A model generated the notes under the pieces. That model worked only from the letters and a program-made list of their open reading frames with translations. It was not told the origin of the DNA and did no database searches. Positions 1-64,000 of a DNA stretch of 64,000 nucleotides are shown piece by piece. The position numbers and the translations under genes are program-made. Origin of the DNA: Acetobacteraceae bacterium (GTDB taxonomy: Bacteria > Pseudomonadota > Alphaproteobacteria > Acetobacterales > Acetobacteraceae); contig JAMXLO010000088.1 in assembly GCA_024280945.1 (NCBI GenBank), forward strand, positions 62,001-126,000, in the 5' to 3' direction. Position 1 is the first letter of the stretch, and each line of letters begins with the position of its first letter.

Positions 1-510
1 GATCGGGGCGGTGATCTCGGTGTAGCCCAGGTTCACATTCGCCGTCTTAAGGTTGGCATCCGCGATGATGACTGCGCCCTGCGCCGACTTCTGCTCGGCC
101 GTCCGAACATCCAGCAGCGCCCGAGATGCGGCGTCAGTCTTCACCAGTTCCTGTGTGCGAGCGAGCTGCGCCGTCGCGTTCGCCAAGGTGCCCTGTGCCT
201 TCAGCAGGTCACCTTGTGCCTGCTGCACCGCTGCCTGGAAGGTATCCGGCTCGATACGGTAAAGAACGTCGCCCTCCTTCACATAGGCACCGTCCTTGAA
301 CAGCACGTCCTCCAGATAGCCGGTGATGCGGGCCCGGACGTCGACGCGATTGATCGCCTCCACCCGACCGACGAACTCGGTCGCCTGAGTGATTGGCCGC
401 AGCGCAGCGGCCACAGTCCCGACGGAGATGGCCGCCGGCTGCTGGGCCCATCCTGTCGGCGCTGCAACGAGCAGCCCCGCAACCGCGGTGGCCCAGAAAA
501 ATGATCGCAT
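1..510 (-). CDS. RND efflux periplasmic adaptor (HlyD/AcrA type), 3' end cut by window
   Basis: The minus-strand frame is open from an ATG at 510 to the window edge, giving the first 170 residues. A signal peptide is evident (MRSFFWATAVAGLLVAAPTGWA, cleavage near AQQ). It is followed by the membrane-fusion-protein start (TEFVGRVEAINRVDVRARI), a lipoyl half-motif (GYLEDVLFKDGAYVKEGDVLYRI) and a coiled-coil hairpin rich in Ala and Gln. The visible part ends at GYTEITAPI, where the second lipoyl half begins. Such proteins bridge an inner-membrane RND pump to an outer-membrane channel in the periplasm. The pump gene should lie beyond the window edge. Substrate cannot be told. The family call is firm, the specific role is not. 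Confidence 0.85.
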   Translation of the reverse strand, partial: MRSFFWATAVAGLLVAAPTGWAQQPAAISVGTVAAALRPITQATEFVGRVEAINRVDVRARITGYLEDVLFKDGAYVKEGDVLYRIEPDTFQAAVQQAQGDLLKAQGTLANATAQLARTQELVKTDAASRALLDVRTAEQKSAQGAVIIADANLKTANVNLGYTEITAPI

Positions 511-697
511 GATAAATTCCCCTATCCCTTCTTCTGGCCGCTGGTTCCGGGCCACGTCCCAGCGGTCATTTCTTATTGGTCCGAAGCAGTAACGCAGGCC
601 ACGCCGCGTGCAAAGGCAAAACTACACTGATGAGGCATTGCAACGTCTTCCAATCAGCTCGATCCGCTTACTCGCAGAGGGTCAGCGCCAGCCTGCA

Positions 698-711
698 TTG
701 ATCTGGCTCAA
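698..711. promoter_or_regulatory. possible FNR/FixK-type half-conserved palindrome
   Basis: TTGAT-CTGG-CTCAA matches the anaerobox consensus TTGAT-N4-ATCAA in nine of ten defined positions. It lies in the 228-base gap between fmt and the efflux adaptor, about 190 bases upstream of the adaptor ATG. The position is plausible for regulation of the adaptor, but a single near-match in a GC-rich genome is weak. Nothing else was recognised in 511-738. Confidence 0.25.
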
Positions 712-738
712 TGCACAGGGAGCCGGGCATCTGCGCGA

Positions 739-1647
739 TCAGCCTCGAAGGAACTCCCCGACGGTGACAGCATGTCCACGCAGGAAATCTTCTGCCGCCA
801 TTGCCGGACGACCTGCCAACTGCACCCGCGTCAGCCGCAGCGCGCCACTGCCGCAGGCCACGGTGAAATGTCCATCCAGCACAGCGCCGGGCTCGCCAGA
901 CCGCGGGCACGGCTGGGCTGCCAGCACCTTCAGCATCTTCCCATGCAGGATCGTGAAGGTCCCTGGCCAGGGATCGAAGGCCCGCACCTGTCGTTCGATC
1001 GCTCGGGCATCGCGGGTCCAGTCGATGCGACCGGAATCGCGGCTCAACTTCGGGGCGTAGGTCACGCCTTCATCCGGCTGCGGGACCGGTCGCGGCGTCT
1101 CGGCAAGCGCGCGCAGGATTAGTCGCGCTCCCAGCTCAGCGAGCACCTCATGCATCGTCGCAGCGGTCGCGGCCGGATCGATCGGCACACTCTCCTGCAA
1201 CAGCATGGGACCGGTATCCAGCCCAGGGTCCATCTGCATGATCGTGACCCCCGTTTCCGAGTCGCCGGCCATGATGGCGGCTTGGATCGGAGCGGCGCCG
1301 CGCCAGCGTGGCAGCAGGCTCGCGTGGAGGTTGAAGCAGCCCAGGCGAGGGGCGGTCAGCATCGCCTCCGGCAGGAGCAGCCCGTAGGCCGCCACCACGG
1401 CGGCGTCGAGGCCGAGCGCCGCGAACGCCGCCTGCTCGGCGAGGTTGCTGCGCAGCCGGGTTGGACTTCGCACCTGCAGGCCCAGTTCCTCCGCCACGAC
1501 CTGCACCGGACATGGGCGCAGCGTGTGACCGCGTCCCGCCGGCCTCGGTGGCTGACAGTAGACGGCGGCAAGCTCCTGGCCAGCTCCATGCAGCGCCCGC
1601 AGCGCGGGGATGGCGAACTCTGGGCTGCCCATGAACGCCAGCCGCAT
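739..1647 (-). CDS. fmt: methionyl-tRNA formyltransferase
   Basis: Formylates the amino group of Met on initiator tRNA using 10-formyl-tetrahydrofolate, so that translation starts with fMet. The 302-residue length is normal. It opens with [19 protein letters not shown], the N-terminal Rossmann-like formyltransferase start. The family signature [15 protein letters not shown] follows, with the catalytic Asn/His/Asp set expected in it and in the [15 protein letters not shown] segment. The C-terminal OB-like domain covers about residues 205-302. It lies four bases downstream of def on the same strand, the standard def-fmt pair in which the deformylase later removes the formyl group. Start and end are unambiguous. 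Confidence 0.96.
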
Positions 1648-1651
1648 AGCG

Positions 1652-2197
1652 CTACATGGCCTCGGCGCGCTTCTGCCGCAGTTCCTTGGCGAGCCGGCGC
1701 AGGATCATGTTGCGCTTCAGCGCAGAAAGGTGGTCGACGAACAGGATTCCGTCCAAGTGGTCGATCTCATGCTGCAGGCAGGCAGCCAGCAGCCCCTCAG
1801 CCTCGATCTGCCGCTTGGCGCCTTCGACATCCATATAGCGCACCATCACGCGCGCCGGCCGTGTCACGTCGGCATATTGCCCCGGGAGCGACAGGCAGCC
1901 CTCCTCGCGGGTAGCCAGCTCCTCGCTCCGGTTAACCACCTCCGGGTTGATAAGCACAATCGGTGCCCGGGTGTCGTCCGGCTGAAGATCAACGATCGCA
2001 AAGCGCAGGCCAACCCCCACCTGCGGTGCGGCCAGCCCGATGCCAGGTGCCCGGTACATGGTCTGGAACATGCGAGGCACGAGGTCGCGTACGCGCTCCA
2101 GGTCGCCCTCGGTGACCGGTTTGGCCCGTGCCTTCAAAATCGGGTCCGGTACCACCAGAATCGGCAGGGTATCTACCGAATCGTTCATATCGGCCAT
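1652..2197 (-). CDS. def: peptide deformylase
   Basis: Metalloenzyme that removes the formyl group from nascent proteins. All three family motifs are visible: [19 protein letters not shown] and QHEIDHLDG. These supply the metal-binding Cys and the two His of HEIDH plus the catalytic Glu. The chosen ATG at 2197 gives 181 residues and an N-terminus ([19 protein letters not shown]) of usual length. An in-frame TTG at 2257 has an AGGAG four bases ahead of it and would add 20 residues unlike the family, so it is a possible but less likely start. A third ATG lies at 2188. Def precedes fmt by four bases and is probably cotranscribed with it. Confidence 0.92.
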
Positions 2198-2320
2198 GTA
2201 GCGGTGGCATCCGCACCGATCAACGGTGCCCCTTGCAACCGGGGTCTCCACCGCCAAGATTCTCCTGCACCGGAATGCCGACCTGGGTTTCGGTAACTGC
2301 TTCGCTCGAAGGAGGGGGCC

Positions 2321-2797
2321 ATGACGACGAGGGTATTCGCCTCACCACTGTTCCTGGGCTTCGACCACCTCGAGCAGATGCTCGAGCGGGCCTCGAAGGC
2401 GTCATCGGACGGGTATCCGCCTTACAATATCGAACAGATCAGCTCGTCCGGGTTGCGGATAACCCTGGCGGTCGCGGGTTTCACCATGGATGACCTGCAG
2501 ATTACGCAGGAAGACAACCAATTGGTGATCCGAGGCCGGCAAAATGACGACAGCCAGGGGCGCGTCTTTCTGCATCGCGGAATCGCGGCACGGCAGTTCC
2601 AGCGGGCCTTCGTACTCGCTGAGGGAATCGAGGTGAAAGGTGCCTGGCTTGATAACGGGCTTCTGCACATTGATCTCGTCAGGCCGCAACCCGAGACGCG
2701 GGTAAGGACGATCCAGATCAACCGCGCCAACGGCAGCAACGGCCACAGCGCGGGCAAGGTGCGGGTCGTCGACAACGAGGTGGGGCAGGACGAGTAG
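2321..2797 (+). CDS. small heat-shock protein, Hsp20/IbpA family
   Basis: ATP-independent chaperone that holds unfolding proteins and forms large oligomers in the cytoplasm. Of 158 residues, about 33-135 form the alpha-crystallin domain, with the IbpA-like start PPYNIEQ, the central LVIRGRQ strand and the GAWLDNGLLHIDLVRP segment. The C-terminal tail is polar. A very strong ribosome site (GGAGGGGG at 2311-2318) precedes the ATG. A small CTTC-GCTC-GAAG hairpin abuts it, so temperature-sensitive leader control is conceivable but not shown. A DUF1150 gene follows, the usual alphaproteobacterial neighbour. Confidence 0.93.
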   Translation: MTTRVFASPLFLGFDHLEQMLERASKASSDGYPPYNIEQISSSGLRITLAVAGFTMDDLQITQEDNQLVIRGRQNDDSQGRVFLHRGIAARQFQRAFVLAEGIEVKGAWLDNGLLHIDLVRPQPETRVRTIQINRANGSNGHSAGKVRVVDNEVGQDE

Positions 2798-2892
2798 GGG
2801 CTGCCCAAGTCACGACGGCGGCGCATTACGCGGGCCGAACAGCAAGAGCGTCGGTGCTGCATCAGCAGGCCGCCGTGGAAGGAGTAACGACG

Positions 2893-3150
2893 ATGGATGC
2901 CAACAACATTGAACGACCAGACGAGCAAGGCGCTACGCCGGTCGTCATGGATATTCACGATATTTCGCCGCAGCAGTTGGCCATGCTGGGGGTGCAGCAG
3001 ATTGCATATGTGAAACCTGTTGTGGTCAACGGCACAACGGCTTACGCGATCCACGCCGCAGACGGCACGCCTATGGCGATTGCTGGTGAACGTGATGCGG
3101 CCCTGGCCGCGATCGTGCAGCACGAAATGGCACCAGCCCTGGTTCACTAG
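2893..3150 (+). CDS. DUF1150 family protein
   Basis: Small 85-residue protein of unknown function that commonly follows hsp20 in alphaproteobacteria. The core ISPQQLAMLGVQQIAYVKPV and the following HAADGTPMAIAGERDAALA match the family as I know it. The start was set at the ATG at 2893 because GGAAGGAG lies at a proper distance before it. An upstream in-frame start at 2854 would add 13 residues without a better ribosome site. Coexpression with hsp20 is likely (95-base gap, no terminator seen between them), which suggests a stress-related role. This is inference only. Confidence 0.8.
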   Translation: MDANNIERPDEQGATPVVMDIHDISPQQLAMLGVQQIAYVKPVVVNGTTAYAIHAADGTPMAIAGERDAALAAIVQHEMAPALVH

Positions 3151-3160
3151 TCGGTCCAGT

Positions 3161-3194
3161 GTCATTGCGAGGCTGACTGTTGCCTCGCAATGAC
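3161..3194. repeat. perfect 13-bp inverted repeat between convergent genes
   Basis: GTCATTGCGAGGC at 3161-3173 and its exact complement at 3182-3194 enclose an 8-base loop. It sits 10 bases after the DUF1150 stop and 7 bases before the hpf stop. It is therefore well placed to end or protect both converging transcripts. There is no T run, so it is either a REP-like element or a factor-assisted terminator. Confidence 0.75.
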
Positions 3195-3201
3195 GGCGCC
3201 G

Positions 3202-3777
3202 CTATTTGCCGCCGGGATCGATCCAGCCAATGTTGCCATCGCTGCGCCGGTACACGACATTCAGCTCGCCCGATGCTTTATTGCGAAACATCATGGCAGG
3301 CTGATCCGCCAGGTCCATCAGCATCACGGCCTCGCTGACCGTCAGCAAGCTGATCTCTGTCGCATCCTCGGCGACAATCGTCGCCTGTGCCTCGCCGTTG
3401 CCGCGATCTGCGGATCCATCCTCCTGACGCAGCACGTATTGCCGCGCTGCCTCGGGCCGTTCGCGATTGGCGCTGTCCCGCGCGTGTTCGTTCACGCGTC
3501 GGCGATACCGACGCAGCCGCTTGGCAATGTGCTCCGCCGCATCGTCGAACGCGGTATTGGCGTCGGCGGCTTCGCCTTCGCCCCGCAAGGTCAGTCCGCG
3601 GCCCGCGTGGACGTTGATGTCGCAGGTGAAGAAGCTCCGGGCGCGACCGAAGGTGACCTGCGCTTCCAGCGCGTGATCGAAATACTTGCTGGCAATGACA
3701 TCGAGATGGTCCGAGACACGCCTGCGCAACGCGTCCGACAGATCCACCTGCTTGCCGGAAACTGTGATCTGCATCAT
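3202..3777 (-). CDS. hpf: ribosome hibernation promoting factor, long form
   Basis: Binds the 30S subunit and drives formation of inactive 100S ribosomes in stationary phase. The 191-residue size is that of long HPF. The N-terminal S30AE domain covers about residues 2-105 (QITVSGKQVDLSDALR, then FFTCDINVHAGRGLTLRGEG). A variable linker follows. The C-terminal dimerisation domain covers about 130-190 (LTVSEAVMLMDLADQPAMMFRNKA, VVYRRSDGNIGWIDP). It is 27 bases downstream of rpoN, the classic rpoN-hpf arrangement. Two adjacent ATGs occur at 3777 and 3774, and either could be used. Confidence 0.93.
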   Translation of the reverse strand: MMQITVSGKQVDLSDALRRRVSDHLDVIASKYFDHALEAQVTFGRARSFFTCDINVHAGRGLTLRGEGEAADANTAFDDAAEHIAKRLRRYRRRVNEHARDSANRERPEAARQYVLRQEDGSADRGNGEAQATIVAEDATEISLLTVSEAVMLMDLADQPAMMFRNKASGELNVVYRRSDGNIGWIDPGGK

Positions 3778-3804
3778 GCCTCTCCCAGAAGGCCAAACTG
3801 ACCG

Positions 3805-5304
3805 TCAGACCAGAGCGGCCTTCTCACGGCGACGCTGCACCGAGTTCGGTATGCGCAGCGCCTCGCGGTATTTGGCCACGGTCCGCCGCGCGATGTCCAC
3901 ACCCTCGTCCCGCAGGGCTGCCACGATCGCATCGTCTGACAGAATGTCATCGGCGGCCTCCGCGTCAATCAATGCACGGATGCGATAGCGTACAGCCTCC
4001 GCGCTGTGGCTCTCACCGCCCGTTCCTGGAATTGCGGTGGTGAAGAAATACTTAAGCTCAAAGGTTCCCCGCGGCGTAGCGATATATTTGTTGGCTGTGA
4101 CGCGACTGACGGTGCTTTCGTGCATCTCCACAGCTTCGGCGATGTCGCGCAGGATCAGCGGTCGCAGATGTGCGACACCGTAGCGGATGAAGCTGTCCTG
4201 CTGGCGGATGATTTCTGCCGCGACCTTCAGGATGGTCTGGGCACGCTGCTGAAGCGAGCGCACCAGCCAGTTGGCGCTGGCCAGCTGCTCGGCCAGGAAC
4301 AGCCTGTCTTCCTTGCGCGCGCGCGGTGCGACGCGTGCATAAAAGCGCTCGTTGACCAACAGGCGTGGCATGGTGTCGGGGTTCAACTCGAGCAACCAGT
4401 CGCCTTCCGGACCGGCCCGCATAAGAATGTCCGGAACCAACAGCTGAGCCGGTGCATCGTCGTAATTGGCGCCTGGTTTCGGATCGAGGCAGCGGATCTC
4501 CGAGATCATGTCCGCAAGGTCTTCGGCATCTACCCCGCAAACCACCGACAGCCTGCGAAGATCGCGCCGCGCGAGGAGATCCAGATTGTCCAGCAGTGCT
4601 GCCATCGCCGGGTCCAGCCGATTGCGCTCAGCGAGCTGGGCGGACAGGCACTCCTGCAGATCACGCGCAAACAGTCCGACAGGATCAAAGCGCATCATGC
4701 GTGCCCGCACCGCCTCGACCCGCTCCAACGGGATCGCCATCGCATCGGCGATAGCGGTGGGATCCGCGGTCAACCGCCCTGCTGGGCACAGTAGCGCAAT
4801 CAGATGCGCGCCGATCATACGGTCCGCATGGTCGTTGAACGACAGACGCAGCTGTTCGCCCAGGTACTCGCGCAGCGGACGCCGCTCGTCGGCCACTTCC
4901 TCGATGCCCCGATCATCGACCTCGAAGCTGCCGGTACCGCCGCGGCCTATGATCGATGATGTCTGCGGAGCACCATCAGCGGGACCGCCGGCGTCATAGA
5001 TCTCACCAAGATCGGCATCGAGCGGTGCCACCATCTCGGTGGGTATGGTTTCCGCCCGGGCAAGCTGCGCGACGTCGGCCAGCTCGCTGATGCGTTCCGG
5101 TTGCTGATCCGGGGCTGCGCGCTCCGTGTCCGGCAACTCCGCGCGCTCATCGCGTTCCAGCAGCGGGTTTCGCTCGAGCTCCTCCTCCACGAAACTCGCA
5201 ACCTCGGTGTTGGAATACTGCAGCAGCTTGATCGCCTGCCGCAGCTGCGGCGTCATCACCAGAGCCTGGGTCTGGCGAAGATCCAGCCGTGGCCCTAGTG
5301 CCAT
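3805..5304 (-). CDS. rpoN: RNA polymerase sigma-54 factor
   Basis: Alternative sigma factor for -24/-12 promoters that need an AAA+ activator. The 499-residue protein begins MALGPRLDLRQTQALVMTPQLRQAIKLLQ, the Gln/Leu-rich activator-interacting region I. An acidic region II follows (about residues 50-125), then the core-binding domain and a helix-turn-helix (MHESTVSRVTANKY). It ends with the RpoN box ARRTVAKYRE close to the C-terminus. It lies between lptB and hpf, the conserved order. A consensus sigma-54 promoter occurs upstream of the urea operon in this same window. No strong Shine-Dalgarno is seen before the ATG. Confidence 0.97.
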   Translation of the reverse strand: MALGPRLDLRQTQALVMTPQLRQAIKLLQYSNTEVASFVEEELERNPLLERDERAELPDTERAAPDQQPERISELADVAQLARAETIPTEMVAPLDADLGEIYDAGGPADGAPQTSSIIGRGGTGSFEVDDRGIEEVADERRPLREYLGEQLRLSFNDHADRMIGAHLIALLCPAGRLTADPTAIADAMAIPLERVEAVRARMMRFDPVGLFARDLQECLSAQLAERNRLDPAMAALLDNLDLLARRDLRRLSVVCGVDAEDLADMISEIRCLDPKPGANYDDAPAQLLVPDILMRAGPEGDWLLELNPDTMPRLLVNERFYARVAPRARKEDRLFLAEQLASANWLVRSLQQRAQTILKVAAEIIRQQDSFIRYGVAHLRPLILRDIAEAVEMHESTVSRVTANKYIATPRGTFELKYFFTTAIPGTGGESHSAEAVRYRIRALIDAEAADDILSDDAIVAALRDEGVDIARRTVAKYREALRIPNSVQRRREKAALV

Positions 5305-5314
5305 GATGTGATCA

Positions 5315-5331
5315 GGTCGTTCACAACGACC
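5315..5331. other. short perfect hairpin in the lptB-rpoN gap
   Basis: GGTCGTT and AACGACC pair perfectly around a CAC loop, 11 bases upstream of the rpoN ATG. It would form in the rpoN leader just before the ribosome-binding region. It could affect initiation or mark an RNA-processing point. No function can be assigned from sequence. Confidence 0.4.
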
Positions 5332-5363
5332 GACATGCTAGAGCGCTGGAACCAACAAAACGT

Positions 5364-6140
5364 TCACAGGCTGAACCGTTCCCCCAGATAGACCCGACGC
5401 ACGTCCTCGTGTGCGACCACCTCGTCCGGCCGCCCCTCGAACAGCACTTGGCCGTCGTGCATGATGTAGGCGCGGTCGATAATACCGAGTGTCTCGCGTA
5501 CGTTATGGTCGGTGATCAGCACACCGATGCCGCGATCCTTGAGATGCGACACGAGATCGCGAATCTCATTGACCGCGATCGGATCGATACCGGCGAGTGG
5601 CTCATCCAGCAGTATGTAGGCTGGCTGTGTGGCGAGCGCGCGTGCAATCTCGACACGCCGCCGCTCACCACCGGACAGCGCCAACGCCGGCGTTCGGCGT
5701 AGATGCCCGATGCCGAATTCGCCCAGCAATTCGTCCAGCATCTTGTCGCGCTTGTCTGGGTCCGGCTCGACGACTTCCAGCGCCGCCATTACGTTCTGCT
5801 CGACATTGAGGCCACGGAATACGCTCGCCTCCTGCGGCAGATAGCCGATTCCGAGACGCGCCCGCCGGTACATCGGCAGGCTGGTGATGTCGGTGCCGTC
5901 CAGGCTGATTGAGCCGGTTTCTGGCTTCACCAGCCCGACGATCATATAGAAAGTCGTCGTCTTGCCAGCTCCATTCGGGCCGAGCAGGCCAATCGCCTCG
6001 CCGCGCCGCAGCTGGATGGTTACATTGCGAACCACCGGACGCTTCTTGTAGGTCTTGCCGACGCCGCGCGCGGCCAGGCCGGCGCCGCCGGACAGCACGC
6101 GCAACTCTGTCGGTCGTACATCTGCACGAATGTCGTTCAT
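5364..6140 (-). CDS. lptB: LPS export ABC transporter ATPase
   Basis: Cytoplasmic ATPase that powers extraction of lipopolysaccharide from the inner membrane through LptFG. The 258 residues contain Walker A (GPNGAGKTT), the LptB-type Q-loop region (IGYLPQEASVFRGL), the signature LSGGERRRVEIARAL, Walker B (YILLDEPLAGIDP) and the switch His (ITDHN). The IGYLPQ and LAGIDP wording is typical of LptB rather than of amino-acid importers. Its start overlaps the end of lptA by four bases (ATGA), so translation is coupled. lptF/lptG are not in the window. Confidence 0.95.
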   Translation of the reverse strand: MNDIRADVRPTELRVLSGGAGLAARGVGKTYKKRPVVRNVTIQLRRGEAIGLLGPNGAGKTTTFYMIVGLVKPETGSISLDGTDITSLPMYRRARLGIGYLPQEASVFRGLNVEQNVMAALEVVEPDPDKRDKMLDELLGEFGIGHLRRTPALALSGGERRRVEIARALATQPAYILLDEPLAGIDPIAVNEIRDLVSHLKDRGIGVLITDHNVRETLGIIDRAYIMHDGQVLFEGRPDEVVAHEDVRRVYLGERFSL

Positions 6141-7144
6141 TTAGGTGCGCTCGGGGCAGACTGGCCGGTCAACTGCTGGTTCGTTGCATCGTTCGGGACC
6201 ACCAGGCCGTGCACCCGGTCGCGCGGGCCCGATAAGAGCTGCGCAATGCCTGTCTTCATGTTGACCTCTGCCTCGGACCCGTTGAGCTGGTTCTGTCCGC
6301 GCGTGATCCGGACATTGCCGGCCAGGCGCGCGATGCCGGTATCGGGGATATACACCGCGCGGTCGCCGATCGCCGTGTCGGTGACGGTGCGCACCACGAC
6401 ATGGCCGAACGCCTCGACCTTTTGCAACTTGCCCGACGCGCCGAACGGATCCTGGTTGGCCTGCTGAGGAGGCTGAGTGGCCGCTGGCTGCGTTGGTGTC
6501 GCCGGCGTCTCGGTCGTGTAAGCAACCAAGGTATCCGCCTTGAGTCGGCGGCCATCCTTCGTCGCCACCTCGGCGTCGCCTCGCGCCACCGCCATGTGCT
6601 TCTGCGACCAGTACTCGAGCGTGTCGCGCGCGGTCAGCACATCGGTCGGTGTGGTCAGCCGCAACGCATGGCCGGTGACCACCAGCACTGCCTGGTCCAT
6701 GTCATAAACCGCATGATCGCCCACCACCTCGTCCGTGGGCGTAAAGATCCGCACACGCCCTTCCGCCTGGACACGGTAGATTTCATTCCCCCCTGTGTCG
6801 GGATCCGCAGCGGATACTGGTTGCGTCGGCGACGACTGTGGCGCTCCGTTCTTCGGCCGATAGAAGGCGACCAGCCGGTCCGCGGTCACCGTGACGTTCT
6901 GCCGCACCGCCTTGGCGTTGCCGCGCGCAATCACCTCCCGCTGCTGTTGCCGCCATTCGATCCCATCGGTGGCCGTGATCGAAATCGGCCCGCCACGCGT
7001 CAGGTCCAGTTGCTGTGCCCGAGCGGGTGACACCGTCACAGCGACGGCCAGTGCAGCGGCGACAAAGGCCAAGGGGGCTCTGCCCCCTTTGAACCCCTGC
7101 CCTGGGACAGTCGTCCCCTGGATCCCTCCCATTCGGATCTTCAC
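6137..7144 (-). CDS. lptA: LPS transport periplasmic protein LptA, with repeat-derived N-terminus
   Basis: Periplasmic bridge protein carrying lipopolysaccharide toward the outer membrane. The 335 residues include a signal peptide (core PLAFVAAALAVAVTV, cleavage near ARA-QQ) and the OstA/LptA repeat ITATDGIEWRQQQREVIARGNAKA, followed by further beta-jellyroll repeats. A Pro/Gln/Thr-rich insert occurs near ATPTQPAATQPPQQANQ. It is longer than the roughly 185 residues of E. coli LptA, as in other alphaproteobacteria. Residues about 10-25 are encoded by a palindromic repeat element at 7071-7117, which lengthens the N-region of the signal peptide. The start overlaps lptC by ATGA, which supports the ATG at 7144. 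Confidence 0.9.
   Translation of the reverse strand: MKIRMGGIQGTTVPGQGFKGGRAPLAFVAAALAVAVTVSPARAQQLDLTRGGPISITATDGIEWRQQQREVIARGNAKAVRQNVTVTADRLVAFYRPKNGAPQSSPTQPVSAADPDTGGNEIYRVQAEGRVRIFTPTDEVVGDHAVYDMDQAVLVVTGHALRLTTPTDVLTARDTLEYWSQKHMAVARGDAEVATKDGRRLKADTLVAYTTETPATPTQPAATQPPQQANQDPFGASGKLQKVEAFGHVVVRTVTDTAIGDRAVYIPDTGIARLAGNVRITRGQNQLNGSEAEVNMKTGIAQLLSGPRDRVHGLVVPNDATNQQLTGQSAPSAPK
7071..7117. repeat. GC-rich palindromic repeat inside the lptA coding region
   Basis: AAGGGGGC-TCT-GCCCCCTT (7071-7089) is a perfect 8-bp stem. A second hairpin, GGGAC-AGTC-GTCCC, lies at 7104-7117. This paired-hairpin layout resembles the intergenic palindromic repeats common in acetic-acid-bacteria relatives, but here it is read in frame as the N-region of the LptA signal peptide. 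Confidence 0.7.
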
Positions 7145-7824
7145 GGCGTGCTTCCGTTCAGAACCAGGTGGGCCGGGCCGGTGAACTGGATGGCAGTGCC
7201 TTTGTCGGTGATGGTGAAGCCTTGTGCGTCGAGCGTCCCGAACGGTCCTTCGGCGTGGGTTGGCTCGGCGCCCGCCGCAGCATTCTGCTTCAGGTCGATC
7301 GATGCGCTGGCAGTGGTGACGGTGGTGCCGTCGTCACGATACAGCGTCACATCCTGGGACAGATCCAGCTGGTTGGTATTCTGCAAATAGACGCCGAGCT
7401 TGGACTGCAGCATCAGCCATGTGCCGTTCGCCAGGGCGATATCGGCCTTAGGGGTCGTGAGATCGATCCGGTCGTCGGTAACCTGCTGGGCAATGGAGGC
7501 AGTCAGCGTGTAGGGACGCCCCTGCTCGTCTATACCCCGGTAGCGGGCGTCAGTCAGGGTTGCACCGCCGACGGCGCTGGTCATGCGCTGCAAGGAAATG
7601 CGCTCCTGATCCCGCAAGCGGTCCAGTTCCGGCCACAGAGCCATACTGCTGAGCAACAGCAGTGCACCCGCAGGGAGCGTCCACTTTATTACGTTGACGG
7701 CAAAGCGGCGCCTTGCGAGGCGTCCGGGACTGGGTGGCTTCCGAATGCGGCCGGCGGCGGCCGCGGCGATGCGCTGGCCAGACCGGCGAGGCGCATTCCG
7801 AACGGGCAGGGGGCTGACGCTCAT
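7141..7824 (-). CDS. lptC: LPS export system protein LptC
   Basis: Inner-membrane-anchored periplasmic protein that passes lipopolysaccharide from LptBFG to LptA. The 227 residues show a basic cytoplasmic N-terminus (about 1-42, Arg/Pro-rich), one membrane segment (WTLPAGALLLLSSMALW, about 48-64) and a periplasmic beta-jellyroll with YRGIDEQGRPYTLTASIA and a late QGFTITDKGTAIQFTGPAHL strand typical of the LptC/YrbK family. It overlaps kdsD upstream and lptA downstream, each by four bases, so the three are translationally coupled. Confidence 0.9.
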   Translation of the reverse strand: MSVSPLPVRNAPRRSGQRIAAAAAGRIRKPPSPGRLARRRFAVNVIKWTLPAGALLLLSSMALWPELDRLRDQERISLQRMTSAVGGATLTDARYRGIDEQGRPYTLTASIAQQVTDDRIDLTTPKADIALANGTWLMLQSKLGVYLQNTNQLDLSQDVTLYRDDGTTVTTASASIDLKQNAAAGAEPTHAEGPFGTLDAQGFTITDKGTAIQFTGPAHLVLNGSTP

Positions 7825-8807
7825 GCAATCCCTGCACGCAGCAGGTCGTGGATATGAAGGATCCCCTGGGGCCGGCCACTGGCGTCCACCACGAACAACG
7901 CGGTGATCGGCCGGTCTGCGGCATTCATGGCGCGCAGCGCCTCGCCGGCGAGGGCGTCGGCTGCGATTGTGCGAGGCATCCTGGTCATGACTTCGCTGAC
8001 CGGGCGGGACAGCAGGTCCGGACCCATGGCGCGGCGCAGGTCGCCGTCGGTGACGATGCCGATCAACTGTCCGGCGCAGTCAATCACGCCAAGACAGCCG
8101 AACCGCTTCTCGGTCATCACCAGCAGCGCACGATCCATCGACGTCTCGGGTGGCGCTAGCGGCACGGCCTCCCCTTCGTGCATGAGGTCGCGCACGCGCC
8201 GCAGCCGCGCACCAAGCCGGCCTCCAGGATGGATCTGGTGAAACTCGGCCGCGGTAAAGCCGCGGCGGGTCAGCAATGCAACCGCCAGCGCATCGCCAAG
8301 TGCCATCTGCATCGTGGTCGAGGTGGTCGGTGCAAGCCCCATCGGGCAGGCTTCCGTGGCGTTGGGCAGCATCAGCGCGACATCGGCCGACCTGGCGAGG
8401 GTCGAGCCGGGACGGGCAGTGATCGCGACCAGCGGCAGCGCGAAGCGCCGGGAGTGAGTGACCAGATCGGCCAGTTCGGCCGTCTCCCCCGAATTGGACA
8501 GGGCCAGCACCGCGTCGCCAGGCACGATCATTCCCAGGTCGCCGTGTGACGCCTCTGCAGGGTGAACGAACAAGGCGGGCGTGCCAGTGGAGGCCAGCGT
8601 GGCAGCAACCTTGCGCGCCACCAGACCCGACTTGCCCATTCCGGAGACCACCACCCGTCCAGTTGTGCCGGCCAACAGGCCCACCGCCCTGGCGAAGGAC
8701 GCATTGAGGCTGGCGGCCAGGGCGCGCAGACCTGCTGCCTCGGTATGCAGGACGGACAGGGCAACCTCCAGGTCGCCCGGATTCTCCACGGCAACGACGC
8801 CACTCAT
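7821..8807 (-). CDS. kdsD: arabinose-5-phosphate isomerase (KpsF/GutQ family)
   Basis: Converts ribulose-5-phosphate to arabinose-5-phosphate, the first step to the KDO sugar of lipopolysaccharide. The 328-residue protein has an N-terminal SIS domain (VVSGMGKSGLVARKVAATLASTG, HPAEASHGDLGM) and two C-terminal CBS motifs (MHEGEAVPLAPPETSMDRAL and MTRMPRTIAADALAGEALRAM). The family's GxGKSG and EASHGDLG sequences are both intact. The ATG at 8807 fits the family. An in-frame TTG at 8867 would add 20 unrelated residues. It heads the lptC-lptA-lptB-rpoN-hpf run, linking KDO synthesis with lipopolysaccharide export. Confidence 0.93.
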   Translation of the reverse strand: MSGVVAVENPGDLEVALSVLHTEAAGLRALAASLNASFARAVGLLAGTTGRVVVSGMGKSGLVARKVAATLASTGTPALFVHPAEASHGDLGMIVPGDAVLALSNSGETAELADLVTHSRRFALPLVAITARPGSTLARSADVALMLPNATEACPMGLAPTTSTTMQMALGDALAVALLTRRGFTAAEFHQIHPGGRLGARLRRVRDLMHEGEAVPLAPPETSMDRALLVMTEKRFGCLGVIDCAGQLIGIVTDGDLRRAMGPDLLSRPVSEVMTRMPRTIAADALAGEALRAMNAADRPITALFVVDASGRPQGILHIHDLLRAGIA

Positions 8808-8899
8808 GGGGCTGTTTTGACCGCGGTGAAGCGGGGGGTCAACCACAATGGCGCAAGGTCCGGACAAGAATCATGCCAGCATTGCCAAATGTGGCTGCG

Positions 8900-9553
8900 T
8901 CAGTGCGCAAATATGTCGGGCTGCTCATAACCCAGCAGGTCCAATTGCGCGCGAGCGCCCAGAAAGCCGAAACAGGCCTCGGCCAGTTGCAGGCGACCCT
9001 CGCGGATCAGCAGCCCCTCCAATCTGGTCCACAATGCGTGCAAATGCAGCACGTCCGAGGCCGCGTAGGCGAGTTGCTCCGGCGTCAGATCGACCGCCCC
9101 CCAATCCGATGTCTGTTGCTGTTTCGATAGGTCGATGTTCAGCAACTCCTTGCAAAGATCCTTGAGTCCGTGCCGGTCGGTGAACGTGCGGGTGAGCCGG
9201 GCAGCAATCTTGGTGCAACGGACCGGCACAGCGGAAACGCCGAGGTAACGCTGCAAAATGGCCACGTCGAAGCGCGCGAAATGCATCAGCTTGGTGGCGT
9301 TGGGGTCCCCGAGCAGGCTGCGCAGGTTGGGGCAATCGTAGCCATGGCCACCCAGCGTCTCCGGGACGAGTTGGACCAGATGGGCATGACCATCACCGGA
9401 AGACAACTGCACCAGACACAAACGGTCACGGTATGGGTTCAATCCCATCGTCTCGGTATCCACCGCAATGACGGGTCCCAGGGATAGGCCTTCCGGCAGG
9501 TCGTGGCGATGCAGATGAATTGTGCCGCCTGGCATGAACTGTGTGCTGCTCAT
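8900..9553 (-). CDS. rnd: ribonuclease D-like 3'-5' exonuclease
   Basis: DEDDy exoribonuclease implicated in trimming tRNA 3' ends. The 217 residues hold ExoI (VIAVDTETMGLNPYRDRLCLVQ), ExoII (KLMHFARFDVAILQRYLG) and ExoIII (LTPEQLAYAASDVLHLHAL with the Y and D). There is no HRDC domain, so this is the short alphaproteobacterial form, about half the E. coli size. The ATG at 9553 lies five bases after the CCA end of a tRNA-Leu gene on the same strand. A second in-frame ATG at 9535 is possible. No Shine-Dalgarno can be found before either, because the upstream bases are the tRNA itself. Confidence 0.9.
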   Translation of the reverse strand: MSSTQFMPGGTIHLHRHDLPEGLSLGPVIAVDTETMGLNPYRDRLCLVQLSSGDGHAHLVQLVPETLGGHGYDCPNLRSLLGDPNATKLMHFARFDVAILQRYLGVSAVPVRCTKIAARLTRTFTDRHGLKDLCKELLNIDLSKQQQTSDWGAVDLTPEQLAYAASDVLHLHALWTRLEGLLIREGRLQLAEACFGFLGARAQLDLLGYEQPDIFAH

Positions 9554-9558
9554 TGCAT

Positions 9559-9645
9559 TGGTGCCCAGGAGAAGACTCGAACTTCCACGACCTTGCGGCC
9601 ACAGGTACCTGAAACCTGCGCGTCTACCAATTCCGCCACCTGGGC
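9559..9645 (-). tRNA. tRNA-Leu (anticodon CAG)
   Basis: The minus strand reads a class II tRNA of 87 bases. It has an acceptor stem GCCCAGG/CCTGGGC, D arm GGCGGAATTGGTAGACGC, anticodon stem CAGGT/ACCTG with loop TTCAGGT (anticodon CAG, template 9609-9611), a long variable arm and T arm GAAGTTCGAGTCTTC. The CCA end is encoded (9559-9561). The long variable arm and anticodon agree on leucine, codon CUG, a major codon in GC-rich genomes. It is followed almost directly by rnd. Confidence 0.97.
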
Positions 9646-9745
9646 AACCTGTGATCCCGCGACGATTGCGGGCGTAGCGGTAGGGCGCGGGGTGTAGCCC
9701 CGGGGCGCAAGTGCGTCAACGGGAGCGCGTGGCGTCCCCGCCCGT

Positions 9746-11011
9746 TCAACTCGTGGCCTTCGCTGCCGTGCCGTCAGGCTCGGCCATGACTTCGCTCACC
9801 TTGGCGGCGAGAGCGGCGAGGCTGAACGGCTTGGCGATGAAGTGGACGCTCTGATCAAGGTCGCGGTTGTTCTGCGGATATCCGGTGGTGAACAGCACAC
9901 GAAGACCGGGCTGCGCACTGCGTGCCGCATCGGCCAGTGCTCGGCCGCTGACGCCGCCCGGTAACCCTATATCGGTGAACAGCAGATCGATGCCGCCGCG
10001 ATCGACGATCAGCCTGACACCGTCCATGGCGTCGCCAGCCTCCAACACCTGGTAGCCCATCTCGCGCAACATCTCGGCGGAGGAGCGCCGTACCTCCTCA
10101 TCGTCCTCTACCAACAGGATCGTCTCGCCGGGCCCATCCCGGCGAGGATGCGCGATGGGCTGTGTGATCGGATGTTCGGCCGCTTCGCCGCCGAGACGCG
10201 GAAGATAAACGTCCACCCGGATCGCGTGACCGGGACTGCTGTCGACCGCCAAAACCCCTCCCGATTGCCTGACGAAACCTCGCAGCATCGAAAGTCCCTC
10301 GCGAGTTCGCTCGCTGCTATCGCTGTCGGCTGCCGTGCCTCCGGTGACGGCGAGCAGCACGTAGTCGCCTGGCCGGATTTTCGCGTGCGGTGCCATGGTC
10401 TTCTCGTCCACGCAGACATTCGCAGTCGCTATCGTCAGGCTGCCGCCGTTCGGCATGGCATCACGCGCATTAAGCGCCAGATTGACCAGCACATTTTCAA
10501 GTTGATTGGCATCGACGCGTGTCTGCCACAGCCCGGGAGCAAGTTCCGTCTGCACAGCAATGTGCTCACCGAGCGTGCGACGAAGCATGTCGGTTGTATC
10601 GACAACCAGTCGTCCGACATCGAGTGGTTCGGGGTCCAGGGGTTGATGGCGCGAGAAGGCGAGCAGCCTGTGCGTGAGCGCCGCGGCGCGCTGGACTCCC
10701 GCCATCGCAGCCTCGGTGAAGCGCAGCAGTGATCGGCTATCTGCAGGCAGCCGACGCTGCAGCAACTCGATGTTGCTGCTGATGACGGTGAGGTGGTTGT
10801 TGAAATCGTGCGCTATGCCGCGCATGAGGCGTCCAATCGCCTCCAGCTGCTGCGCCCTGCGCAGTGCTTCCTCCGCTGTCTCACGCCGCTGCCTTTCATC
10901 GCGCAGCTGTGCCAGGGCTTCGCGTTGTTGTCGCCAATGCCGCCAGGCCAGTAGGCCAAGCCCCAGCAAGAGGAGTGCCGCGATAACACCGAGCAGTAGG
11001 TCCACAGCCAT
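9746..11011 (-). CDS. hybrid histidine kinase with receiver domain, ATP-lid motifs missing
   Basis: Membrane-anchored hybrid kinase of 421 residues. There is one N-terminal membrane segment (about 4-22), a short coiled coil, a HisKA motif with His68 (GIAHDFNNHLTVI), a catalytic-like domain with N-box Asn181 (NLALNARDAM), and a C-terminal receiver with acidic ILLVEDDEE, phosphoacceptor Asp347 (DLLFTDIGLP) and the conserved Lys in FIAKPF. The G1 (DxGxG) and G2 (GxGLGL) boxes expected near 223-241 are replaced by VTGGTAADSDSSERTREGLS, which is also shorter than normal. ATP binding may be impaired. The ATG at 11011 was preferred over an unlike extension to 11224. The signal sensed is unknown. Confidence 0.85.
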   Translation of the reverse strand: MAVDLLLGVIAALLLLGLGLLAWRHWRQQREALAQLRDERQRRETAEEALRRAQQLEAIGRLMRGIAHDFNNHLTVISSNIELLQRRLPADSRSLLRFTEAAMAGVQRAAALTHRLLAFSRHQPLDPEPLDVGRLVVDTTDMLRRTLGEHIAVQTELAPGLWQTRVDANQLENVLVNLALNARDAMPNGGSLTIATANVCVDEKTMAPHAKIRPGDYVLLAVTGGTAADSDSSERTREGLSMLRGFVRQSGGVLAVDSSPGHAIRVDVYLPRLGGEAAEHPITQPIAHPRRDGPGETILLVEDDEEVRRSSAEMLREMGYQVLEAGDAMDGVRLIVDRGGIDLLFTDIGLPGGVSGRALADAARSAQPGLRVLFTTGYPQNNRDLDQSVHFIAKPFSLAALAAKVSEVMAEPDGTAAKATS

Positions 11012-11155
11012 CAGTCTGCGCCATATAGCCGTGCGCCCATGCCTGATTTGGTCCCCCTGATATGCGCAGTCAGCCAGTACCGTGTCATAGTACCCGGACC
11101 GTCGCCAGATCCTTGTGCGCGGCGCGGCTCGATCTGGATGCAGGAAGAGCGACCG

Positions 11156-12088
11156 ATGGCATATGTCAGACCGATCCTGGTGATCGGCAGCCTGAACATG
11201 GACCTGGTGGCACGCTGCGATCATCTGCCGCGGCCGGGTCAGACGGTGTTCGGCTCAGATTTCTTCACCGCCCCTGGTGGCAAGGGGGCAAACCAGGCAG
11301 TCGCGGCCGCGCGATTGGGGGCTTCGGTGACGATGGCCGGCTGCGTTGGCGACGATCAGTTCGGGCGCGGCTTGCTGAATGGATTGCAGGCCGATGGGGT
11401 CGCGTGCGAGACGGTACAACAGGTGACGCGGCCCACCGGCACCGCGTTGATCACAGTCGACGATCAGGGCGCCAATACGATCGTCGTGATCTCGGGCGCC
11501 AACATGGCGTGTGACACGGCGCTGGTGGACCGAGCACTCGCGTCGCTCGACCGACCGGGAATCCTGCTGTTGCAACACGAAATCCCGGAAGCGACGAATG
11601 CGCATGCGATCCGCGCAGCCAGGGCAGCGGGTTGCTTCGTCGTGCTGAATCCCGCACCTGCCCGTGCTGTTGCACCAGAGTTGCTGCCATTGATCGACGT
11701 TATCGCGCCGAACGAAACCGAGGTGGCGGCGCTGACCGGTTGTGGCGATCCGCGGGAGGCAGCGCAGCGTCTGCTGGCGCGCGGTCCGCGGGCGGTGTTG
11801 GTGACCTTGGGTGGTGACGGCGCATTGTATTGCAGCCGTGACGAGGTATGGCGCTGTCCTGCGGTGGCGGTGCAAGCGGTTGATACCACGGCGGCCGGCG
11901 ATGCTTATATTGGAGCACTGGCTGTCGCGCAGGCTGAGGAGCGAAGCATTCCGGAGAGCCTCGGCTTCGCTGCGGCAGCGGCAGGACTGGCCGTCACGCG
12001 GCTGGGGGCACAGCCGTCACTTGGCACGCGACAAGAGGTGGACGAATTCATCGCGCTCTACGGCGCATTGCGAGCGGTCGCCGTCTGA
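11156..12088 (+). CDS. rbsK: ribokinase (PfkB family)
   Basis: Phosphorylates ribose to ribose-5-phosphate in the cytoplasm. The 310 residues carry PfkB signature 1 (GGKGANQAVAAARLG, after IGSLNMDLVARCDHLPRPGQT) and signature 2 with the anion hole and catalytic Asp (DTTAAGDAYIGAL). The NMDL and GGKGANQA wording favours ribokinase over other PfkB sugar kinases. The ATG at 11156 follows AGGAAGAG at good spacing. Longer in-frame starts (11138, 11039) lack support. No ribose transporter is adjacent, so the sugar source is uncertain. Its last 31 bases overlap the convergent cytochrome gene. Confidence 0.9.
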   Translation: MAYVRPILVIGSLNMDLVARCDHLPRPGQTVFGSDFFTAPGGKGANQAVAAARLGASVTMAGCVGDDQFGRGLLNGLQADGVACETVQQVTRPTGTALITVDDQGANTIVVISGANMACDTALVDRALASLDRPGILLLQHEIPEATNAHAIRAARAAGCFVVLNPAPARAVAPELLPLIDVIAPNETEVAALTGCGDPREAAQRLLARGPRAVLVTLGGDGALYCSRDEVWRCPAVAVQAVDTTAAGDAYIGALAVAQAEERSIPESLGFAAAAAGLAVTRLGAQPSLGTRQEVDEFIALYGALRAVAV

Positions 12089-12549
12089 TCAACATCTGGC
12101 GCTTTTACCTCAGGCGTCGGCAGGGGCGCGGGATCGTGTGACAACGTGCGTAGATACGCGATGATGTCGAGGCGGAGCTTTTCGTTCTTGATTCCCGGGA
12201 ATGCCATGCGCGTGCCCGGTGCGTATGCATCTGGCTTGGTGAGCCAGGCAAACAGCTCATCGTATGTCCAAAGGCCTTGTTTCGCCTTCAGCGCGGCCGA
12301 GTAATTGAATCCGGCCATGTGGGCGTGCGGGCCACCGACAACACCATAGAGGTTGGGGCCGATGATTGCCTTGCCGCCGTCATTCAGCGAATGACACTGG
12401 GCGCAAACCTTCTTCGCATAGGCTTCGCCGGCGGCGGGATCTGCAGTCGCGAGTAAAGGCGCAATCGGCGGCGTGATTGCAACAGTCTGGGCCAGAGCAT
12501 GACTGCCCAGCGTCGCAGCCATCGCGAGGCCAAGAACCACTCGCCGCAT
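12058..12549 (-). CDS. class I cytochrome c, periplasmic
   Basis: Soluble electron carrier of 163 residues. A signal peptide (MRRVVLGLAMAATLGSHALA) is followed by the heme-binding motif CAQCH and the axial Met region GTRMAFPGI. Between them lies the GPNLYGVVG segment typical of the mitochondrial-like c550/c552 family. The C-terminal tail is Pro-rich. The start was chosen at the ATG at 12549, where the signal peptide begins. The longer frame to 12615 would overlap the upstream gene. The 3' end overlaps rbsK on the other strand by 31 bases. Confidence 0.9.
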   Translation of the reverse strand: MRRVVLGLAMAATLGSHALAQTVAITPPIAPLLATADPAAGEAYAKKVCAQCHSLNDGGKAIIGPNLYGVVGGPHAHMAGFNYSAALKAKQGLWTYDELFAWLTKPDAYAPGTRMAFPGIKNEKLRLDIIAYLRTLSHDPAPLPTPEVKAPDVDQTATARNAP

Positions 12550-12595
12550 AGTGTCGTCTCCATGTCGCGGCAAGTGAACCAGCGATGGTGCTGAT

Positions 12596-13249
12596 TTATT
12601 CCGGGCCTCGTCCACCGGACAGCGTCAGCTTGAGGTAGGCCAACCCCGCCATCAACGCATCGTTGAGAGCGTCGTGCGCCGGCAGCATCGGCAGGTCGAG
12701 GTCGGCGAGGATGTGAGCGAAGCTCAGATCGATCGTGCCGGTATAGAGCGCGTCGCGGGACGAGCGATCGCGCATGACGCGGTCGTAATAGAGCCCCGAG
12801 ACCTCGATCGCGCGGTTTGGCAGGCCCACGCCGAGCCAAGGCCGCATCACCCGATTGACCATGGCGATGTCGAATTCCAGGTAGTAGCCGACGAGAGGCC
12901 GCGTGCCGATGAAATGGAGGAATTGGCTTACGGCCTCGCGAGCAGGCAGACCGCCCGCGACATCCATAGGACGCAATCCGTGTACCGCAACGGCTGCATG
13001 CTCGATCGCGCGGGACGGACGCACCACCAACTCAAGGTGATGGCTCAACAGCAGGCGGTTGCCACTGATCCGGATGGCAGCGAGGCTGATGATGTCGCTG
13101 CGCTTGCGGTCGAGGCCAGTCGTTTCCGTGTCGAACACGACCACCTCGGTCGGATGTTCCTGCTCGAAGAGAAACCCGTAGTCAGGGTCGCGCAGGCGGC
13201 TTCGCGCCCAGAGGCGGCGATCGAACGAGCGACGCAGGAACTCAAGCAA
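12596..13249 (-). CDS. DnaQ-like DEDDh 3'-5' exonuclease
   Basis: Exonuclease of the DNA polymerase III epsilon superfamily, 217 residues. ExoI is VVVFDTETTGLDRKRSDIISLAA, with the catalytic DxE. ExoII is around PLVGYYLEFDIAMVN. ExoIII is LPAHDALNDALMAGLAYLKL, with the HxxxxxD pattern. The N-terminal 30 residues are basic. The likely start is a TTG at 13249 preceded by GGGGGATGGAAG. The nearest upstream ATG is out of frame. It lies 15 bases after a DUF294/CBS protein gene and close to actP. Similar exonucleases sit beside acetate permease genes in other proteobacteria, but their role there is unknown to me. Confidence 0.85.
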   Translation of the reverse strand: MLEFLRRSFDRRLWARSRLRDPDYGFLFEQEHPTEVVVFDTETTGLDRKRSDIISLAAIRISGNRLLLSHHLELVVRPSRAIEHAAVAVHGLRPMDVAGGLPAREAVSQFLHFIGTRPLVGYYLEFDIAMVNRVMRPWLGVGLPNRAIEVSGLYYDRVMRDRSSRDALYTGTIDLSFAHILADLDLPMLPAHDALNDALMAGLAYLKLTLSGGRGPE

Positions 13250-13264
13250 CTTCCATCCCCCAGC

Positions 13265-15088
13265 CTAGAAGGCGTCGAGGTGGAAATGGTAGCTGACACG
13301 CTCCTTGAAGCGTTTGGCGATGAGCAGACTGTCGCGCAGCCCGTCGTGCTGGAGGCGCGAGAGGTCGCGGGCGCGTACCAGGTTGTCGCCAGCCGCGTCT
13401 GCACCGCCGCGGTCCTTGTGAAGGCGTACCCTGAGCCTGATCTCCATCAGATACTGGAGGGCCTCCGCGAGATCCTCGGCGAAACCGCGCTCCAGCGCCC
13501 CGACGCTTACGAGCGCGTCGATCCGGGCGAAGCTGTTGACCTCTTCTAAGCGGCGTTCGAGGGCGAGTGCCCGCACGCCGTGCACAATTGGGAAGATGCC
13601 CCCCTTCTTCACGTCGATCTCGCCCGCGTGCTCGCCATGACCGAGCAGGATCTGATGAAAGAACCCGATCGGCGTATCGAACTGCAGGACCGGCCGGGCG
13701 AAGTGCGACAAGAAGCCGCCGGCATTGCCGATTCGCTCGAACAGATGCCGCCGCAGGCGCTCCAGCACCAGCGGGTCGCCGGCCGCGACCGCGGCGTCGG
13801 TGAGTGCCGCCAACTTGAGAAAGCCTTCGCCGTCCGGATGCATCAGCCATTTGTCGATGTCGGCGCGAAAGGCTGCCTCGCGCTTTGCCCACTGCGGGTT
13901 GGAGACCATCATATTGCCGGGGCAGCGCGGATAGCCGTAGGTGATGAGTGTCTCGGTGAAGCGGGCGCAAACATCTCGCAACTGCGCGTCATCGATGTAA
14001 GCGCCGTCGGCCACGATCAGTGCGTTGTCCTGATCGGTGCGGGCCAATTGCTCGCCGCGGCCCTCGGAGCCCATAACGACGAGACAGGCGCCTGCCAGAA
14101 GTGCGGGGGGCGCGAGAAAGCCGAACAGCCGCCTGAGAATGCTGCGGTTGAGGTCGCTCACCATCTCAGCGATTGCCCGGACCTTCATGCCGGTTTCGTG
14201 CAGCGCCTCGAGCAGGGGGCCCATCGCGTGGGCCGCACGGCCGAGGTCGTCAACACTCGCGGCCCGCTCGATCTCCGCCATGACGAGGTAGGACCGGCTC
14301 GACATGTAGCCCACGAGGTCGATGAGCTCGAGCACGCCGATGATTGCCCCGTCCCGCCGCACCGGCAGGTGGCGCACGCCATGCTGTGTCATCAGCAACT
14401 GGGCGCGGAACAGGAGTGCGTCATGCTCGACGGTCATGGCCGGGAACGACGCGACCTGCTCGACCGGCGTGTCGAGCGGCAGCCCACGGACGAAGACGGC
14501 CTTGGCCAGGTCGGCGTCGGTGACGATGCCCTGCGTGCCATCTGCACGGCAGACCAGGAGGCTGGTCGCCTTGTCGTCGTGCATCTGCACCGCAGCCTGC
14601 TGCATGGGAGTGGCGGCAGGGGCGACGATCAGTGGATGAAGAAATACCTCCTCGACCTTCGCCATCATCAACGGCGCCATCCCACGCGTCGCGTCGCGCA
14701 CCGCTCGGGCGGCGAGACGCTCGCCGAGCCGCTGCGTGAAATAGCTTTCGAAAGTCGGGTTGGCGCGGCCGAGATCGAGCAGCAGTCGGCGGGGCAGGAG
14801 CTGGGCGATGGTCTCCTGCCGAACCTCGGCGGTCACCGGGGTCGGTGCGGCGAGTGCGTCGGCACCGACCAGGTCACCGGCGCCGCGGGCGGTGATGACT
14901 TCGTCGCTGGCCCTTTCGCTGACCAGCCCCTTTACGATGAAGTAAAGATGAGCTGGCGTCTCGCCTTCACGGAACAGTACCTCGCCCGGCTGAAGGAAGG
15001 CAACATCCGCCGCCGCCGCGAGCTTGCGGCGCTCCTCGTCCGCAAGGCAATCGAAAGGTGGGATGGAGAAATCCAGTGCGACCGACAT
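13265..15088 (-). CDS. signal protein: cyclic-nucleotide-binding, CBS pair, DUF294 nucleotidyltransferase-like
   Basis: Cytoplasmic regulatory protein of 607 residues. The order is a cNMP-binding fold (about 10-125, GEVLFREGETPAHLYFIVKG), two CBS repeats (about 150-270, including VTDADLAKAV and GVRHLPVRRDGAIIGVLELIDLV), a DUF294 putative nucleotidyltransferase (about 300-450, MGSEGRGEQLARTDQDNAL with GSxGR and the TDQDN acidic pair), and a DUF294 C-terminal domain. The fold resembles GlnD-type nucleotidyltransferases, but the target is not known. It follows actP by 89 bases on the same strand and precedes the exonuclease gene, a grouping that suggests control of acetate uptake or use. This is inference from context. 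Confidence 0.88.
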   Translation of the reverse strand: MSVALDFSIPPFDCLADEERRKLAAAADVAFLQPGEVLFREGETPAHLYFIVKGLVSERASDEVITARGAGDLVGADALAAPTPVTAEVRQETIAQLLPRRLLLDLGRANPTFESYFTQRLGERLAARAVRDATRGMAPLMMAKVEEVFLHPLIVAPAATPMQQAAVQMHDDKATSLLVCRADGTQGIVTDADLAKAVFVRGLPLDTPVEQVASFPAMTVEHDALLFRAQLLMTQHGVRHLPVRRDGAIIGVLELIDLVGYMSSRSYLVMAEIERAASVDDLGRAAHAMGPLLEALHETGMKVRAIAEMVSDLNRSILRRLFGFLAPPALLAGACLVVMGSEGRGEQLARTDQDNALIVADGAYIDDAQLRDVCARFTETLITYGYPRCPGNMMVSNPQWAKREAAFRADIDKWLMHPDGEGFLKLAALTDAAVAAGDPLVLERLRRHLFERIGNAGGFLSHFARPVLQFDTPIGFFHQILLGHGEHAGEIDVKKGGIFPIVHGVRALALERRLEEVNSFARIDALVSVGALERGFAEDLAEALQYLMEIRLRVRLHKDRGGADAAGDNLVRARDLSRLQHDGLRDSLLIAKRFKERVSYHFHLDAF

Positions 15089-15177
15089 CGCGCCCCAGCC
15101 CCCTCAGCCATGAGGAGTTGGGAAAGCGCCACGACGGTACAAGACCTGGGCGCCCGATCCGTAGAACTGCTGGTGGG

Positions 15178-16866
15178 TCAGTGGCTCACTGCACCTTCTG
15201 CGCCCAGACCGGTCTGCGAGCGGATGTACTCGTCCTCGAAGGCGAGTCGCTCGCTGTTTGCCGTCGCGGATCTGTCGGCTTTCGAGACCAGCCAGGCGAC
15301 GATGACCGCGGCCGGCAGGGTGATGATGGTCGGCATGTCGAGTGGGAACACTGCCGTTCCCATACCCAGCACTTTCCCCCAGACCGTCGGCCCCAGTGTC
15401 ACCAGAATCACTGACCCGAGTAGGCCGACATAGCCGCCGGCAAGCGCACCACGCGTTGTGAGCCCTCGCCAGAACATCGCCATCACCAGGATAGGGAAGT
15501 TGCTGGAGGCAGCGATCGAGAAGGTGAGCGCGACGATATAAGCGACATTCTGTCTCTCGAAGGCAATGCCGAGCAGGATCGCGACAATGCCCAAGGCGAC
15601 GGTGGCTGCCTTCGATACCTTCACCTCGGTCTGCTCGCTCGCCCGGCCATGCGCCACGACGTTGGCGTAGAGGTCATGCGAAATCGCCGAGGCGCCGGCA
15701 AGCGTCAGGCCCGAGACGACCGCCAGGATGGTTGCGAAGGCGACAGCGGAGATGAAGCCGAGGAAGAGGTCACCACCCAGCGCCTGCGCGAGGTAGACCG
15801 CCGGCATGTTGCCGCCGCCCTTCAGCGCTATGCCCTTGGCAGCGTCCACCAGATAGGTGGGATCACTGGCCACGAAGACGATCGCGCCGAAGCCGATGAT
15901 GAAGGTCAGGATATAGAAGTAGCCAATGAAGCAGGTGCCGTACAGCACCGACTTGCGGGCCGCCTTGGCGTCCGTCACGGTGAAGAACCGCATCAGGATG
16001 TGCGGCAGACCGGCGGTGCCGAACATCAGCGTGAGGCCCAGCGAGATTGCCTCGATCGGGTTGGGCTGGCTGCCGATCGGCGCCATGGACTGCATGATGG
16101 CATTGTGACTTGGGTGGATGCGCACCGCCTCGGCGAACATCGCGCCGGGACTGAAACTGAAGTGGGCCAGCACGAGGAACGCCATCAGGGTCGCGCCGCC
16201 CAGGAGAAGTGCCGCCTTGATGATCTGCACCCAGGTCGTCGCCTTCATGCCGCCGAACGTGACGTAGATGATCATCAGCACGCCGACGATGATGATCGAT
16301 TGCCAGTACTGGATCTGCGGCACCAGGGTGTGCAGCAACTGGCCGGCGCCGACCATCTGGCCGATCAGGTAGAAGATCACCACGACCAAGGTGCTGAGGG
16401 CTGCCATGACGCGCACCGGCTCGCGCTTCAGGCGATAGGCGGCGACGTCGGCGAAGGTGTACTTGCCCAGGTTGCGCAGCCGTTCCGCGATCAGGAACAG
16501 CACGATCGGCCAGCCGACCAGCCAGCCGACCGAGTAGTTGAGACCGTAGAAACCGTTGAAGTAGACGAGTGCCGCGATGCCCAGGAAGGAGGCGGCCGAC
16601 ATGTAGTCCCCGGCTATGGCAAGGCCGTTCTGCAGGGCTGAGATGCCACGTCCGGCTGCGTAGAAGTCGGTGGCGCTCTTGGTGCGCTTGGCCGCCCAGT
16701 AGGTGATGCCGAGGGTGAGCGCGATGAACACCAAGAACATCACGATGGCATGCCAGTTGATCGGCGGCGCAACGGGCGCTGTCTGGGCAAATGCGGTGGT
16801 CGGCAGCAACGAGAGCGATGCGGCTGCGACGCACCGTGACCGGGAGCGGGAAAGAGCGCGCATCAT
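15178..16866 (-). CDS. actP: cation/acetate symporter, SSS family
   Basis: Inner-membrane transporter taking up acetate and related short monocarboxylates with a cation. The 562 residues start with a cleavable-type signal peptide (to [12 protein letters not shown]), followed by about 13 membrane helices. Solute:sodium symporter landmarks are visible: [29 protein letters not shown], the [13 protein letters not shown] segment and [16 protein letters not shown]. The signal peptide, length and DUF485 partner favour ActP over other SSS members. It overlaps the DUF485 gene by four bases (ATGA). A DUF294/CBS regulator gene follows. Confidence 0.93.
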
Positions 16867-17171
16867 TTTGACCCCTCGAGCAGCCTCCGCGTCAGATCGT
16901 CAAACGTGGTGTTGGCCTTCCAAACGTAGATGGCCGTCAGCACAATCGCGCTCAGGATGACGCCGATGCCGATGACGATGCCAACCGTCGTGACGCCGCC
17001 TGCGACCAGCGGCGCGGCCATGAAATCGCCGCCGAAGGCGACCAGCAGGATGAAAGCCAGGTAGATCGCGAGCACGATCACCGACAACGTCCACGCGAGC
17101 CGGCTTCTCGACTGGCAGAGCTGCGCGAAAAGCGGATCCCGGCGGATCCGATCGAGTCTCGAATCGCTCAA
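16863..17171 (-). CDS. DUF485 membrane protein, actP partner
   Basis: Small inner-membrane protein of 102 residues (YjcH-like) that regularly precedes actP. Residues about 10-25 ([16 protein letters not shown]) form the conserved amphipathic start. Two membrane helices follow ([17 protein letters not shown] and the segment after GGDFMAAP), ending in a short [19 protein letters not shown] helix. The function is unknown; it is presumed to be an accessory subunit or assembly factor of the permease. It overlaps actP and is first in the unit. A 21-bp-spaced direct repeat lies in its promoter region. Confidence 0.88.
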
Positions 17172-17215
17172 CGGCGTGTTCCTCCGTGGCGGCGGTGATT
17201 CTGAGTCATCCGTTC

Positions 17216-17245
17216 CGTATCATTGGTCACTCGCCTCGTATCATT
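17216..17245. promoter_or_regulatory. two 9-bp direct repeats 21 bp apart upstream of the acetate permease unit
   Basis: CGTATCATT occurs at 17216-17224 and 17237-17245, a period of exactly two helical turns. It lies 45-75 bases upstream of the DUF485 start in an AT-richer 177-base gap. Such spacing is typical for a dimeric or tandem regulator. The regulator is not identifiable from sequence. Confidence 0.45.
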
Positions 17246-17348
17246 AGCAAATTTATCGTGGGGCGCCAGCGAATAGTCAGCATGTCAGCGCGGGCGGGCA
17301 GCTGCCGTTGTCGGGCGAACGGGCGGAATTCGCTCCTCGCGTGTGTGC

Positions 17349-18104
17349 CTATCGCCCCCCGTCCACCTGGAGGATTTGCCCATTGATAAATCCCGCGAGG
17401 TCGGAGGCAAAGAACACCACCGCATTGGCGATGTCCTGCGCGGTGCCCAGCCGCTTCATGGCAATCCGGTCCACCAGCGCCTTCTGGCCGTCAGCGCCAT
17501 AGCTTTCCCACTGCCGTTCGGTCGCCGCATTGGTGCGGATGAAGCCTGGAGCGACGGAATTCACCGTGATGTTGTGTGGCCCAAATTCGTGTGCCAGCTG
17601 ACGCGTCAGTCCGACAACCGCGTGTTTGGCAGCGCAATACGCTTGTATACCGGTCAGTGATGGCTGCAGCCCGGCGCCGGAGCTGGTGTTAACGATACGG
17701 CCGCCGCCTGCGCGCTTCATTGCCGGCGCCGCGGCGCGGCACAGCGTGAAGGCGGCATTGACATTGATGTCGAACAGCACGTTCCAGTCCTCGTCCGACA
17801 CCTCTTCCAGAGGCTTGTGTTCCTGGCCGGCAACACCGCCTGCGTTGTTCACCAGCACGTGAATCGGGGAGCCCGTCTGGGTCTCGATCTGGCGAATCCA
17901 TGCGGCTCCCGCCGCTCGGTCACGCAGGTCGACCACCTTTGGCGTGATCCCGCCCTGCGCGGAGGTTTCGGCGAGCTCATCGGCCATGATGTCGGTGGCA
18001 AACACGCGTGCGCCAAGGTGAGCGAAGGTCTGGGCGATGCAGCGGCCAAAGCCGCGGCCCGCGCCGGTGACGGCAACGGTCTTGCCATCGAAGCGGATGT
18101 TCAT
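17349..18104 (-). CDS. short-chain dehydrogenase/reductase
   Basis: NAD(P)-dependent oxidoreductase of 251 residues with a classical SDR layout. The cofactor motif is TGAGRGFGRCIA, followed by LVNNAGGV and the catalytic Ser region (NTSSGAG). The YCAAK motif holds the Tyr and Lys, and the C-terminal segment is PGFIRTNAAT. The Asp in FATDIMADE at the end of beta-2 suggests NAD rather than NADP. Substrate cannot be predicted; C-terminal INGQILQVDGG is generic. It stands alone between a divergent TauE/SafE gene and the DUF485 promoter region. Confidence 0.88.
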   Translation of the reverse strand: MNIRFDGKTVAVTGAGRGFGRCIAQTFAHLGARVFATDIMADELAETSAQGGITPKVVDLRDRAAGAAWIRQIETQTGSPIHVLVNNAGGVAGQEHKPLEEVSDEDWNVLFDINVNAAFTLCRAAAPAMKRAGGGRIVNTSSGAGLQPSLTGIQAYCAAKHAVVGLTRQLAHEFGPHNITVNSVAPGFIRTNAATERQWESYGADGQKALVDRIAMKRLGTAQDIANAVVFFASDLAGFINGQILQVDGGR

Positions 18105-18175
18105 AGTTTGGCCTCCCGGTCAGCTGACAGGTCGCGGTCAGCCTAAACATTGGAGCGGCGGTTGCGCCATTTGTC

Positions 18176-18931
18176 ATGACACCGCTGCTCGCGGCGGGGA
18201 TCGCTGCCATTGTCTTGGGTGTTGCCATCGGTGCGACCGGCATCGGTGGCGTGCTGCTGGTGCCGATCCTGACGCTGGCACTGGGCATCGATGTCAAACG
18301 GGCGATTTCGGCAGCATTGCTCAGCTATATCCCGGGCTGCGCCGTTGCTGTGGTGATGTATGGGCGGCGCGGCTCGATCGTTTGGCGGGACGCGTGGCCG
18401 CTGTGCCTTGCCGCGCTGCCGGCGGCCTGGGCGGGAGCGTTGGCGGCGCGCGGTGCACCTGCCGCGTTGCTGGAAGCGGCTATCGGCGTGCTGCTGCTGG
18501 CAGGCGGTCTCTATGCATTGCGCTCACCGCGCAGTGTCGCGATCACCGGCCAACGTTTAGGCGGCGCCACTTTGGTCGGGCTGGGCGGCGGCACAGCGTT
18601 CGTCTCGGCATTGACCGGGGCAGGGGGCGCATTCGTGCTGTTGCCGATGCTGTTGTTGCTGGACATGCCGGTGCTGCCGGCAATCGGTCTGGGCCAGGCA
18701 ATCGCGCTGCCGATCGCGGCGTTGGCGAGCGTGGCCAATTTCCGGGCTGGCCTCGTGGATGTTCGGCTTGCGGCGTTGCTGGCTATTGCATTGTCGGTTG
18801 GGATAGCAGTCGGAACGCCGATCGCGCATGCGCTGCCGCAGCTCGTGTTGCGGCGGTTGCTGGGAGTGGTCGTCGTTGTCGCAGGAGCAGGCATGCTGCT
18901 GCAGACAGTGTTTCATCTGCTCGGCAGCTAG
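18176..18931 (+). CDS. TauE/SafE family membrane permease
   Basis: Probable anion exporter of the inner membrane, 251 residues with about eight helices. It starts directly with a helix (TPLLAAGIAAIVLGVAIGATGIGGVLLVPILTLAL), the family's Gly-rich first repeat. A second copy, GGGTAFVSALTGAGGAFVLLPMLLLL, begins the other half, which gives the two-repeat TauE architecture. Family members move sulfite, sulfoacetate or other organosulfur anions. Nothing here defines the substrate. It is divergent from the SDR gene (71-base gap) and convergent with the phospholipase D gene. Confidence 0.87.
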   Translation: MTPLLAAGIAAIVLGVAIGATGIGGVLLVPILTLALGIDVKRAISAALLSYIPGCAVAVVMYGRRGSIVWRDAWPLCLAALPAAWAGALAARGAPAALLEAAIGVLLLAGGLYALRSPRSVAITGQRLGGATLVGLGGGTAFVSALTGAGGAFVLLPMLLLLDMPVLPAIGLGQAIALPIAALASVANFRAGLVDVRLAALLAIALSVGIAVGTPIAHALPQLVLRRLLGVVVVVAGAGMLLQTVFHLLGS

Positions 18932-18936
18932 GGTAG

Positions 18937-20226
18937 TTACATCCAGTATTGCCAGATCCGGGCATCCAGTTCGCGCATCCGCTCGCGCAGCGGACGATCT
19001 TCCCAGGCTTGCAGCGTGACGGCCCTGGACTTCGCCATGTCACTTTGCAGCAGAGCCTCGACCTGCGCGGCGGTATCGGCGCCGAGGATGATGGCGTCGA
19101 CCTCGTTGTTGAATACGACACTGCGCCGATCGAGGTTGGAGGAGCCGACAGCGGTCCACACGCCGTCGACGGTGGCGAGCTTCGAATGCAGCACCGCAGA
19201 CTGCATTTCGTAGATATGCGCCCCTCGCTCGAGCAGATCGCCATAAGCAGCGCGTCCGGCGTAGACGGCGGCTTCCACGTCACTCTGGCTCGGCACGACG
19301 ATGCGCAGGTCGATACCGCGGCGGGCGGCCTTGCCAAGATCCTCGCGCTCCTGGTGCGGCGGCACGAAATAGCCGGTGGATAGCCAGATGCGGCTGCGGG
19401 CGGCGCGGATCGCTTCCTCGAGCGAGATGTAATAGTGCGGCTGATCGTCGCCAGGAGCGCTGCCGATGATGCGAACGGTCTGCACGCCCTGACGCGGCAG
19501 CGGCGGGAAGTAGTTGGCGCGACGTACCGGATCGCCATTCTGCTGTTTCCAGGTGGCGAAGAACAGGCGCTGCAGTTCCGCCACAGCGGGCCCACGGATC
19601 TCGACCGCGGTGTCGCGCCAGTAGGCGTATCGCGTGTCACCGTTGGGCGGGATGCCTGCGGAGGTCGGATTCTCGTAAACGCGCGAGAGGTTGATGCCAC
19701 CGGTGAAGCCGATCCGTCCGTCCACTACCATGATTTTGCGATGGTCGCGGTCGTTGGCATGCAGCAGTGTAACAGGGTTGATAGGGTGATAGGTCAGCAC
19801 GATCGCTCCGGCACGACGGAGCGCATCGAACAGTTCACCCGGTGTGGTCTGTGAACCGTAAGCGTCGTAAATGACGTTCACCGCCACGCCGCGGTTCAGC
19901 TTGTCGATCAGCAGGTCGGAGAGATGAATGCCGCCGACTTCGACATCTTCGAAGATGAAATACTCGAGGTTGATGTGGTCGCGTGCCGCAGCCACTGCCT
20001 GGAACATCGCCGGTAAAGCTTGCGCGCCGTCCATCAACAGCCGGGTCTGATTGCCGAATACCAGCGATCCGTCGGACAACGCCCGCTGTGTCGTATAATG
20101 GCGCTGCAGCGGATCATCCGGCGTGGCCAGATACCTGTCGATGTCAGGGATTGATGCACACCCCTGGAGCGCCGCAGCGGCACCAAGCGAGAGCAGCCGC
20201 CGACGGCTGGGTACGGCATGGAGCAT
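18937..20226 (-). CDS. phospholipase D-family lipoprotein, cardiolipin synthase-like
   Basis: Probable phosphatidyl transferase or phospholipase of 429 residues. A lipobox (AALQGC) follows a Tat- or Sec-like stretch (SRRRLLSLGAAAALQG), so the protein is likely membrane-anchored on the outside. Two HKD motifs are intact: HRKIMVVDGRIGFTGGIN near the middle and HSKLATVDGVWTAVGSSNLDRRS in the C-terminal half. The GSSNLDRRS ending and pairing of motifs match cardiolipin synthases (ClsB/ClsC-like), but cardiolipin synthase with a lipoprotein signal is unusual. The ATG at 20226 was chosen. A TTG at 20247 is also in frame. Confidence 0.85.
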   Translation of the reverse strand: MLHAVPSRRRLLSLGAAAALQGCASIPDIDRYLATPDDPLQRHYTTQRALSDGSLVFGNQTRLLMDGAQALPAMFQAVAAARDHINLEYFIFEDVEVGGIHLSDLLIDKLNRGVAVNVIYDAYGSQTTPGELFDALRRAGAIVLTYHPINPVTLLHANDRDHRKIMVVDGRIGFTGGINLSRVYENPTSAGIPPNGDTRYAYWRDTAVEIRGPAVAELQRLFFATWKQQNGDPVRRANYFPPLPRQGVQTVRIIGSAPGDDQPHYYISLEEAIRAARSRIWLSTGYFVPPHQEREDLGKAARRGIDLRIVVPSQSDVEAAVYAGRAAYGDLLERGAHIYEMQSAVLHSKLATVDGVWTAVGSSNLDRRSVVFNNEVDAIILGADTAAQVEALLQSDMAKSRAVTLQAWEDRPLRERMRELDARIWQYWM

Positions 20227-20318
20227 TAACAGTTCCCGCCGCAACAATCGGGCAGGATTGTGTGGCTACACCGATTCTTGTGCTTGACCGGTGGGGCCAT
20301 CCGGCAGCGGCCCAGCGA

Positions 20319-21893
20319 TCACGGCGCCCGAGCCGCGCTACCCTTACCCGCTGGAGTTGTGGCGAATTGCCGCAAATCCTCGAACAGCGCCTGATCGTTG
20401 ATGATACGCGGGACCTTGTGTTGGCCGCCGAGTTGTCCGCGCTGCTTCATCCACGCAGCGAAAGTGCCGCGATGAATGGCTATCACCTCCGGTGGTCGGA
20501 GACCGAAGCCACGGCACCGGTGTGCACGGTAGTCGTCATTTCGTCTGCTCAGGCCGGAGTCCAGCGCCTGAGCGAATGCCTCGATCTGGTGGGAACCCGG
20601 CGCAGGAGCGTTGAATTCCACAACGAAGGCATGACCGCCCCTTGAGTCGCTGACGTCGGGAAACACCGCGCCGGCGGCGAAGTCGGCCACGTTGGCGCCA
20701 ATCGCTTCGGCTGCCTGGCTGATCGCGTGCTCGATTTCTTCGCCGGTGAGATGCTCGCCGAATGCTGACAGGAAATAAGTCAGCCGGCCGGTGAACAGCA
20801 GCCGCGGCGGATGCAGGTCCAGGAAGCGGATGGTGTCGCCAACGACGTAGGCCCATAGCCCGGCGCAGCTGCTGACAACCAACGCGTAGTTCACACCTGT
20901 CTGTATATCGGCAAGCCAGCAGCGCGTCGGATTGTCATGCGACAGCTCGTCTGGACGGACAAATTCATAGAACAGGCCGTTGTCTACATTCAGGCGCATG
21001 CCGGCCCCAGAGCCACGGTCGGCAATTGCAAAGAAGCCCTCACTTGCCGGATAGACTTCGCGCAACTCGGCAGAACTGCCCCGCAGCAGCTCGGTGAACT
21101 GATGTTGATAGGGCATAAAGTTCACACCACCATGCACCAGCAATTCGAGGTTTGGAAACACGTCATGCAGGCGTGCTGGCATATCGACGCTCAACGCGAA
21201 CAGCCGCTCAAAGAAGATCAGCAGCCAACTCGGTGTGCCGCTGATTGCGCGAATGTCCTGCTGCTGGCAGGCATGCGCGAGTTTTTCCACCTTCTCTTCC
21301 CAGTCGGCGATCAGTGCGAGCTTGCGCGGAGGAAATGAGTAGCGCTGCGCCCACCAGGGGACCTGGCTCGCGGCGATGCCGCTCAGATCGCCGGCACGTA
21401 TGCGCGGCGCAAGTTGCGTCAGATCCGTGCTACCGCCGAGCATGAAGCTCTTGCCCGCGAGCACGCGGCTTTTCGGTCGGTTTGCGATGTGCTGCACCAG
21501 GATGTCGATCGCGGCCCATGCATTCGCACGATTCATCTCAACCGAGCATGGAATGTACTTGGTCGTTCCGCTGGTCGTGCCGGAGGAGAGGGCAAAGAAT
21601 GGGATAGTCCCGGGCCACGTGCAGTCGACCAGCCGAGGGAAACTCGACTGCCAGTAGATCTGCCACATATCCTCGTAACGTCGCAGCCTGACCCGGTCCT
21701 GGAAATCACGCACCGACCGCACGGAAGCGAAGTCATGGTCCTGGCCAAAGCGCGTATTGCGCGCGCGATCCACAAGGCGCAGCAGCTGGCGTTGTTGTTC
21801 AGCGACAGGGTCTTGCCGCGCCAACTGTGTGAGGCGGTGTCGGGCGTAGCGACGGAGCAGTGGCGTTGCATCGAATGGCACGCCGACCGTCAT
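20319..21893 (-). CDS. GH3-family acyl-adenylate-forming amide synthetase-like protein
   Basis: Member of the GH3 (auxin-responsive) superfamily, whose plant members join acyl acids to amino acids through an acyl-AMP intermediate. The 524 residues contain the nucleotide motif FALSSGTTSGTTKYIPCS (motif 1), a YPASEGFFAI segment (motif 2) and VVGDTIRFLDLHPPRLLFTGRLTYFLSAFGEHLTGEEIEHAI (motif 3 and C-terminal domain hinge). These line up with the GH3 fold. The start at 21893 overlaps the stop of the upstream acylase gene by ATGA, which fixes it. Bacterial GH3 substrates are largely unknown. The coupled amidase suggests an N-acyl compound. Confidence 0.85.
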   Translation of the reverse strand: MTVGVPFDATPLLRRYARHRLTQLARQDPVAEQQRQLLRLVDRARNTRFGQDHDFASVRSVRDFQDRVRLRRYEDMWQIYWQSSFPRLVDCTWPGTIPFFALSSGTTSGTTKYIPCSVEMNRANAWAAIDILVQHIANRPKSRVLAGKSFMLGGSTDLTQLAPRIRAGDLSGIAASQVPWWAQRYSFPPRKLALIADWEEKVEKLAHACQQQDIRAISGTPSWLLIFFERLFALSVDMPARLHDVFPNLELLVHGGVNFMPYQHQFTELLRGSSAELREVYPASEGFFAIADRGSGAGMRLNVDNGLFYEFVRPDELSHDNPTRCWLADIQTGVNYALVVSSCAGLWAYVVGDTIRFLDLHPPRLLFTGRLTYFLSAFGEHLTGEEIEHAISQAAEAIGANVADFAAGAVFPDVSDSRGGHAFVVEFNAPAPGSHQIEAFAQALDSGLSRRNDDYRAHRCRGFGLRPPEVIAIHRGTFAAWMKQRGQLGGQHKVPRIINDQALFEDLRQFATTPAGKGSAARAP

Positions 21894-24127
21894 GGTTCGA
21901 GCCGCGTGACATGCGGGTAGGTTGCGCGCGCCGTCTCGGTGCGCAGTGGCAGCGTGATATACTTGCCCTGCTGCCACAGTGCGACCTGATCGAGAAAGGT
22001 CGTGCTGCCGAGCCAGCCATCCTGCCCGCCCAGCAGCACGAGATAATTGCGGTCGAGGTCCGACAGGTCGGAAATATGTCGCGCCGTTGAGCCGTAGGTG
22101 GTGGCATGTCTGCGGTTCGTCAGCTTGTGTGCCGTCTTCATCAATGTGTCGGCGCCGCCACCGGTCGGCAGATCGGTGAACGTCCAGGCGCGGCCGAGCA
22201 CCGGGACCAGCGCCAGCGGGTGGCCTAGGCGCAGCCGATGGCGGCTTCCCCAGGTCTCCTGCGCGCCGATGGCATTGGCTGCCTTGCGAAGCGCCTTGCG
22301 CACTGCGCGGCTCCGTCGTTGCGGATCGGCCGAGCGGATATCATCCCAGATAAGCCGCCGCGCTCCCCACGACGCGCTGTAAATTGCCCGCCGGCGTGCC
22401 GGCACGAGCAGGTGCGCCAGATGGTAGCACCACAGTTCGAACGTGAGGGCACCGCGCGAATCGCAGGCGTAGCAGCCATCCCAGGCCGCGACCGTATCGG
22501 CGAAAAGGCGTTGTCGAGAGCCGATCTCGGCATTGTCCAGCCAGGCCAGAAGCTGCTGGCGTTGTTCACGGGCTGGTTCCCAATGCGTATCGCGTTGGAT
22601 CCGTGCCACTGCGTCGAACGATGCGCGATCCACATGCGCGAGCAGCTCGTCGAGCCTTCGCTTTCGATCGCCTGCGGAGAACAGGGAGCCGATCAGTGCG
22701 CTGCACTGCTTGGGTCGCTCATTGGCGGACGTTATGCATGCATCTGGCGGATCGACCGTCTGTGGCAGTTCCGCACTGCCTGCCGGCGCGTCCCAGCCGT
22801 CGTCGGCCATCGGCCGGACGACGATGTCGTCGCGCATCCTGTGGCTTCGCTGTGGCACACGGACAGCCATCAGGCGACCGATGCGACCAGTAGAATCGGC
22901 GCACAGCATATTCTGTCCCGGAATGGCAAAGCCTCGGAAGGCTGTCTGAAATTCGTCCCAGTTGCGGGCGCGATTGGCTGCCAGCATGGCCGTACTCTCG
23001 TCGGACGGTAGATGCCCCATCCAGCGCAGTGCCAGCGTTGCGCCGCCTGCCTTGAGAAAGCCGACGTCCGATACGATCGGTCCCCATCGGCTTTCGCGGA
23101 TGCGGATCCTGTGTTTGCGTCCCCAGCGCACATTCAGTTCCGCTTCGCGCTCCTTCAGCCGCGGCACTTCCTCCGCCGGCACAGCGACGAGTTCGCTGCA
23201 GGATGCATGCAGGCTGGTGCCGCCCCAGGCGATCCAGGGATTGCGCCCCAGCGCCACGAACGGCAATCCCGGCAGCATCAAACCCGCAGCCTGGAACGAT
23301 GGCGAACGGCACACCGCAAGCAGCCAAGCGTTCGGCAGCATGATCCCGAGATGCGGATCGCTGGCGATCATCGCAGCGCCACTTGAACTGCGGGACGCGG
23401 CGACGACGAAGGAATTGCTGCCCGATCGCATGAACGGCGTTGCCGCCCCGTCTCGTGCTCCCGTCCCGCATGTCAGGCCATCGACAGCGAGCAGCCTGCG
23501 CCAGAGTTGCGGCCAGTCGAGGTCGCCGCGAAATCGGAGCAACTGGGCGCAGGGAAGCCAGCTGACATCAGCGCCGGCGAGGCGGCCCAGGGCGACGATG
23601 TCGGCGGCACACCATGGTTCTGGTTGCAGGTTGAGCAGTCTGAACTCCGCGGGCAACGGCCGGACGTGTGTGATGTGGTGGTTCAGTCCGGCCACGAATG
23701 CCTGCAGCCAGTCTCGCGTGGCGGACGGCATTTCGGCCAGGATCGCCGGAGCCGCTCGCCCAACGTCGAGCGTGCGCATCAGCCGGTCAATTTCGATCCC
23801 GGCCTGGCCAATCATCTCGGATACGCGACCTTGCGCAAGGCGCCGCATCGACTCGATCTGCCCGAGACGAAGATGTGCGTGTACCAGCCCGAGCGCGACA
23901 GCAATGTCGTGATCGCTGCGCGCATCGATATATGGCACCTGGTGATCGTTCCAGCGGACCACCACTGTCTGCTCAAGGGGAAGACCATGACGCGGCAGCA
24001 TCGCGAGTCGCTGCTCGAGTGGATAGGTGCGTCGAGAGCGCAGCGAGTGCCGCATCAGGGCGACGGCGAGCAGCGCGAATCCGATCAGCCTGCTCCGCGT
24101 CCTTCTCGTCCGTGGTGATCGCCGCAT
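21890..24127 (-). CDS. penicillin acylase-family N-terminal-nucleophile amidase
   Basis: Self-processing amidohydrolase (peptidase S45) of 745 residues. A membrane segment or signal (SRLIGFALLAVALM) leads the alpha chain. The predicted autocleavage and catalytic Ser is Ser237 in RSGSNSFVV, followed by the beta-chain hallmark MIASDPHLGIMLPNAWLL. Other S45 landmarks are LPGLPFVALGRNPWIAWGGT, the Asn of SANERP, and the C-terminal GQDGWLGSTTF. S45 enzymes cleave beta-lactam side chains, acyl-homoserine lactones or other amides. Here the overlapping GH3 synthetase gene suggests paired making and breaking of an amide. Substrate is unknown. Confidence 0.9.
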   Translation of the reverse strand: MRRSPRTRRTRSRLIGFALLAVALMRHSLRSRRTYPLEQRLAMLPRHGLPLEQTVVVRWNDHQVPYIDARSDHDIAVALGLVHAHLRLGQIESMRRLAQGRVSEMIGQAGIEIDRLMRTLDVGRAAPAILAEMPSATRDWLQAFVAGLNHHITHVRPLPAEFRLLNLQPEPWCAADIVALGRLAGADVSWLPCAQLLRFRGDLDWPQLWRRLLAVDGLTCGTGARDGAATPFMRSGSNSFVVAASRSSSGAAMIASDPHLGIMLPNAWLLAVCRSPSFQAAGLMLPGLPFVALGRNPWIAWGGTSLHASCSELVAVPAEEVPRLKEREAELNVRWGRKHRIRIRESRWGPIVSDVGFLKAGGATLALRWMGHLPSDESTAMLAANRARNWDEFQTAFRGFAIPGQNMLCADSTGRIGRLMAVRVPQRSHRMRDDIVVRPMADDGWDAPAGSAELPQTVDPPDACITSANERPKQCSALIGSLFSAGDRKRRLDELLAHVDRASFDAVARIQRDTHWEPAREQRQQLLAWLDNAEIGSRQRLFADTVAAWDGCYACDSRGALTFELWCYHLAHLLVPARRRAIYSASWGARRLIWDDIRSADPQRRSRAVRKALRKAANAIGAQETWGSRHRLRLGHPLALVPVLGRAWTFTDLPTGGGADTLMKTAHKLTNRRHATTYGSTARHISDLSDLDRNYLVLLGGQDGWLGSTTFLDQVALWQQGKYITLPLRTETARATYPHVTRLEP

Positions 24128-24189
24128 CGATGCGCCTCATCGTTAGAGCACACCGCCTCACATGGGTTCCAATCGTCGGGCGGCTTGCG

Positions 24190-24214
24190 GGAACCCCCGC
24201 ACTTGCCAAATGTT
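24190..24214 (+). promoter_or_regulatory. possible general-stress (EcfG-type) promoter for the trehalose/glucan operon
   Basis: GGAAC at 24190-24194 is followed after 16 bases by TGTT at 24211-24214. This is close to the alphaproteobacterial EcfG consensus GGAAC-N16/17-CGTT. It is the best promoter-like match in the 275-base divergent gap between the acylase gene and glgE, and would give a leader of about 180 bases. The rest of the gap shows nothing recognisable. Confidence 0.35.
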
Positions 24215-24402
24215 AATAACCGGATACGACGTTCGCTCACGCGTATTTGTTGCCGCCCACGCTCCCGGGTAAGTGAATGGATGACGGCTCAAACGTTGGG
24301 GCGGATGCCAATCGTCTGCCGCAAACTGGCGCTGGCATCATCCTCATGCGTTCGGGCAAAGAGACCCAGATTTCCTTCTGAACAACCGGAATATCGCACC
24401 GC

Positions 24403-27400
24403 ATGCCGCCACCACGTCTCTATCATCTGCACCCGCTGGTCGCCGGCGCACTACCGGAGTGGCCAGCACATTTCGAACACTGTCGCCAGATGGGATTCGA
24501 CACCGTCTGTGTCGCACCGCCCTTCGCGCCCGGGGCGAGTGGCGACATTTTCATTACCGCAGATCACGAGGCACTGCACCCGGCGCTGGGTTGGTCAGGG
24601 ACTGCCGACGAAGGCATTGCGCAGATTGCGCGCTGGGGCGCAGACTGCGATCTGCGGATCTGGCTCGACCTGTCGATAGACCAGGTGGCGGCAGACGCGC
24701 CGATTCGCCGACGCCACGAACCTTGGTTTTCCTCTGGCGACTGCGGGGCTCCGCTGAGCCCATTGCGGGGGTTGCGCCGACTAGATGTCGCCTACGCAAG
24801 GCTGCAGCAGACCGACGTTGCCGAAGCGATGGCGGAGTGGTGGGTTGATCGGCTTTCACGTCTCGTCCAGGCCGGCGTCAGCGGCTTCCGCTGCCTGGAT
24901 CCCGAACGGGTGCCGGCCGCTTTCTGGCGCAGGTTAATCGGCGCACTGGAATCCTGCGACTTTCTTGCCTGGACGCCCGGCGTCGACCGATCTGCCCTGC
25001 CGCGTCTGGAAGGTCTGGGCTTCGATCATACATGCTCGTCTCTGGCATGGTGGGACGGCCGTGCTCCATGGTTCGTCGAGGAGTACGACCTGTTGCGCCG
25101 AATCGCACCGCCAATGGCCTCGCCTGAACCATCGTTCTTCGACCGCCGCGCTGCGCGTCTCTCGCCCGGCAGTGATCTGACTGAAGCCTATCGCTTCGCT
25201 GTGCAAGCGGCAGCTGCCGTGGGCGGCGGCCTGTTCGTCCCGATGGGCTTCGAATACGCGGCTCGCCGGCCGTTCGATGCGGCACTCGCCGGTCCGGACG
25301 ATCTGCGGCGCGCGCGCAACGAGGCCCCAGGCGACATTCCGCACGAGGTCGCTGTCGCCAACGCCCTGACGGAGCAATTGGCCGAATACCAGGTTGACGG
25401 TGAGATGCGGCAATTGACCACGGCGGGCGACGCCATCACGGCGCTGCTGCGGTCGAACGCACCGGACATTCGTTTCGCCTCGCGCGCCGTCCTGGTGCTG
25501 CTCAATCCGGACCTGTCGCGCAGCGCGCCTGTCGACCTAACGCTGTCGCCTTTGCCGCCGCAGGCTGGCACAGCGTTTGTGTTACAGAGTGCCGCGCAAG
25601 GTCACGATACGACGATGGCGCCCGGCGAGGTGCGCACCCTTGCTTGCGCCGTGACAGAACCGGTCGTCAGACCGCTTGTCAGCGACGAGGACTTGCAGCC
25701 GGCGCGAATGGCCGCCCGGCGGATCGGCATCGAGGCAGTTGAGCCGCAGGTCCCTGGCGGGTCTTTCGCAGTAAAGCGGGTTGTGGGCGAGGAGGTCGTG
25801 GTCAGCGCCGATATCATCGCTGATGGCCATGATGTTCTTGCCGCCGAGGTGCTGTGGGCTGCCGCAGATGAGGCGGGGTGGCATCGCGTGCCGATGCAAT
25901 TGGTGGTGAACGATCGTTGGGAGGGGCGCTTTGTGCCGGACCGTGTCGGCCGGCACCGCTTTACCATCCAGGCGTGGTGGGATGCCTGGGGCACTTTTCG
26001 TCATGATCTCGAAGCCAAGCACGCGGCGGGTCAGGTCGTGACCCTTGAGGTCGAGGAGGGCCGCAGCATGCTCCAGGCAGCGGCAGCGCGCGCCGGCACA
26101 TGCACACATACCCGATTGTCGATAATCGCCGAGCGGGTTGCGTCATTGGAGCCCGAGCAGCAGGTTGCGCAGCTGCTCGCGCCGGAGACGGCGTCGGCGA
26201 TGCGGACGGCGGACGAGCATCCATATCTCGCGGAATACAAGCCGCCGATCGCGGTCGAGGTGGATCGGCCTCAAGCCAGCTTTGCCAGCTGGTATGAGAT
26301 GTTTCCACGCTCTGCCACCGACGATCCGGCACGGCATGGCACATTCAGCGACGTCATCGCCCGGCTTCCATCGATCAGGGCGATGGGCTTCGACGTGCTG
26401 TACTTCCCGCCGATCCATCCGATCGGCACGACCAACCGTAAAGGCCGCAACAACGCCCTGCGCGCGGGTCCCAATGATCTCGGCAGCCCCTACGCAATCG
26501 GCAGTCGCGAAGGGGGACACGCGTCCGTTCATTCGGAGCTTGGCACGCTCGACGACTTTCGTCGGCTGGTTGTCGCTGCGAAGGATAACGGGCTGGAGAT
26601 CGCGATCGACTTCGCGGTCCAGTGTTCGCCTGACCATCCATGGCTGCGCGAACATCCTGACTGGTTCCGTTGGCGCCCAGACGGTTCCATTCGATTTGCG
26701 GAGAACCCGCCAAAGAAGTACGAGGATATTGTCAATCCGGATTTCTATGCCGCGGCGGCGTTTCCCGAGCTGTGGTTCGCGCTCCGTGATGTCGTGCAGT
26801 TCTGGGTGGATCAGGGCGTGCACATTTTCCGCGTCGACAACCCCCACACCAAGCCCTTGCCGTTCTGGTACTGGATGATCGCCGACATCCGCGGCCGGCA
26901 TCCGGATGTCATCTTCCTGTCGGAGGCGTTCACTCGCCCGAAGCTGATGTACCGATTGGCCAAGGTTGGTTTTACCCAGTCCTATACCTACTTCACCTGG
27001 CGCAATACCAAGCACGAGATCATCGAGTACCTGACGGAACTGAACGCGCCGCCTGTGCGCGACCTTTTCCGCCCTAACTTCTTCGTCAATACCCCGGACA
27101 TCAACCCGCCATTTCTGCAGACCGGCGGGCGGCCTGCCTTTCTGATCCGCGCTGTGCTCGCCGGCACGCTGTCCGGCCTGTGGGGCATGTACTCTGGCTT
27201 CGAAGTCTGCGAGGCAACCCCATTGCCGGGGCGTGAAGAGTACATGGATTCAGAGAAATACGAGATACGCGTCCGTGACTTTGGCGCGCCGGGCAATATC
27301 GTCGCGGAAATTTCCGCGCTCAATCGCATCCGACGGGCGAACCCGGCGTTGCAGACGCATCTCAACGTGACATTCTACCCGGCGTTCAACGATCAGGTGC

Positions 27401-27644
27401 TGCTCTATGGCAAACGCATCCCGGGGGCGCGCGACATGATACTGGTCGCAGTCAGCCTGGACCCGCACAATGTACAGGAGACCGGCATCGAGATCCCGCT
27501 GTGGGAGTGGGGGCTTGCGGACGACCAGTCGCTTGCGGCCACCGATTTGATGAGAGGCCACAGCTTTGTCTGGCACGGCAAGCAGCAACGCGTCCGGCTC
27601 GATCCTGGCGAGTTGCCGTTCTGCATCTGGCGGGTGGCGCCCTA

Positions 27645-27645
<1 letters not shown>
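24403..27645 (+). CDS. glgE: maltose-1-phosphate maltosyltransferase with N-terminal GH13-like pseudodomain
   Basis: Transfers maltosyl units from alpha-maltose-1-phosphate to the end of alpha-1,4-glucan. At 1080 residues it is about 400 longer than mycobacterial GlgE. Residues about 1-430 resemble a GH13 barrel without catalytic residues. About 436-620 is the GlgE N-terminal domain (RRIGIEAVEPQVPGGSFAVKR). About 625-1080 is the active GH13_3 part, with nucleophile Asp812 (FRVDNPHTKP) and acid Glu841 (LSEAFTRP), the same 29-residue spacing as in mycobacteria. NTPDINPPFLQTGG is also characteristic. First gene of a seven-gene operon; its stop overlaps the next start (TAATG). Confidence 0.93.
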
Positions 27646-30910
<3,265 letters not shown>

Positions 30911-30914
<4 letters not shown>

Positions 30915-33106
30915 ACGATGTTGTAGAACTGACTGGCCTGCCGACCGGGATGGCGGAGGCCTTGGCCGCCGGCGGGCTGGGCGATCCGTTCGCTGCGCTA
31001 GGACCTTTCGATACCGCCGCGGGGCGAATCGTACGCGCCTTCCTGCCTGGCGCGTTGGAGGTAGAGGTGCTGGCGCGTTCGACCGGTGCGCCACTCGCGA
31101 GGCTGTCGCCGATGCTGCCGCAAGGACTATTCGCTGGCCGGGTCGGAAGCGAGGAACCTTATCTGCTGCGCATCACCTGGCCCGGTGCCGTGCAGGAGAC
31201 CGAAGATCCGTATTCGTTCGGTATGCTGCTTGGCGAACTGGATCTGCATCTGTTCAACGAAGGTCGGCATTTCGAACTGGCCGCGCATCTCGGAGCCAAC
31301 GTGACGACGGTCGACGGCGTCACCGGCGTCCGGTTTGCGGTATGGGCACCGAACGCGCGCGCTGTTTCGGTGGTGGGTGATTTCAATAGCTGGGACGCGC
31401 GGCGCAATCCGATGCGGCTGCGCTATCCGGCCGGCGTGTGGGAGTTGTTCATACCGCGCATCGGCGCTGGCGCACGGTACAAGTTCGCCATCATCGGTCC
31501 GGACGGTTTTCAGCTTCCATTCAAGGCCGATCCGTTGGCCCGCGCGACCGAGGCGCCGCCGGCCACCGCTTCGGTGGTCATGGACCCTGCACCGTTCGCC
31601 TGGCACGATGAAACCTGGATGCAGCACCGCCGCCGCCACCACGCCACTGACGCGCCGATCACCATCTACGAGATGCACGCCGCATCATGGTTTCATCCGG
31701 AAGGTCGGATTCCGACGTGGGATGAGTTGGCGGAGCGTCTGGTACCCTATGTCAGTGAGATGGGCTTCACGCATATCGAGCTGATGCCGGTGGCCGAGCA
31801 TCCATTTGGGGGCTCCTGGGGGTATCAACCGCTCAGCTTGTTCGCGCCCAGTGCGCGGTTCGGCCCACCCGAAGGCTTTGCCCGTTTCGTCGATGCCTGC
31901 CACCGCGCTGATATCGGCGTCCTGGTGGACTGGGTGCCGGCACATTTCCCGACCGATGCGCATGGTCTGGCGCGGTTCGACGGCACGGCCCTGTATGAGC
32001 ACCAGGACCCGCGCGAGGGATACCATCAGGACTGGAACACTTATATCTACAACTTTGGCCGACGGGAGGTGCAGGGATTCCTCATCGCCTCAGGGCTCTA
32101 TTGGCTGGAGCAGTTCCATGTCGATGGACTGCGCGTCGACGCTGTGGCGTCGATGCTGTATCGCGACTACTCGCGTGCCGAGGGGCAGTGGATCCCCAAC
32201 ATCTACGGCGGACGCGAGAACCTGGAGGCGATTGGCTTTCTGCGCCACTTCAACGCGGTTGTCGGCGAGCGCTGTGCCGGTGCCATTACCATTGCCGAGG
32301 AGTCCACTGCATGGCCTGGCGTGTCGCGTCCGATCAGCGAGGGCGGACTTGGCTTCTGGTACAAGTGGAACATGGGCTGGATGCACGACACGCTCCGCTA
32401 CATTGAATATGATCCGGTGCATCGGCACTGGCACCACAACGACATGACGTTTGGCCTGCTGTATGCCTTCTCGGAGAACTTTGTCCTGCCGCTGTCACAT
32501 GACGAGGTGGTGTACGGAAAGCACTCACTGATCGGCAAAATGCCGGGCGACAACTGGCAGCGTTTTGCCAACCTGCGTAGCTATTTCGGCTATATGTGGG
32601 GCCATCCCGGCAAGAAGCTACTGTTCATGGGCGGCGAGATCGCACAGGAACATGAATGGAGTCACGACGGCGAGATCGACTGGACGGCACTCGGCAATCC
32701 GCTGCAACTCGGCATCCAGCGGCTGGTGCGCGATCTGAACCGCATTTACGCCGGGGAAGCCGCGCTGCACCAGCGCGATACGGTGTCGACCGGCTTTCGC
32801 TGGGTGGTCGGGGATGACACTGCGAACTCCGTCTTTGCCTTCCTGCGTTATGGGAATGACGAAGCCCCCCCCGTTCTGGTGGTGTCGAATATGACCCCCG
32901 TGCCACGGTCCGGCTATCGGATCGGCGTACCGCGCCCTGGCCTGTGGCGCGAACTGCTCAATACCGACTCCTCCTTCTATGGCGGTTCCAACATGGGCAA
33001 CGGTGGCGCGGTGCCGACGACGGCGGTGCAGAGTCATGGCGAGGCGCAGTCGCTCGAGTTGACGTTGCCGCCACTGGCGACGGTGTTCATGCGCCCGGCA
33101 AACTGA
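30911..33106 (+). CDS. glgB: 1,4-alpha-glucan branching enzyme
   Basis: Adds alpha-1,6 branches to linear glucan. The 731 residues have an N-terminal N1 domain (about 20-110), a CBM48 module ([23 protein letters not shown]), the GH13 barrel and a C-terminal beta domain. Catalytic residues lie in [18 protein letters not shown] (nucleophile Asp), [13 protein letters not shown] (acid Glu) and [12 protein letters not shown] (transition-state Asp). The YRDYSR sequence after the nucleophile is specific to GlgB. In this operon it branches the chains extended by GlgE. The start overlaps treS/mak by ATGA. Confidence 0.97.
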
Positions 33107-33115
33107 CCGAGACGC

Positions 33116-35209
33116 ATGCATCATCTGCCTGACGCGTTGCTGCCGGGCCAGGCGTACCCGCTCGGTGCAACGTGGGACGGTCTCGGCATCAACTTCGCCG
33201 TGTTCTCGGCACATGCCGAAAGAATTGAACTCTGCCTGTTCGAGCCTTCAGGCAGGCATGAGATCGCCCGCTACACGTTGCCAGAATATACCGATGAGAT
33301 CTGGCACGGCTACCTGCCTGACGCGACGGCCGGGCTGTTGTACGGCTATCGTGCCTACGGCAGGTATGCCCCAGAGCAAGGGCATCGGTTCAACCACCAC
33401 AAGTTGCTGCTCGATCCGTATGCGCGGGCGATATTCGGCACGTTGCACTGGTCGGATGCGCTGTATGGCTTTCGCCTGCACTCCGCCCGAGGCGATCTGT
33501 CATTCGACCGGCGCGACAGCGCATCATTCATGCCGAAAGGCGTGGTTACCGATGACTCGTTCAACTGGGGCGATGATCATCCCCCCGCGGTGCCGTGGTC
33601 AGATACGGTGATTTACGAGGCACATGTACGCGGGCTGACTATGCTGCGTGAGGACATCCGCCCAGCCGAGCGTGGCACATTTGCCGGACTGGCGCATCCG
33701 GGAATGATCGATCATCTGCGCCATCTTGGCATCACCGCGGTCGAGCTTATGCCGGTGCAAGCCTTCGTTCAGGATCGTACCCTGCAGCTACGCGGGCTGC
33801 GCAACTACTGGGGCTATAACACTCTCGGCTTCTTCGCGCCGGAGCGAACCTATCTGTCCAGCGGCTCGCCCAACGAACTGCGTATCGCGGTGCGCCGACT
33901 GCATGCGGCAGGTATCGAGGTGATCCTCGACGTGGTCTACAATCACACGGCCGAGACCGAGGAGACCGGGCCGACCCTTTCGTTTCGTGGTCTGGACAAC
34001 GCCAGTTACTATCGGCTGGAGGCAGGCGACGCGCGGCGTACGGTGAATGACACCGGCACCGGCAACACGCTCAATCTGTCGCACCCGCGGGTGCTTCAGA
34101 TGGTGCTTGACTCGCTGCGCTACTGGGTCACTTCATATCACATCGATGGGTTCCGGTTCGATCTCTGCGCCACGCTGGGGCGCGAATCGTACGGCTTCGA
34201 TCCGAATGCCGGCTTCTTCGACGCGCTGCGTCAGGATCCGGTACTGGCCAAGGTGAAGCTGATCGCCGAGCCCTGGGATATCGGTCCAGGCGGCTACCAG
34301 CTTGGCAATCACCCTCCTGGGTTCGCTGAGTGGAACGACCGGTTCCGTGACAGCGTCCGGCGATTCTGGCGCGCAGACCGCGGAGAGCGTCCATCTATTG
34401 CCGCCAGTCTCGCGGGTTCCGCCGATGTATTTGCGCGGCAGGGCCGGCGTCCCTGGGCCTCGATCAACTTTGTCGCGTCACACGATGGATTCACCCTCAC
34501 GGACGCTGTGAGCTACGTTGAGCGTCACAACGAGGCGAATGGCGAAGCAAATAACGACGGCCATCCCGCCAATTTTACCAGCAATTGGGGTACTGAAGGT
34601 CCCACGGGTGATCGGGCTATCGTGGCGACCAGGGAGCGGGTCAAGCGTGCCATGCTCGCCACGGTGTTCCTGTCCGCTGGAACGCCGATGCTGTTGGCTG
34701 GTGACGAGTTCGGCCGAACCCAGGCGGGCAACAACAACGCCTATTGCCAGGACAACGAAATTTCCTGGCTGGATTGGAGCATGGCGGCTTCGCCGCCGGG
34801 ACTTGCCTTGACCGAGTTTGTCGCTCGGCTGATCGCGCTGCGACGCGAGCACCCGGTGTTGCGGCATCCGCGGTTTCTGCATGGCACCGAGTATCCGACG
34901 GCCGGGGTCGCCGACATTGGCTGGTTCGACCAGCGCGGCGCCACAATGCCGTCAGACGCGTGGAACGATGTCGAGCAGCGCACGTTGATTTTGCGTCGTG
35001 CCATGCGCGGTCATGAAGGAGCTGCGACGATTCTGACCCTGTTGCTCAACCCCACCGAACAGGTGCGACAATTCCGTCTGCCAGAACCGCGTGTTCCATC
35101 GCGCATCTTGCTGGATACCGCGGTGCCGGAAGCCGGACAGCGCGAAGTTCGCGATCATGTCTCCGTTGAAGCGCATGCCGCGACGCTGCTGTACGCGGAG
35201 ATTGGCTGA
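33116..35209 (+). CDS. glgX: glycogen debranching enzyme (GlgX/TreX type)
   Basis: Hydrolyses alpha-1,6 branch points. The 697 residues start with a CBM48-type domain (YPLGATWDGLGINFAVFSAHAERIELCLFE) and continue with the GlgX/isoamylase barrel. Typical wording includes LRNYWGYNTLGFFAPERTY and VIYEAHVRGLTM. Catalytic sites are DGFRFDLCATLGRE (Asp), LIAEPWDIGPGGYQLG (Glu) and FVASHDGFTLTD (Asp). A late FGRTQAGNNNAYCQDNEISWLDW segment is diagnostic. Located between glgB and treZ, it fits the TreX role of supplying linear maltodextrins to TreY/TreZ. It starts 10 bases after glgB and overlaps treZ by one base (TGATG). Confidence 0.96.
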   Translation: MHHLPDALLPGQAYPLGATWDGLGINFAVFSAHAERIELCLFEPSGRHEIARYTLPEYTDEIWHGYLPDATAGLLYGYRAYGRYAPEQGHRFNHHKLLLDPYARAIFGTLHWSDALYGFRLHSARGDLSFDRRDSASFMPKGVVTDDSFNWGDDHPPAVPWSDTVIYEAHVRGLTMLREDIRPAERGTFAGLAHPGMIDHLRHLGITAVELMPVQAFVQDRTLQLRGLRNYWGYNTLGFFAPERTYLSSGSPNELRIAVRRLHAAGIEVILDVVYNHTAETEETGPTLSFRGLDNASYYRLEAGDARRTVNDTGTGNTLNLSHPRVLQMVLDSLRYWVTSYHIDGFRFDLCATLGRESYGFDPNAGFFDALRQDPVLAKVKLIAEPWDIGPGGYQLGNHPPGFAEWNDRFRDSVRRFWRADRGERPSIAASLAGSADVFARQGRRPWASINFVASHDGFTLTDAVSYVERHNEANGEANNDGHPANFTSNWGTEGPTGDRAIVATRERVKRAMLATVFLSAGTPMLLAGDEFGRTQAGNNNAYCQDNEISWLDWSMAASPPGLALTEFVARLIALRREHPVLRHPRFLHGTEYPTAGVADIGWFDQRGATMPSDAWNDVEQRTLILRRAMRGHEGAATILTLLLNPTEQVRQFRLPEPRVPSRILLDTAVPEAGQREVRDHVSVEAHAATLLYAEIG

Positions 35210-36942
35210 TGCAGTTCGGCGCAAACCTCCTGGGCGACGGCCGCACGCGGTTCAGATTATGGGCTCCGGCGCAGGAAAGCGTCAGCGTAGCGCTGGAAGG
35301 CGGCTCTGTTGTGCCGATGGCTCGTTCCCCTGACGGTTGGTTCGAGGCCGCATTACAATGCCCGGCTGGCACGCAATACCGCTACCGCCTGGCAGACGGG
35401 GTGCTGGTGCCTGATCCGGCGTCACGCGCTCAGGCGAACGACGTGCATGATCCGAGTGTCGTGGTCGATCCACACGCATATCAGTGGCGCAACACCAGCT
35501 GGCGGGGCAGACCCTGGCACGAAGCAATACTTTATGAGGTTCACGCTGGCGTTCTGGGCGGTTTTCAAGGGGTGCAACGAGAACTGCCGCGACTGACCTC
35601 CCTCGGCGTCAATGCCGTTGAACTGATGCCGGTCAATGACTTCCCTGGCAGGCGAAACTGGGGTTATGACGGGGTCCTGCCTTTCGCGCCAGACGCCGCC
35701 TACGGCTCGCCTGACGAGCTGAAGGCCCTCGTTGACGCCGCACACGATAGCGGCCTGATGATGTTTCTCGACGTGGTCTACAATCACTTCGGGCCTGATG
35801 GGAATTACCTGTCACTCTATGCCCCACAGTTCTTTCGCAAGGAGTGTCAGACCCCGTGGGGAGCGGCTATCGATTTCCGCCGGCGCGAGGTGCGGGATTA
35901 TTTTACCGAGAACGTGTTGTACTGGCTGACGGAATATCGCTTCGACGGACTGCGCTTCGACGCCGTGCATGCAATCCTGGAACAGGACTGGGTCGACGAG
36001 ATGGCAGCCACGGTGCGCGCTAAGCTTGAGCCCGACCGTCACGTCCATCTGGTATTGGAGCACCACAACGACGCCTCGCATCTCGAGCGAGACGTCGACG
36101 CCCAGTGGAATGATGACGGACACAACGTGCTGCACGTCCTGCTCACCGGCGAGAACAGTGGCTATTACCTCGACTACGCCGACCAGCCGGCGTGGAAGCT
36201 GGCGCGATGTCTGGCCGAGGGCTTCATCTACCAGGGCGAACATACGCAGTACACGGGCGAAGCGCGTGGCATGCCCAGTGCGCACCTGCCGCCGACAGCG
36301 TTTGTGCTGTTTCTGCAAAACCATGACCAGGTCGGCAATCGTGCATTCGGTGAGCGTTTGACGACGTTGACGGACCCTGCCGCCCTGGAGGCGGCAATCG
36401 CATTGCAGATCCTGTGCCCGCAGATCCCACTGTTGTTCATGGGCGAAGAGACGGCGAGCCGCACGCCCTTTCTGTTCTGCACTGACCATGGTCCGGAACT
36501 GGCAGATGCAGTGCGCGAGGGCAGGCGCAACGAATTCGCGAGGTTCCCAGCCTTCGTTGATCCTGCCAATCGCGCGCGGATTCCTGATCCGAACTCGCCA
36601 GATACATTTGCTGCTTCAGTGCCGCGTGCGGATCCGGAACGAGGGGCGGCGCGTGAACTCCTTTATCGGCGACTCCTGGAACTGCGCATGTCAGCGATCG
36701 TGCCGCGGCTTGCCGGAACGCGCTCACTCTCTGCCGAAGTGGTAGGCCCGAAGGCGGTGCTGGCGCGTTGGCGGCTGGGGGACGGCGCGGTCTTAACGTT
36801 GGCGACGAATCTCGATCGCGATCCGGTGGCAATCGACAACGCTGACGGGCAGCCGCTGTTCACCAACGCGCCAATGTCAGGCGGACAGCTGCCTGGTTAC
36901 TGCACCTGTGCATACCTCGACGAGATCCGAGCGGACCCATGA
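35209..36942 (+). CDS. treZ: malto-oligosyltrehalose trehalohydrolase
   Basis: Releases free trehalose from malto-oligosyl-trehalose made by TreY. The 577 residues comprise a short CBM48-like N-domain (FGANLLGDGRTRFRLWAPAQESV), the GH13_10 barrel (NWGYDGVLPFAPDAAYGSPDELKALVDAAH) and a C-terminal beta domain. Catalytic residues are the Asp of FDGLRFDAVHAI, the Glu of LVLEHHND and the Asp of LQNHDQVGNRAFGERL. The last two motifs are characteristic of TreZ. It is followed by malQ (ATGA overlap) rather than directly by treY, an unusual interleaving. Confidence 0.95.
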   Translation: MQFGANLLGDGRTRFRLWAPAQESVSVALEGGSVVPMARSPDGWFEAALQCPAGTQYRYRLADGVLVPDPASRAQANDVHDPSVVVDPHAYQWRNTSWRGRPWHEAILYEVHAGVLGGFQGVQRELPRLTSLGVNAVELMPVNDFPGRRNWGYDGVLPFAPDAAYGSPDELKALVDAAHDSGLMMFLDVVYNHFGPDGNYLSLYAPQFFRKECQTPWGAAIDFRRREVRDYFTENVLYWLTEYRFDGLRFDAVHAILEQDWVDEMAATVRAKLEPDRHVHLVLEHHNDASHLERDVDAQWNDDGHNVLHVLLTGENSGYYLDYADQPAWKLARCLAEGFIYQGEHTQYTGEARGMPSAHLPPTAFVLFLQNHDQVGNRAFGERLTTLTDPAALEAAIALQILCPQIPLLFMGEETASRTPFLFCTDHGPELADAVREGRRNEFARFPAFVDPANRARIPDPNSPDTFAASVPRADPERGAARELLYRRLLELRMSAIVPRLAGTRSLSAEVVGPKAVLARWRLGDGAVLTLATNLDRDPVAIDNADGQPLFTNAPMSGGQLPGYCTCAYLDEIRADP

Positions 36943-39020
36943 ACGACGAGGTGCTTAAGGACCTGGCGCGTCGTGTCGGCATCGCCGCTGAATGGAATGA
37001 TTTTGCCGGCCGCCCAAAACTCGTTGCGCCTGACGTCCTGCGCCGCATCCTTGATGCGCTCGGTCTGCCGACTGCGACACGGAGCGACCTTCTGCATAGT
37101 CGCAAGCTGTTGCAACGGCGCTCGACCGTGCAGACGTTGCCGCCACTCATTACTGCCACGGCTGGTCGTCCGACCCGTCTCGACGTCGGTGCAAGCGAAG
37201 CGGAGAGCGCGCAACTCAAGCTTGAGGGCGGCGGCACGCGAAACCTTTCGCTGACTTCGGTGCGCGGTCGACTGCGCGTCCCGGCGATCAGTGAGACCGG
37301 CTACCACCGGTTGCAGCTGGGCGACAGGGAACTGGTGATAGCTGTCGCTCCAAGCCGTTGCCACTCGATCGACGACACAGTTCCCGATGCTCGGTTATGG
37401 GGCATTGCTGCTCAGGTTTACGCGCTGCGCCATCCTGGGGACGGGGGCATCGGGGATGCTGCCGGGGTCGCTGATCTTGCTGCAGCCGCGGGCGCACGCG
37501 GCGCCGACGCGCTCGCATTGAGTCCCCTGCATGCGCTGTTCACTGCTGACCCGGAGCGGTTCGGACCCTACTCTCCTTCCAGCCGGCTGTTCCTCAACCC
37601 GTTGCATGCGTCGGCCGAACTGGTCTTCGGTCGCGAACTGGTGGGGGAAGCGCTGCAAAGCCAAAGGATTGATGGAGCATTCCAAGCGCTGGAAGCAGCG
37701 CAGCTTATCGATTGGCCGAAGGCCGCCAAGGCCAAGCTCCAATTGCTCCGGGCGCTGTTTGACGCGTTCCTGGAAAGAGTGGAGGACGATTGCCAACTGC
37801 ACCTTGATTTTGCCAGCTTCCGCGCCGACGGGGGCAGCCTGTTGTTCCAGCATGCGGTGTTCGAGACGCTGCATGCCACTCAGAGCGCTGATGGGGCTGG
37901 CGACTGGCGACGGTGGGCAACCGATCTGCGGGATCCGAACAGTGCGGCGGTTTCCGTCTTCGCGGGCTCGCACGAGCAGGAGGTGATGTTCCATTGCTTC
38001 CTGCAGTGGGTGGCTGATCGCTCGCTGCGCGCTGCGCAGCGCCGCGCCGTTGCGTCCGGTATGCGTATCGGGCTGATCGGCGATCTTGCGGTCGGCATGG
38101 ACCCGGCGGGCAGCCACGCGTGGAGTAGGCAGGACGAGGTTCTCGGAGGCATGTCGATCGGTGCGCCACCCGACCTTTTCAATCCGCGCGGTCAAGATTG
38201 GGGTCTGACCAGCTTCTCCCCGCGGGCGTTGGCGGCTGGCGGGTTCGCTCCCTTCATCGCGACACTGCGCGCAGTGTTGCGCAACACGGGGGGCATTCGC
38301 ATCGACCACGTCATGGGACTGACGCGGCTGTGGCTGGTACCGGAAGGCGCGGATCCTGCCGACGGCGCCTATCTCGCATATCCGCTCACCGATCTGCTGC
38401 GGCTGCTTGCGCTTGAGTCGCAGCGCCACCGGGCCATCGTCATCGGGGAAGATCTCGGCACGGTGCCGGATGGGTTCCAGGCGACGCTTGAGACCGCAGG
38501 GCTGCACGGGATGCGCGTGCTGTGGTTTGAGCGGAACGGGCAGGGTTTCGCCTCGCCTCGAAACTGGAGCCAAACCGCTGTAGCGATGACGTGCACGCAC
38601 GACTTGCCAACGGTGGCAGGCTGGTGGCGTGGCACCGATATCAAAATTCGTGCGGCAACTGGCCGGCTCGGCGCCGGCCAGAATGAGGAAGATCTGGGCG
38701 AGGAACGCAGCGGCGACCGCACCGCGTTGTGGCACGCCTTGGTCACGCAGGGGGTGGCCGAAGGTGAGGCACCGCCGCCGCATCAAACGAAGCCGGTGGT
38801 AGACGCTGCTCTGCGCCTTGTTGCCGTCACTCCGGCTCCGCTCTGCCTGCCGCCAATCGAGGACCTGCTCGGCCTCGAGGAACAGCCAAACTTGCCTGGA
38901 ACCGTTGATGAGCATCCAAACTGGCGACGGCGGCTCACACCCTGCGCCGACTCGCTATTAGATCAACCCGACGTTGCCCATCGTGTCGAGGAGTTGGCCA
39001 CAGAGCGGCCGAGGCTATGA
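36939..39020 (+). CDS. malQ: 4-alpha-glucanotransferase (amylomaltase)
   Basis: Disproportionates maltodextrins, moving glucan segments and freeing glucose. The 693 residues have an N-terminal extension (about 1-160, with HHE-like helices and a beta module) found in E. coli-type MalQ, then the GH77 barrel (WGIAAQVYALRHPGDGGIGD and FGPYSPSSRLFLNPL). Catalytic sites are the Asp of IRIDHVMGLTRLW, the Glu of VIGEDLGTVP and the Asp of CTHDLPTVAGWW. It probably recycles short chains left by TreZ and GlgX into lengths usable by TreY. Both ends overlap neighbours by ATGA. Confidence 0.95.
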   Translation: MNDEVLKDLARRVGIAAEWNDFAGRPKLVAPDVLRRILDALGLPTATRSDLLHSRKLLQRRSTVQTLPPLITATAGRPTRLDVGASEAESAQLKLEGGGTRNLSLTSVRGRLRVPAISETGYHRLQLGDRELVIAVAPSRCHSIDDTVPDARLWGIAAQVYALRHPGDGGIGDAAGVADLAAAAGARGADALALSPLHALFTADPERFGPYSPSSRLFLNPLHASAELVFGRELVGEALQSQRIDGAFQALEAAQLIDWPKAAKAKLQLLRALFDAFLERVEDDCQLHLDFASFRADGGSLLFQHAVFETLHATQSADGAGDWRRWATDLRDPNSAAVSVFAGSHEQEVMFHCFLQWVADRSLRAAQRRAVASGMRIGLIGDLAVGMDPAGSHAWSRQDEVLGGMSIGAPPDLFNPRGQDWGLTSFSPRALAAGGFAPFIATLRAVLRNTGGIRIDHVMGLTRLWLVPEGADPADGAYLAYPLTDLLRLLALESQRHRAIVIGEDLGTVPDGFQATLETAGLHGMRVLWFERNGQGFASPRNWSQTAVAMTCTHDLPTVAGWWRGTDIKIRAATGRLGAGQNEEDLGEERSGDRTALWHALVTQGVAEGEAPPPHQTKPVVDAALRLVAVTPAPLCLPPIEDLLGLEEQPNLPGTVDEHPNWRRRLTPCADSLLDQPDVAHRVEELATERPRL

Positions 39021-41557
39021 CCCCGCCACGCGCGACAATGCGTCTGCAGCTGCATCGCGACTTCACCTTCGCGGATGCGACCAAGCTCGTGCCGTACATG
39101 GCAAGGTTGGGCGTCAGCCATCTGTACTCATCGCCGATCCTGACCGCCCGGGCAGGGTCGATGCACGGCTACGACGTGACCGACCCGACGCAGGTCAGTC
39201 CGGAGCTCGGTGGCGAGGAGGGATTGCGGCACCTCGTCGCTGCGCTGCATTCCGCCGGCCTCGGACTGGTTGTCGACATCGTGCCCAATCATATGGCGGC
39301 CGGAGGCATGGAGAACCCATGGTGGGCAGATGTGCTGCGCCGCGGGCGTGACAGCCACTACGCCGGTTTCTTCGATATCGACTGGGACTGTGCCGACCCG
39401 GAACTGCGTGGCAAGGTCCTGGCGCCGTTCCTGGGTGAGCCGTACGGCGACGCTTTGCGCAGCGGCTCGTTAAACCTGGTGGGTGATGGCGGCGAGCCGC
39501 TGATTGCGTACTACGACAACAGGTTTCCTCTTCGTCCGGAGGACCACGCTGCGATCGCCACGGCGTCGGCGCATGCATTCGATCCGAAGACCGAGATGGG
39601 CAGGAACCGCCTGCACGACCTGCTGGAGCGTCAGCATTACCGGCTCGCGTGGTGGCGTACCGCGGGTGATTCGATCAACTGGCGGCGCTTCTTCGACATC
39701 AACGGGCTGGCGGGGCTGCGCATTGAGGATGCGGCGGTGTTCGAGGCGACCCATGCCACACTGTTCCGGTTGTACCAGGAAGGGTTGATCGACGGCCTGC
39801 GGGTCGATCATGTCGACGGCCTTGCTGATCCGCCTGGCTATTGCCGCCGTCTGCGCGCTCGGTTGCAGGAGCTCGCACCGGAACAGCGGCCCTGGCTGGT
39901 GGTTGAGAAAATTCTCGGCGCCGGTGAGCACCTGCCCGATGGCTGGGAAGTCGATGGCACGAGCGGCTACGACTTCATGGATCAGGTCAGCGCGCTGCTG
40001 CACGCGCAGGCAGGTGAGGAGCCGTTGCGGCGGTTCTGGAGTGAGATCAGCGGCCGGCCGGCCGATTTCGACGTAGAAGAGACAACGGCGCGGAGTGACG
40101 TGCTGACCCGATCATTTGCCGCGCAGCTTGAGGCGGTCGTCACCCCACTGCATGGCATTGCGCTGGCCGATGTGGCGACGCGAGATGTCACGCGTGCCTC
40201 GATTCGCCGTGCGCTGACTGGGCTGCTGACGCATTTTCCTGTGTATCGCAGCTACGGCCATGAGCAACGGTCGGATGCGCTGATTGCCGCGGTCGCAGGG
40301 GCGATGCACGACGTTGCGCCGGGCGATCGAGGCACGTTGGCGAGGTTGGAACGCTGGCTGGGCGTGGAGGCGACACCAGAGGTGGCGGTTCGCTTCCAGC
40401 AGTTGAGTGCGCCGCTCGCGGCCAAGGCGGTGGAAGATACGGCTTACTACCGCTATGGCGTTCTGCTGTCGCGCAACGAGGTTGGTGCCGATGTGCGCCG
40501 CTTCAGCGAAACGTCGGCCGAATTCCACGCGGACTGTCTGGAACGTCTTCGATGCTTCCCCGACGCAATGCTGGCGACCGCGACGCACGACCATAAGCGC
40601 GGCGAGGATGTGCGGGCGCGGCTCGCGGCGCTGAGCGAAATTCCCGATGAATGGGCATCCGCAGTGCACCGCTGGTTCGCAATGAACCATGTGCACCGCC
40701 GCGAAGGGCCGATGCCGGCGGCAGGCGACGAGGCGATGCTGTACCAGATGGTCGTCGGAGCCTGGCCACTGGCAGATGGCGACCTCGGCGCCTACACGGA
40801 GCGCCTGGCTGGCTGGCAGCTCAAGGCGCTGCGGGAGGCGAAGCTTGCGACCGACTGGACGGCGCCCAACCTGGAATATGAGGATGCGGCGCGATCGTTC
40901 CTTTATTCTATCATGTCTGACGCCGGGTTCGTCGCAGACGCGCGTGCGTTCGCTGACAGGATCAGTCCCGCCGGCGCGGTGAACGGACTGGCCCAAACCC
41001 TGCTTAAACTAACGGTGCCGGGAGTGCCGGATTTCTACCAGGGGGCCGAGTTCTGGGACTTGTCGCTGGTCGACCCGGACAATCGTTGCATGGTGGATTT
41101 CCCGTCAAGGATTGCCGCGCTGGGCGAAGGCCGATCGCCAGTCGAGCTCGCCGCAGGCTGGCGAGACGGCAGAGTAAAGCAGGCAGTGATCCATCGAGCA
41201 CTTGCGTTGCGGCGAGAGCAGCCAGAGCTGTTTGCGCGGGGTCGGTATATTCCACTGAAGGTATCGGGTGCGCTGGCCGACCATGTCGTTGCATTCGCGC
41301 GCTCACACAAAGGGGTGCAGTGCGTCGTAGTGGTGCCGCGGCTGTGCGCTGCCTTGTCAGCATCCCTCTTGCCCGGTGCGGATGCCAACGACGACCTTAA
41401 AGTGTCCTGTTGGCAGGACACGATGCTTCATGCACCGGACGAACTTGCCGGGCGCACTCTGCACAACCGTCTAACCCATGCTCATATAACCGTCGCCGAA
41501 GCCGTGCCGGTCGCGACAATCCTGAAGATGTTTCCCGTCGCATTACTCGCGAATTAG
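39017..41557 (+). CDS. treY: malto-oligosyltrehalose synthase
   Basis: Rearranges the reducing-end alpha-1,4 bond of a maltodextrin to the alpha,alpha-1,1 bond of a trehalosyl end. The 846 residues have the TreY opening MRLQLHRDFTFADATKLVPYMARLGVSHLYSSPI, the GSMHGYDVTDPT segment, nucleophile Asp in LRVDHVDGLADP, Glu in WLVVEKILGAGEHLP and Asp in TATHDHKRGED. The last is the strongly conserved TreY site. It is the last gene of the operon and ends 10 bases before the convergent minE stop. The ATG at 39017 overlaps malQ; a second ATG lies at 39038. Confidence 0.96.
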   Translation: MTPPRATMRLQLHRDFTFADATKLVPYMARLGVSHLYSSPILTARAGSMHGYDVTDPTQVSPELGGEEGLRHLVAALHSAGLGLVVDIVPNHMAAGGMENPWWADVLRRGRDSHYAGFFDIDWDCADPELRGKVLAPFLGEPYGDALRSGSLNLVGDGGEPLIAYYDNRFPLRPEDHAAIATASAHAFDPKTEMGRNRLHDLLERQHYRLAWWRTAGDSINWRRFFDINGLAGLRIEDAAVFEATHATLFRLYQEGLIDGLRVDHVDGLADPPGYCRRLRARLQELAPEQRPWLVVEKILGAGEHLPDGWEVDGTSGYDFMDQVSALLHAQAGEEPLRRFWSEISGRPADFDVEETTARSDVLTRSFAAQLEAVVTPLHGIALADVATRDVTRASIRRALTGLLTHFPVYRSYGHEQRSDALIAAVAGAMHDVAPGDRGTLARLERWLGVEATPEVAVRFQQLSAPLAAKAVEDTAYYRYGVLLSRNEVGADVRRFSETSAEFHADCLERLRCFPDAMLATATHDHKRGEDVRARLAALSEIPDEWASAVHRWFAMNHVHRREGPMPAAGDEAMLYQMVVGAWPLADGDLGAYTERLAGWQLKALREAKLATDWTAPNLEYEDAARSFLYSIMSDAGFVADARAFADRISPAGAVNGLAQTLLKLTVPGVPDFYQGAEFWDLSLVDPDNRCMVDFPSRIAALGEGRSPVELAAGWRDGRVKQAVIHRALALRREQPELFARGRYIPLKVSGALADHVVAFARSHKGVQCVVVVPRLCAALSASLLPGADANDDLKVSCWQDTMLHAPDELAGRTLHNRLTHAHITVAEAVPVATILKMFPVALLAN

Positions 41558-41567
41558 CGGCCTCCGG

Positions 41568-41861
41568 TCAGGTTCCTGCCATCGCCGGACGTTCCTCGCG
41601 CAAGGCTGCAGCGGCTGCGGCACTCGGCACCTCGACGTCGATTTCCAGCGTGGAAATCGGGTCGCCGCGGTCGAGCTTGATCTGCACGCGCTCGCGCTCG
41701 ATCGAAACGTGCTTGGCGATCACTGCGATGATCTCCTCCTGCAGCACGGCAAGCAGGTCGGACTTGCCGATAAAGGCACGCTCATGCGCCAGCAGCACCT
41801 GCAGTCGCTCCCGCGCGACCGGCGCCGAGTCGCGCCGGCGAAACATGCTGATCAGATTCAT
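41568..41861 (-). CDS. minE: cell division topological specificity factor MinE
   Basis: Stimulates MinD ATPase and drives pole-to-pole or polar-gradient behaviour of MinCD. The 97 residues begin with the amphipathic membrane-binding start [10 protein letters not shown]. The anti-MinCD helix region follows ([18 protein letters not shown], normally with Arg/Leu contacts), then the dimerisation domain ([40 protein letters not shown]). The C-terminal Ala-rich tail is longer than in E. coli. It overlaps minD by four bases in the usual minC-minD-minE order. Confidence 0.95.
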
Positions 41862-42676
41862 GCAACGGCCCTCCGGCCGAACAGTCGCGACATGATGCTG
41901 CGCCGCTGCGGTGGGACCTTCACCACCAGTGTCTCACCGCGCAGTCGTCGTGCCGCATCGAAATAGGCCTTCGCCGCCGGGCTGTTCGGAGTCCCGATGG
42001 TTACCGGCGCGCCGAGATTGGAGGCCCGCAGCACTTCCTCGCTTTCAGGGATGATGCCGAGCAGCGGGATGGACAGGATCTCCAGTACGTCCTCGGTTTT
42101 CAGCATCTCGCCGCGTGACGCACGCGCCCCATCATACCGCGTCAGCAGCAGGTGCTTTTCGATCCGTTCGCCCTTCTCGGCACGCGCAGTCTTCGCGTCG
42201 AGCATGCCGATGATCCGATCCGAATCGCGCACCGACGACACTTCCGGGTTGGTCACCACCACCGCTGTGTCGGCATGGCGCATTGCCAGTGTGGCACCAC
42301 GTTCGATGCCGGCGGGGCTGTCGCAGATGATCCAATCGAATCTGTCCCGGAGTTCGTCAATCACCCGTGTGACGCCTTCCGCGGTCAGCGCGTCCTTGTC
42401 GCGGGTCTGCGACGCGGGCAGCAGCGACAGCGTGTCGATGCGCTTATCGCGAATCAGCGCCTGCGGCAGCTTGGCATCGCCCTGCACTACGTTGATCAAA
42501 TCGAACACGACGCGGCGTTCGGCGCCCATCACCAGGTCGAGGTTGCGGAGGCCCACATCGAAATCGACGACGACCACATTCTGGTCCTGTTGCGCCAGTG
42601 CGGCGCCAAGCGCGGCAGTGGAGGTCGTCTTGCCGACGCCGCCCTTTCCTGATGTCACGACGACAACCGTGGCCAT
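41858..42676 (-). CDS. minD: septum site-determining ATPase MinD
   Basis: Membrane-cycling ATPase that recruits MinC. The 272 residues show the deviant Walker A ([22 protein letters not shown]) with the signature Lys, the [17 protein letters not shown] segment, [20 protein letters not shown] and a basic, Arg-rich C-terminus ([13 protein letters not shown]) that would form the amphipathic membrane-targeting helix. It lies 12 bases after minC and overlaps minE by ATGA. Confidence 0.97.
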
Positions 42677-42688
42677 CTTTCTCTCCCC

Positions 42689-43384
42689 TCAGTCGAGCGT
42701 TGCCAACATCATCGCCTCGCCGGCCAGCCAGGCCTGTGCAGGCTTGCCGCGTAGCGCGGCGTTCATGTCATCGGCGGTCTGGTAAACGCCGTCGATGGCC
42801 AGCAGTTCTGCCTCCATCCGGCGGCAGAAGATACGGGCATGGTGGTTGCCAGTCAGTCCGGCGATCGCACGACCGCGCAGCGTACCATAGATATGGATGG
42901 AACCGCCGGCGATCACTTCCGCACCCGATGCGACGGAGCCGATGATGCTGACGTCGCCCTTTTCAAATACGACCGACTGGCCGGAGCGCACCGGCTGGTC
43001 GATTACCAGCGATGTGAGGTCGTTTGGGCTGATCTGCCGCGGCTCATCCGGCACATCGATCGGCCGGGCAGGGCGTGTGCTGTTGGCGTGCAGCGGCGCC
43101 CACGGCTCCAATCCCTGCCACGATGGATGGGCACCTTCCGTGCCGATGATGCGGATGCCACGATCGTGCAACGTATGCAGCAGACCGGCAACGTTGGGTT
43201 GCTCGATCGGCAGTGCAGCCAGGTCAAGTACAACGGGTCGGCCGTCGAAGAAGGATGGCGAGCGCTCGATCTGCGCATCCAGTGCATCAAGCCAGTCTTC
43301 CACGGGCAGCTCGGGCGCAAGCACGAGCGCCATGAATGAGCGACCTCTGACTCGGATGAACGGACGCGAATCGGCTGCTGGCAC
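42689..43384 (-). CDS. minC: septum site-determining protein MinC
   Basis: FtsZ inhibitor recruited by MinD. The N-terminal domain is visible from FIRVRGRSFMALVLAPELPVEDWLDALDAQIE. The C-terminal beta-helix has the family sequences VRSGQSVVFEKGDVSIIGSVASGAEVIAGGSIHIYGTLRGRAIAG. The GTG at 43384 gives 231 residues and keeps the whole MinC_N domain. An ATG at 43333 would cut off its first strand, and the open frame to 43756 adds 124 residues that do not resemble MinC and invade the divergent gene. No clear ribosome site is seen before the GTG, so the start is the main uncertainty. Confidence 0.85.
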   Translation of the reverse strand: MPAADSRPFIRVRGRSFMALVLAPELPVEDWLDALDAQIERSPSFFDGRPVVLDLAALPIEQPNVAGLLHTLHDRGIRIIGTEGAHPSWQGLEPWAPLHANSTRPARPIDVPDEPRQISPNDLTSLVIDQPVRSGQSVVFEKGDVSIIGSVASGAEVIAGGSIHIYGTLRGRAIAGLTGNHHARIFCRRMEAELLAIDGVYQTADDMNAALRGKPAQAWLAGEAMMLATLD

Positions 43385-43519
43385 TCGTTCGGGGTAACAA
43401 GCACGTGCCACGAAGGTCAACCAGAACCGCGGCAAATTACGCTGTAAGAAGAAAGAACTGTGGATATTTCGTGATCTTCTGTGGAAAACTTGACGGTTCC
43501 GATTCGCGTTCCGGCTTGC

Positions 43520-44122
43520 ATGAGCATTCGATTCGGTCGACTGGGCGAAACTGCTGCGCATCTCTGCATCGACATGCAGACAATGTTCGCCGAACGGACC
43601 GATTGGCATGTGCCATGGATGCAGCGCGTGCTGCCGATTGTGCAGCGACTCGCGCAGGCTAAGACAGAATGTACCATCTTTACCCGCTTCGTGCCGCCTG
43701 ACCATCCGGAACAGATGAAGGGCAGCTGGCGGCGCTACTACCAGCGCTGGCGCCACATGACCGGTCTACGGATCGATCCGGCCATGATCGAACTGGTACC
43801 GCCGTTGCGTGCGTTGGTGCCGCCGGCACACGTGGTCGACAAATCGCACTATTCGCCATTCACCGAGCAGGCCTTGCCCGATCTGCTGCGCGAGCGAACC
43901 ATCGATACGCTGGTGGTCACCGGAAGCGAAACCGATGTCTGCGTTCTCGCCACGGTACTCGACGCGGTAGATCGCGGTTACCGGGTCGTTGTTGCGGCAG
44001 ATGCCTTGTGCAGCGTCTCAGACGAGACGCACGACTCACTGCTGGCGCTGTACGGCAACAGGTTCGGTCAGCAGATCGAGGTCGCAGGCAGCGAGGAGAT
44101 CCTCGCCGCCTGGGAGGATTGA
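43520..44122 (+). CDS. isochorismatase-like cysteine hydrolase
   Basis: Cytoplasmic hydrolase of the isochorismatase/nicotinamidase fold, 200 residues from the ATG at 43520. The catalytic triad is visible: Asp in LCIDMQTMF, Lys in VVDKSHYSPF and Cys in TGSETDVCVLATVLDA. The GSETDVC sequence is typical of this cysteine-hydrolase branch rather than true isochorismatase with Asp or Gly. Substrate is not predictable (amides, ureido compounds and isochorismate occur in the family). Proximity to urea genes might hint at a ureido substrate, but the ABM gene lies between them on the other strand. A GTG at 43481 is an alternative start. Divergent from minC. Confidence 0.8.
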   Translation: MSIRFGRLGETAAHLCIDMQTMFAERTDWHVPWMQRVLPIVQRLAQAKTECTIFTRFVPPDHPEQMKGSWRRYYQRWRHMTGLRIDPAMIELVPPLRALVPPAHVVDKSHYSPFTEQALPDLLRERTIDTLVVTGSETDVCVLATVLDAVDRGYRVVVAADALCSVSDETHDSLLALYGNRFGQQIEVAGSEEILAAWED

Positions 44123-44125
44123 GCG

Positions 44126-44425
44126 CTAGGCCGGCGACAGGACGTGGATGACCCGGCTGGCCAGCATCTCACGTGTCTTCGCCCCGTAGGCGGCCATGTG
44201 CGGGGAGGCGGCGTGCGCCTTCAGCGCCTCGGGACTCTCCCACTTCTCGATCACCACGAACGTGTCGTCACCATATTTCGCTGGCGAGCCTTCGGCATCG
44301 ATCGCCGGCCCGTACTCGATGCAGCCGTTCTCGGCGTGCACCGCAGGCATGTTTGCCCGGAACTCCTTCAGGATTGCTTCCCGCATGCCCGGCTTGGCGG
44401 TGATGACAGCGACGACGTGGATCAT
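44126..44425 (-). CDS. antibiotic biosynthesis monooxygenase (ABM/YgiN-like) protein
   Basis: Small dimeric alpha+beta-barrel protein of 99 residues. It starts MIHVVAVITAKPGMREAILKEF, has the conserved ENGCIEYG turn (YgiN family), then FVVIEKWESPEALKAHAASPHM, the ABM hallmark His-rich helix. Family members are cofactor-free quinol monooxygenases or autoinducer-processing enzymes; the exact substrate is unknown. The start was set at 44425 because GGGAG lies at proper spacing before it. Its stop is three bases from the end of the isochorismatase-like gene on the opposite strand, and its promoter faces the sigma-54 promoter of the urea operon. Confidence 0.85.
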   Translation of the reverse strand: MIHVVAVITAKPGMREAILKEFRANMPAVHAENGCIEYGPAIDAEGSPAKYGDDTFVVIEKWESPEALKAHAASPHMAAYGAKTREMLASRVIHVLSPA

Positions 44426-44572
44426 GGACGCAACTCCCTTTGGGTATGGCGGCATCCGACCGCAGACCGGGGCGTTGGGCAAGTGCGCCTAATTTTTAGT
44501 CACAAGGAGAATCGTTGCCTGATTAAACTGCAGAGCCTGCGAGCCGCGCTCGCTTTTGGCGTATCGCAGGGC

Positions 44573-44588
44573 TGGCACAGCCGTTGCA
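44573..44588 (+). promoter_or_regulatory. sigma-54 (-24/-12) promoter of the urt-ure operon
   Basis: TGGCAC-AGCCG-TTGCA matches the consensus TGGCAC-N5-TTGC exactly. GG (44574-44575) and GC (44586-44587) are separated by the required 10 bases. Transcription would begin near 44598, about 28 bases before urtA. No convincing pair of NtrC sites was found in 44426-44570, though only a loose consensus could be scanned by eye. Confidence 0.85.
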
Positions 44589-44592
44589 CTCC

Positions 44593-44619
44593 GTCCCCCT
44601 GAAAAACCACAAGGGGGAC
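44593..44619 (+). promoter_or_regulatory. leader stem-loop covering the urtA ribosome site
   Basis: GTCCCCCT (44593-44600) pairs perfectly with AGGGGGAC (44612-44619) around an 11-base loop. The 3' arm contains the likely Shine-Dalgarno, ending 6 bases before the urtA ATG at 44626. If transcription starts near 44598 only part of the 5' arm is in the RNA, so structure would depend on the exact start. Confidence 0.5.
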
Positions 44620-44625
44620 AGGGAT

Positions 44626-45966
44626 ATGGCTTCATCGACGCCCATGCTGACCAGGCGCGAGTTCGGCGGGCTTGCTGCCGGCGCCGCGACGGTCGCGGCC
44701 ATGGGGGGTGTCAACGCGGCCTTCTCGTCGGCCGCGGCCCAGGGAACCGGGCCGATCAAAGTCGGCATCCTGCACTCGCTTTCCGGCACCATGGCGATCA
44801 GCGAGACCACGCTCAAAGACGTCATGTTGATGCTGATCGAGCAGCAAAATGCCAAGGGCGGCGTGCTCGGCCGCAAGCTGGAAGCCGTGGTGGTCGATCC
44901 TGCCTCCAATTGGCCGCTGTTCGCCGAGAAGGCACGCGGCCTGTTGTCGGTGGACAAGTGCGCAGCCGTGTTCGGCTGCTGGACCTCGGTGTCGCGCAAA
45001 TCCGTGCTGCCGGTGTTCGAGGAGCTCAACGGTATCCTGTTCTACCCAGTGCAGTACGAAGGCCAGGAATGCAGCCGGAACGTGTTCTACACCGGCGCAG
45101 CACCCAATCAACAGGCGATCCCGGCGGTCGACTACCTGATGAACGATGTGAAGACCAAGCGCTGGGTGCTCGCCGGCACCGACTACGTCTACCCGCGCAC
45201 GACAAACCAGATCTTGGAGGCCTATCTGAGGCTGAAGGGTGTGCCGGCTGACGACATCATGATCAACTACACGCCGTTCGGTCATTCGGATTGGCAGAAT
45301 ATCGTCGCCTCGATCAAGAAGTTCGGTTCTGCCGGCAAAAAAACCGCGGTGGTCTCCACGATCAATGGCGATGCGAACGTGCCGTTCTACAAGGAGCTTG
45401 GGAATCAGGGCATCAAGGCGACCGACATCCCGGTGGTGGCGTTCAGCGTTGGCGAGGAAGAACTGGCTGGCATCGATACCAAGCCATTGGTCGGGCATCT
45501 TGCGGCGTGGAACTATTTTGAGAGTGTCGATAACGCCGACAACAAGGCGTTCATCGACGCCTGGCACAAGTTCATCAAGAACCCGAAGCGGACCACCAAC
45601 GATCCGATGGAGGCGCATTTCATCGGCTTCAACATGTGGGTCGAGGGCGTGCAGAAGGCGGGGACCACGGCGCCGGATGCGGTGATCGACGCGTTGATCG
45701 GCGTCTCGGTGCCAAACCTCTCGGGTGGCTACTCGACCATGATGCCGAATCATCACATTACCAAGCCGGTGCTGATCGGCGAGGTGCAGGCGGACGGCCA
45801 GTTCAACACGGTCTGGCAAACGCCTGGGCTGGTGGTGGCACAGGAATGGTCGCCTTATGTGGAAGATACCAGGGACCTGATCGGTGATTGGCGCGCTCCG
45901 CTGTCCTGCGGCGCGTTCAACGTCAAGACGGGCAAGTGCGGAGCAGGTGGCGGCAAGAAGGTGTGA
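44626..45966 (+). CDS. urtA: urea ABC transporter, substrate-binding protein
   Basis: Periplasmic urea-binding protein of 446 residues. A Tat-type signal (TRREFGGLAAGAATVAAMGG) is followed by the mature start GPIKVGILHSLSGTMAISETTLKD, which is characteristic of UrtA/AmiC-type binding proteins. Further UrtA wording includes GCWTSVSRKSVLPVFEELNGILFYPVQYEGQE and EAHFIGFNMWVEGVQKAG. The ATG at 44626 places RR correctly near the N-terminus. It is the first gene after the sigma-54 promoter. A stem-loop with a T run follows its stop, which may keep urtA expression above that of the membrane genes. Confidence 0.95.
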   Translation: MASSTPMLTRREFGGLAAGAATVAAMGGVNAAFSSAAAQGTGPIKVGILHSLSGTMAISETTLKDVMLMLIEQQNAKGGVLGRKLEAVVVDPASNWPLFAEKARGLLSVDKCAAVFGCWTSVSRKSVLPVFEELNGILFYPVQYEGQECSRNVFYTGAAPNQQAIPAVDYLMNDVKTKRWVLAGTDYVYPRTTNQILEAYLRLKGVPADDIMINYTPFGHSDWQNIVASIKKFGSAGKKTAVVSTINGDANVPFYKELGNQGIKATDIPVVAFSVGEEELAGIDTKPLVGHLAAWNYFESVDNADNKAFIDAWHKFIKNPKRTTNDPMEAHFIGFNMWVEGVQKAGTTAPDAVIDALIGVSVPNLSGGYSTMMPNHHITKPVLIGEVQADGQFNTVWQTPGLVVAQEWSPYVEDTRDLIGDWRAPLSCGAFNVKTGKCGAGGGKKV

Positions 45967-45989
45967 TCGCCTGAGCCGACCACTCCCCA

Positions 45990-46033
45990 GGGGGTGGCCT
46001 GTCTCCTCCCCAGGCCACCCCCCACGTCTTTTT
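45990..46033 (+). terminator. urtA-urtB intergenic attenuator/terminator
   Basis: GGGGGTGGCCT (45990-46000) pairs perfectly with AGGCCACCCCC (46012-46022) around an 11-base loop. A T-rich run (GTCTTTTTC, 46026-46034) follows a few bases later. This is a strong intrinsic-terminator shape in the middle of an operon, 24 bases after urtA. Partial readthrough would favour the binding protein over the permease. Confidence 0.65.
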
Positions 46034-46045
46034 CAAGGCGTGTTT

Positions 46046-47641
46046 ATGAAGCGTATAGCCTGGCCGCTGTTGGTGACTCTCCTGTGCCTGTTGCCGCCGG
46101 CTGGCCGTGCGCAGTCGGCCGACGAGGCGCTTGCTGCACTGTCGTCCCCGAGCTTCGAGACGATCCGCCAAGGCGTCAGCATGCTGGCCCAGTCCGGTCA
46201 TCCGCAGGCCACCGCGATCCTCGCGGCTCTGCAGTCAAGCCGGTTGTTTGCGCGGAGCAGCGACAAAGCGCTGTTCATCAAGACCGATAGCGGTGCATTC
46301 AACGATGCAGCAACCGGCAAGCTGGCGCCCGACATCATGGCGAGTGGACTGAAACAGGTGCGGCTGAACAACGCGGTGCGCGCTGAACTCGATGCAGCCC
46401 TTGGCAGCCTGCGATTGTTTTCGCCCGATGCAGGGACACGACGCGACGCGGCCGAGGCAGTGTTCCATTCGCATGATCCGGCAGCACTGCCAGCGGTGGA
46501 GCGCGCGCTGACGCATGAGAGCGATCCCGCGGTCAAGCTTCGTATGGAGCAGGCGAGTGCGGCCGCGCTGCTGTTCGCAGACGGCAGCAGTGAACCGGAT
46601 CGACTGATCGCGGTCGCGGTGCTACGCCAGCGTGGCGATATCGACAGCAGAAGTCTGCTCGCTTCGCTGTCAGGGCAGCCGCCGGCGGTTGCCGCGGCTG
46701 CAACCGCGGCGGTCAACGCAATCGACTGGGATCTGCAGCTCTGGAGCATCGCGCAAAGCGTTTATTACGGCCTGTCGCTCGGCTCGGTGCTGTTGCTGGC
46801 CGCGGCAGGGCTGGCGATCACCTTCGGCGTCATGGGCGTGATCAATATGGCGCATGGCGAGATGGTGATGATCGGCGCCTATGTCACCTTCGTGGTACAG
46901 CAGGTGATTCGCGATATAGCGCCCGGCCTGTTCGGTGCCAGCCTGCTGGTCGCAGTGCCGCTTGCGTTCATGGTCGCTGGGCTGATCGGTATTGCGATCG
47001 AGCGAACGCTGATCCGCTGGTTGTACGGCCGACCACTCGAGACGTTGCTGGCGACTTGGGGGCTGTCGCTGATCCTGCAACAGGCTGTCCGTTCGCTGTT
47101 CGGTCCGAACAACCGCGACGTCAGCACGCCCGGTTGGATGAGCGGCGCGATGCAGCTCGGCGGCCTGACGCTGACATACAACCGTCTATACATCATCATC
47201 TTCGCTTTCCTGGTGCTGGCGGCGCTGATGGCGGCGTTGCGCTTTACCTCGCTGGGACTGGCGATGCGCGCGGTCACACAGAACCGGCAGATGGCAGCGG
47301 CAATGGGGATCCGCACGCCGTGGATCGATGCGTTGACCTTCGGGCTGGGCTCGGGCGTCGCCGGCATTGCTGGCGTGGCGTTGAGCCAGATCGACAATGT
47401 CTCGCCGAACCTGGGACAGGGCTACATCATCGACAGCTTCATGGTGGTGGTGTTCGGCGGTGTCGGCAACCTTTGGGGCACGGCGATGGGTGCGCTGACC
47501 CTGGGCATCGTCAACAAGTTCCTTGAGCCAGTGGCAGGGGCTGTACTGGGCAAGATCGTCGTGCTGGTGATGCTGATCCTGTTCATCCAACGGCGACCGC
47601 GCGGAATGTTTCCGCTGAAAGGGCGCGCGGCAGAGGCATGA
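46046..47641 (+). CDS. urtB: urea ABC transporter, permease UrtB
   Basis: Inner-membrane permease of the branched-chain amino-acid/urea family, 531 residues. A signal-like start (MKRIAWPLLVTLLCLLPPAGRAQ) precedes a helical repeat domain of about 200 residues outside the membrane (repeated Asp/Ala-rich HEAT-like segments such as FHSHDPAALPAVERAL). The LivH-type permease with about eight helices follows (ITFGVMGVINMAHGEMVMIGAYVTF, then LGLAMRAVTQNRQMAAAMGI). This long N-terminal domain is usual for UrtB. The ATG at 46046 was chosen because upstream in-frame codons run through the terminator. Confidence 0.93.
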   Translation: MKRIAWPLLVTLLCLLPPAGRAQSADEALAALSSPSFETIRQGVSMLAQSGHPQATAILAALQSSRLFARSSDKALFIKTDSGAFNDAATGKLAPDIMASGLKQVRLNNAVRAELDAALGSLRLFSPDAGTRRDAAEAVFHSHDPAALPAVERALTHESDPAVKLRMEQASAAALLFADGSSEPDRLIAVAVLRQRGDIDSRSLLASLSGQPPAVAAAATAAVNAIDWDLQLWSIAQSVYYGLSLGSVLLLAAAGLAITFGVMGVINMAHGEMVMIGAYVTFVVQQVIRDIAPGLFGASLLVAVPLAFMVAGLIGIAIERTLIRWLYGRPLETLLATWGLSLILQQAVRSLFGPNNRDVSTPGWMSGAMQLGGLTLTYNRLYIIIFAFLVLAALMAALRFTSLGLAMRAVTQNRQMAAAMGIRTPWIDALTFGLGSGVAGIAGVALSQIDNVSPNLGQGYIIDSFMVVVFGGVGNLWGTAMGALTLGIVNKFLEPVAGAVLGKIVVLVMLILFIQRRPRGMFPLKGRAAEA

Positions 47642-47663
47642 GGGCATGAAGATGTACGTCCCC

Positions 47664-47698
47664 CTCCCCCTGCCCCCCTCCCGCCAGGGGAGGGGGAG
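47664..47698. repeat. GC-rich inverted repeat between urtB and urtC
   Basis: CTCCCCCT (47664-47671) pairs with AGGGGGAG (47691-47698), and adjacent C and G runs extend the stem. The 3' arm also serves as the Shine-Dalgarno of urtC, nine bases before its ATG. The sequence resembles a widespread C-run/G-run intergenic repeat of GC-rich proteobacteria. Confidence 0.6.
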
Positions 47699-47707
47699 AG
47701 ACCTGCG

Positions 47708-48832
47708 ATGATGATTCTCAATCGGGCGACGTGGCTCACTCTGGTTCTTGTGTTGGGGGCCGCTGTGCTGCTTGCCGTGCTGAACCTGACCACCGCGCAG
47801 ACCGCCGCTTACCACGTGCCCACCTACGCCGTCGCGCTCGTCGGCAAGTATCTGTGCTTCGCCATGCTTGCCCTGGCGCTCGATCTGGTCTGGGGTTTTG
47901 CCGGCATTCTCTCGCTCGGTCATGCGGCGTTCTTCGCTCTCGGCGGCTACGCCATGGGCATGTATCTGATGCGGCAGATCGGAGCGCGCGGCGTGTACGG
48001 CAATGCCAACCTGCCTGACTTCATGGTGTTCCTGGGCTGGCATGAGCTGCCATGGTACTGGCACGGTTTCGAGTGGTTCGGCTTCGCCGCGCTCATGGTG
48101 ATGCTGGTGCCGGGGCTGCTTGCACTGGTGTTCGGCTGGCTTGCGTTCCGCTCGCGTGTCACCGGCGTCTACCTGTCGATCATCACCCAGGCGCTGACTT
48201 ATGCGCTGCTGCTCGCGTTCTTTCGTAACGACATGGGGTTCGGCGGCAACAACGGGATGACGGATTTCAAGGACATTCTGGGCTTTCCTGTGCAGGCCGA
48301 AACGACACGCTGTGCCCTGCTGATCATCACCGCCATGTTTCTCTGTGCACAGTTTCTCATAGCCCGCTGGCTGGTCACCTCGCGCTTCGGCAAGATCCTG
48401 GTCGCGGTGCGCGACAGCGAAGCGCGGACGCGCTTCCTCGGTTATCGGCCGGAATCCTACAAGTTGGTGGTGTGGGTGCTGTCCGCGGTGATGGCCGGGA
48501 TCGGCGGCGCGCTCTATGTGCCTCAGGTCGGCATCATCAATCCCTCAGAATTTTCTCCAGCAAATTCGATTGAGGCAGTGATCTGGGTGGCCGTCGGCGG
48601 CCGCGGGACGCTGTCGGGCGCGATCCTCGGTGCGATACTGGTGAACCTGGGCAAGACCTACTTCACCAGCGCAATCCCCTCGCTTTGGCTGTATGCGCTG
48701 GGGGCGATCTTCATCTTCGTCACACTCCTGTTGCCACGCGGCATCGTCGGCCTGTTCTCCCGCCGTGAGCGGATGGTTCAGACCGACGCTATGCCGGCCG
48801 TTCCTAAGGGGGCCCGCGAGGCGATCGGATGA
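47708..48832 (+). CDS. urtC: urea ABC transporter, permease UrtC
   Basis: Second permease of the urea importer, LivM-type, 374 residues with about nine membrane helices. Family sequences include LALDLVWGFAGILSLGHAAFFALGGYAMGMYL, a GARGVYGNANLPDFMVFLGWHELPWYWHGF loop that is distinctive for UrtC, and the EAA-like MAGIGGALYVPQVGIINPSEFSPANSIEAVIW region. Two adjacent ATGs occur at 47708 and 47711. A strong AGGGGGAG ribosome site lies within the preceding repeat. It overlaps urtD by four bases. Confidence 0.94.
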   Translation: MMILNRATWLTLVLVLGAAVLLAVLNLTTAQTAAYHVPTYAVALVGKYLCFAMLALALDLVWGFAGILSLGHAAFFALGGYAMGMYLMRQIGARGVYGNANLPDFMVFLGWHELPWYWHGFEWFGFAALMVMLVPGLLALVFGWLAFRSRVTGVYLSIITQALTYALLLAFFRNDMGFGGNNGMTDFKDILGFPVQAETTRCALLIITAMFLCAQFLIARWLVTSRFGKILVAVRDSEARTRFLGYRPESYKLVVWVLSAVMAGIGGALYVPQVGIINPSEFSPANSIEAVIWVAVGGRGTLSGAILGAILVNLGKTYFTSAIPSLWLYALGAIFIFVTLLLPRGIVGLFSRRERMVQTDAMPAVPKGAREAIG

Positions 48833-49590
48833 GCGACGTCAGCGCTGAACTGCACGATACACTGCTGTATCTCGACGGCGTCACGGTCAGCTTCGACGGC
48901 TTCCGTGCGCTGAACTCGCTGTCGCTTGTACTGGAGGCGGGCGAAATGCGCGCGGTGATCGGCCCGAACGGCGCCGGTAAAACCACGATGATGGACGTGA
49001 TCACCGGAAAGACGCGGCCGGATGAAGGCAAGGTCGTATTCGGCCGCGACACCGATCTTACGCGTCTGGATGAACCGGCCATCGCTTCGTTGGGGATAGG
49101 ACGTAAGTTTCAGAAGCCGACGGTGTTCGAGTCGCATACAGTGTGGGACAACCTGCTGCTGTCGCTGGCAGAGGACCGCAGGCCACGCTTCACGCTGTGG
49201 GCGCGCGAGACCCGCCAAGAACGAGAACGTATCGAGGAGATCCTCATCACCACTCAATTGATGGACCAGCGGGACCGGCCGGCTGCTGGTCTGTCACATG
49301 GCCAGAAGCAATGGCTGGAGATCGGCATGCTGCTGGCGCAAGAACCGCAGCTGTTGCTGGTCGACGAGCCGGTGGCGGGCATGACCGACGCCGAAACCGA
49401 GCAGACTGCCGAGCTGCTGCGCGAGATCAACCGGACGCGCAGTGTGGTGGTGGTTGAGCACGATATGGCCTTCGTGCGCGCGCTCGACGTCAAGGTGACG
49501 GTGCTGCACGAGGGTGCGGTGTTGTCCGAAGGTTCGATCGACCATGTCAGCGACGATTCCCGCGTGATCGAGGTATACCTGGGCCGATGA
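48829..49590 (+). CDS. urtD: urea ABC transporter, ATPase UrtD
   Basis: LivG-type ATPase of 253 residues. Walker A is GPNGAGKTTMMDVITGKTRPDEG, and the UrtD-typical IGRKFQKPTVFESHTVWDNLLL segment contains the Q-loop. The signature is LSHGQKQWLEIGMLL, Walker B LLLVDEPVAGMTDAE and the switch VEHDMAFVRAL. The SHGQKQWLEI signature in place of SGGQ is normal for this branch. It overlaps urtC by ATGA and is three bases upstream of urtE. Confidence 0.95.
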   Translation: MSDVSAELHDTLLYLDGVTVSFDGFRALNSLSLVLEAGEMRAVIGPNGAGKTTMMDVITGKTRPDEGKVVFGRDTDLTRLDEPAIASLGIGRKFQKPTVFESHTVWDNLLLSLAEDRRPRFTLWARETRQERERIEEILITTQLMDQRDRPAAGLSHGQKQWLEIGMLLAQEPQLLLVDEPVAGMTDAETEQTAELLREINRTRSVVVVEHDMAFVRALDVKVTVLHEGAVLSEGSIDHVSDDSRVIEVYLGR

Positions 49591-49593
49591 CCG

Positions 49594-50289
49594 ATGCTTG
49601 AAGTCGATCATGTCGACCTGCACTACGGCGCCGCCATTGCGCTGCGGCAGGTGTCACTGAGGGCAGAGACCGGCGCGGTCACCTGTCTGCTTGGCCGCAA
49701 TGGTGTGGGCAAGACCAGTCTGCTGCGCGCGATCACCGGCGCGCATCCGGTCAGCTCGGGCGCGATCCGTTGGGAAGGCGCCGATATTACGCGACTGCCG
49801 ATCCATGACCGCGCGCGGCGTGGCATTGCCTGGGTGCCGCAGGGCCGCGATATCTTCCCGCTGCTGACCGTGCGCGAGAATCTAGAGACGGGGTTCGCCG
49901 TGCTGCCGCGCGGTCTTAGACGCGTGCCCGATCAGGTCTACGAACTGTTCCCGGTGCTGAAGACGATGCTGCGGCGGCGGGGCGGCGACCTCTCCGGCGG
50001 ACAGCAGCAGCAACTGGCGATTGCACGTGCGCTGGTCATGAAGCCACGGCTCCTCGTATTGGATGAGCCGACCGAGGGCATTCAGCCAAGTATCATCAAG
50101 GATATCGGTCGGGTCATCGGGCTGTTGCGGTCGCAGGGGGAGATGGCGATTATGCTGGTCGAACAGTATTTCGACTTCGCTCGTGACCTGGCGCAGACGA
50201 TCGCCGTGATGGACCGGGGCGACATCGTTCTGTCCGGTCGGCGAGACGATCTGGACGAGGCGGATGTACGACGCCGGCTGTCGGTCTGA
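49594..50289 (+). CDS. urtE: urea ABC transporter, ATPase UrtE
   Basis: LivF-type ATPase of 231 residues. It has Walker A (GRNGVGKTSLLRAI), the segment IAWVPQGRDIFPLLTVRENLETG with the Q-loop, signature LSGGQQQQLAIARALV, Walker B LLVLDEPTEGIQPSII and switch VEQYFDFA. The phrase PTEGIQPSII is typical of UrtE. It pairs with UrtD to power urea uptake. Its last 26 bases overlap the start of ureD, tying transport and urease genes into one unit. Confidence 0.95.
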   Translation: MLEVDHVDLHYGAAIALRQVSLRAETGAVTCLLGRNGVGKTSLLRAITGAHPVSSGAIRWEGADITRLPIHDRARRGIAWVPQGRDIFPLLTVRENLETGFAVLPRGLRRVPDQVYELFPVLKTMLRRRGGDLSGGQQQQLAIARALVMKPRLLVLDEPTEGIQPSIIKDIGRVIGLLRSQGEMAIMLVEQYFDFARDLAQTIAVMDRGDIVLSGRRDDLDEADVRRRLSV

Positions 50290-51091
50290 AGCGCCGGTGC
50301 TGCAACGCGCAGCAGGAGAATTGCGTGTGGAAGTGCGCGAGTGCGAGGGGCGAACAACGCTCGATGGACTACGCCAGGCTGGCTGTCTGAAGGCTCGCTT
50401 TCCGCGATCGGACGATGCCGGTTGGCTGGCGGTGGTGACGATGAACACCTCGGGCGGTGTCGCAGGCGGCGATGACCTCGACAGCGTCTTCGTGGTGCGG
50501 CCGGCAGCACGAGCAACGATTGCATCCCAGGCGGCGGAACGGTTCTATCGGGCCCTGCCGGATGGCGGTCCGTCCCGCGTCCGAAATCGGATCATTGTTG
50601 CTGCTGGTGGTGTAGTGGAGTGGCTACCGCAGGAAGCGATTTTGTTTGACTCATGCAACATACGACGAAGCCTGCAGGTCGAGCTTGCAGAAGACGCCTG
50701 GTTCCTCGGAGTCGAGAGTCTCGTGTTCGGTCGCGCCGCTATGGGCGAGGTGGTCAATCGTGGATCACTGTCCGACGTCATCGAGTTGCGTCGTGGCGGA
50801 CGCCTGCTGTTGCATGATGCAGTGCGACTGGATGGTGAAGTCGCGGCAACGCTGCGTCGTAGGGCCGTCGCCGATGGCGCAGGCGCGCTGGCCACTATCA
50901 TCTATGTGGCGCCAGACTCGGAAGAGAGGCTTGAGCCGCTGCGTCGCCTGGGTATTGGCGCCAGTGTACGGGATGGGATGTTGATCGCCCGTATGCTGCG
51001 TGTGACCGGGGCGGCGCTCCGAACAACCGTCGTGGACGCATTGCAGGTTCTGCGCGGCAGGCGTCGATTGCCGCGCGTCTGGCTATGCTGA
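50264..51091 (+). CDS. ureD: urease accessory protein UreD
   Basis: Scaffold that binds apo-urease and, with UreF and UreG, guides nickel insertion. The 275 residues include the family features [72 protein letters not shown] and a mid-protein [26 protein letters not shown]. The ATG at 50264 lies inside the end of urtE. No later ATG would keep the conserved start. It is followed by ureA after 10 bases. Confidence 0.93.
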
Positions 51092-51101
51092 GGGGAAGCG
51101 G

Positions 51102-51404
51102 ATGAACCTGACGCCGCGAGAAAAAGACAAATTGCTGATCAGCATGGCGGCAATGGTCGCGCGTCGTCGCCTGGAGCGTGGTGTGAAGTTGAACCATCCT
51201 GAAGCCATCGCTCTGATCACCGATTTCGTCGTCGAGGGTGCGCGTGACGGCCGCAGTGTCGCGGACCTGATGGAAGCGGGCGGCAAGGTGCTGACGCGCG
51301 CGCATGTGATGGAGGGTGTCGCGGAGATGATCCATGACGTGCAGGTCGAGGCCACGTTCCCCGACGGCACGAAGCTGGTCACCGTGCACGCGCCGATCCG
51401 ATGA
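51102..51404 (+). CDS. ureA: urease subunit gamma
   Basis: Smallest structural subunit of urease, 100 residues, typical length. It begins [39 protein letters not shown]. It also contains [57 protein letters not shown], a near-universal UreA sequence. AGGGGAAGCGG precedes the ATG. A REP-like element lies between it and ureB. Confidence 0.97.
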
Positions 51405-51425
51405 GCGGGTTGGCTCGGTGGTTGT

Positions 51426-51485
51426 CGTCATCCCCGGGACCAGCGGGGATCTCGTGGCCGGACCCTCGCTTGCGCGAGGGTGACG
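51426..51485. repeat. REP-like double-hairpin element between ureA and ureB
   Basis: The 60-base element is bounded by CGTCA and TGACG. It contains two perfect hairpins: ATCCCCG-N7-CGGGGAT (51430-51450) and ACCCTCGC-TTGC-GCGAGGGT (51462-51481). The layout matches a repeat type common in alphaproteobacterial intergenic DNA. It separates two subunits needed in equal amounts and ends 18 bases before ureB. Confidence 0.75.
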
Positions 51486-51503
51486 GCGAGGTGGGCGCCT
51501 GCG

Positions 51504-51812
51504 ATGATCCCCGGTGAATTCCTTCCCGGAAATGGCGACATTGAACTGAACGCTGGCTTGCCGCGTACTACGGTGACGGTCGCTAATACCGGCGACCGAC
51601 CGATCCAGGTGGGCAGTCACTACCACTTCGCCGAAACCAATCCTGCCTTGTCGTTCGATCGTGCGGTTGCGCGCGGCAAGCGGTTGGACATAGCCGCCGG
51701 GACGGCGGTGCGGTTCGAACCAGGGCAGACGCGCGAGGTCACGCTGGTGCCCTATCGGGGCAGTCGGATAGTGCAAGGCTTTCGCGCCGAGATCATGGGG
51801 GCGCTCGACTGA
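51504..51812 (+). CDS. ureB: urease subunit beta
   Basis: Structural urease subunit of 102 residues. It starts [18 protein letters not shown], the family start. [24 protein letters not shown] and [29 protein letters not shown] follow. The ATG at 51504 was chosen over the in-frame ATG at 51480 because MIPGE is the conserved N-terminus and AGGTGG lies before it. It overlaps ureC by one base (TGATG). Confidence 0.97.
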
Positions 51813-53521
51813 TGGCCCGCCTGCCGCGCGCCGCCTATGCCGACATGTTCGGACCGACAATCGGCGATCGCGTGCGTCTGGCCGACACCGAGCTGATCGT
51901 CGAGGTGGAGCGCGACCTCACCAGCTATGGCGAGGAGGTAAAGTTCGGCGGTGGCAAGGTGATCCGCGATGGCATGGGCCAGTCGCAGGCATCGCAGGCA
52001 GAAGGCGCGGTCGATACCGTCATCACCAATGCGCTGATCATCGATCATTGGGGCATCGTCAAGGCTGATGTCGCCATCATCAACGGCCGCATCGCCAAGG
52101 TGGGCAAGGCCGGCAATCCCGATGTGCAGCCGAACGTGGATATCGTTATCGGCCCCGGCACCGAAATCATCGCCGGCGAGGGCAAGATCCTCACTGCCGG
52201 AGGCATCGATGCGCATATACACTTCATCTGCCCGCAACAGGTCGATGACGCTGTTGCGTCAGGCATCACCACACTGATCGGCGGTGGCACCGGGCCGGCC
52301 ACTGGCACCGCGGCAACAACCTGCACACCAGGGCCATGGCACATCGCGCGCATGTTGCAGGCGGCGGAAGGACTGCCGGTCAATCTGGCGTTCGCTGGCA
52401 AGGGCAACGCCTCGCGCCCAGCGGCGCTGGAAGAGATGATCCGGGCTGGCGCCTCATGCCTGAAGTTGCACGAGGACTGGGGCACCACCCCCGCTGCGAT
52501 CGACTGTGCGCTGAGTGTTGCCGATCGGTTCGACGTTCAGGTGATGATCCACACCGACACGCTCAACGAGTCGGGGTTTGTCGAAAATACTATCGCGGCG
52601 TTCAAGGGCCGAACCATCCACGCGTTTCACACCGAGGGTGCCGGCGGTGGTCATGCTCCCGACATCATCAAGGTCGCTTCGTTGGCGCATGTGCTGCCAA
52701 GCTCTACCAACCCGACGCGCCCCTATACCGCGAACACGCTCGACGAACATCTCGATATGCTGATGGTGTGCCATCACCTCGATGCGTCGATCCCCGAGGA
52801 CGTGGCATTCGCGGAGAGCCGTATCCGGAAGGAGACGATTGCGGCCGAGGACATCCTGCACGACCTGGGCGCACTGTCGATGATGTCATCGGACAGTCAG
52901 GCGATGGGTCGGGTCGGTGAGGTGATCATCCGCACGTGGCAGACGGCGCACAAGATGAAGGTGCAGCGCGGCGCGCTATATGGTGACACCGGTCGGAACG
53001 ACAATGCACGAGTCAAGCGCTACATCGCCAAATATACGATAAACCCGGCGATCGCCCAGGGATTGGCGTGTGAAATCGGCTCGATTGAAGCGGGCAAACT
53101 GGCTGATCTTGTATTATGGTCGCCGGCGTTCTTCGGTGTGAAGCCGGACCTGGTGATCAAGGGCGGCTCGATCGCCTGTGCGCCGATGGGTGACCCGAAC
53201 GCATCGATCCCCACGCCGCAGCCTGTGCATTATCGGCCGATGTTCGGCACTTTCGGGCGTGCCCTGGCGGAGCACTGCCTGACCTTTGTCTCCGCTGCTG
53301 CGTTCGATGCTGGAATCGGCGAGGCGTTGAAGCTGCAACGGAGCGTCGTGCCGGTGGCCAACACGCGGAACAGCATCGGCAAGCAGTCGATGATCCACAA
53401 CAGTGCAACACCAGTGATCGAAGTGGATGCAGAGACCTACGAGGTGCGCGCCGATGGCGTGCTGCTCACCTGCGAACCCGCGACCGTGCTGCCGATGGCG
53501 CAGCGCTACTTCCTCTTTTGA
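51812..53521 (+). CDS. ureC: urease subunit alpha, catalytic
   Basis: Nickel enzyme subunit hydrolysing urea to ammonia and carbamate, 569 residues. All active-site residues are present: His135 and His137 ([12 protein letters not shown]), carbamylated Lys218 (CLKLHEDWG), the flap Cys320 and His321 ([15 protein letters not shown]), and Asp361 ([11 protein letters not shown]). Positions are one higher than in the Klebsiella enzyme. [13 protein letters not shown] contains further metal ligands. The ATG overlaps the ureB stop, and the end overlaps ureE by one base. Confidence 0.98.
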
Positions 53522-53976
53522 TGCGCGCGGAAACTGTACTGCCGGCCGGGACCTGGGATGTGGCGGCCGAGATCGATACCGTGCTGATCGACTTCGATCG
53601 ACGCCATCGCCGTCGCGTCCTGCTGCGCACGGAGCAGGGCAGGGAGGTGCTGCTCGACCTGTCGCAGGCAGTGCGGCTGCGCGAAGGCGATGGACTGCCG
53701 ATCGATGACGGTGTCGTTCGCGTACGTGCCAGGCCGGAGGAGCTGCTGGAAATCCGCGCGCACGATCCGGGCGAGATGGTGCGCATCGCCTGGCATCTCG
53801 GTAACCGCCACCTGCCGGTGCAGTTGCTGGGCGATCGCATTCGCATTCGCGTCGACCACGTGGTCGAGGAAATGGTGCGAGGTCTCGGCGGGCACGTCGA
53901 GGCGATTGAGGGGCCGTTTGATCCTGAAGCCGGTGCCTATGCCGGTGGGCGGCATCATCACCATGACGATGCGTGA
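53521..53976 (+). CDS. ureE: urease accessory nickel-delivery protein UreE
   Basis: Nickel chaperone of 151 residues. The N-terminal peptide-binding domain (VLIDFDRRHRRRVLLRTEQGREVLLDL) is followed by the metal-binding domain (IAWHLGNRHLPVQLLGDRIRIRVDHVVEEMVRGLGG). The latter holds the conserved metal His in RVDHV. The C-terminus has a short His cluster (GGRHHHHDD), shorter than in Klebsiella. The ATG at 53521 overlaps the ureC stop. The 3' end overlaps ureF. Confidence 0.95.
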   Translation: MRAETVLPAGTWDVAAEIDTVLIDFDRRHRRRVLLRTEQGREVLLDLSQAVRLREGDGLPIDDGVVRVRARPEELLEIRAHDPGEMVRIAWHLGNRHLPVQLLGDRIRIRVDHVVEEMVRGLGGHVEAIEGPFDPEAGAYAGGRHHHHDDA

Positions 53977-54601
53977 ACTGATGCGCCTGTTGGCGTGGCT
54001 ATCGCCGTCGTTTCCGACCGGCGCCTATGCGTATTCGCATGGTCTGGAATGGGCTGTGGAATGCGGGGACATCCTGGATGAGGCAACACTTGGCGGCTGG
54101 CTGACCGATGTGCTGATGCATGGTTCCGGACGCAACGACGCGATCCTGCTGCGCCATGCGCATCGCCGCGCCGATCTGGTCCAGCTCAACGATTTCGCGA
54201 TCGCGATTTCTGCATCGCGCGAGCGGTGGGCGGAAACGCTGGACCAGGGAACGGCGTTCATCGTTGCCGCAGCCGCCTGGTCTCCACCCGAACTGCCGGA
54301 TCGGGTCGCCCATCCCGTTGCCGTTGGCGCACTCGCCGCGCAGCACGGGATCGACGAAGACGCAACAACGGCTGCGTATCTTCAGGCCTTCGTCACCAAC
54401 CTGATCTCCGCGGCCGTTCGCCTCGTGCCGTTGGGCCAAAGTACAGGACTTCGGGTGCTTGCTGCACTGGAACAGGTCATCCTTGCGGTGGCCAAGGAAA
54501 CCCGCACAGCGACGCTGGACGATATCGGTGGATGCGCCTTCCGCGCCGATATTGCCGCCATGCATCACGAGACGCAGTACACGCGGTTGTTCCGTTCATG
54601 A
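53963..54601 (+). CDS. ureF: urease accessory protein UreF
   Basis: All-helical partner of UreD that controls UreG GTPase during urease activation, 212 residues. Family sequences are LMRLLAWLSPSFPTGAYAYSHGLEWAVECG near the start and a late AAVRLVPLGQSTGLRVLAAL. The C-terminal MHHETQYTRLFRS is strongly conserved. The ATG at 53963 (MTMRELM) was chosen; 53969 is equally possible, and both overlap ureE. The much longer open frame upstream is ureE read in another frame. Confidence 0.93.
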   Translation: MTMRELMRLLAWLSPSFPTGAYAYSHGLEWAVECGDILDEATLGGWLTDVLMHGSGRNDAILLRHAHRRADLVQLNDFAIAISASRERWAETLDQGTAFIVAAAAWSPPELPDRVAHPVAVGALAAQHGIDEDATTAAYLQAFVTNLISAAVRLVPLGQSTGLRVLAALEQVILAVAKETRTATLDDIGGCAFRADIAAMHHETQYTRLFRS

Positions 54602-54626
54602 GGGCTGCCGCTGCGAGACACACATG

Positions 54627-54649
54627 ATGGCCTGGTCGAGCCAGGCCAT
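54627..54649. other. perfect 9-bp hairpin between ureF and ureG
   Basis: ATGGCCTGG and CCAGGCCAT enclose TCGAG, 26 bases after the ureF stop. No T run follows, so it is not a simple terminator. The remaining 60 bases to ureG show GC-rich repeats of GCCGGG type but nothing identifiable. It may adjust or protect the ureG end of the transcript. Confidence 0.4.
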
Positions 54650-54709
54650 GACCGCCGGGACAGGCCCGGTGGCAGGCTCAGAAGGCCGGGCTGGCGCTCG
54701 GAACCATCC

Positions 54710-55345
54710 ATGACCAAATCGCATCATGGTCCATTGCGGGTCGGCGTCGGCGGCCCGGTCGGTACCGGCAAGACGGCGCTGATGGATGCGCTGTGCAAGT
54801 ATTTGCGTGCCGACTATGACATCGCGGCCATTACCAACGACATCTACACCAAGGAAGACGCCGAGTTCCTCACCCGCGCCGGGTCTCTGTCACCCGAACG
54901 TATCCTCGGCATCGAGACCGGCGGCTGTCCGCACACGGCAATTCGCGAAGACGCATCGATCAATCTGGCCGGGATCGCGGAATTGAACCGGCGGTTTCCC
55001 GCACTTGACCTGATCCTGATCGAGTCAGGCGGCGATAATCTCGCTGCCACGTTCAGTCCGGAACTGGCCGATCTGACCATCTACGTGATCGATGTCTCCG
55101 CGGGCGACAAGATCCCTCGCAAAGGCGGACCCGGCATCACGCGCAGCGATCTTCTGGTGATCAACAAGATCGATCTCGCGCCATTCGTCGGTGCCAGCCT
55201 GGAAGTCATGGGTCGCGACGCGCGCAAAATGCGTGGTGACCGCCCGTTCGTGTTCGCCAATATTCGCGCCGGCACCGGTGTGTCGGAGATTGCGCGGTTC
55301 GTTGCCACTGAAGGCGGACTGCGCTCAGGCGACCTTGCCGAGTGA
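54710..55345 (+). CDS. ureG: urease accessory GTPase UreG
   Basis: SIMIBI-class GTPase that couples GTP hydrolysis to nickel insertion, 211 residues. The P-loop is [18 protein letters not shown]. The metal site CPH appears in [16 protein letters not shown]. Other landmarks are [30 protein letters not shown] and the G4-type [11 protein letters not shown]. The 3' end overlaps a convergent GGDEF gene by 21 bases. It is the last gene of the urease block. Confidence 0.97.
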
Positions 55346-56299
55346 CACGCGCCAGTAGCCGCCACCTTCGCGTTTGACCTGCCGCATCGCCTCGCCGGCG
55401 CGCTGCGCGAGTTCGGCAAAATTCTCGCCTGGCTGCCTGGTGGCGATGCCGATGGAGAAACTGACCTCGGAGACCGCCGTATCACTTTCGGCGTTCGGCG
55501 GCTCCAGGCATAGGTTCTCGGCTCGCTCTGCTGCTGTCAGGTAATCAGCACCGCTGAGCCAGATGGCAAATTCCGCGCTCCCTGTCCGTCCGACGAGATC
55601 TGTAGGGCGCACCGCGCTCCGTAGCAGCATTGCCGCACGACGCAGCATGAGATCGCCATCGTCTGAACCTTGCAGCGGAGATATGCCGTCCAGGTTGTCC
55701 ACCTCGGCCAGTATCAGCGTTCCGGGAAGAGCGTCCCGGTCGAGCCGCGCGATATGTCTCGTCGCCTCTGTAACAAAGGTTCGCTGGTTGAGGAGCGCGG
55801 TCAGCGTATCGATCGAGGCGGAGCCATAGGTATCGCATTGTCCCAGTTCGCGTTCCATCAGCAGCCAGACGATGCCGGCGACAGCATCCACCAGCGGCAC
55901 GTCTTCGCCATTCCAGCCTCGCGCCGTGCGTTTGCGCCAGAATACGACGCCGATTTTTTCCCGAAAATTTTCACGGCATACGCCAACGGCAATCGGCCGG
56001 CCGTTCGGCTCCGACGACAACACCGGCGTGCCTACATTGGCGCGCCACAGCATCACCGCCGCCGACGTCGCCGACAGACCGATCATGCCGCAGCGATGCA
56101 GCACTTCGGGTTCCACCGTCGCAGAGTCAGGTACCGAACGGACGACCGCAACGCCTTCGGCCTCCAGCGTGGCAAGCATTGCGTCAAGACCGGTTGCCAT
56201 CATCCGGTCCTGCCGTTGCTCGCGGCGAAGACAACGAAGGATATCGGCGAGCCCAGCATTCATGCGGGCGATTGCGGCGCGTTCACTCTGTGTCGTCAT
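55325..56299 (-). CDS. GAF-like/degenerate GGDEF protein
   Basis: Signalling protein of 324 residues. The N-terminal half (about 25-155) has a GAF-like look ([39 protein letters not shown]). The C-terminal half is a GGDEF domain with the substrate-region [13 protein letters not shown], but the active-site motif is TGSAEF instead of GGDEF, and the inhibitory-site region is altered. It is therefore probably not an active diguanylate cyclase, and may bind GTP or act as a sensor or effector. No HWE/EAL domain is present. It is alone on the minus strand and overlaps ureG by 21 bases. Confidence 0.75.
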
Positions 56300-56310
56300 G
56301 CGAATGGGTG

Positions 56311-56712
56311 CTAGCGCTGGCTGGTTGTGCTCGCCAGCGGCTCCTCCGGCTGTGAAATAATGGAAGACGGATGAAATGCCGGGCGATGGGGGCGGATAAC
56401 GCCCAGCGCATCCCGAAGCGTAGGGAACCGCCCGAGCTCTTCTCCGGTCTCACCCGAGGTCAAGATCCAGCCGCTTTCACCCAATGGACCGTGAATGAGA
56501 TAGGTGACCTCTGCCTTATGCCGTCCGGCAATGACGATCTTGTTGCGCAAGCGCGGGTCATCGCGGCCGCGTTCGCTGACATATGCGGCGGCTATGGCAT
56601 CGACGCCAGTGCGAGTGGTGCCGGCGAACCATTCGGCCAGCAGAGCCCGCTCCCACTGCGATACAGGACGCGTCGCGGGCGCACACGGATCCTGCAACGG
56701 ACCTGGCTGCAT
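56311..56712 (-). CDS. hypothetical protein, unrecognised family
   Basis: Predicted protein of 133 residues. I do not recognise a family. The N-terminus is Pro-rich. The middle (SQWERALLAEWFAGTTRTGVDAIAAAYVS) is helical and the second half (RNKIVIAGRHKAEVTYLIHGPLGESGWILTS) looks like a beta-sheet core. The C-terminus is Pro/Ser-rich. The start at 56712 has GAAGGA eight bases before it, and codon use matches neighbours. It is 11 bases upstream of the GGDEF gene and 25 bases downstream of the copper ATPase, so cotranscription with either is possible. It could be a genuine lineage-specific gene. Confidence 0.55.
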   Translation of the reverse strand: MQPGPLQDPCAPATRPVSQWERALLAEWFAGTTRTGVDAIAAAYVSERGRDDPRLRNKIVIAGRHKAEVTYLIHGPLGESGWILTSGETGEELGRFPTLRDALGVIRPHRPAFHPSSIISQPEEPLASTTSQR

Positions 56713-56743
56713 CCTCACTATCCTTCAGACTTGTCCAGCAGTT

Positions 56744-59053
56744 TTATATCGACCGCGGTTGCACCGGCGTTTCGGCGGCGAATCGCAATCGGCTGAGGCG
56801 CAAGGCGTTACCGATCACCGAAACCGAGCTCAGCGACATCGCCAGTGCGGCGATCATCGGGCTGAGCAGCAAGCCGAGCACAGGATACAGCACACCGGCA
56901 GCGAGCGGTACGCCGATGGCATTGTAGATAAAAGCAAAAAACAGATTTTGACGGATATTGCGCATAGTGGCACGGCCGAGCGTGATCGCGCGTACGATTC
57001 CGATAAGATCGCCCTTCACCAGAGTGATGCCGGCGCTGGCGATGGCAACCTCGGTGCCGGTGCCCATGGCAATGCCAACATCAGCGGCCGCCAGGGCAGG
57101 CGCGTCATTGACGCCGTCGCCCGCCATGGCAACCACGTGACCCTCGGTCCTCAGCCGCTCGACCAGCGCGTGTTTTTCGCTGGGCAAGACCTCGGCCACG
57201 ACGTCGGCGATGTTGAGGCTGCGGCCCACTGCCTCGGCCGTCGTGCGATTATCGCCGGTCAGCATGACGATGCGCAGGCCGAGTTCGGCCAATCGGCGTA
57301 GAGCGGTGGGCGTGGTCGGCTTCACTGGGTCGGCGATAGCGATCGCCCCGACCAGGCGGCCCGAGACCGCAAGATACAGCACCGTTGCCCCGTCACTTTG
57401 CAGCTTACGAGCTTCGGCTTCGAACGCGCCGAGCGAGATGCCGAGGTCGTGCATGTGGCCGGCGTTGCCCAGCGCCACCGCCTGTCCGTCCACGTCGCCG
57501 GTGACACCCTTGCCGGTGACAGACCGGAAGTCCTGCGGTTCGGCGAGATGCAGGCTGTGATCCCGCGCGGCGGCAACAACGGCAGCCGCCAGGGGGTGCT
57601 CGCTGGCGCGTTCGACCGCAGCGGCGACCTGCAGCATGTCGTACTCCTGCCAGCCGGCCAGCGGCACCACGGCGACCACCCGCGGGCGGCCCTCGGTCAG
57701 TGTGCCGGTCTTATCGCACACCAGCGTGTCCACCTTCTCCAGCAGCTCTAGTGCCTCGGCCGAGCGGATCAGCACGCCACTGCGGGCACCCTTGCCAACG
57801 CCCACCATGATCGACATCGGCGTCGCCAGCCCAAGTGCGCAAGGGCACGCAATGATCAGCACAGAAACTGCGGCGATCAGCGCGTAGGCGAGTGCGGGAG
57901 GTGGTCCGAAGACGGCCCAGCCGATGAAGGCGGCCACAGCGATGGCGACGACGGCCGGCACGAACCACCCGGCCACCACGTCGGCCAGCCGCTGGATCGG
58001 CGCACGCGAGCGCTGTGCTTCGGCGACCATCGCGACGATGCGGGCGAGCATGGTCTCGGACCCGACGTGCTCGGCGCGCATGACAAAGGCGCCGGTGCCG
58101 TTCAGGGTGCCACCGATGACGCGGTCTCCAGGGCCTTTGGCAACCGGCATCGCTTCGCCCGTCACCATCGACTCGTCGATGGCGCTGCCGCCGTCCAGCA
58201 CAACGCCGTCCACCGGAACGGCATCACCCGGCCGCACGCGGAGCCGATCACCCGCCTGGACACGGTCCAGTGTGACATCCTCATCAGTCCCGCTGGTGTT
58301 GATACGGTGCGCAGTCTTGGGCGCGAGGTTCAGCAGCGCGCGGATAGCGCCGCCAGTCTGTTCCCGCGCGCGAAGTTCGAGCACCTGACCAAGCAGGACA
58401 AGCACGGTGATCACGGCGGCGGGCTCGAAATAGACCGCGACCGAGCTATCCATATCGCGAAAGCCAGCGGGAAACAGGCCAGGCGCAAGCGTCGCAACCA
58501 CGCTGTAGGCGTAGGCCGCGCCGGTGCCGAGTGCGATCAGCGTGAACATGTTGAGGCTGCGGCGCAGCACCGAATCCCAGCCACGCTCGAAGAACGGTGC
58601 GCCGCCCCAGAGAACCACGGGCGAGGCAAGCATGAGTTGCAGCCAGCTTGTGTTGAGGCTCGGCGACCACGGAAGCATTTCCAGCCCAACCAGGAGCACC
58701 GCAAGTGGCGCGCCGATCCAGAGCCGCCGGCGCATGTCGGCGAGCTCGGGATTGTGCGGCGCTTCGGCGCTGACGGCGATGGGCTCCAGCGCCATGCCGC
58801 AGATCGGGCAACTGCCCGGCCCGATCTGCCGAACCTCGGGATGCATCGGGCACGTGTAGGTGGCACTCGGGTCAGCAGGCGGCGCGTCGTCAGCCGCCAG
58901 ATACCGGTCGGGATCTGCGGCGAATTTTTCCCGGCACCCGGCCGAGCAGAAGTGGAAGGTGCTGCCGTCGTGCTCATGGCGGTGGCGCGAGGTGGCAGGG
59001 TCCACGGTCATGCCGCAGACCGGGTCGGTGACCTGGGTCGCAATCTGGGTCAT
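56744..59053 (-). CDS. copper-translocating P1B-type ATPase
   Basis: Inner-membrane copper exporter of 769 residues. The N-terminus carries a YHS-type metal domain ([31 protein letters not shown]) and a second heavy-metal module ([27 protein letters not shown]) in place of HMA repeats. About eight helices follow, with the CPC metal motif ([14 protein letters not shown]), phosphorylation site ([10 protein letters not shown]), HP locus ([10 protein letters not shown]) and hinge ([21 protein letters not shown]). The ATG at 59053 was used; the in-frame extension to 59452 runs across the csoR gene and is rejected. It is divergent from csoR with a shared operator, so copper-responsive control is likely. 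Confidence 0.94.
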
Positions 59054-59065
59054 TGCTTGCGAGAT

Positions 59066-59082
59066 ATACCCTGCGGGGGTAT
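59066..59082. promoter_or_regulatory. CsoR-type operator between copper ATPase and csoR
   Basis: ATACCC-TGCGG-GGGTAT is a perfect 6-bp inverted repeat with a 5-base spacer. It matches the TACCC/GGGTA arms of known CsoR operators. It lies 13 bases from the ATPase ATG and 10 bases from the csoR ATG, so binding would block both divergent genes. Confidence 0.85.
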
Positions 59083-59091
59083 GGTAGCAAG

Positions 59092-59367
59092 ATGAACCCG
59101 GCGACAAAAACCTCGGTGGCGGCACGGCTGAAGCGGATCGAGGGCCAGGTGCGTGGGGTGCTGCGCATGGTCGAGGAAGACCGCTACTGTGTGGATGTGC
59201 TGACCCAGATCGACGCGATACGCGCGGCGCTGCACAAGGTCGAGGAGCAGGTGCTGCACGACCACGTGTCGCATTGTGTGGCGGGTGCGTTCGCCTCGGG
59301 CGATCCGGTGGAGCAGCGGCACAAGGTAGACGAATTGGTGGCGACGATCGGCCGGATGACCCGATAA
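59092..59367 (+). CDS. csoR: copper-sensing repressor CsoR family (DUF156)
   Basis: All-helical tetrameric repressor of 91 residues that releases DNA when Cu(I) binds. The family start is [37 protein letters not shown]. The copper ligands Cys (RYCVD), His (HDH) and Cys (SHC) follow the CsoR pattern rather than FrmR or RcnR. The ATG at 59092 follows the operator. An in-frame start at 59053 would read through the operator and is rejected. It is probably autoregulated together with the divergent copper ATPase. Confidence 0.93.
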
Positions 59368-59391
59368 TCGGCGCCGGTCGGGAGGAAGGGA

Positions 59392-59817
59392 ATGAGCGAC
59401 TGGAGCAAGGTGACGCGGCCAATTCCGGTGCCGAATCAGTGGACGCAGCCATTCTGGGATGCGGCTAGACGGAGTGTGCTTGAACTGCAGCGCTGCCAGA
59501 GCTGTGGTCACTTTCAGCACCCGCCTTATGCGACATGCGTGCAGTGCGTCAGCACCGACCTGAAGTTCGAGCCGGTGGGCGGCAAGGGGACGATCTACGC
59601 CTACACCATCATGTATCACACCGGTGACAAGCGCTTTGCCCCGGCGGTGCCGTACGCCAGCATCATCGTCGAGCTGGACGATGCGCCGGGCGCACTGCTT
59701 GCCGGCAATTTGCTTGGATCGCCCTATACCGACGCCAAGGTTGGCCGCCGCGTCGAGGTGATCTTCGAGAAGCTGAACGACGATATTACGCTGCCGCAGT
59801 TCCGCCTGGCGCGCTGA
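59392..59817 (+). CDS. DUF35/Zn-ribbon OB-fold protein, partner of thiolase-like enzyme
   Basis: Protein of 141 residues with a rubredoxin-like zinc ribbon ([19 protein letters not shown], four Cys) and a C-terminal OB-fold (about 60-135, [33 protein letters not shown]). Such proteins associate with thiolase-superfamily enzymes and are needed for their folding, substrate binding or channelling. The next gene, 14 bases downstream, is exactly such an enzyme, so a complex is likely. AGGAAGGGA precedes the ATG. The acyl substrate is not known. Confidence 0.9.
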
Positions 59818-59831
59818 AGGGAGCCGAACGC

Positions 59832-61016
59832 ATGTGGGAGAACCGATGCAAAGTGGCCGTCAGCGGCGTGGGCTACTCCAAGGTCACACGTTCGGCCGAG
59901 ATTCCGCTGGCCGCGCACGCATTGACCGCGGTGAAGGAAGCGGTGGCGGATTCCGGGCTTCGGCTGGAGGATATCGACGGCCTGGCCACGTATCCCGAGC
60001 TGCCAGCGACCGGGCATGCGGAAATCGACGGCATCTCCGTCGTTTCGGTCAACTGCATGATGGCGATGCTGAAGCTGCCCAACCTGACCTGGCACATCCA
60101 GGTCGGCACCACCAATATCGGCGGCGCGGTGCAGCAGGCGGTGAATGCGCTGCTGGCTGGTGTGTGCAAATACGCGGTAGTGTGGCGGGCGATGCACAAT
60201 CCGCGCGGCACCTATCAGAATCTGCCTGGCGCGCATGCAACCGGCGCTGCGCAGTTTACTGCTCCCTATGGGTTCGGCGGTCCGGGACAGGGCATGGCAG
60301 TTGCATATACACGCTGGCTGGAGCGGCACGGCCAGAACCGCGAGAAGATGGCGACGCTCGCGGTAACGCAGCGGAAGCACACGCAGCATAATCCGCAGGC
60401 GTATTTCTATGGAGTGCCGCTGACTCGCGAGGACTACCTGAATTCACGCTGGGTCGCTTATCCGTTCTGCCTGTTCGATTGCGACATCCCAGTGCAAGGG
60501 GCGGTGGCTATGGTGCTGACAACGGCGGACCGCGCGCGCGATCTGAAGCCGCGGCCGGCGTATCTCGCCGGGTATGGACAGCGGCTGCATTTCGAAGTGG
60601 CCGGCCGGATCGGTAGCCTGAGCGATTACATGCTTGGTGGAAGCAGTTCGGCGAAGTTGACCTGGGAGCGATCAGGCTTTTCGCCGAAGGACGTCGACGT
60701 GGCGCAGATCTATGATGGGTTCTCTGCCTCGGTGATCTACGGGCTGGAATCCTACGGGTTCTGCAAGGAGGGCGAGGCGCTGGACTTCATCCAGGACGGC
60801 CGCATCGAGCTGGGCGGCGAACTGCCACTCAATACCTTTGGCGGCAGCCTCGGAACCGGACGCATTCATGGTCTGTGGCACATCATCGAGGGCGCGCTGC
60901 AGGCCTCGGGGCGCGCCGGATCGCGACAGGTAGAGGATGTTAACGTGGCGTTCGTCGGGGCGAGCGCACCGATTGTAACAGGCACGACGTTCATCTTTGT
61001 TCGTGAACCCTACTGA
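59832..61016 (+). CDS. thiolase-superfamily protein lacking the catalytic Cys (lipid-transfer/aldolase-like)
   Basis: Protein of 394 residues with the thiolase fold seen in SCP-x/Ltp2-type enzymes: start VAVSGVGYSKVTRSAEIP, LALTAVKEAV-type helix, GSLGTGRIHGLWHIIEGALQ near the end. The nucleophilic Cys of thiolases, expected around IQVGTTNIGGAVQQAV, is replaced by Thr/Gly, and the C-terminal GHPxGATG is altered to LNTFGGSLGTGR. It is therefore probably a retro-aldolase or acyl-binding member rather than a classic thiolase. The AQIYDGF segment places Tyr and Asp where Ltp2-type aldolases use Tyr. Downstream of DUF35 by 14 bases, one operon. Substrate unknown. Confidence 0.85.
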   Translation: MWENRCKVAVSGVGYSKVTRSAEIPLAAHALTAVKEAVADSGLRLEDIDGLATYPELPATGHAEIDGISVVSVNCMMAMLKLPNLTWHIQVGTTNIGGAVQQAVNALLAGVCKYAVVWRAMHNPRGTYQNLPGAHATGAAQFTAPYGFGGPGQGMAVAYTRWLERHGQNREKMATLAVTQRKHTQHNPQAYFYGVPLTREDYLNSRWVAYPFCLFDCDIPVQGAVAMVLTTADRARDLKPRPAYLAGYGQRLHFEVAGRIGSLSDYMLGGSSSAKLTWERSGFSPKDVDVAQIYDGFSASVIYGLESYGFCKEGEALDFIQDGRIELGGELPLNTFGGSLGTGRIHGLWHIIEGALQASGRAGSRQVEDVNVAFVGASAPIVTGTTFIFVREPY

Positions 61017-61273
61017 AGCGGACGGCGTGCATGCTTGCGTCACGTGGCCTTCACAAATGGCGCTCGTATGATCCCGGTTGCGTAATCTTCTGAACCTCAC
61101 CGACCACAAAACCGGTGTAATTGGGTTGGCACAGCGAACAGACACGTCGATTGTTGCTGCTCTTTGCTTGATTACGCCTTTTGGCCGATGCAAACTCGGA
61201 CCGAATGGTAGCAGATTCGGACGCGGGAAACGTCAGGCTACAACGGACAGTCCGGCAACCTTGCAAATTGGGC

Positions 61274-62875
61274 ATGGTCTGCGCGCGGGCACGCGTACCG
61301 GTGGCGGTCCTGACGACCGCGTTGCTACTGCTCGGCGGCTGCAAAGTTGGTCCCGACTTTGAGGAACCCAATGCCACCGTTGCCGCCAACTGGCTGGAAG
61401 CGGGTGACCCCGCAGTACATACTGACCGCGTAGACTACCAGACATGGTGGACCGCCTACCGAGATCCGACGCTTGAACGGCTGATCGACCTGGCCTACCA
61501 GCAAAATCTGACGTTGCTGGCTGCAGGCACCAGGGTGTTGGAGGCGCGGGCGAAACTCGGCGTGGCGATCGGTGAGTTCTATCCGCAGACACAGCAGATC
61601 GGCGCCAACGTAGGTTATAACCAGGCCAGTCAGGTCGATCCAACCTCCAATCCGTCGCACGAGTTAGGCAACTATTGGCGTGCCTCGCTCGGGACGCAGA
61701 TCGTCTGGGAGCTGGATCTCTGGGGCAAGTTCCGTCGCGGGGTGGAATCAGCGGACGCCGACTATCTCGCATCCGTTGCCACCTACGACGACGTGCTTGT
61801 CACTCTGCTGAGCGACGTGGCGACGACGTATATCGGCATCCGTACGCTGCAGCAACAACTGCTGATCGCGCAGGAGAACGTCGTCAAGCAACGGAAGGCT
61901 GTGCAGATCGCCCGCTATCGCAATCAGGGCGGCACAGCGACGGGACTCGATGTCTACCAAGCAGAAAATGTTCTGGCCCAGACCCAGTCGACAATTCCGC
62001 AGCTGACGGCACAACTGCAGCAGGGCAAGGACGCACTCAGCGTACTGCTCGGGATGTCGCCGTCCTCGCTGGAGTCGCTGCTGACCGGGCCACACACCAT
62101 ACCGGTACCACCCAAGGACATCGCCGTTGGTATTCCTGCCGACCTGCTCCGCCGTCGGCCCGACATCCGCAGCGCCGAACTCAAGGCGGCAGCCCAGAGC
62201 GCGCAGATCGGCATGGCCAAGGGCGACTTGTTTCCTGCATTCGCACTTGGCGGGGCGTTTGGCACGGTTGCGGGGACGACCGGCAGCAACCGTCTGAGTG
62301 AGGTGTTCTCCGCACCGGGGATTCAGTTCGCGTTCGGCCCGTCGTTCAGTTGGCCGATTCTGAACTATGGCCAGATCACCAACAATGTAAGGGTGCAGGA
62401 CGCCCGCCTGCAGACCTTGCTGATCGAGTACAAGAACACGGTGCTGAAGGCGCAGCAGGAGGTGCAAAACGGCCTGACTGCGTTCCTGCAGGGCCGGTCC
62501 CAGGTCGAATACCTGCGGCGGAGCGTTGCAGCAGCCAGCGCCGCGCTGCGCATTGCGCTCGACCAGTATCTGCTCGGCACCAGGGACTTCACGACCGTTC
62601 TGACGGCGGAGCAGAACCTTTATCAGGCACAGACCAATCTTGCCTCGGCCTCAGGCAATCTCTCTACAAGCCTCGCATCTTTGTATCGATCGCTCGGTGG
62701 CGGTTGGCAGATCAGAGAGGGGAATGACTTCGTGAATGATGCAACCCGCAACGAGATGCGCAACCGCACGGATTGGGGGAGGTTGCTGCCGCCGTCCGAC
62801 AAACCGCAGCCAGTGACACCCGGTCTTCCCTCTCCCGCCGATCGCGGCCCGGACGTGCGGGCACCGCAGTGGTGA
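61274..62875 (+). CDS. outer-membrane efflux lipoprotein (NodT/TolC family)
   Basis: Outer-membrane channel component of a tripartite efflux pump, 533 residues. The lipobox LLGGC follows a hydrophobic signal (VPVAVLTTALLLLGGC). KVGPDFEEPNATVAANW is the NodT-family start. The coiled-coil segments repeat twice (for example GTQIVWELDLWGKFRRGVESADADYLASVATYDDVLVTLLSDVATTYIGIR). The C-terminal tail is Pro-rich. The ATG at 61274 sits just before the signal. In-frame ATGs at 61181 and 61205 would add an unlike N-terminus. The stop overlaps the next adaptor gene (GTGA). Confidence 0.9.
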   Translation: MVCARARVPVAVLTTALLLLGGCKVGPDFEEPNATVAANWLEAGDPAVHTDRVDYQTWWTAYRDPTLERLIDLAYQQNLTLLAAGTRVLEARAKLGVAIGEFYPQTQQIGANVGYNQASQVDPTSNPSHELGNYWRASLGTQIVWELDLWGKFRRGVESADADYLASVATYDDVLVTLLSDVATTYIGIRTLQQQLLIAQENVVKQRKAVQIARYRNQGGTATGLDVYQAENVLAQTQSTIPQLTAQLQQGKDALSVLLGMSPSSLESLLTGPHTIPVPPKDIAVGIPADLLRRRPDIRSAELKAAAQSAQIGMAKGDLFPAFALGGAFGTVAGTTGSNRLSEVFSAPGIQFAFGPSFSWPILNYGQITNNVRVQDARLQTLLIEYKNTVLKAQQEVQNGLTAFLQGRSQVEYLRRSVAAASAALRIALDQYLLGTRDFTTVLTAEQNLYQAQTNLASASGNLSTSLASLYRSLGGGWQIREGNDFVNDATRNEMRNRTDWGRLLPPSDKPQPVTPGLPSPADRGPDVRAPQW

Positions 62876-64000
62876 AGCCGGTGAAGTTCAATCCGCGCTT
62901 CAGCATTCCGGTCGCAGTCGTCCGCTGGGCCTTGAAGGCAGGCGCCATTCTCGCGGTGGTGAGCCTGTTCGGGGGCATGCTGCCAATAGAGCAGATCAGT
63001 GCCGCCGGCATTCTGGATCGCTGGTGGGAAGACCTGACCGGCGGCAATTCGAGTGGCCGTGCAGCTGCGGCGCCAACAGTTCCGCAGAATCGCACCGGAT
63101 CGCCGCAGCCGGCACAGCCGCCGGCTTCATCTGATACGGTTCAGGCGCAGGCGCCCGCAGCTCAGCTGCCCACCATCCCAGTGGTGCGGCCCAAGGTGCA
63201 GTCGGTCAGCGAAACGCTGGAAGTCACCGGAAACGCGGCGGCTGTGGCGCAGGTGAAGCTGCTTGCCCGCGTTGTGGGCTATCTCGAGCAGATTCACTTC
63301 GAAGATGGCGCACTGGCGAAGAAGGGAGACCTGCTGTTCACCATCCAGCAGGATCAGTACAAGGCGCAGTTGCAGCAGGCACAGGCACAGCTGCAGCTCC
63401 AGCAGGCGGCTTTGCTCTACGCCAAGACCGAAGTGGGCCGCTATACAGCATTGCTGAAGCGCGATGCTGCGACTCAGGTCGATGTCGACCACTGGAACTT
63501 CGAGCGTGCAAGCGCCGAGGCGAACATCCTGGCGGCGCAGGCGCAGATCTCTCTGGCGCAACTGAATCTGAACTACACCGAGGTCAGGGCTCCGTTCGAT
63601 GGCCAGATGGGCAAGCATCTGATCGACGTGGGCAATGTGGTTGGCGGCAATGGCCAGGAGGCGGCTCTTGGCGACATCACGCAACTCGATCCGATCTACG
63701 TGGTTGCGAATATCAGCACGCAGCAGGCGCTGCAGATCCGCGCCAATCTGGATCAGCGCCGGCTTACCTTGGCCGAACTTCACCAGGTTCCTGTCGAGGC
63801 CGCACTGTCGGATGAAACCGGTTTTCCTCACCGCGGCACAATCGAATACGTGGCGCCCGCAATCGACCCACAGACCGGAACCCTTCTGCTGCGCGGCATC
63901 ATGCGTAATCCGAATCGCACGCTGCTGCCTGGAATGTTCGTCAAGATTCGCCTGCCGATGGGCAAGGTCGTGCGGAGTGCGCTGCTGATACCGGACCGTG
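62872..64000 (+). CDS. RND efflux periplasmic adaptor, 3' end cut by window
   Basis: The frame is open from the GTG at 62872, which overlaps the stop of the channel gene by GTGA, to the window edge (376 codons). It reads a basic N-terminus, one membrane segment (about 14-35, AVVRWALKAGAILAVVSLFGGML) and a long Pro/Gln/Ala-rich linker (about 60-100) that is longer than in AcrA. The lipoyl halves (VVGYLEQIHFEDGALAKKGDLLFTI and VRAPFDGQMGKHLIDVGNVV), a Gln-rich hairpin between them and the beta-barrel start follow. A GTG at 62881 is an alternative start. The pump gene should lie beyond the window. Family call firm, substrate unknown. Confidence 0.88.
   Translation, partial: MKPVKFNPRFSIPVAVVRWALKAGAILAVVSLFGGMLPIEQISAAGILDRWWEDLTGGNSSGRAAAAPTVPQNRTGSPQPAQPPASSDTVQAQAPAAQLPTIPVVRPKVQSVSETLEVTGNAAAVAQVKLLARVVGYLEQIHFEDGALAKKGDLLFTIQQDQYKAQLQQAQAQLQLQQAALLYAKTEVGRYTALLKRDAATQVDVDHWNFERASAEANILAAQAQISLAQLNLNYTEVRAPFDGQMGKHLIDVGNVVGGNGQEAALGDITQLDPIYVVANISTQQALQIRANLDQRRLTLAELHQVPVEAALSDETGFPHRGTIEYVAPAIDPQTGTLLLRGIMRNPNRTLLPGMFVKIRLPMGKVVRSALLIPDR

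Follow-up and report, generated by a model that had tools for sequence, protein, structure and literature searches.

The locus considered here raises the question of whether two enzymes of opposed predicted activity, an acyl-amide synthetase and an amidase encoded by overlapping genes, form a single functional unit. The window, which is the whole stretch of 64,000 nucleotides that was analysed, carries on its minus strand a gene for an S45 Ntn amidase of the penicillin-acylase type (21890..24127; 745 amino acids from an ATG start; identified by Pfam and a structural model) followed by a gene for an OlsH-like GH3 acyl-acid amido synthetase (20319..21893; 524 amino acids from the ATG; identified by Pfam, NCBIfam and an AlphaFold model). 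As the initial annotation had noted, the S45 stop codon and the GH3 start codon overlap in the sequence ATGA (21890..21893, minus strand), an arrangement that recurs among homologous pairs. Started from an in-frame GTG upstream of this ATG, the GH3 protein would have 552 amino acids; homologues align from the ATG instead. A lone ATGA overlap is frequent in bacterial operons and has little meaning by itself; the feature that exceeds chance is the recurrence of the S45-GH3 pairing. Of 50 adjacent homologous pairs, about 10 show the -4 overlap, and the intergenic gap is 2 nt or less in 20 of the adjacent pairs. The repeated overlap and adjacency across genomes support the proposal that both enzymes are made from one message.

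It is evident that the pair is conserved beyond this strain; the initial annotation had named a lack of such conservation as a refutation, and that refutation fails. Among 337 alphaproteobacterial genomes, GH3 is present in 44 and the GH3-associated S45 subfamily, cleanly set off by scores of at least 611 bits against 361 for the next match, in 53; both occur in 39 genomes, GH3 alone in 5, S45 alone in 14 and neither in 279 (P about 1e-33, Fisher's exact test, uncorrected for kinship). Counted from the lists at the genus level, 30 of 242 genera have both, 4 only GH3 and 9 only S45. The genes are adjacent, with S45 first, in 29 of the 39 two-gene genomes; the other 10 hold them non-adjacent, including two single-contig genomes (G192 and G205) in which they are unlinked. 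In 36 genomes of the window's own family, its genus included, GH3 occurs in five and the S45 subfamily (counted at >530 bits) in the same five, for which the chance is 1 in 376,992. Other S45 paralogues are widespread in these family genomes, and only the GH3-associated subfamily follows GH3. Moreover, pairwise distances of the GH3 and S45 proteins are correlated (r = 0.70; permutation maximum 0.15), with the species tree left uncontrolled.

A similar picture was obtained from 80 named GH3 loci, many of them metagenome-assembled. S45 adjoins GH3 in 49, upstream on the same strand in 46 and in other orientations in 3. Among the 31 loci without an adjacent S45, the upstream sequence is too short to judge in 12, so that S45 lies beside GH3 in 49 of the 68 informative loci. 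Twelve of the remaining 19 belong to a clade of mostly non-alphaproteobacterial genomes, most of which lack S45, and several genomes with an S45-less GH3 locus, including three of this clade, have S45 elsewhere. In a Hyphomicrobiaceae clade the subfamily is absent both beside GH3 and elsewhere in the genomes checked. Hosts of the pair include Azospirillum halopraeferens, Lutibaculum baratangense, Enhydrobacter aerosaccus, Faunimonas pinastri, Desertibaculum subflavum and a plasmid of Indioceanicola profundi.

Could the two genes simply travel together without a shared function? Their neighbours change freely and gene order is loose, as hitch-hiking would allow. The loose order nevertheless makes the kept pairing more telling, and co-inheritance persists where the genes are unlinked. 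Hitch-hiking is already disfavoured by the co-occurrence, and we consider it highly improbable. Functional linkage of GH3 and S45 is strongly supported. Of the recurring neighbours that the initial annotation had asked for, S45 and GH3 themselves recur, but no third gene is shared by the homologous loci, at which neighbouring genes were called with a simple codon model. The 14 genomes with S45 alone likewise share no neighbour, and no replacement partner was found in them.

What the synthetase makes is suggested by its closest relatives. The three Pfam domains of the GH3 superfamily (GH3, GH3_M and GH3_C) match its N-terminal, middle and C-terminal parts with 92.7, 49.4 and 77.8 bits, all over cutoff, and the AlphaFold model (pLDDT 87.7) has the GH3 fold, with plant GH3 structures as its top structural matches (TM up to 0.77). 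The sole NCBIfam match is NF052613, OlsH, a lyso-ornithine lipid synthetase, at 607.7 bits; this lies below the cutoff of 620 and the locus is without OlsI, and direct OlsH membership is not claimed. The same model is matched by all six members of the first GH3 alignment, and four further homologues score 545-614 bits. Two nucleotide motifs are conserved, S104-GTT...K112 (21558..21584, minus strand), in which S104, G105, T106 and K112 are identical in 50 of 50 homologues, and R278-EVYPASE-285 (21039..21062, minus strand), in which the same holds for R278, E279, Y281, A283, S284 and E285. S104 and S284, matched by motif without alignment to OlsH itself, appear to be the equivalents of OlsH S115 and S293, of which S115 is essential (PMC12493201). 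In Singulisphaera acidiphila, OlsH was reported in 2025 to join free fatty acids, including long-chain ones, to ornithine using ATP and Mg, with ornithine preferred; the acyl source is the free fatty acid and not acyl-ACP, and homologues outside planctomycetes may take other amino acids (PMC12493201).

These likenesses support an amide-forming enzyme, as first proposed from the sequence. Because the protein sits in the OlsH-like group, a fatty acyl amino acid is its likely product, more so than the conjugate of an aryl acid that had also been considered. The accompanying analogy with plant hormone conjugation holds at the level of fold only: identity to the plant structures is 17-18% and OlsH is by far the better model, and a plant-hormone reading was rejected on these grounds. 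Plant GH3 synthetases and amidohydrolases such as ILR1 do resemble the present pair in the GH3 fold and in opposing synthesis to cleavage of acyl amides, but the bacterial partner is an Ntn enzyme of the same operon, and the plant amidohydrolases are of a different family from S45. Long-chain acyl substrates are further supported by a desaturase-like neighbour in the non-alphaproteobacterial GH3 clade, where five loci (L030, L035, L039, L092 and L093) have a gene resembling a fatty acid desaturase either immediately after GH3 or with one gene between. Loci of this clade also often have a small conserved ORF just upstream of GH3. The window's own genome has a single GH3 match; tandem OlsH-like duplicates occur at two other loci (L131:8072-11237 and L129:19-3200), hinting at divided substrate specificity, and S45 is unlinked in both genomes.

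The catalytic residues of the amidase are intact. It matches PF01804 (Penicil_amidase) with 481.5 bits and is among five S45-family matches in its genome, one of them a short fragment. Its model (pLDDT 92.1) and its sequence both come closest to D-succinylase (PDB 7ea4 as the nearest fold), then to cephalosporin acylases, with AHL acylases further off. An amidase domain, a spacer, an N-terminal Ser and Asn, His and Arg partners characterize it as an Ntn hydrolase. The catalytic nucleophile Ser237 (23417..23419, minus strand) lies in a G-S-N site at the start of the beta chain, and S237, N238, H259, N469 and R491 are identical in 56 of 56 homologues. This conserved site suggests autoprocessing to two chains, with residues 218-236 (23420..23476, minus strand) as the putative spacer lost; in the model a low-confidence segment (218-232) comes right before the catalytic Ser, and beta chains in the PDB begin at the position of residue 237. 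In Faunimonas pinastri the S45 gene (L082:5781-7975) changes reading frame near residue 389, through a frameshift or a sequencing error.

Where the amidase acts is indicated by its N-terminus. The initial annotation had it exported or membrane-bound, and this can be narrowed to a membrane-tethered enzyme. In the window copy, the model's secondary structure has a hydrophobic helix of residues 5-30 (24038..24115, minus strand), a predicted membrane anchor or signal, in place of the lipobox-like site that 47 of 72 S45 homologues have near the N-terminus. Because of the lipobox in relatives and the helix here, the enzyme is probably held at the membrane, outside the cytoplasm. Compared with D-succinylase and class III cephalosporin acylase, the subfamily has the same Ntn fold and catalytic residues, but identity to the window protein is about 24%, and it is a lipoprotein or N-terminally anchored and tracks GH3.

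The S45 family includes AHL acylases and penicillin acylases, and the fold matches of the model include MacQ and PvdQ. The amidase might thus be directed at unrelated amides outside the cell, such as N-acyl homoserine lactones or beta-lactams, in quorum quenching or resistance, and share an operon with GH3 for other reasons. PvdQ-type enzymes do share the S45 Ntn fold, which can accommodate fatty acyl chains, but the window protein scores 21.7 bits against the PvdQ model NF051460, with a cutoff of 950. Its identity as such an AHL acylase was rejected on this score, and within the same genomes it is this subfamily alone, and no other S45 paralogue, that tracks GH3. Action on unrelated outside amides therefore seems improbable. 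Nor was any evidence found for the roles that the initial annotation had suggested, namely an N-acyl signal, a protected acid or the detoxification of a compound from a host or neighbour.

The reading that we consider evenly poised between right and wrong is that the pair is one unit, in which N-acyl amino acids are synthesized in the cytoplasm and cleaved in the periplasm by a tethered enzyme. The cytoplasmic OlsH-like GH3 would adenylate a free fatty acid using ATP and then join the acyl group to the alpha-amino group of an amino acid, which at first guess is ornithine-like. The membrane-tethered Ntn amidase would hydrolyse this product, or a lipid derived from it, in the periplasm and give back fatty acid and amino acid. 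We infer the fatty-acyl and amino-acid substrates, the periplasmic side, the direction and a substrate common to both enzymes. An enzyme tethered by a lipobox or a helix would be well placed for an amphiphilic substrate, and D-succinylase is an N-acyl-amino-acid amidohydrolase. The co-inheritance across alphaproteobacteria suggests that N-acyl amino acids or amino lipids are made and cut in a cycle not described before; no prior description of a GH3 and penicillin acylase pair was found in the literature searched, whose scope left most subscription papers outside reach, and the OlsH paper is without mention of a penicillin acylase or amidase (PMC12493201).

The comparison with the OlsH-OlsI pathway of S. 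acidiphila bears on this. In both systems a GH3-type synthetase, alike in domains and motifs, shares an operon with a second lipid-amide gene; in planctomycetes the partner is OlsI, an alpha/beta hydrolase (PMC12493201). The window differs in its below-cutoff GH3, in having no OlsI or OlsG adjoining, in the pairing with a membrane-tethered S45 amidase, and in a host that also has an OlsB or OlsB-like gene. S45 stands beside GH3 where planctomycetes have OlsI, and OlsI is absent above its cutoff (385 bits) from all 337 genomes, the best score in the own genome being 54 bits. The amidase might accordingly replace OlsI as an acyltransferase that builds a two-tailed amino lipid on the GH3 product, and Ntn acylases can transfer acyl groups. 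The export or tethering signals, however, would put S45 away from cytoplasmic acyl donors, its catalytic set is that of hydrolases, and an OlsA could be supplied by the OlsB that is present, so that we regard such a transfer role as very unlikely. An alpha/beta hydrolase gene next to S45 was also considered as OlsI and rejected, with 29.8 bits against 385. At three loci (L128, L136 and L111) an alpha/beta hydrolase gene closely follows S45, with GH3 elsewhere or absent.

Three points complicate the cycle of cytoplasmic synthesis and periplasmic cleavage. It would seem wasteful, unless regulated, to cut outside what GH3 has made; S45 must have a role without GH3, since 14 genomes keep it alone with no common neighbour; and GH3 is dispensable for ornithine lipid as such, because the genomes also carry OlsB or an OlsB-like gene. 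In the own genome the OlsB model NF052555 gives a nearly full-length match of 270.9 bits, below the cutoff of 320, and the gene is thus OlsB-like only. S45 is sometimes found without GH3, and alphaproteobacterial GH3 rarely without S45, so the opposite order is also possible. S45 would then act first at the membrane, cutting ornithine lipids made by OlsB or N-acyl compounds of foreign origin, and the freed fatty acid and amino acid would re-enter to be rejoined by GH3, in a deacylation-reacylation cycle of amino lipids. This order fits the use of free fatty acids and not acyl-ACP by GH3/OlsH (PMC12493201), the leading position of S45 in the operon, the smaller number of GH3-only than of S45-only genomes, and the presence of a PF13444 OlsB-like gene in 53 of 53 S45-subfamily genomes as against 223 of 337 overall. 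The PF13444 excess fits an amino-lipid link but weakly, because the gene is common in larger alphaproteobacterial genomes and the excess is uncorrected for genome size and kinship. PHO-box-like sites, a mark of phosphate-regulated lipid remodelling, are no more frequent upstream of S45 genes than in shuffles, and cleavage of ornithine lipid by an S45 enzyme has no precedent known to us. On balance we take the opposite order to be a possible but rather unlikely explanation.

Of the many bacterial GH3 enzymes almost none has been characterised, and the sole worked example known to us makes a membrane lipid precursor. The conserved synthetase-amidase pair offers a testable partner and product class for the alphaproteobacterial GH3s. 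The natural substrates of penicillin-acylase-type enzymes are a long-standing question, and for one subfamily a candidate role can now be named. More specifically, it is conceivable, though we would not expect it, that the pair is a dedicated amino-lipid cycle in which the tethered S45 breaks the ornithine-type N-acyl bond in the envelope and the co-transcribed GH3 remakes it with ATP and a free fatty acid. If so, the cycle would provide a breakdown route and, beside OlsB, a second route from free fatty acids. No enzyme that cleaves the amide bond of ornithine-type lipids is known to us, and the S45 amidase would be a candidate.

Other genes around the pair were also noted. GH3 is followed directly, on the same strand, by a PLD/cardiolipin-synthase-like gene (18937-20226; TIGR04265 248 bits, cutoff 290). 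Neither this gene nor the upstream GlgE has a match at 85 homologous loci, and both were rejected as a third operon member. Divergent from the pair is a long alpha-glucan/trehalose cluster of genes nearly head to tail (24403-41557), with GlgE, a long TreS-like ORF whose C-terminal part is kinase-like, and GlgB-, GlgX- and TreZ/TreY-like ORFs; GlgE alone of this cluster was family-searched, with Pfam domains over cutoff. Further along (47708-55345), ORF translations indicate branched-chain-type ABC transporter genes followed by UreC- and UreG-like urease ORFs.
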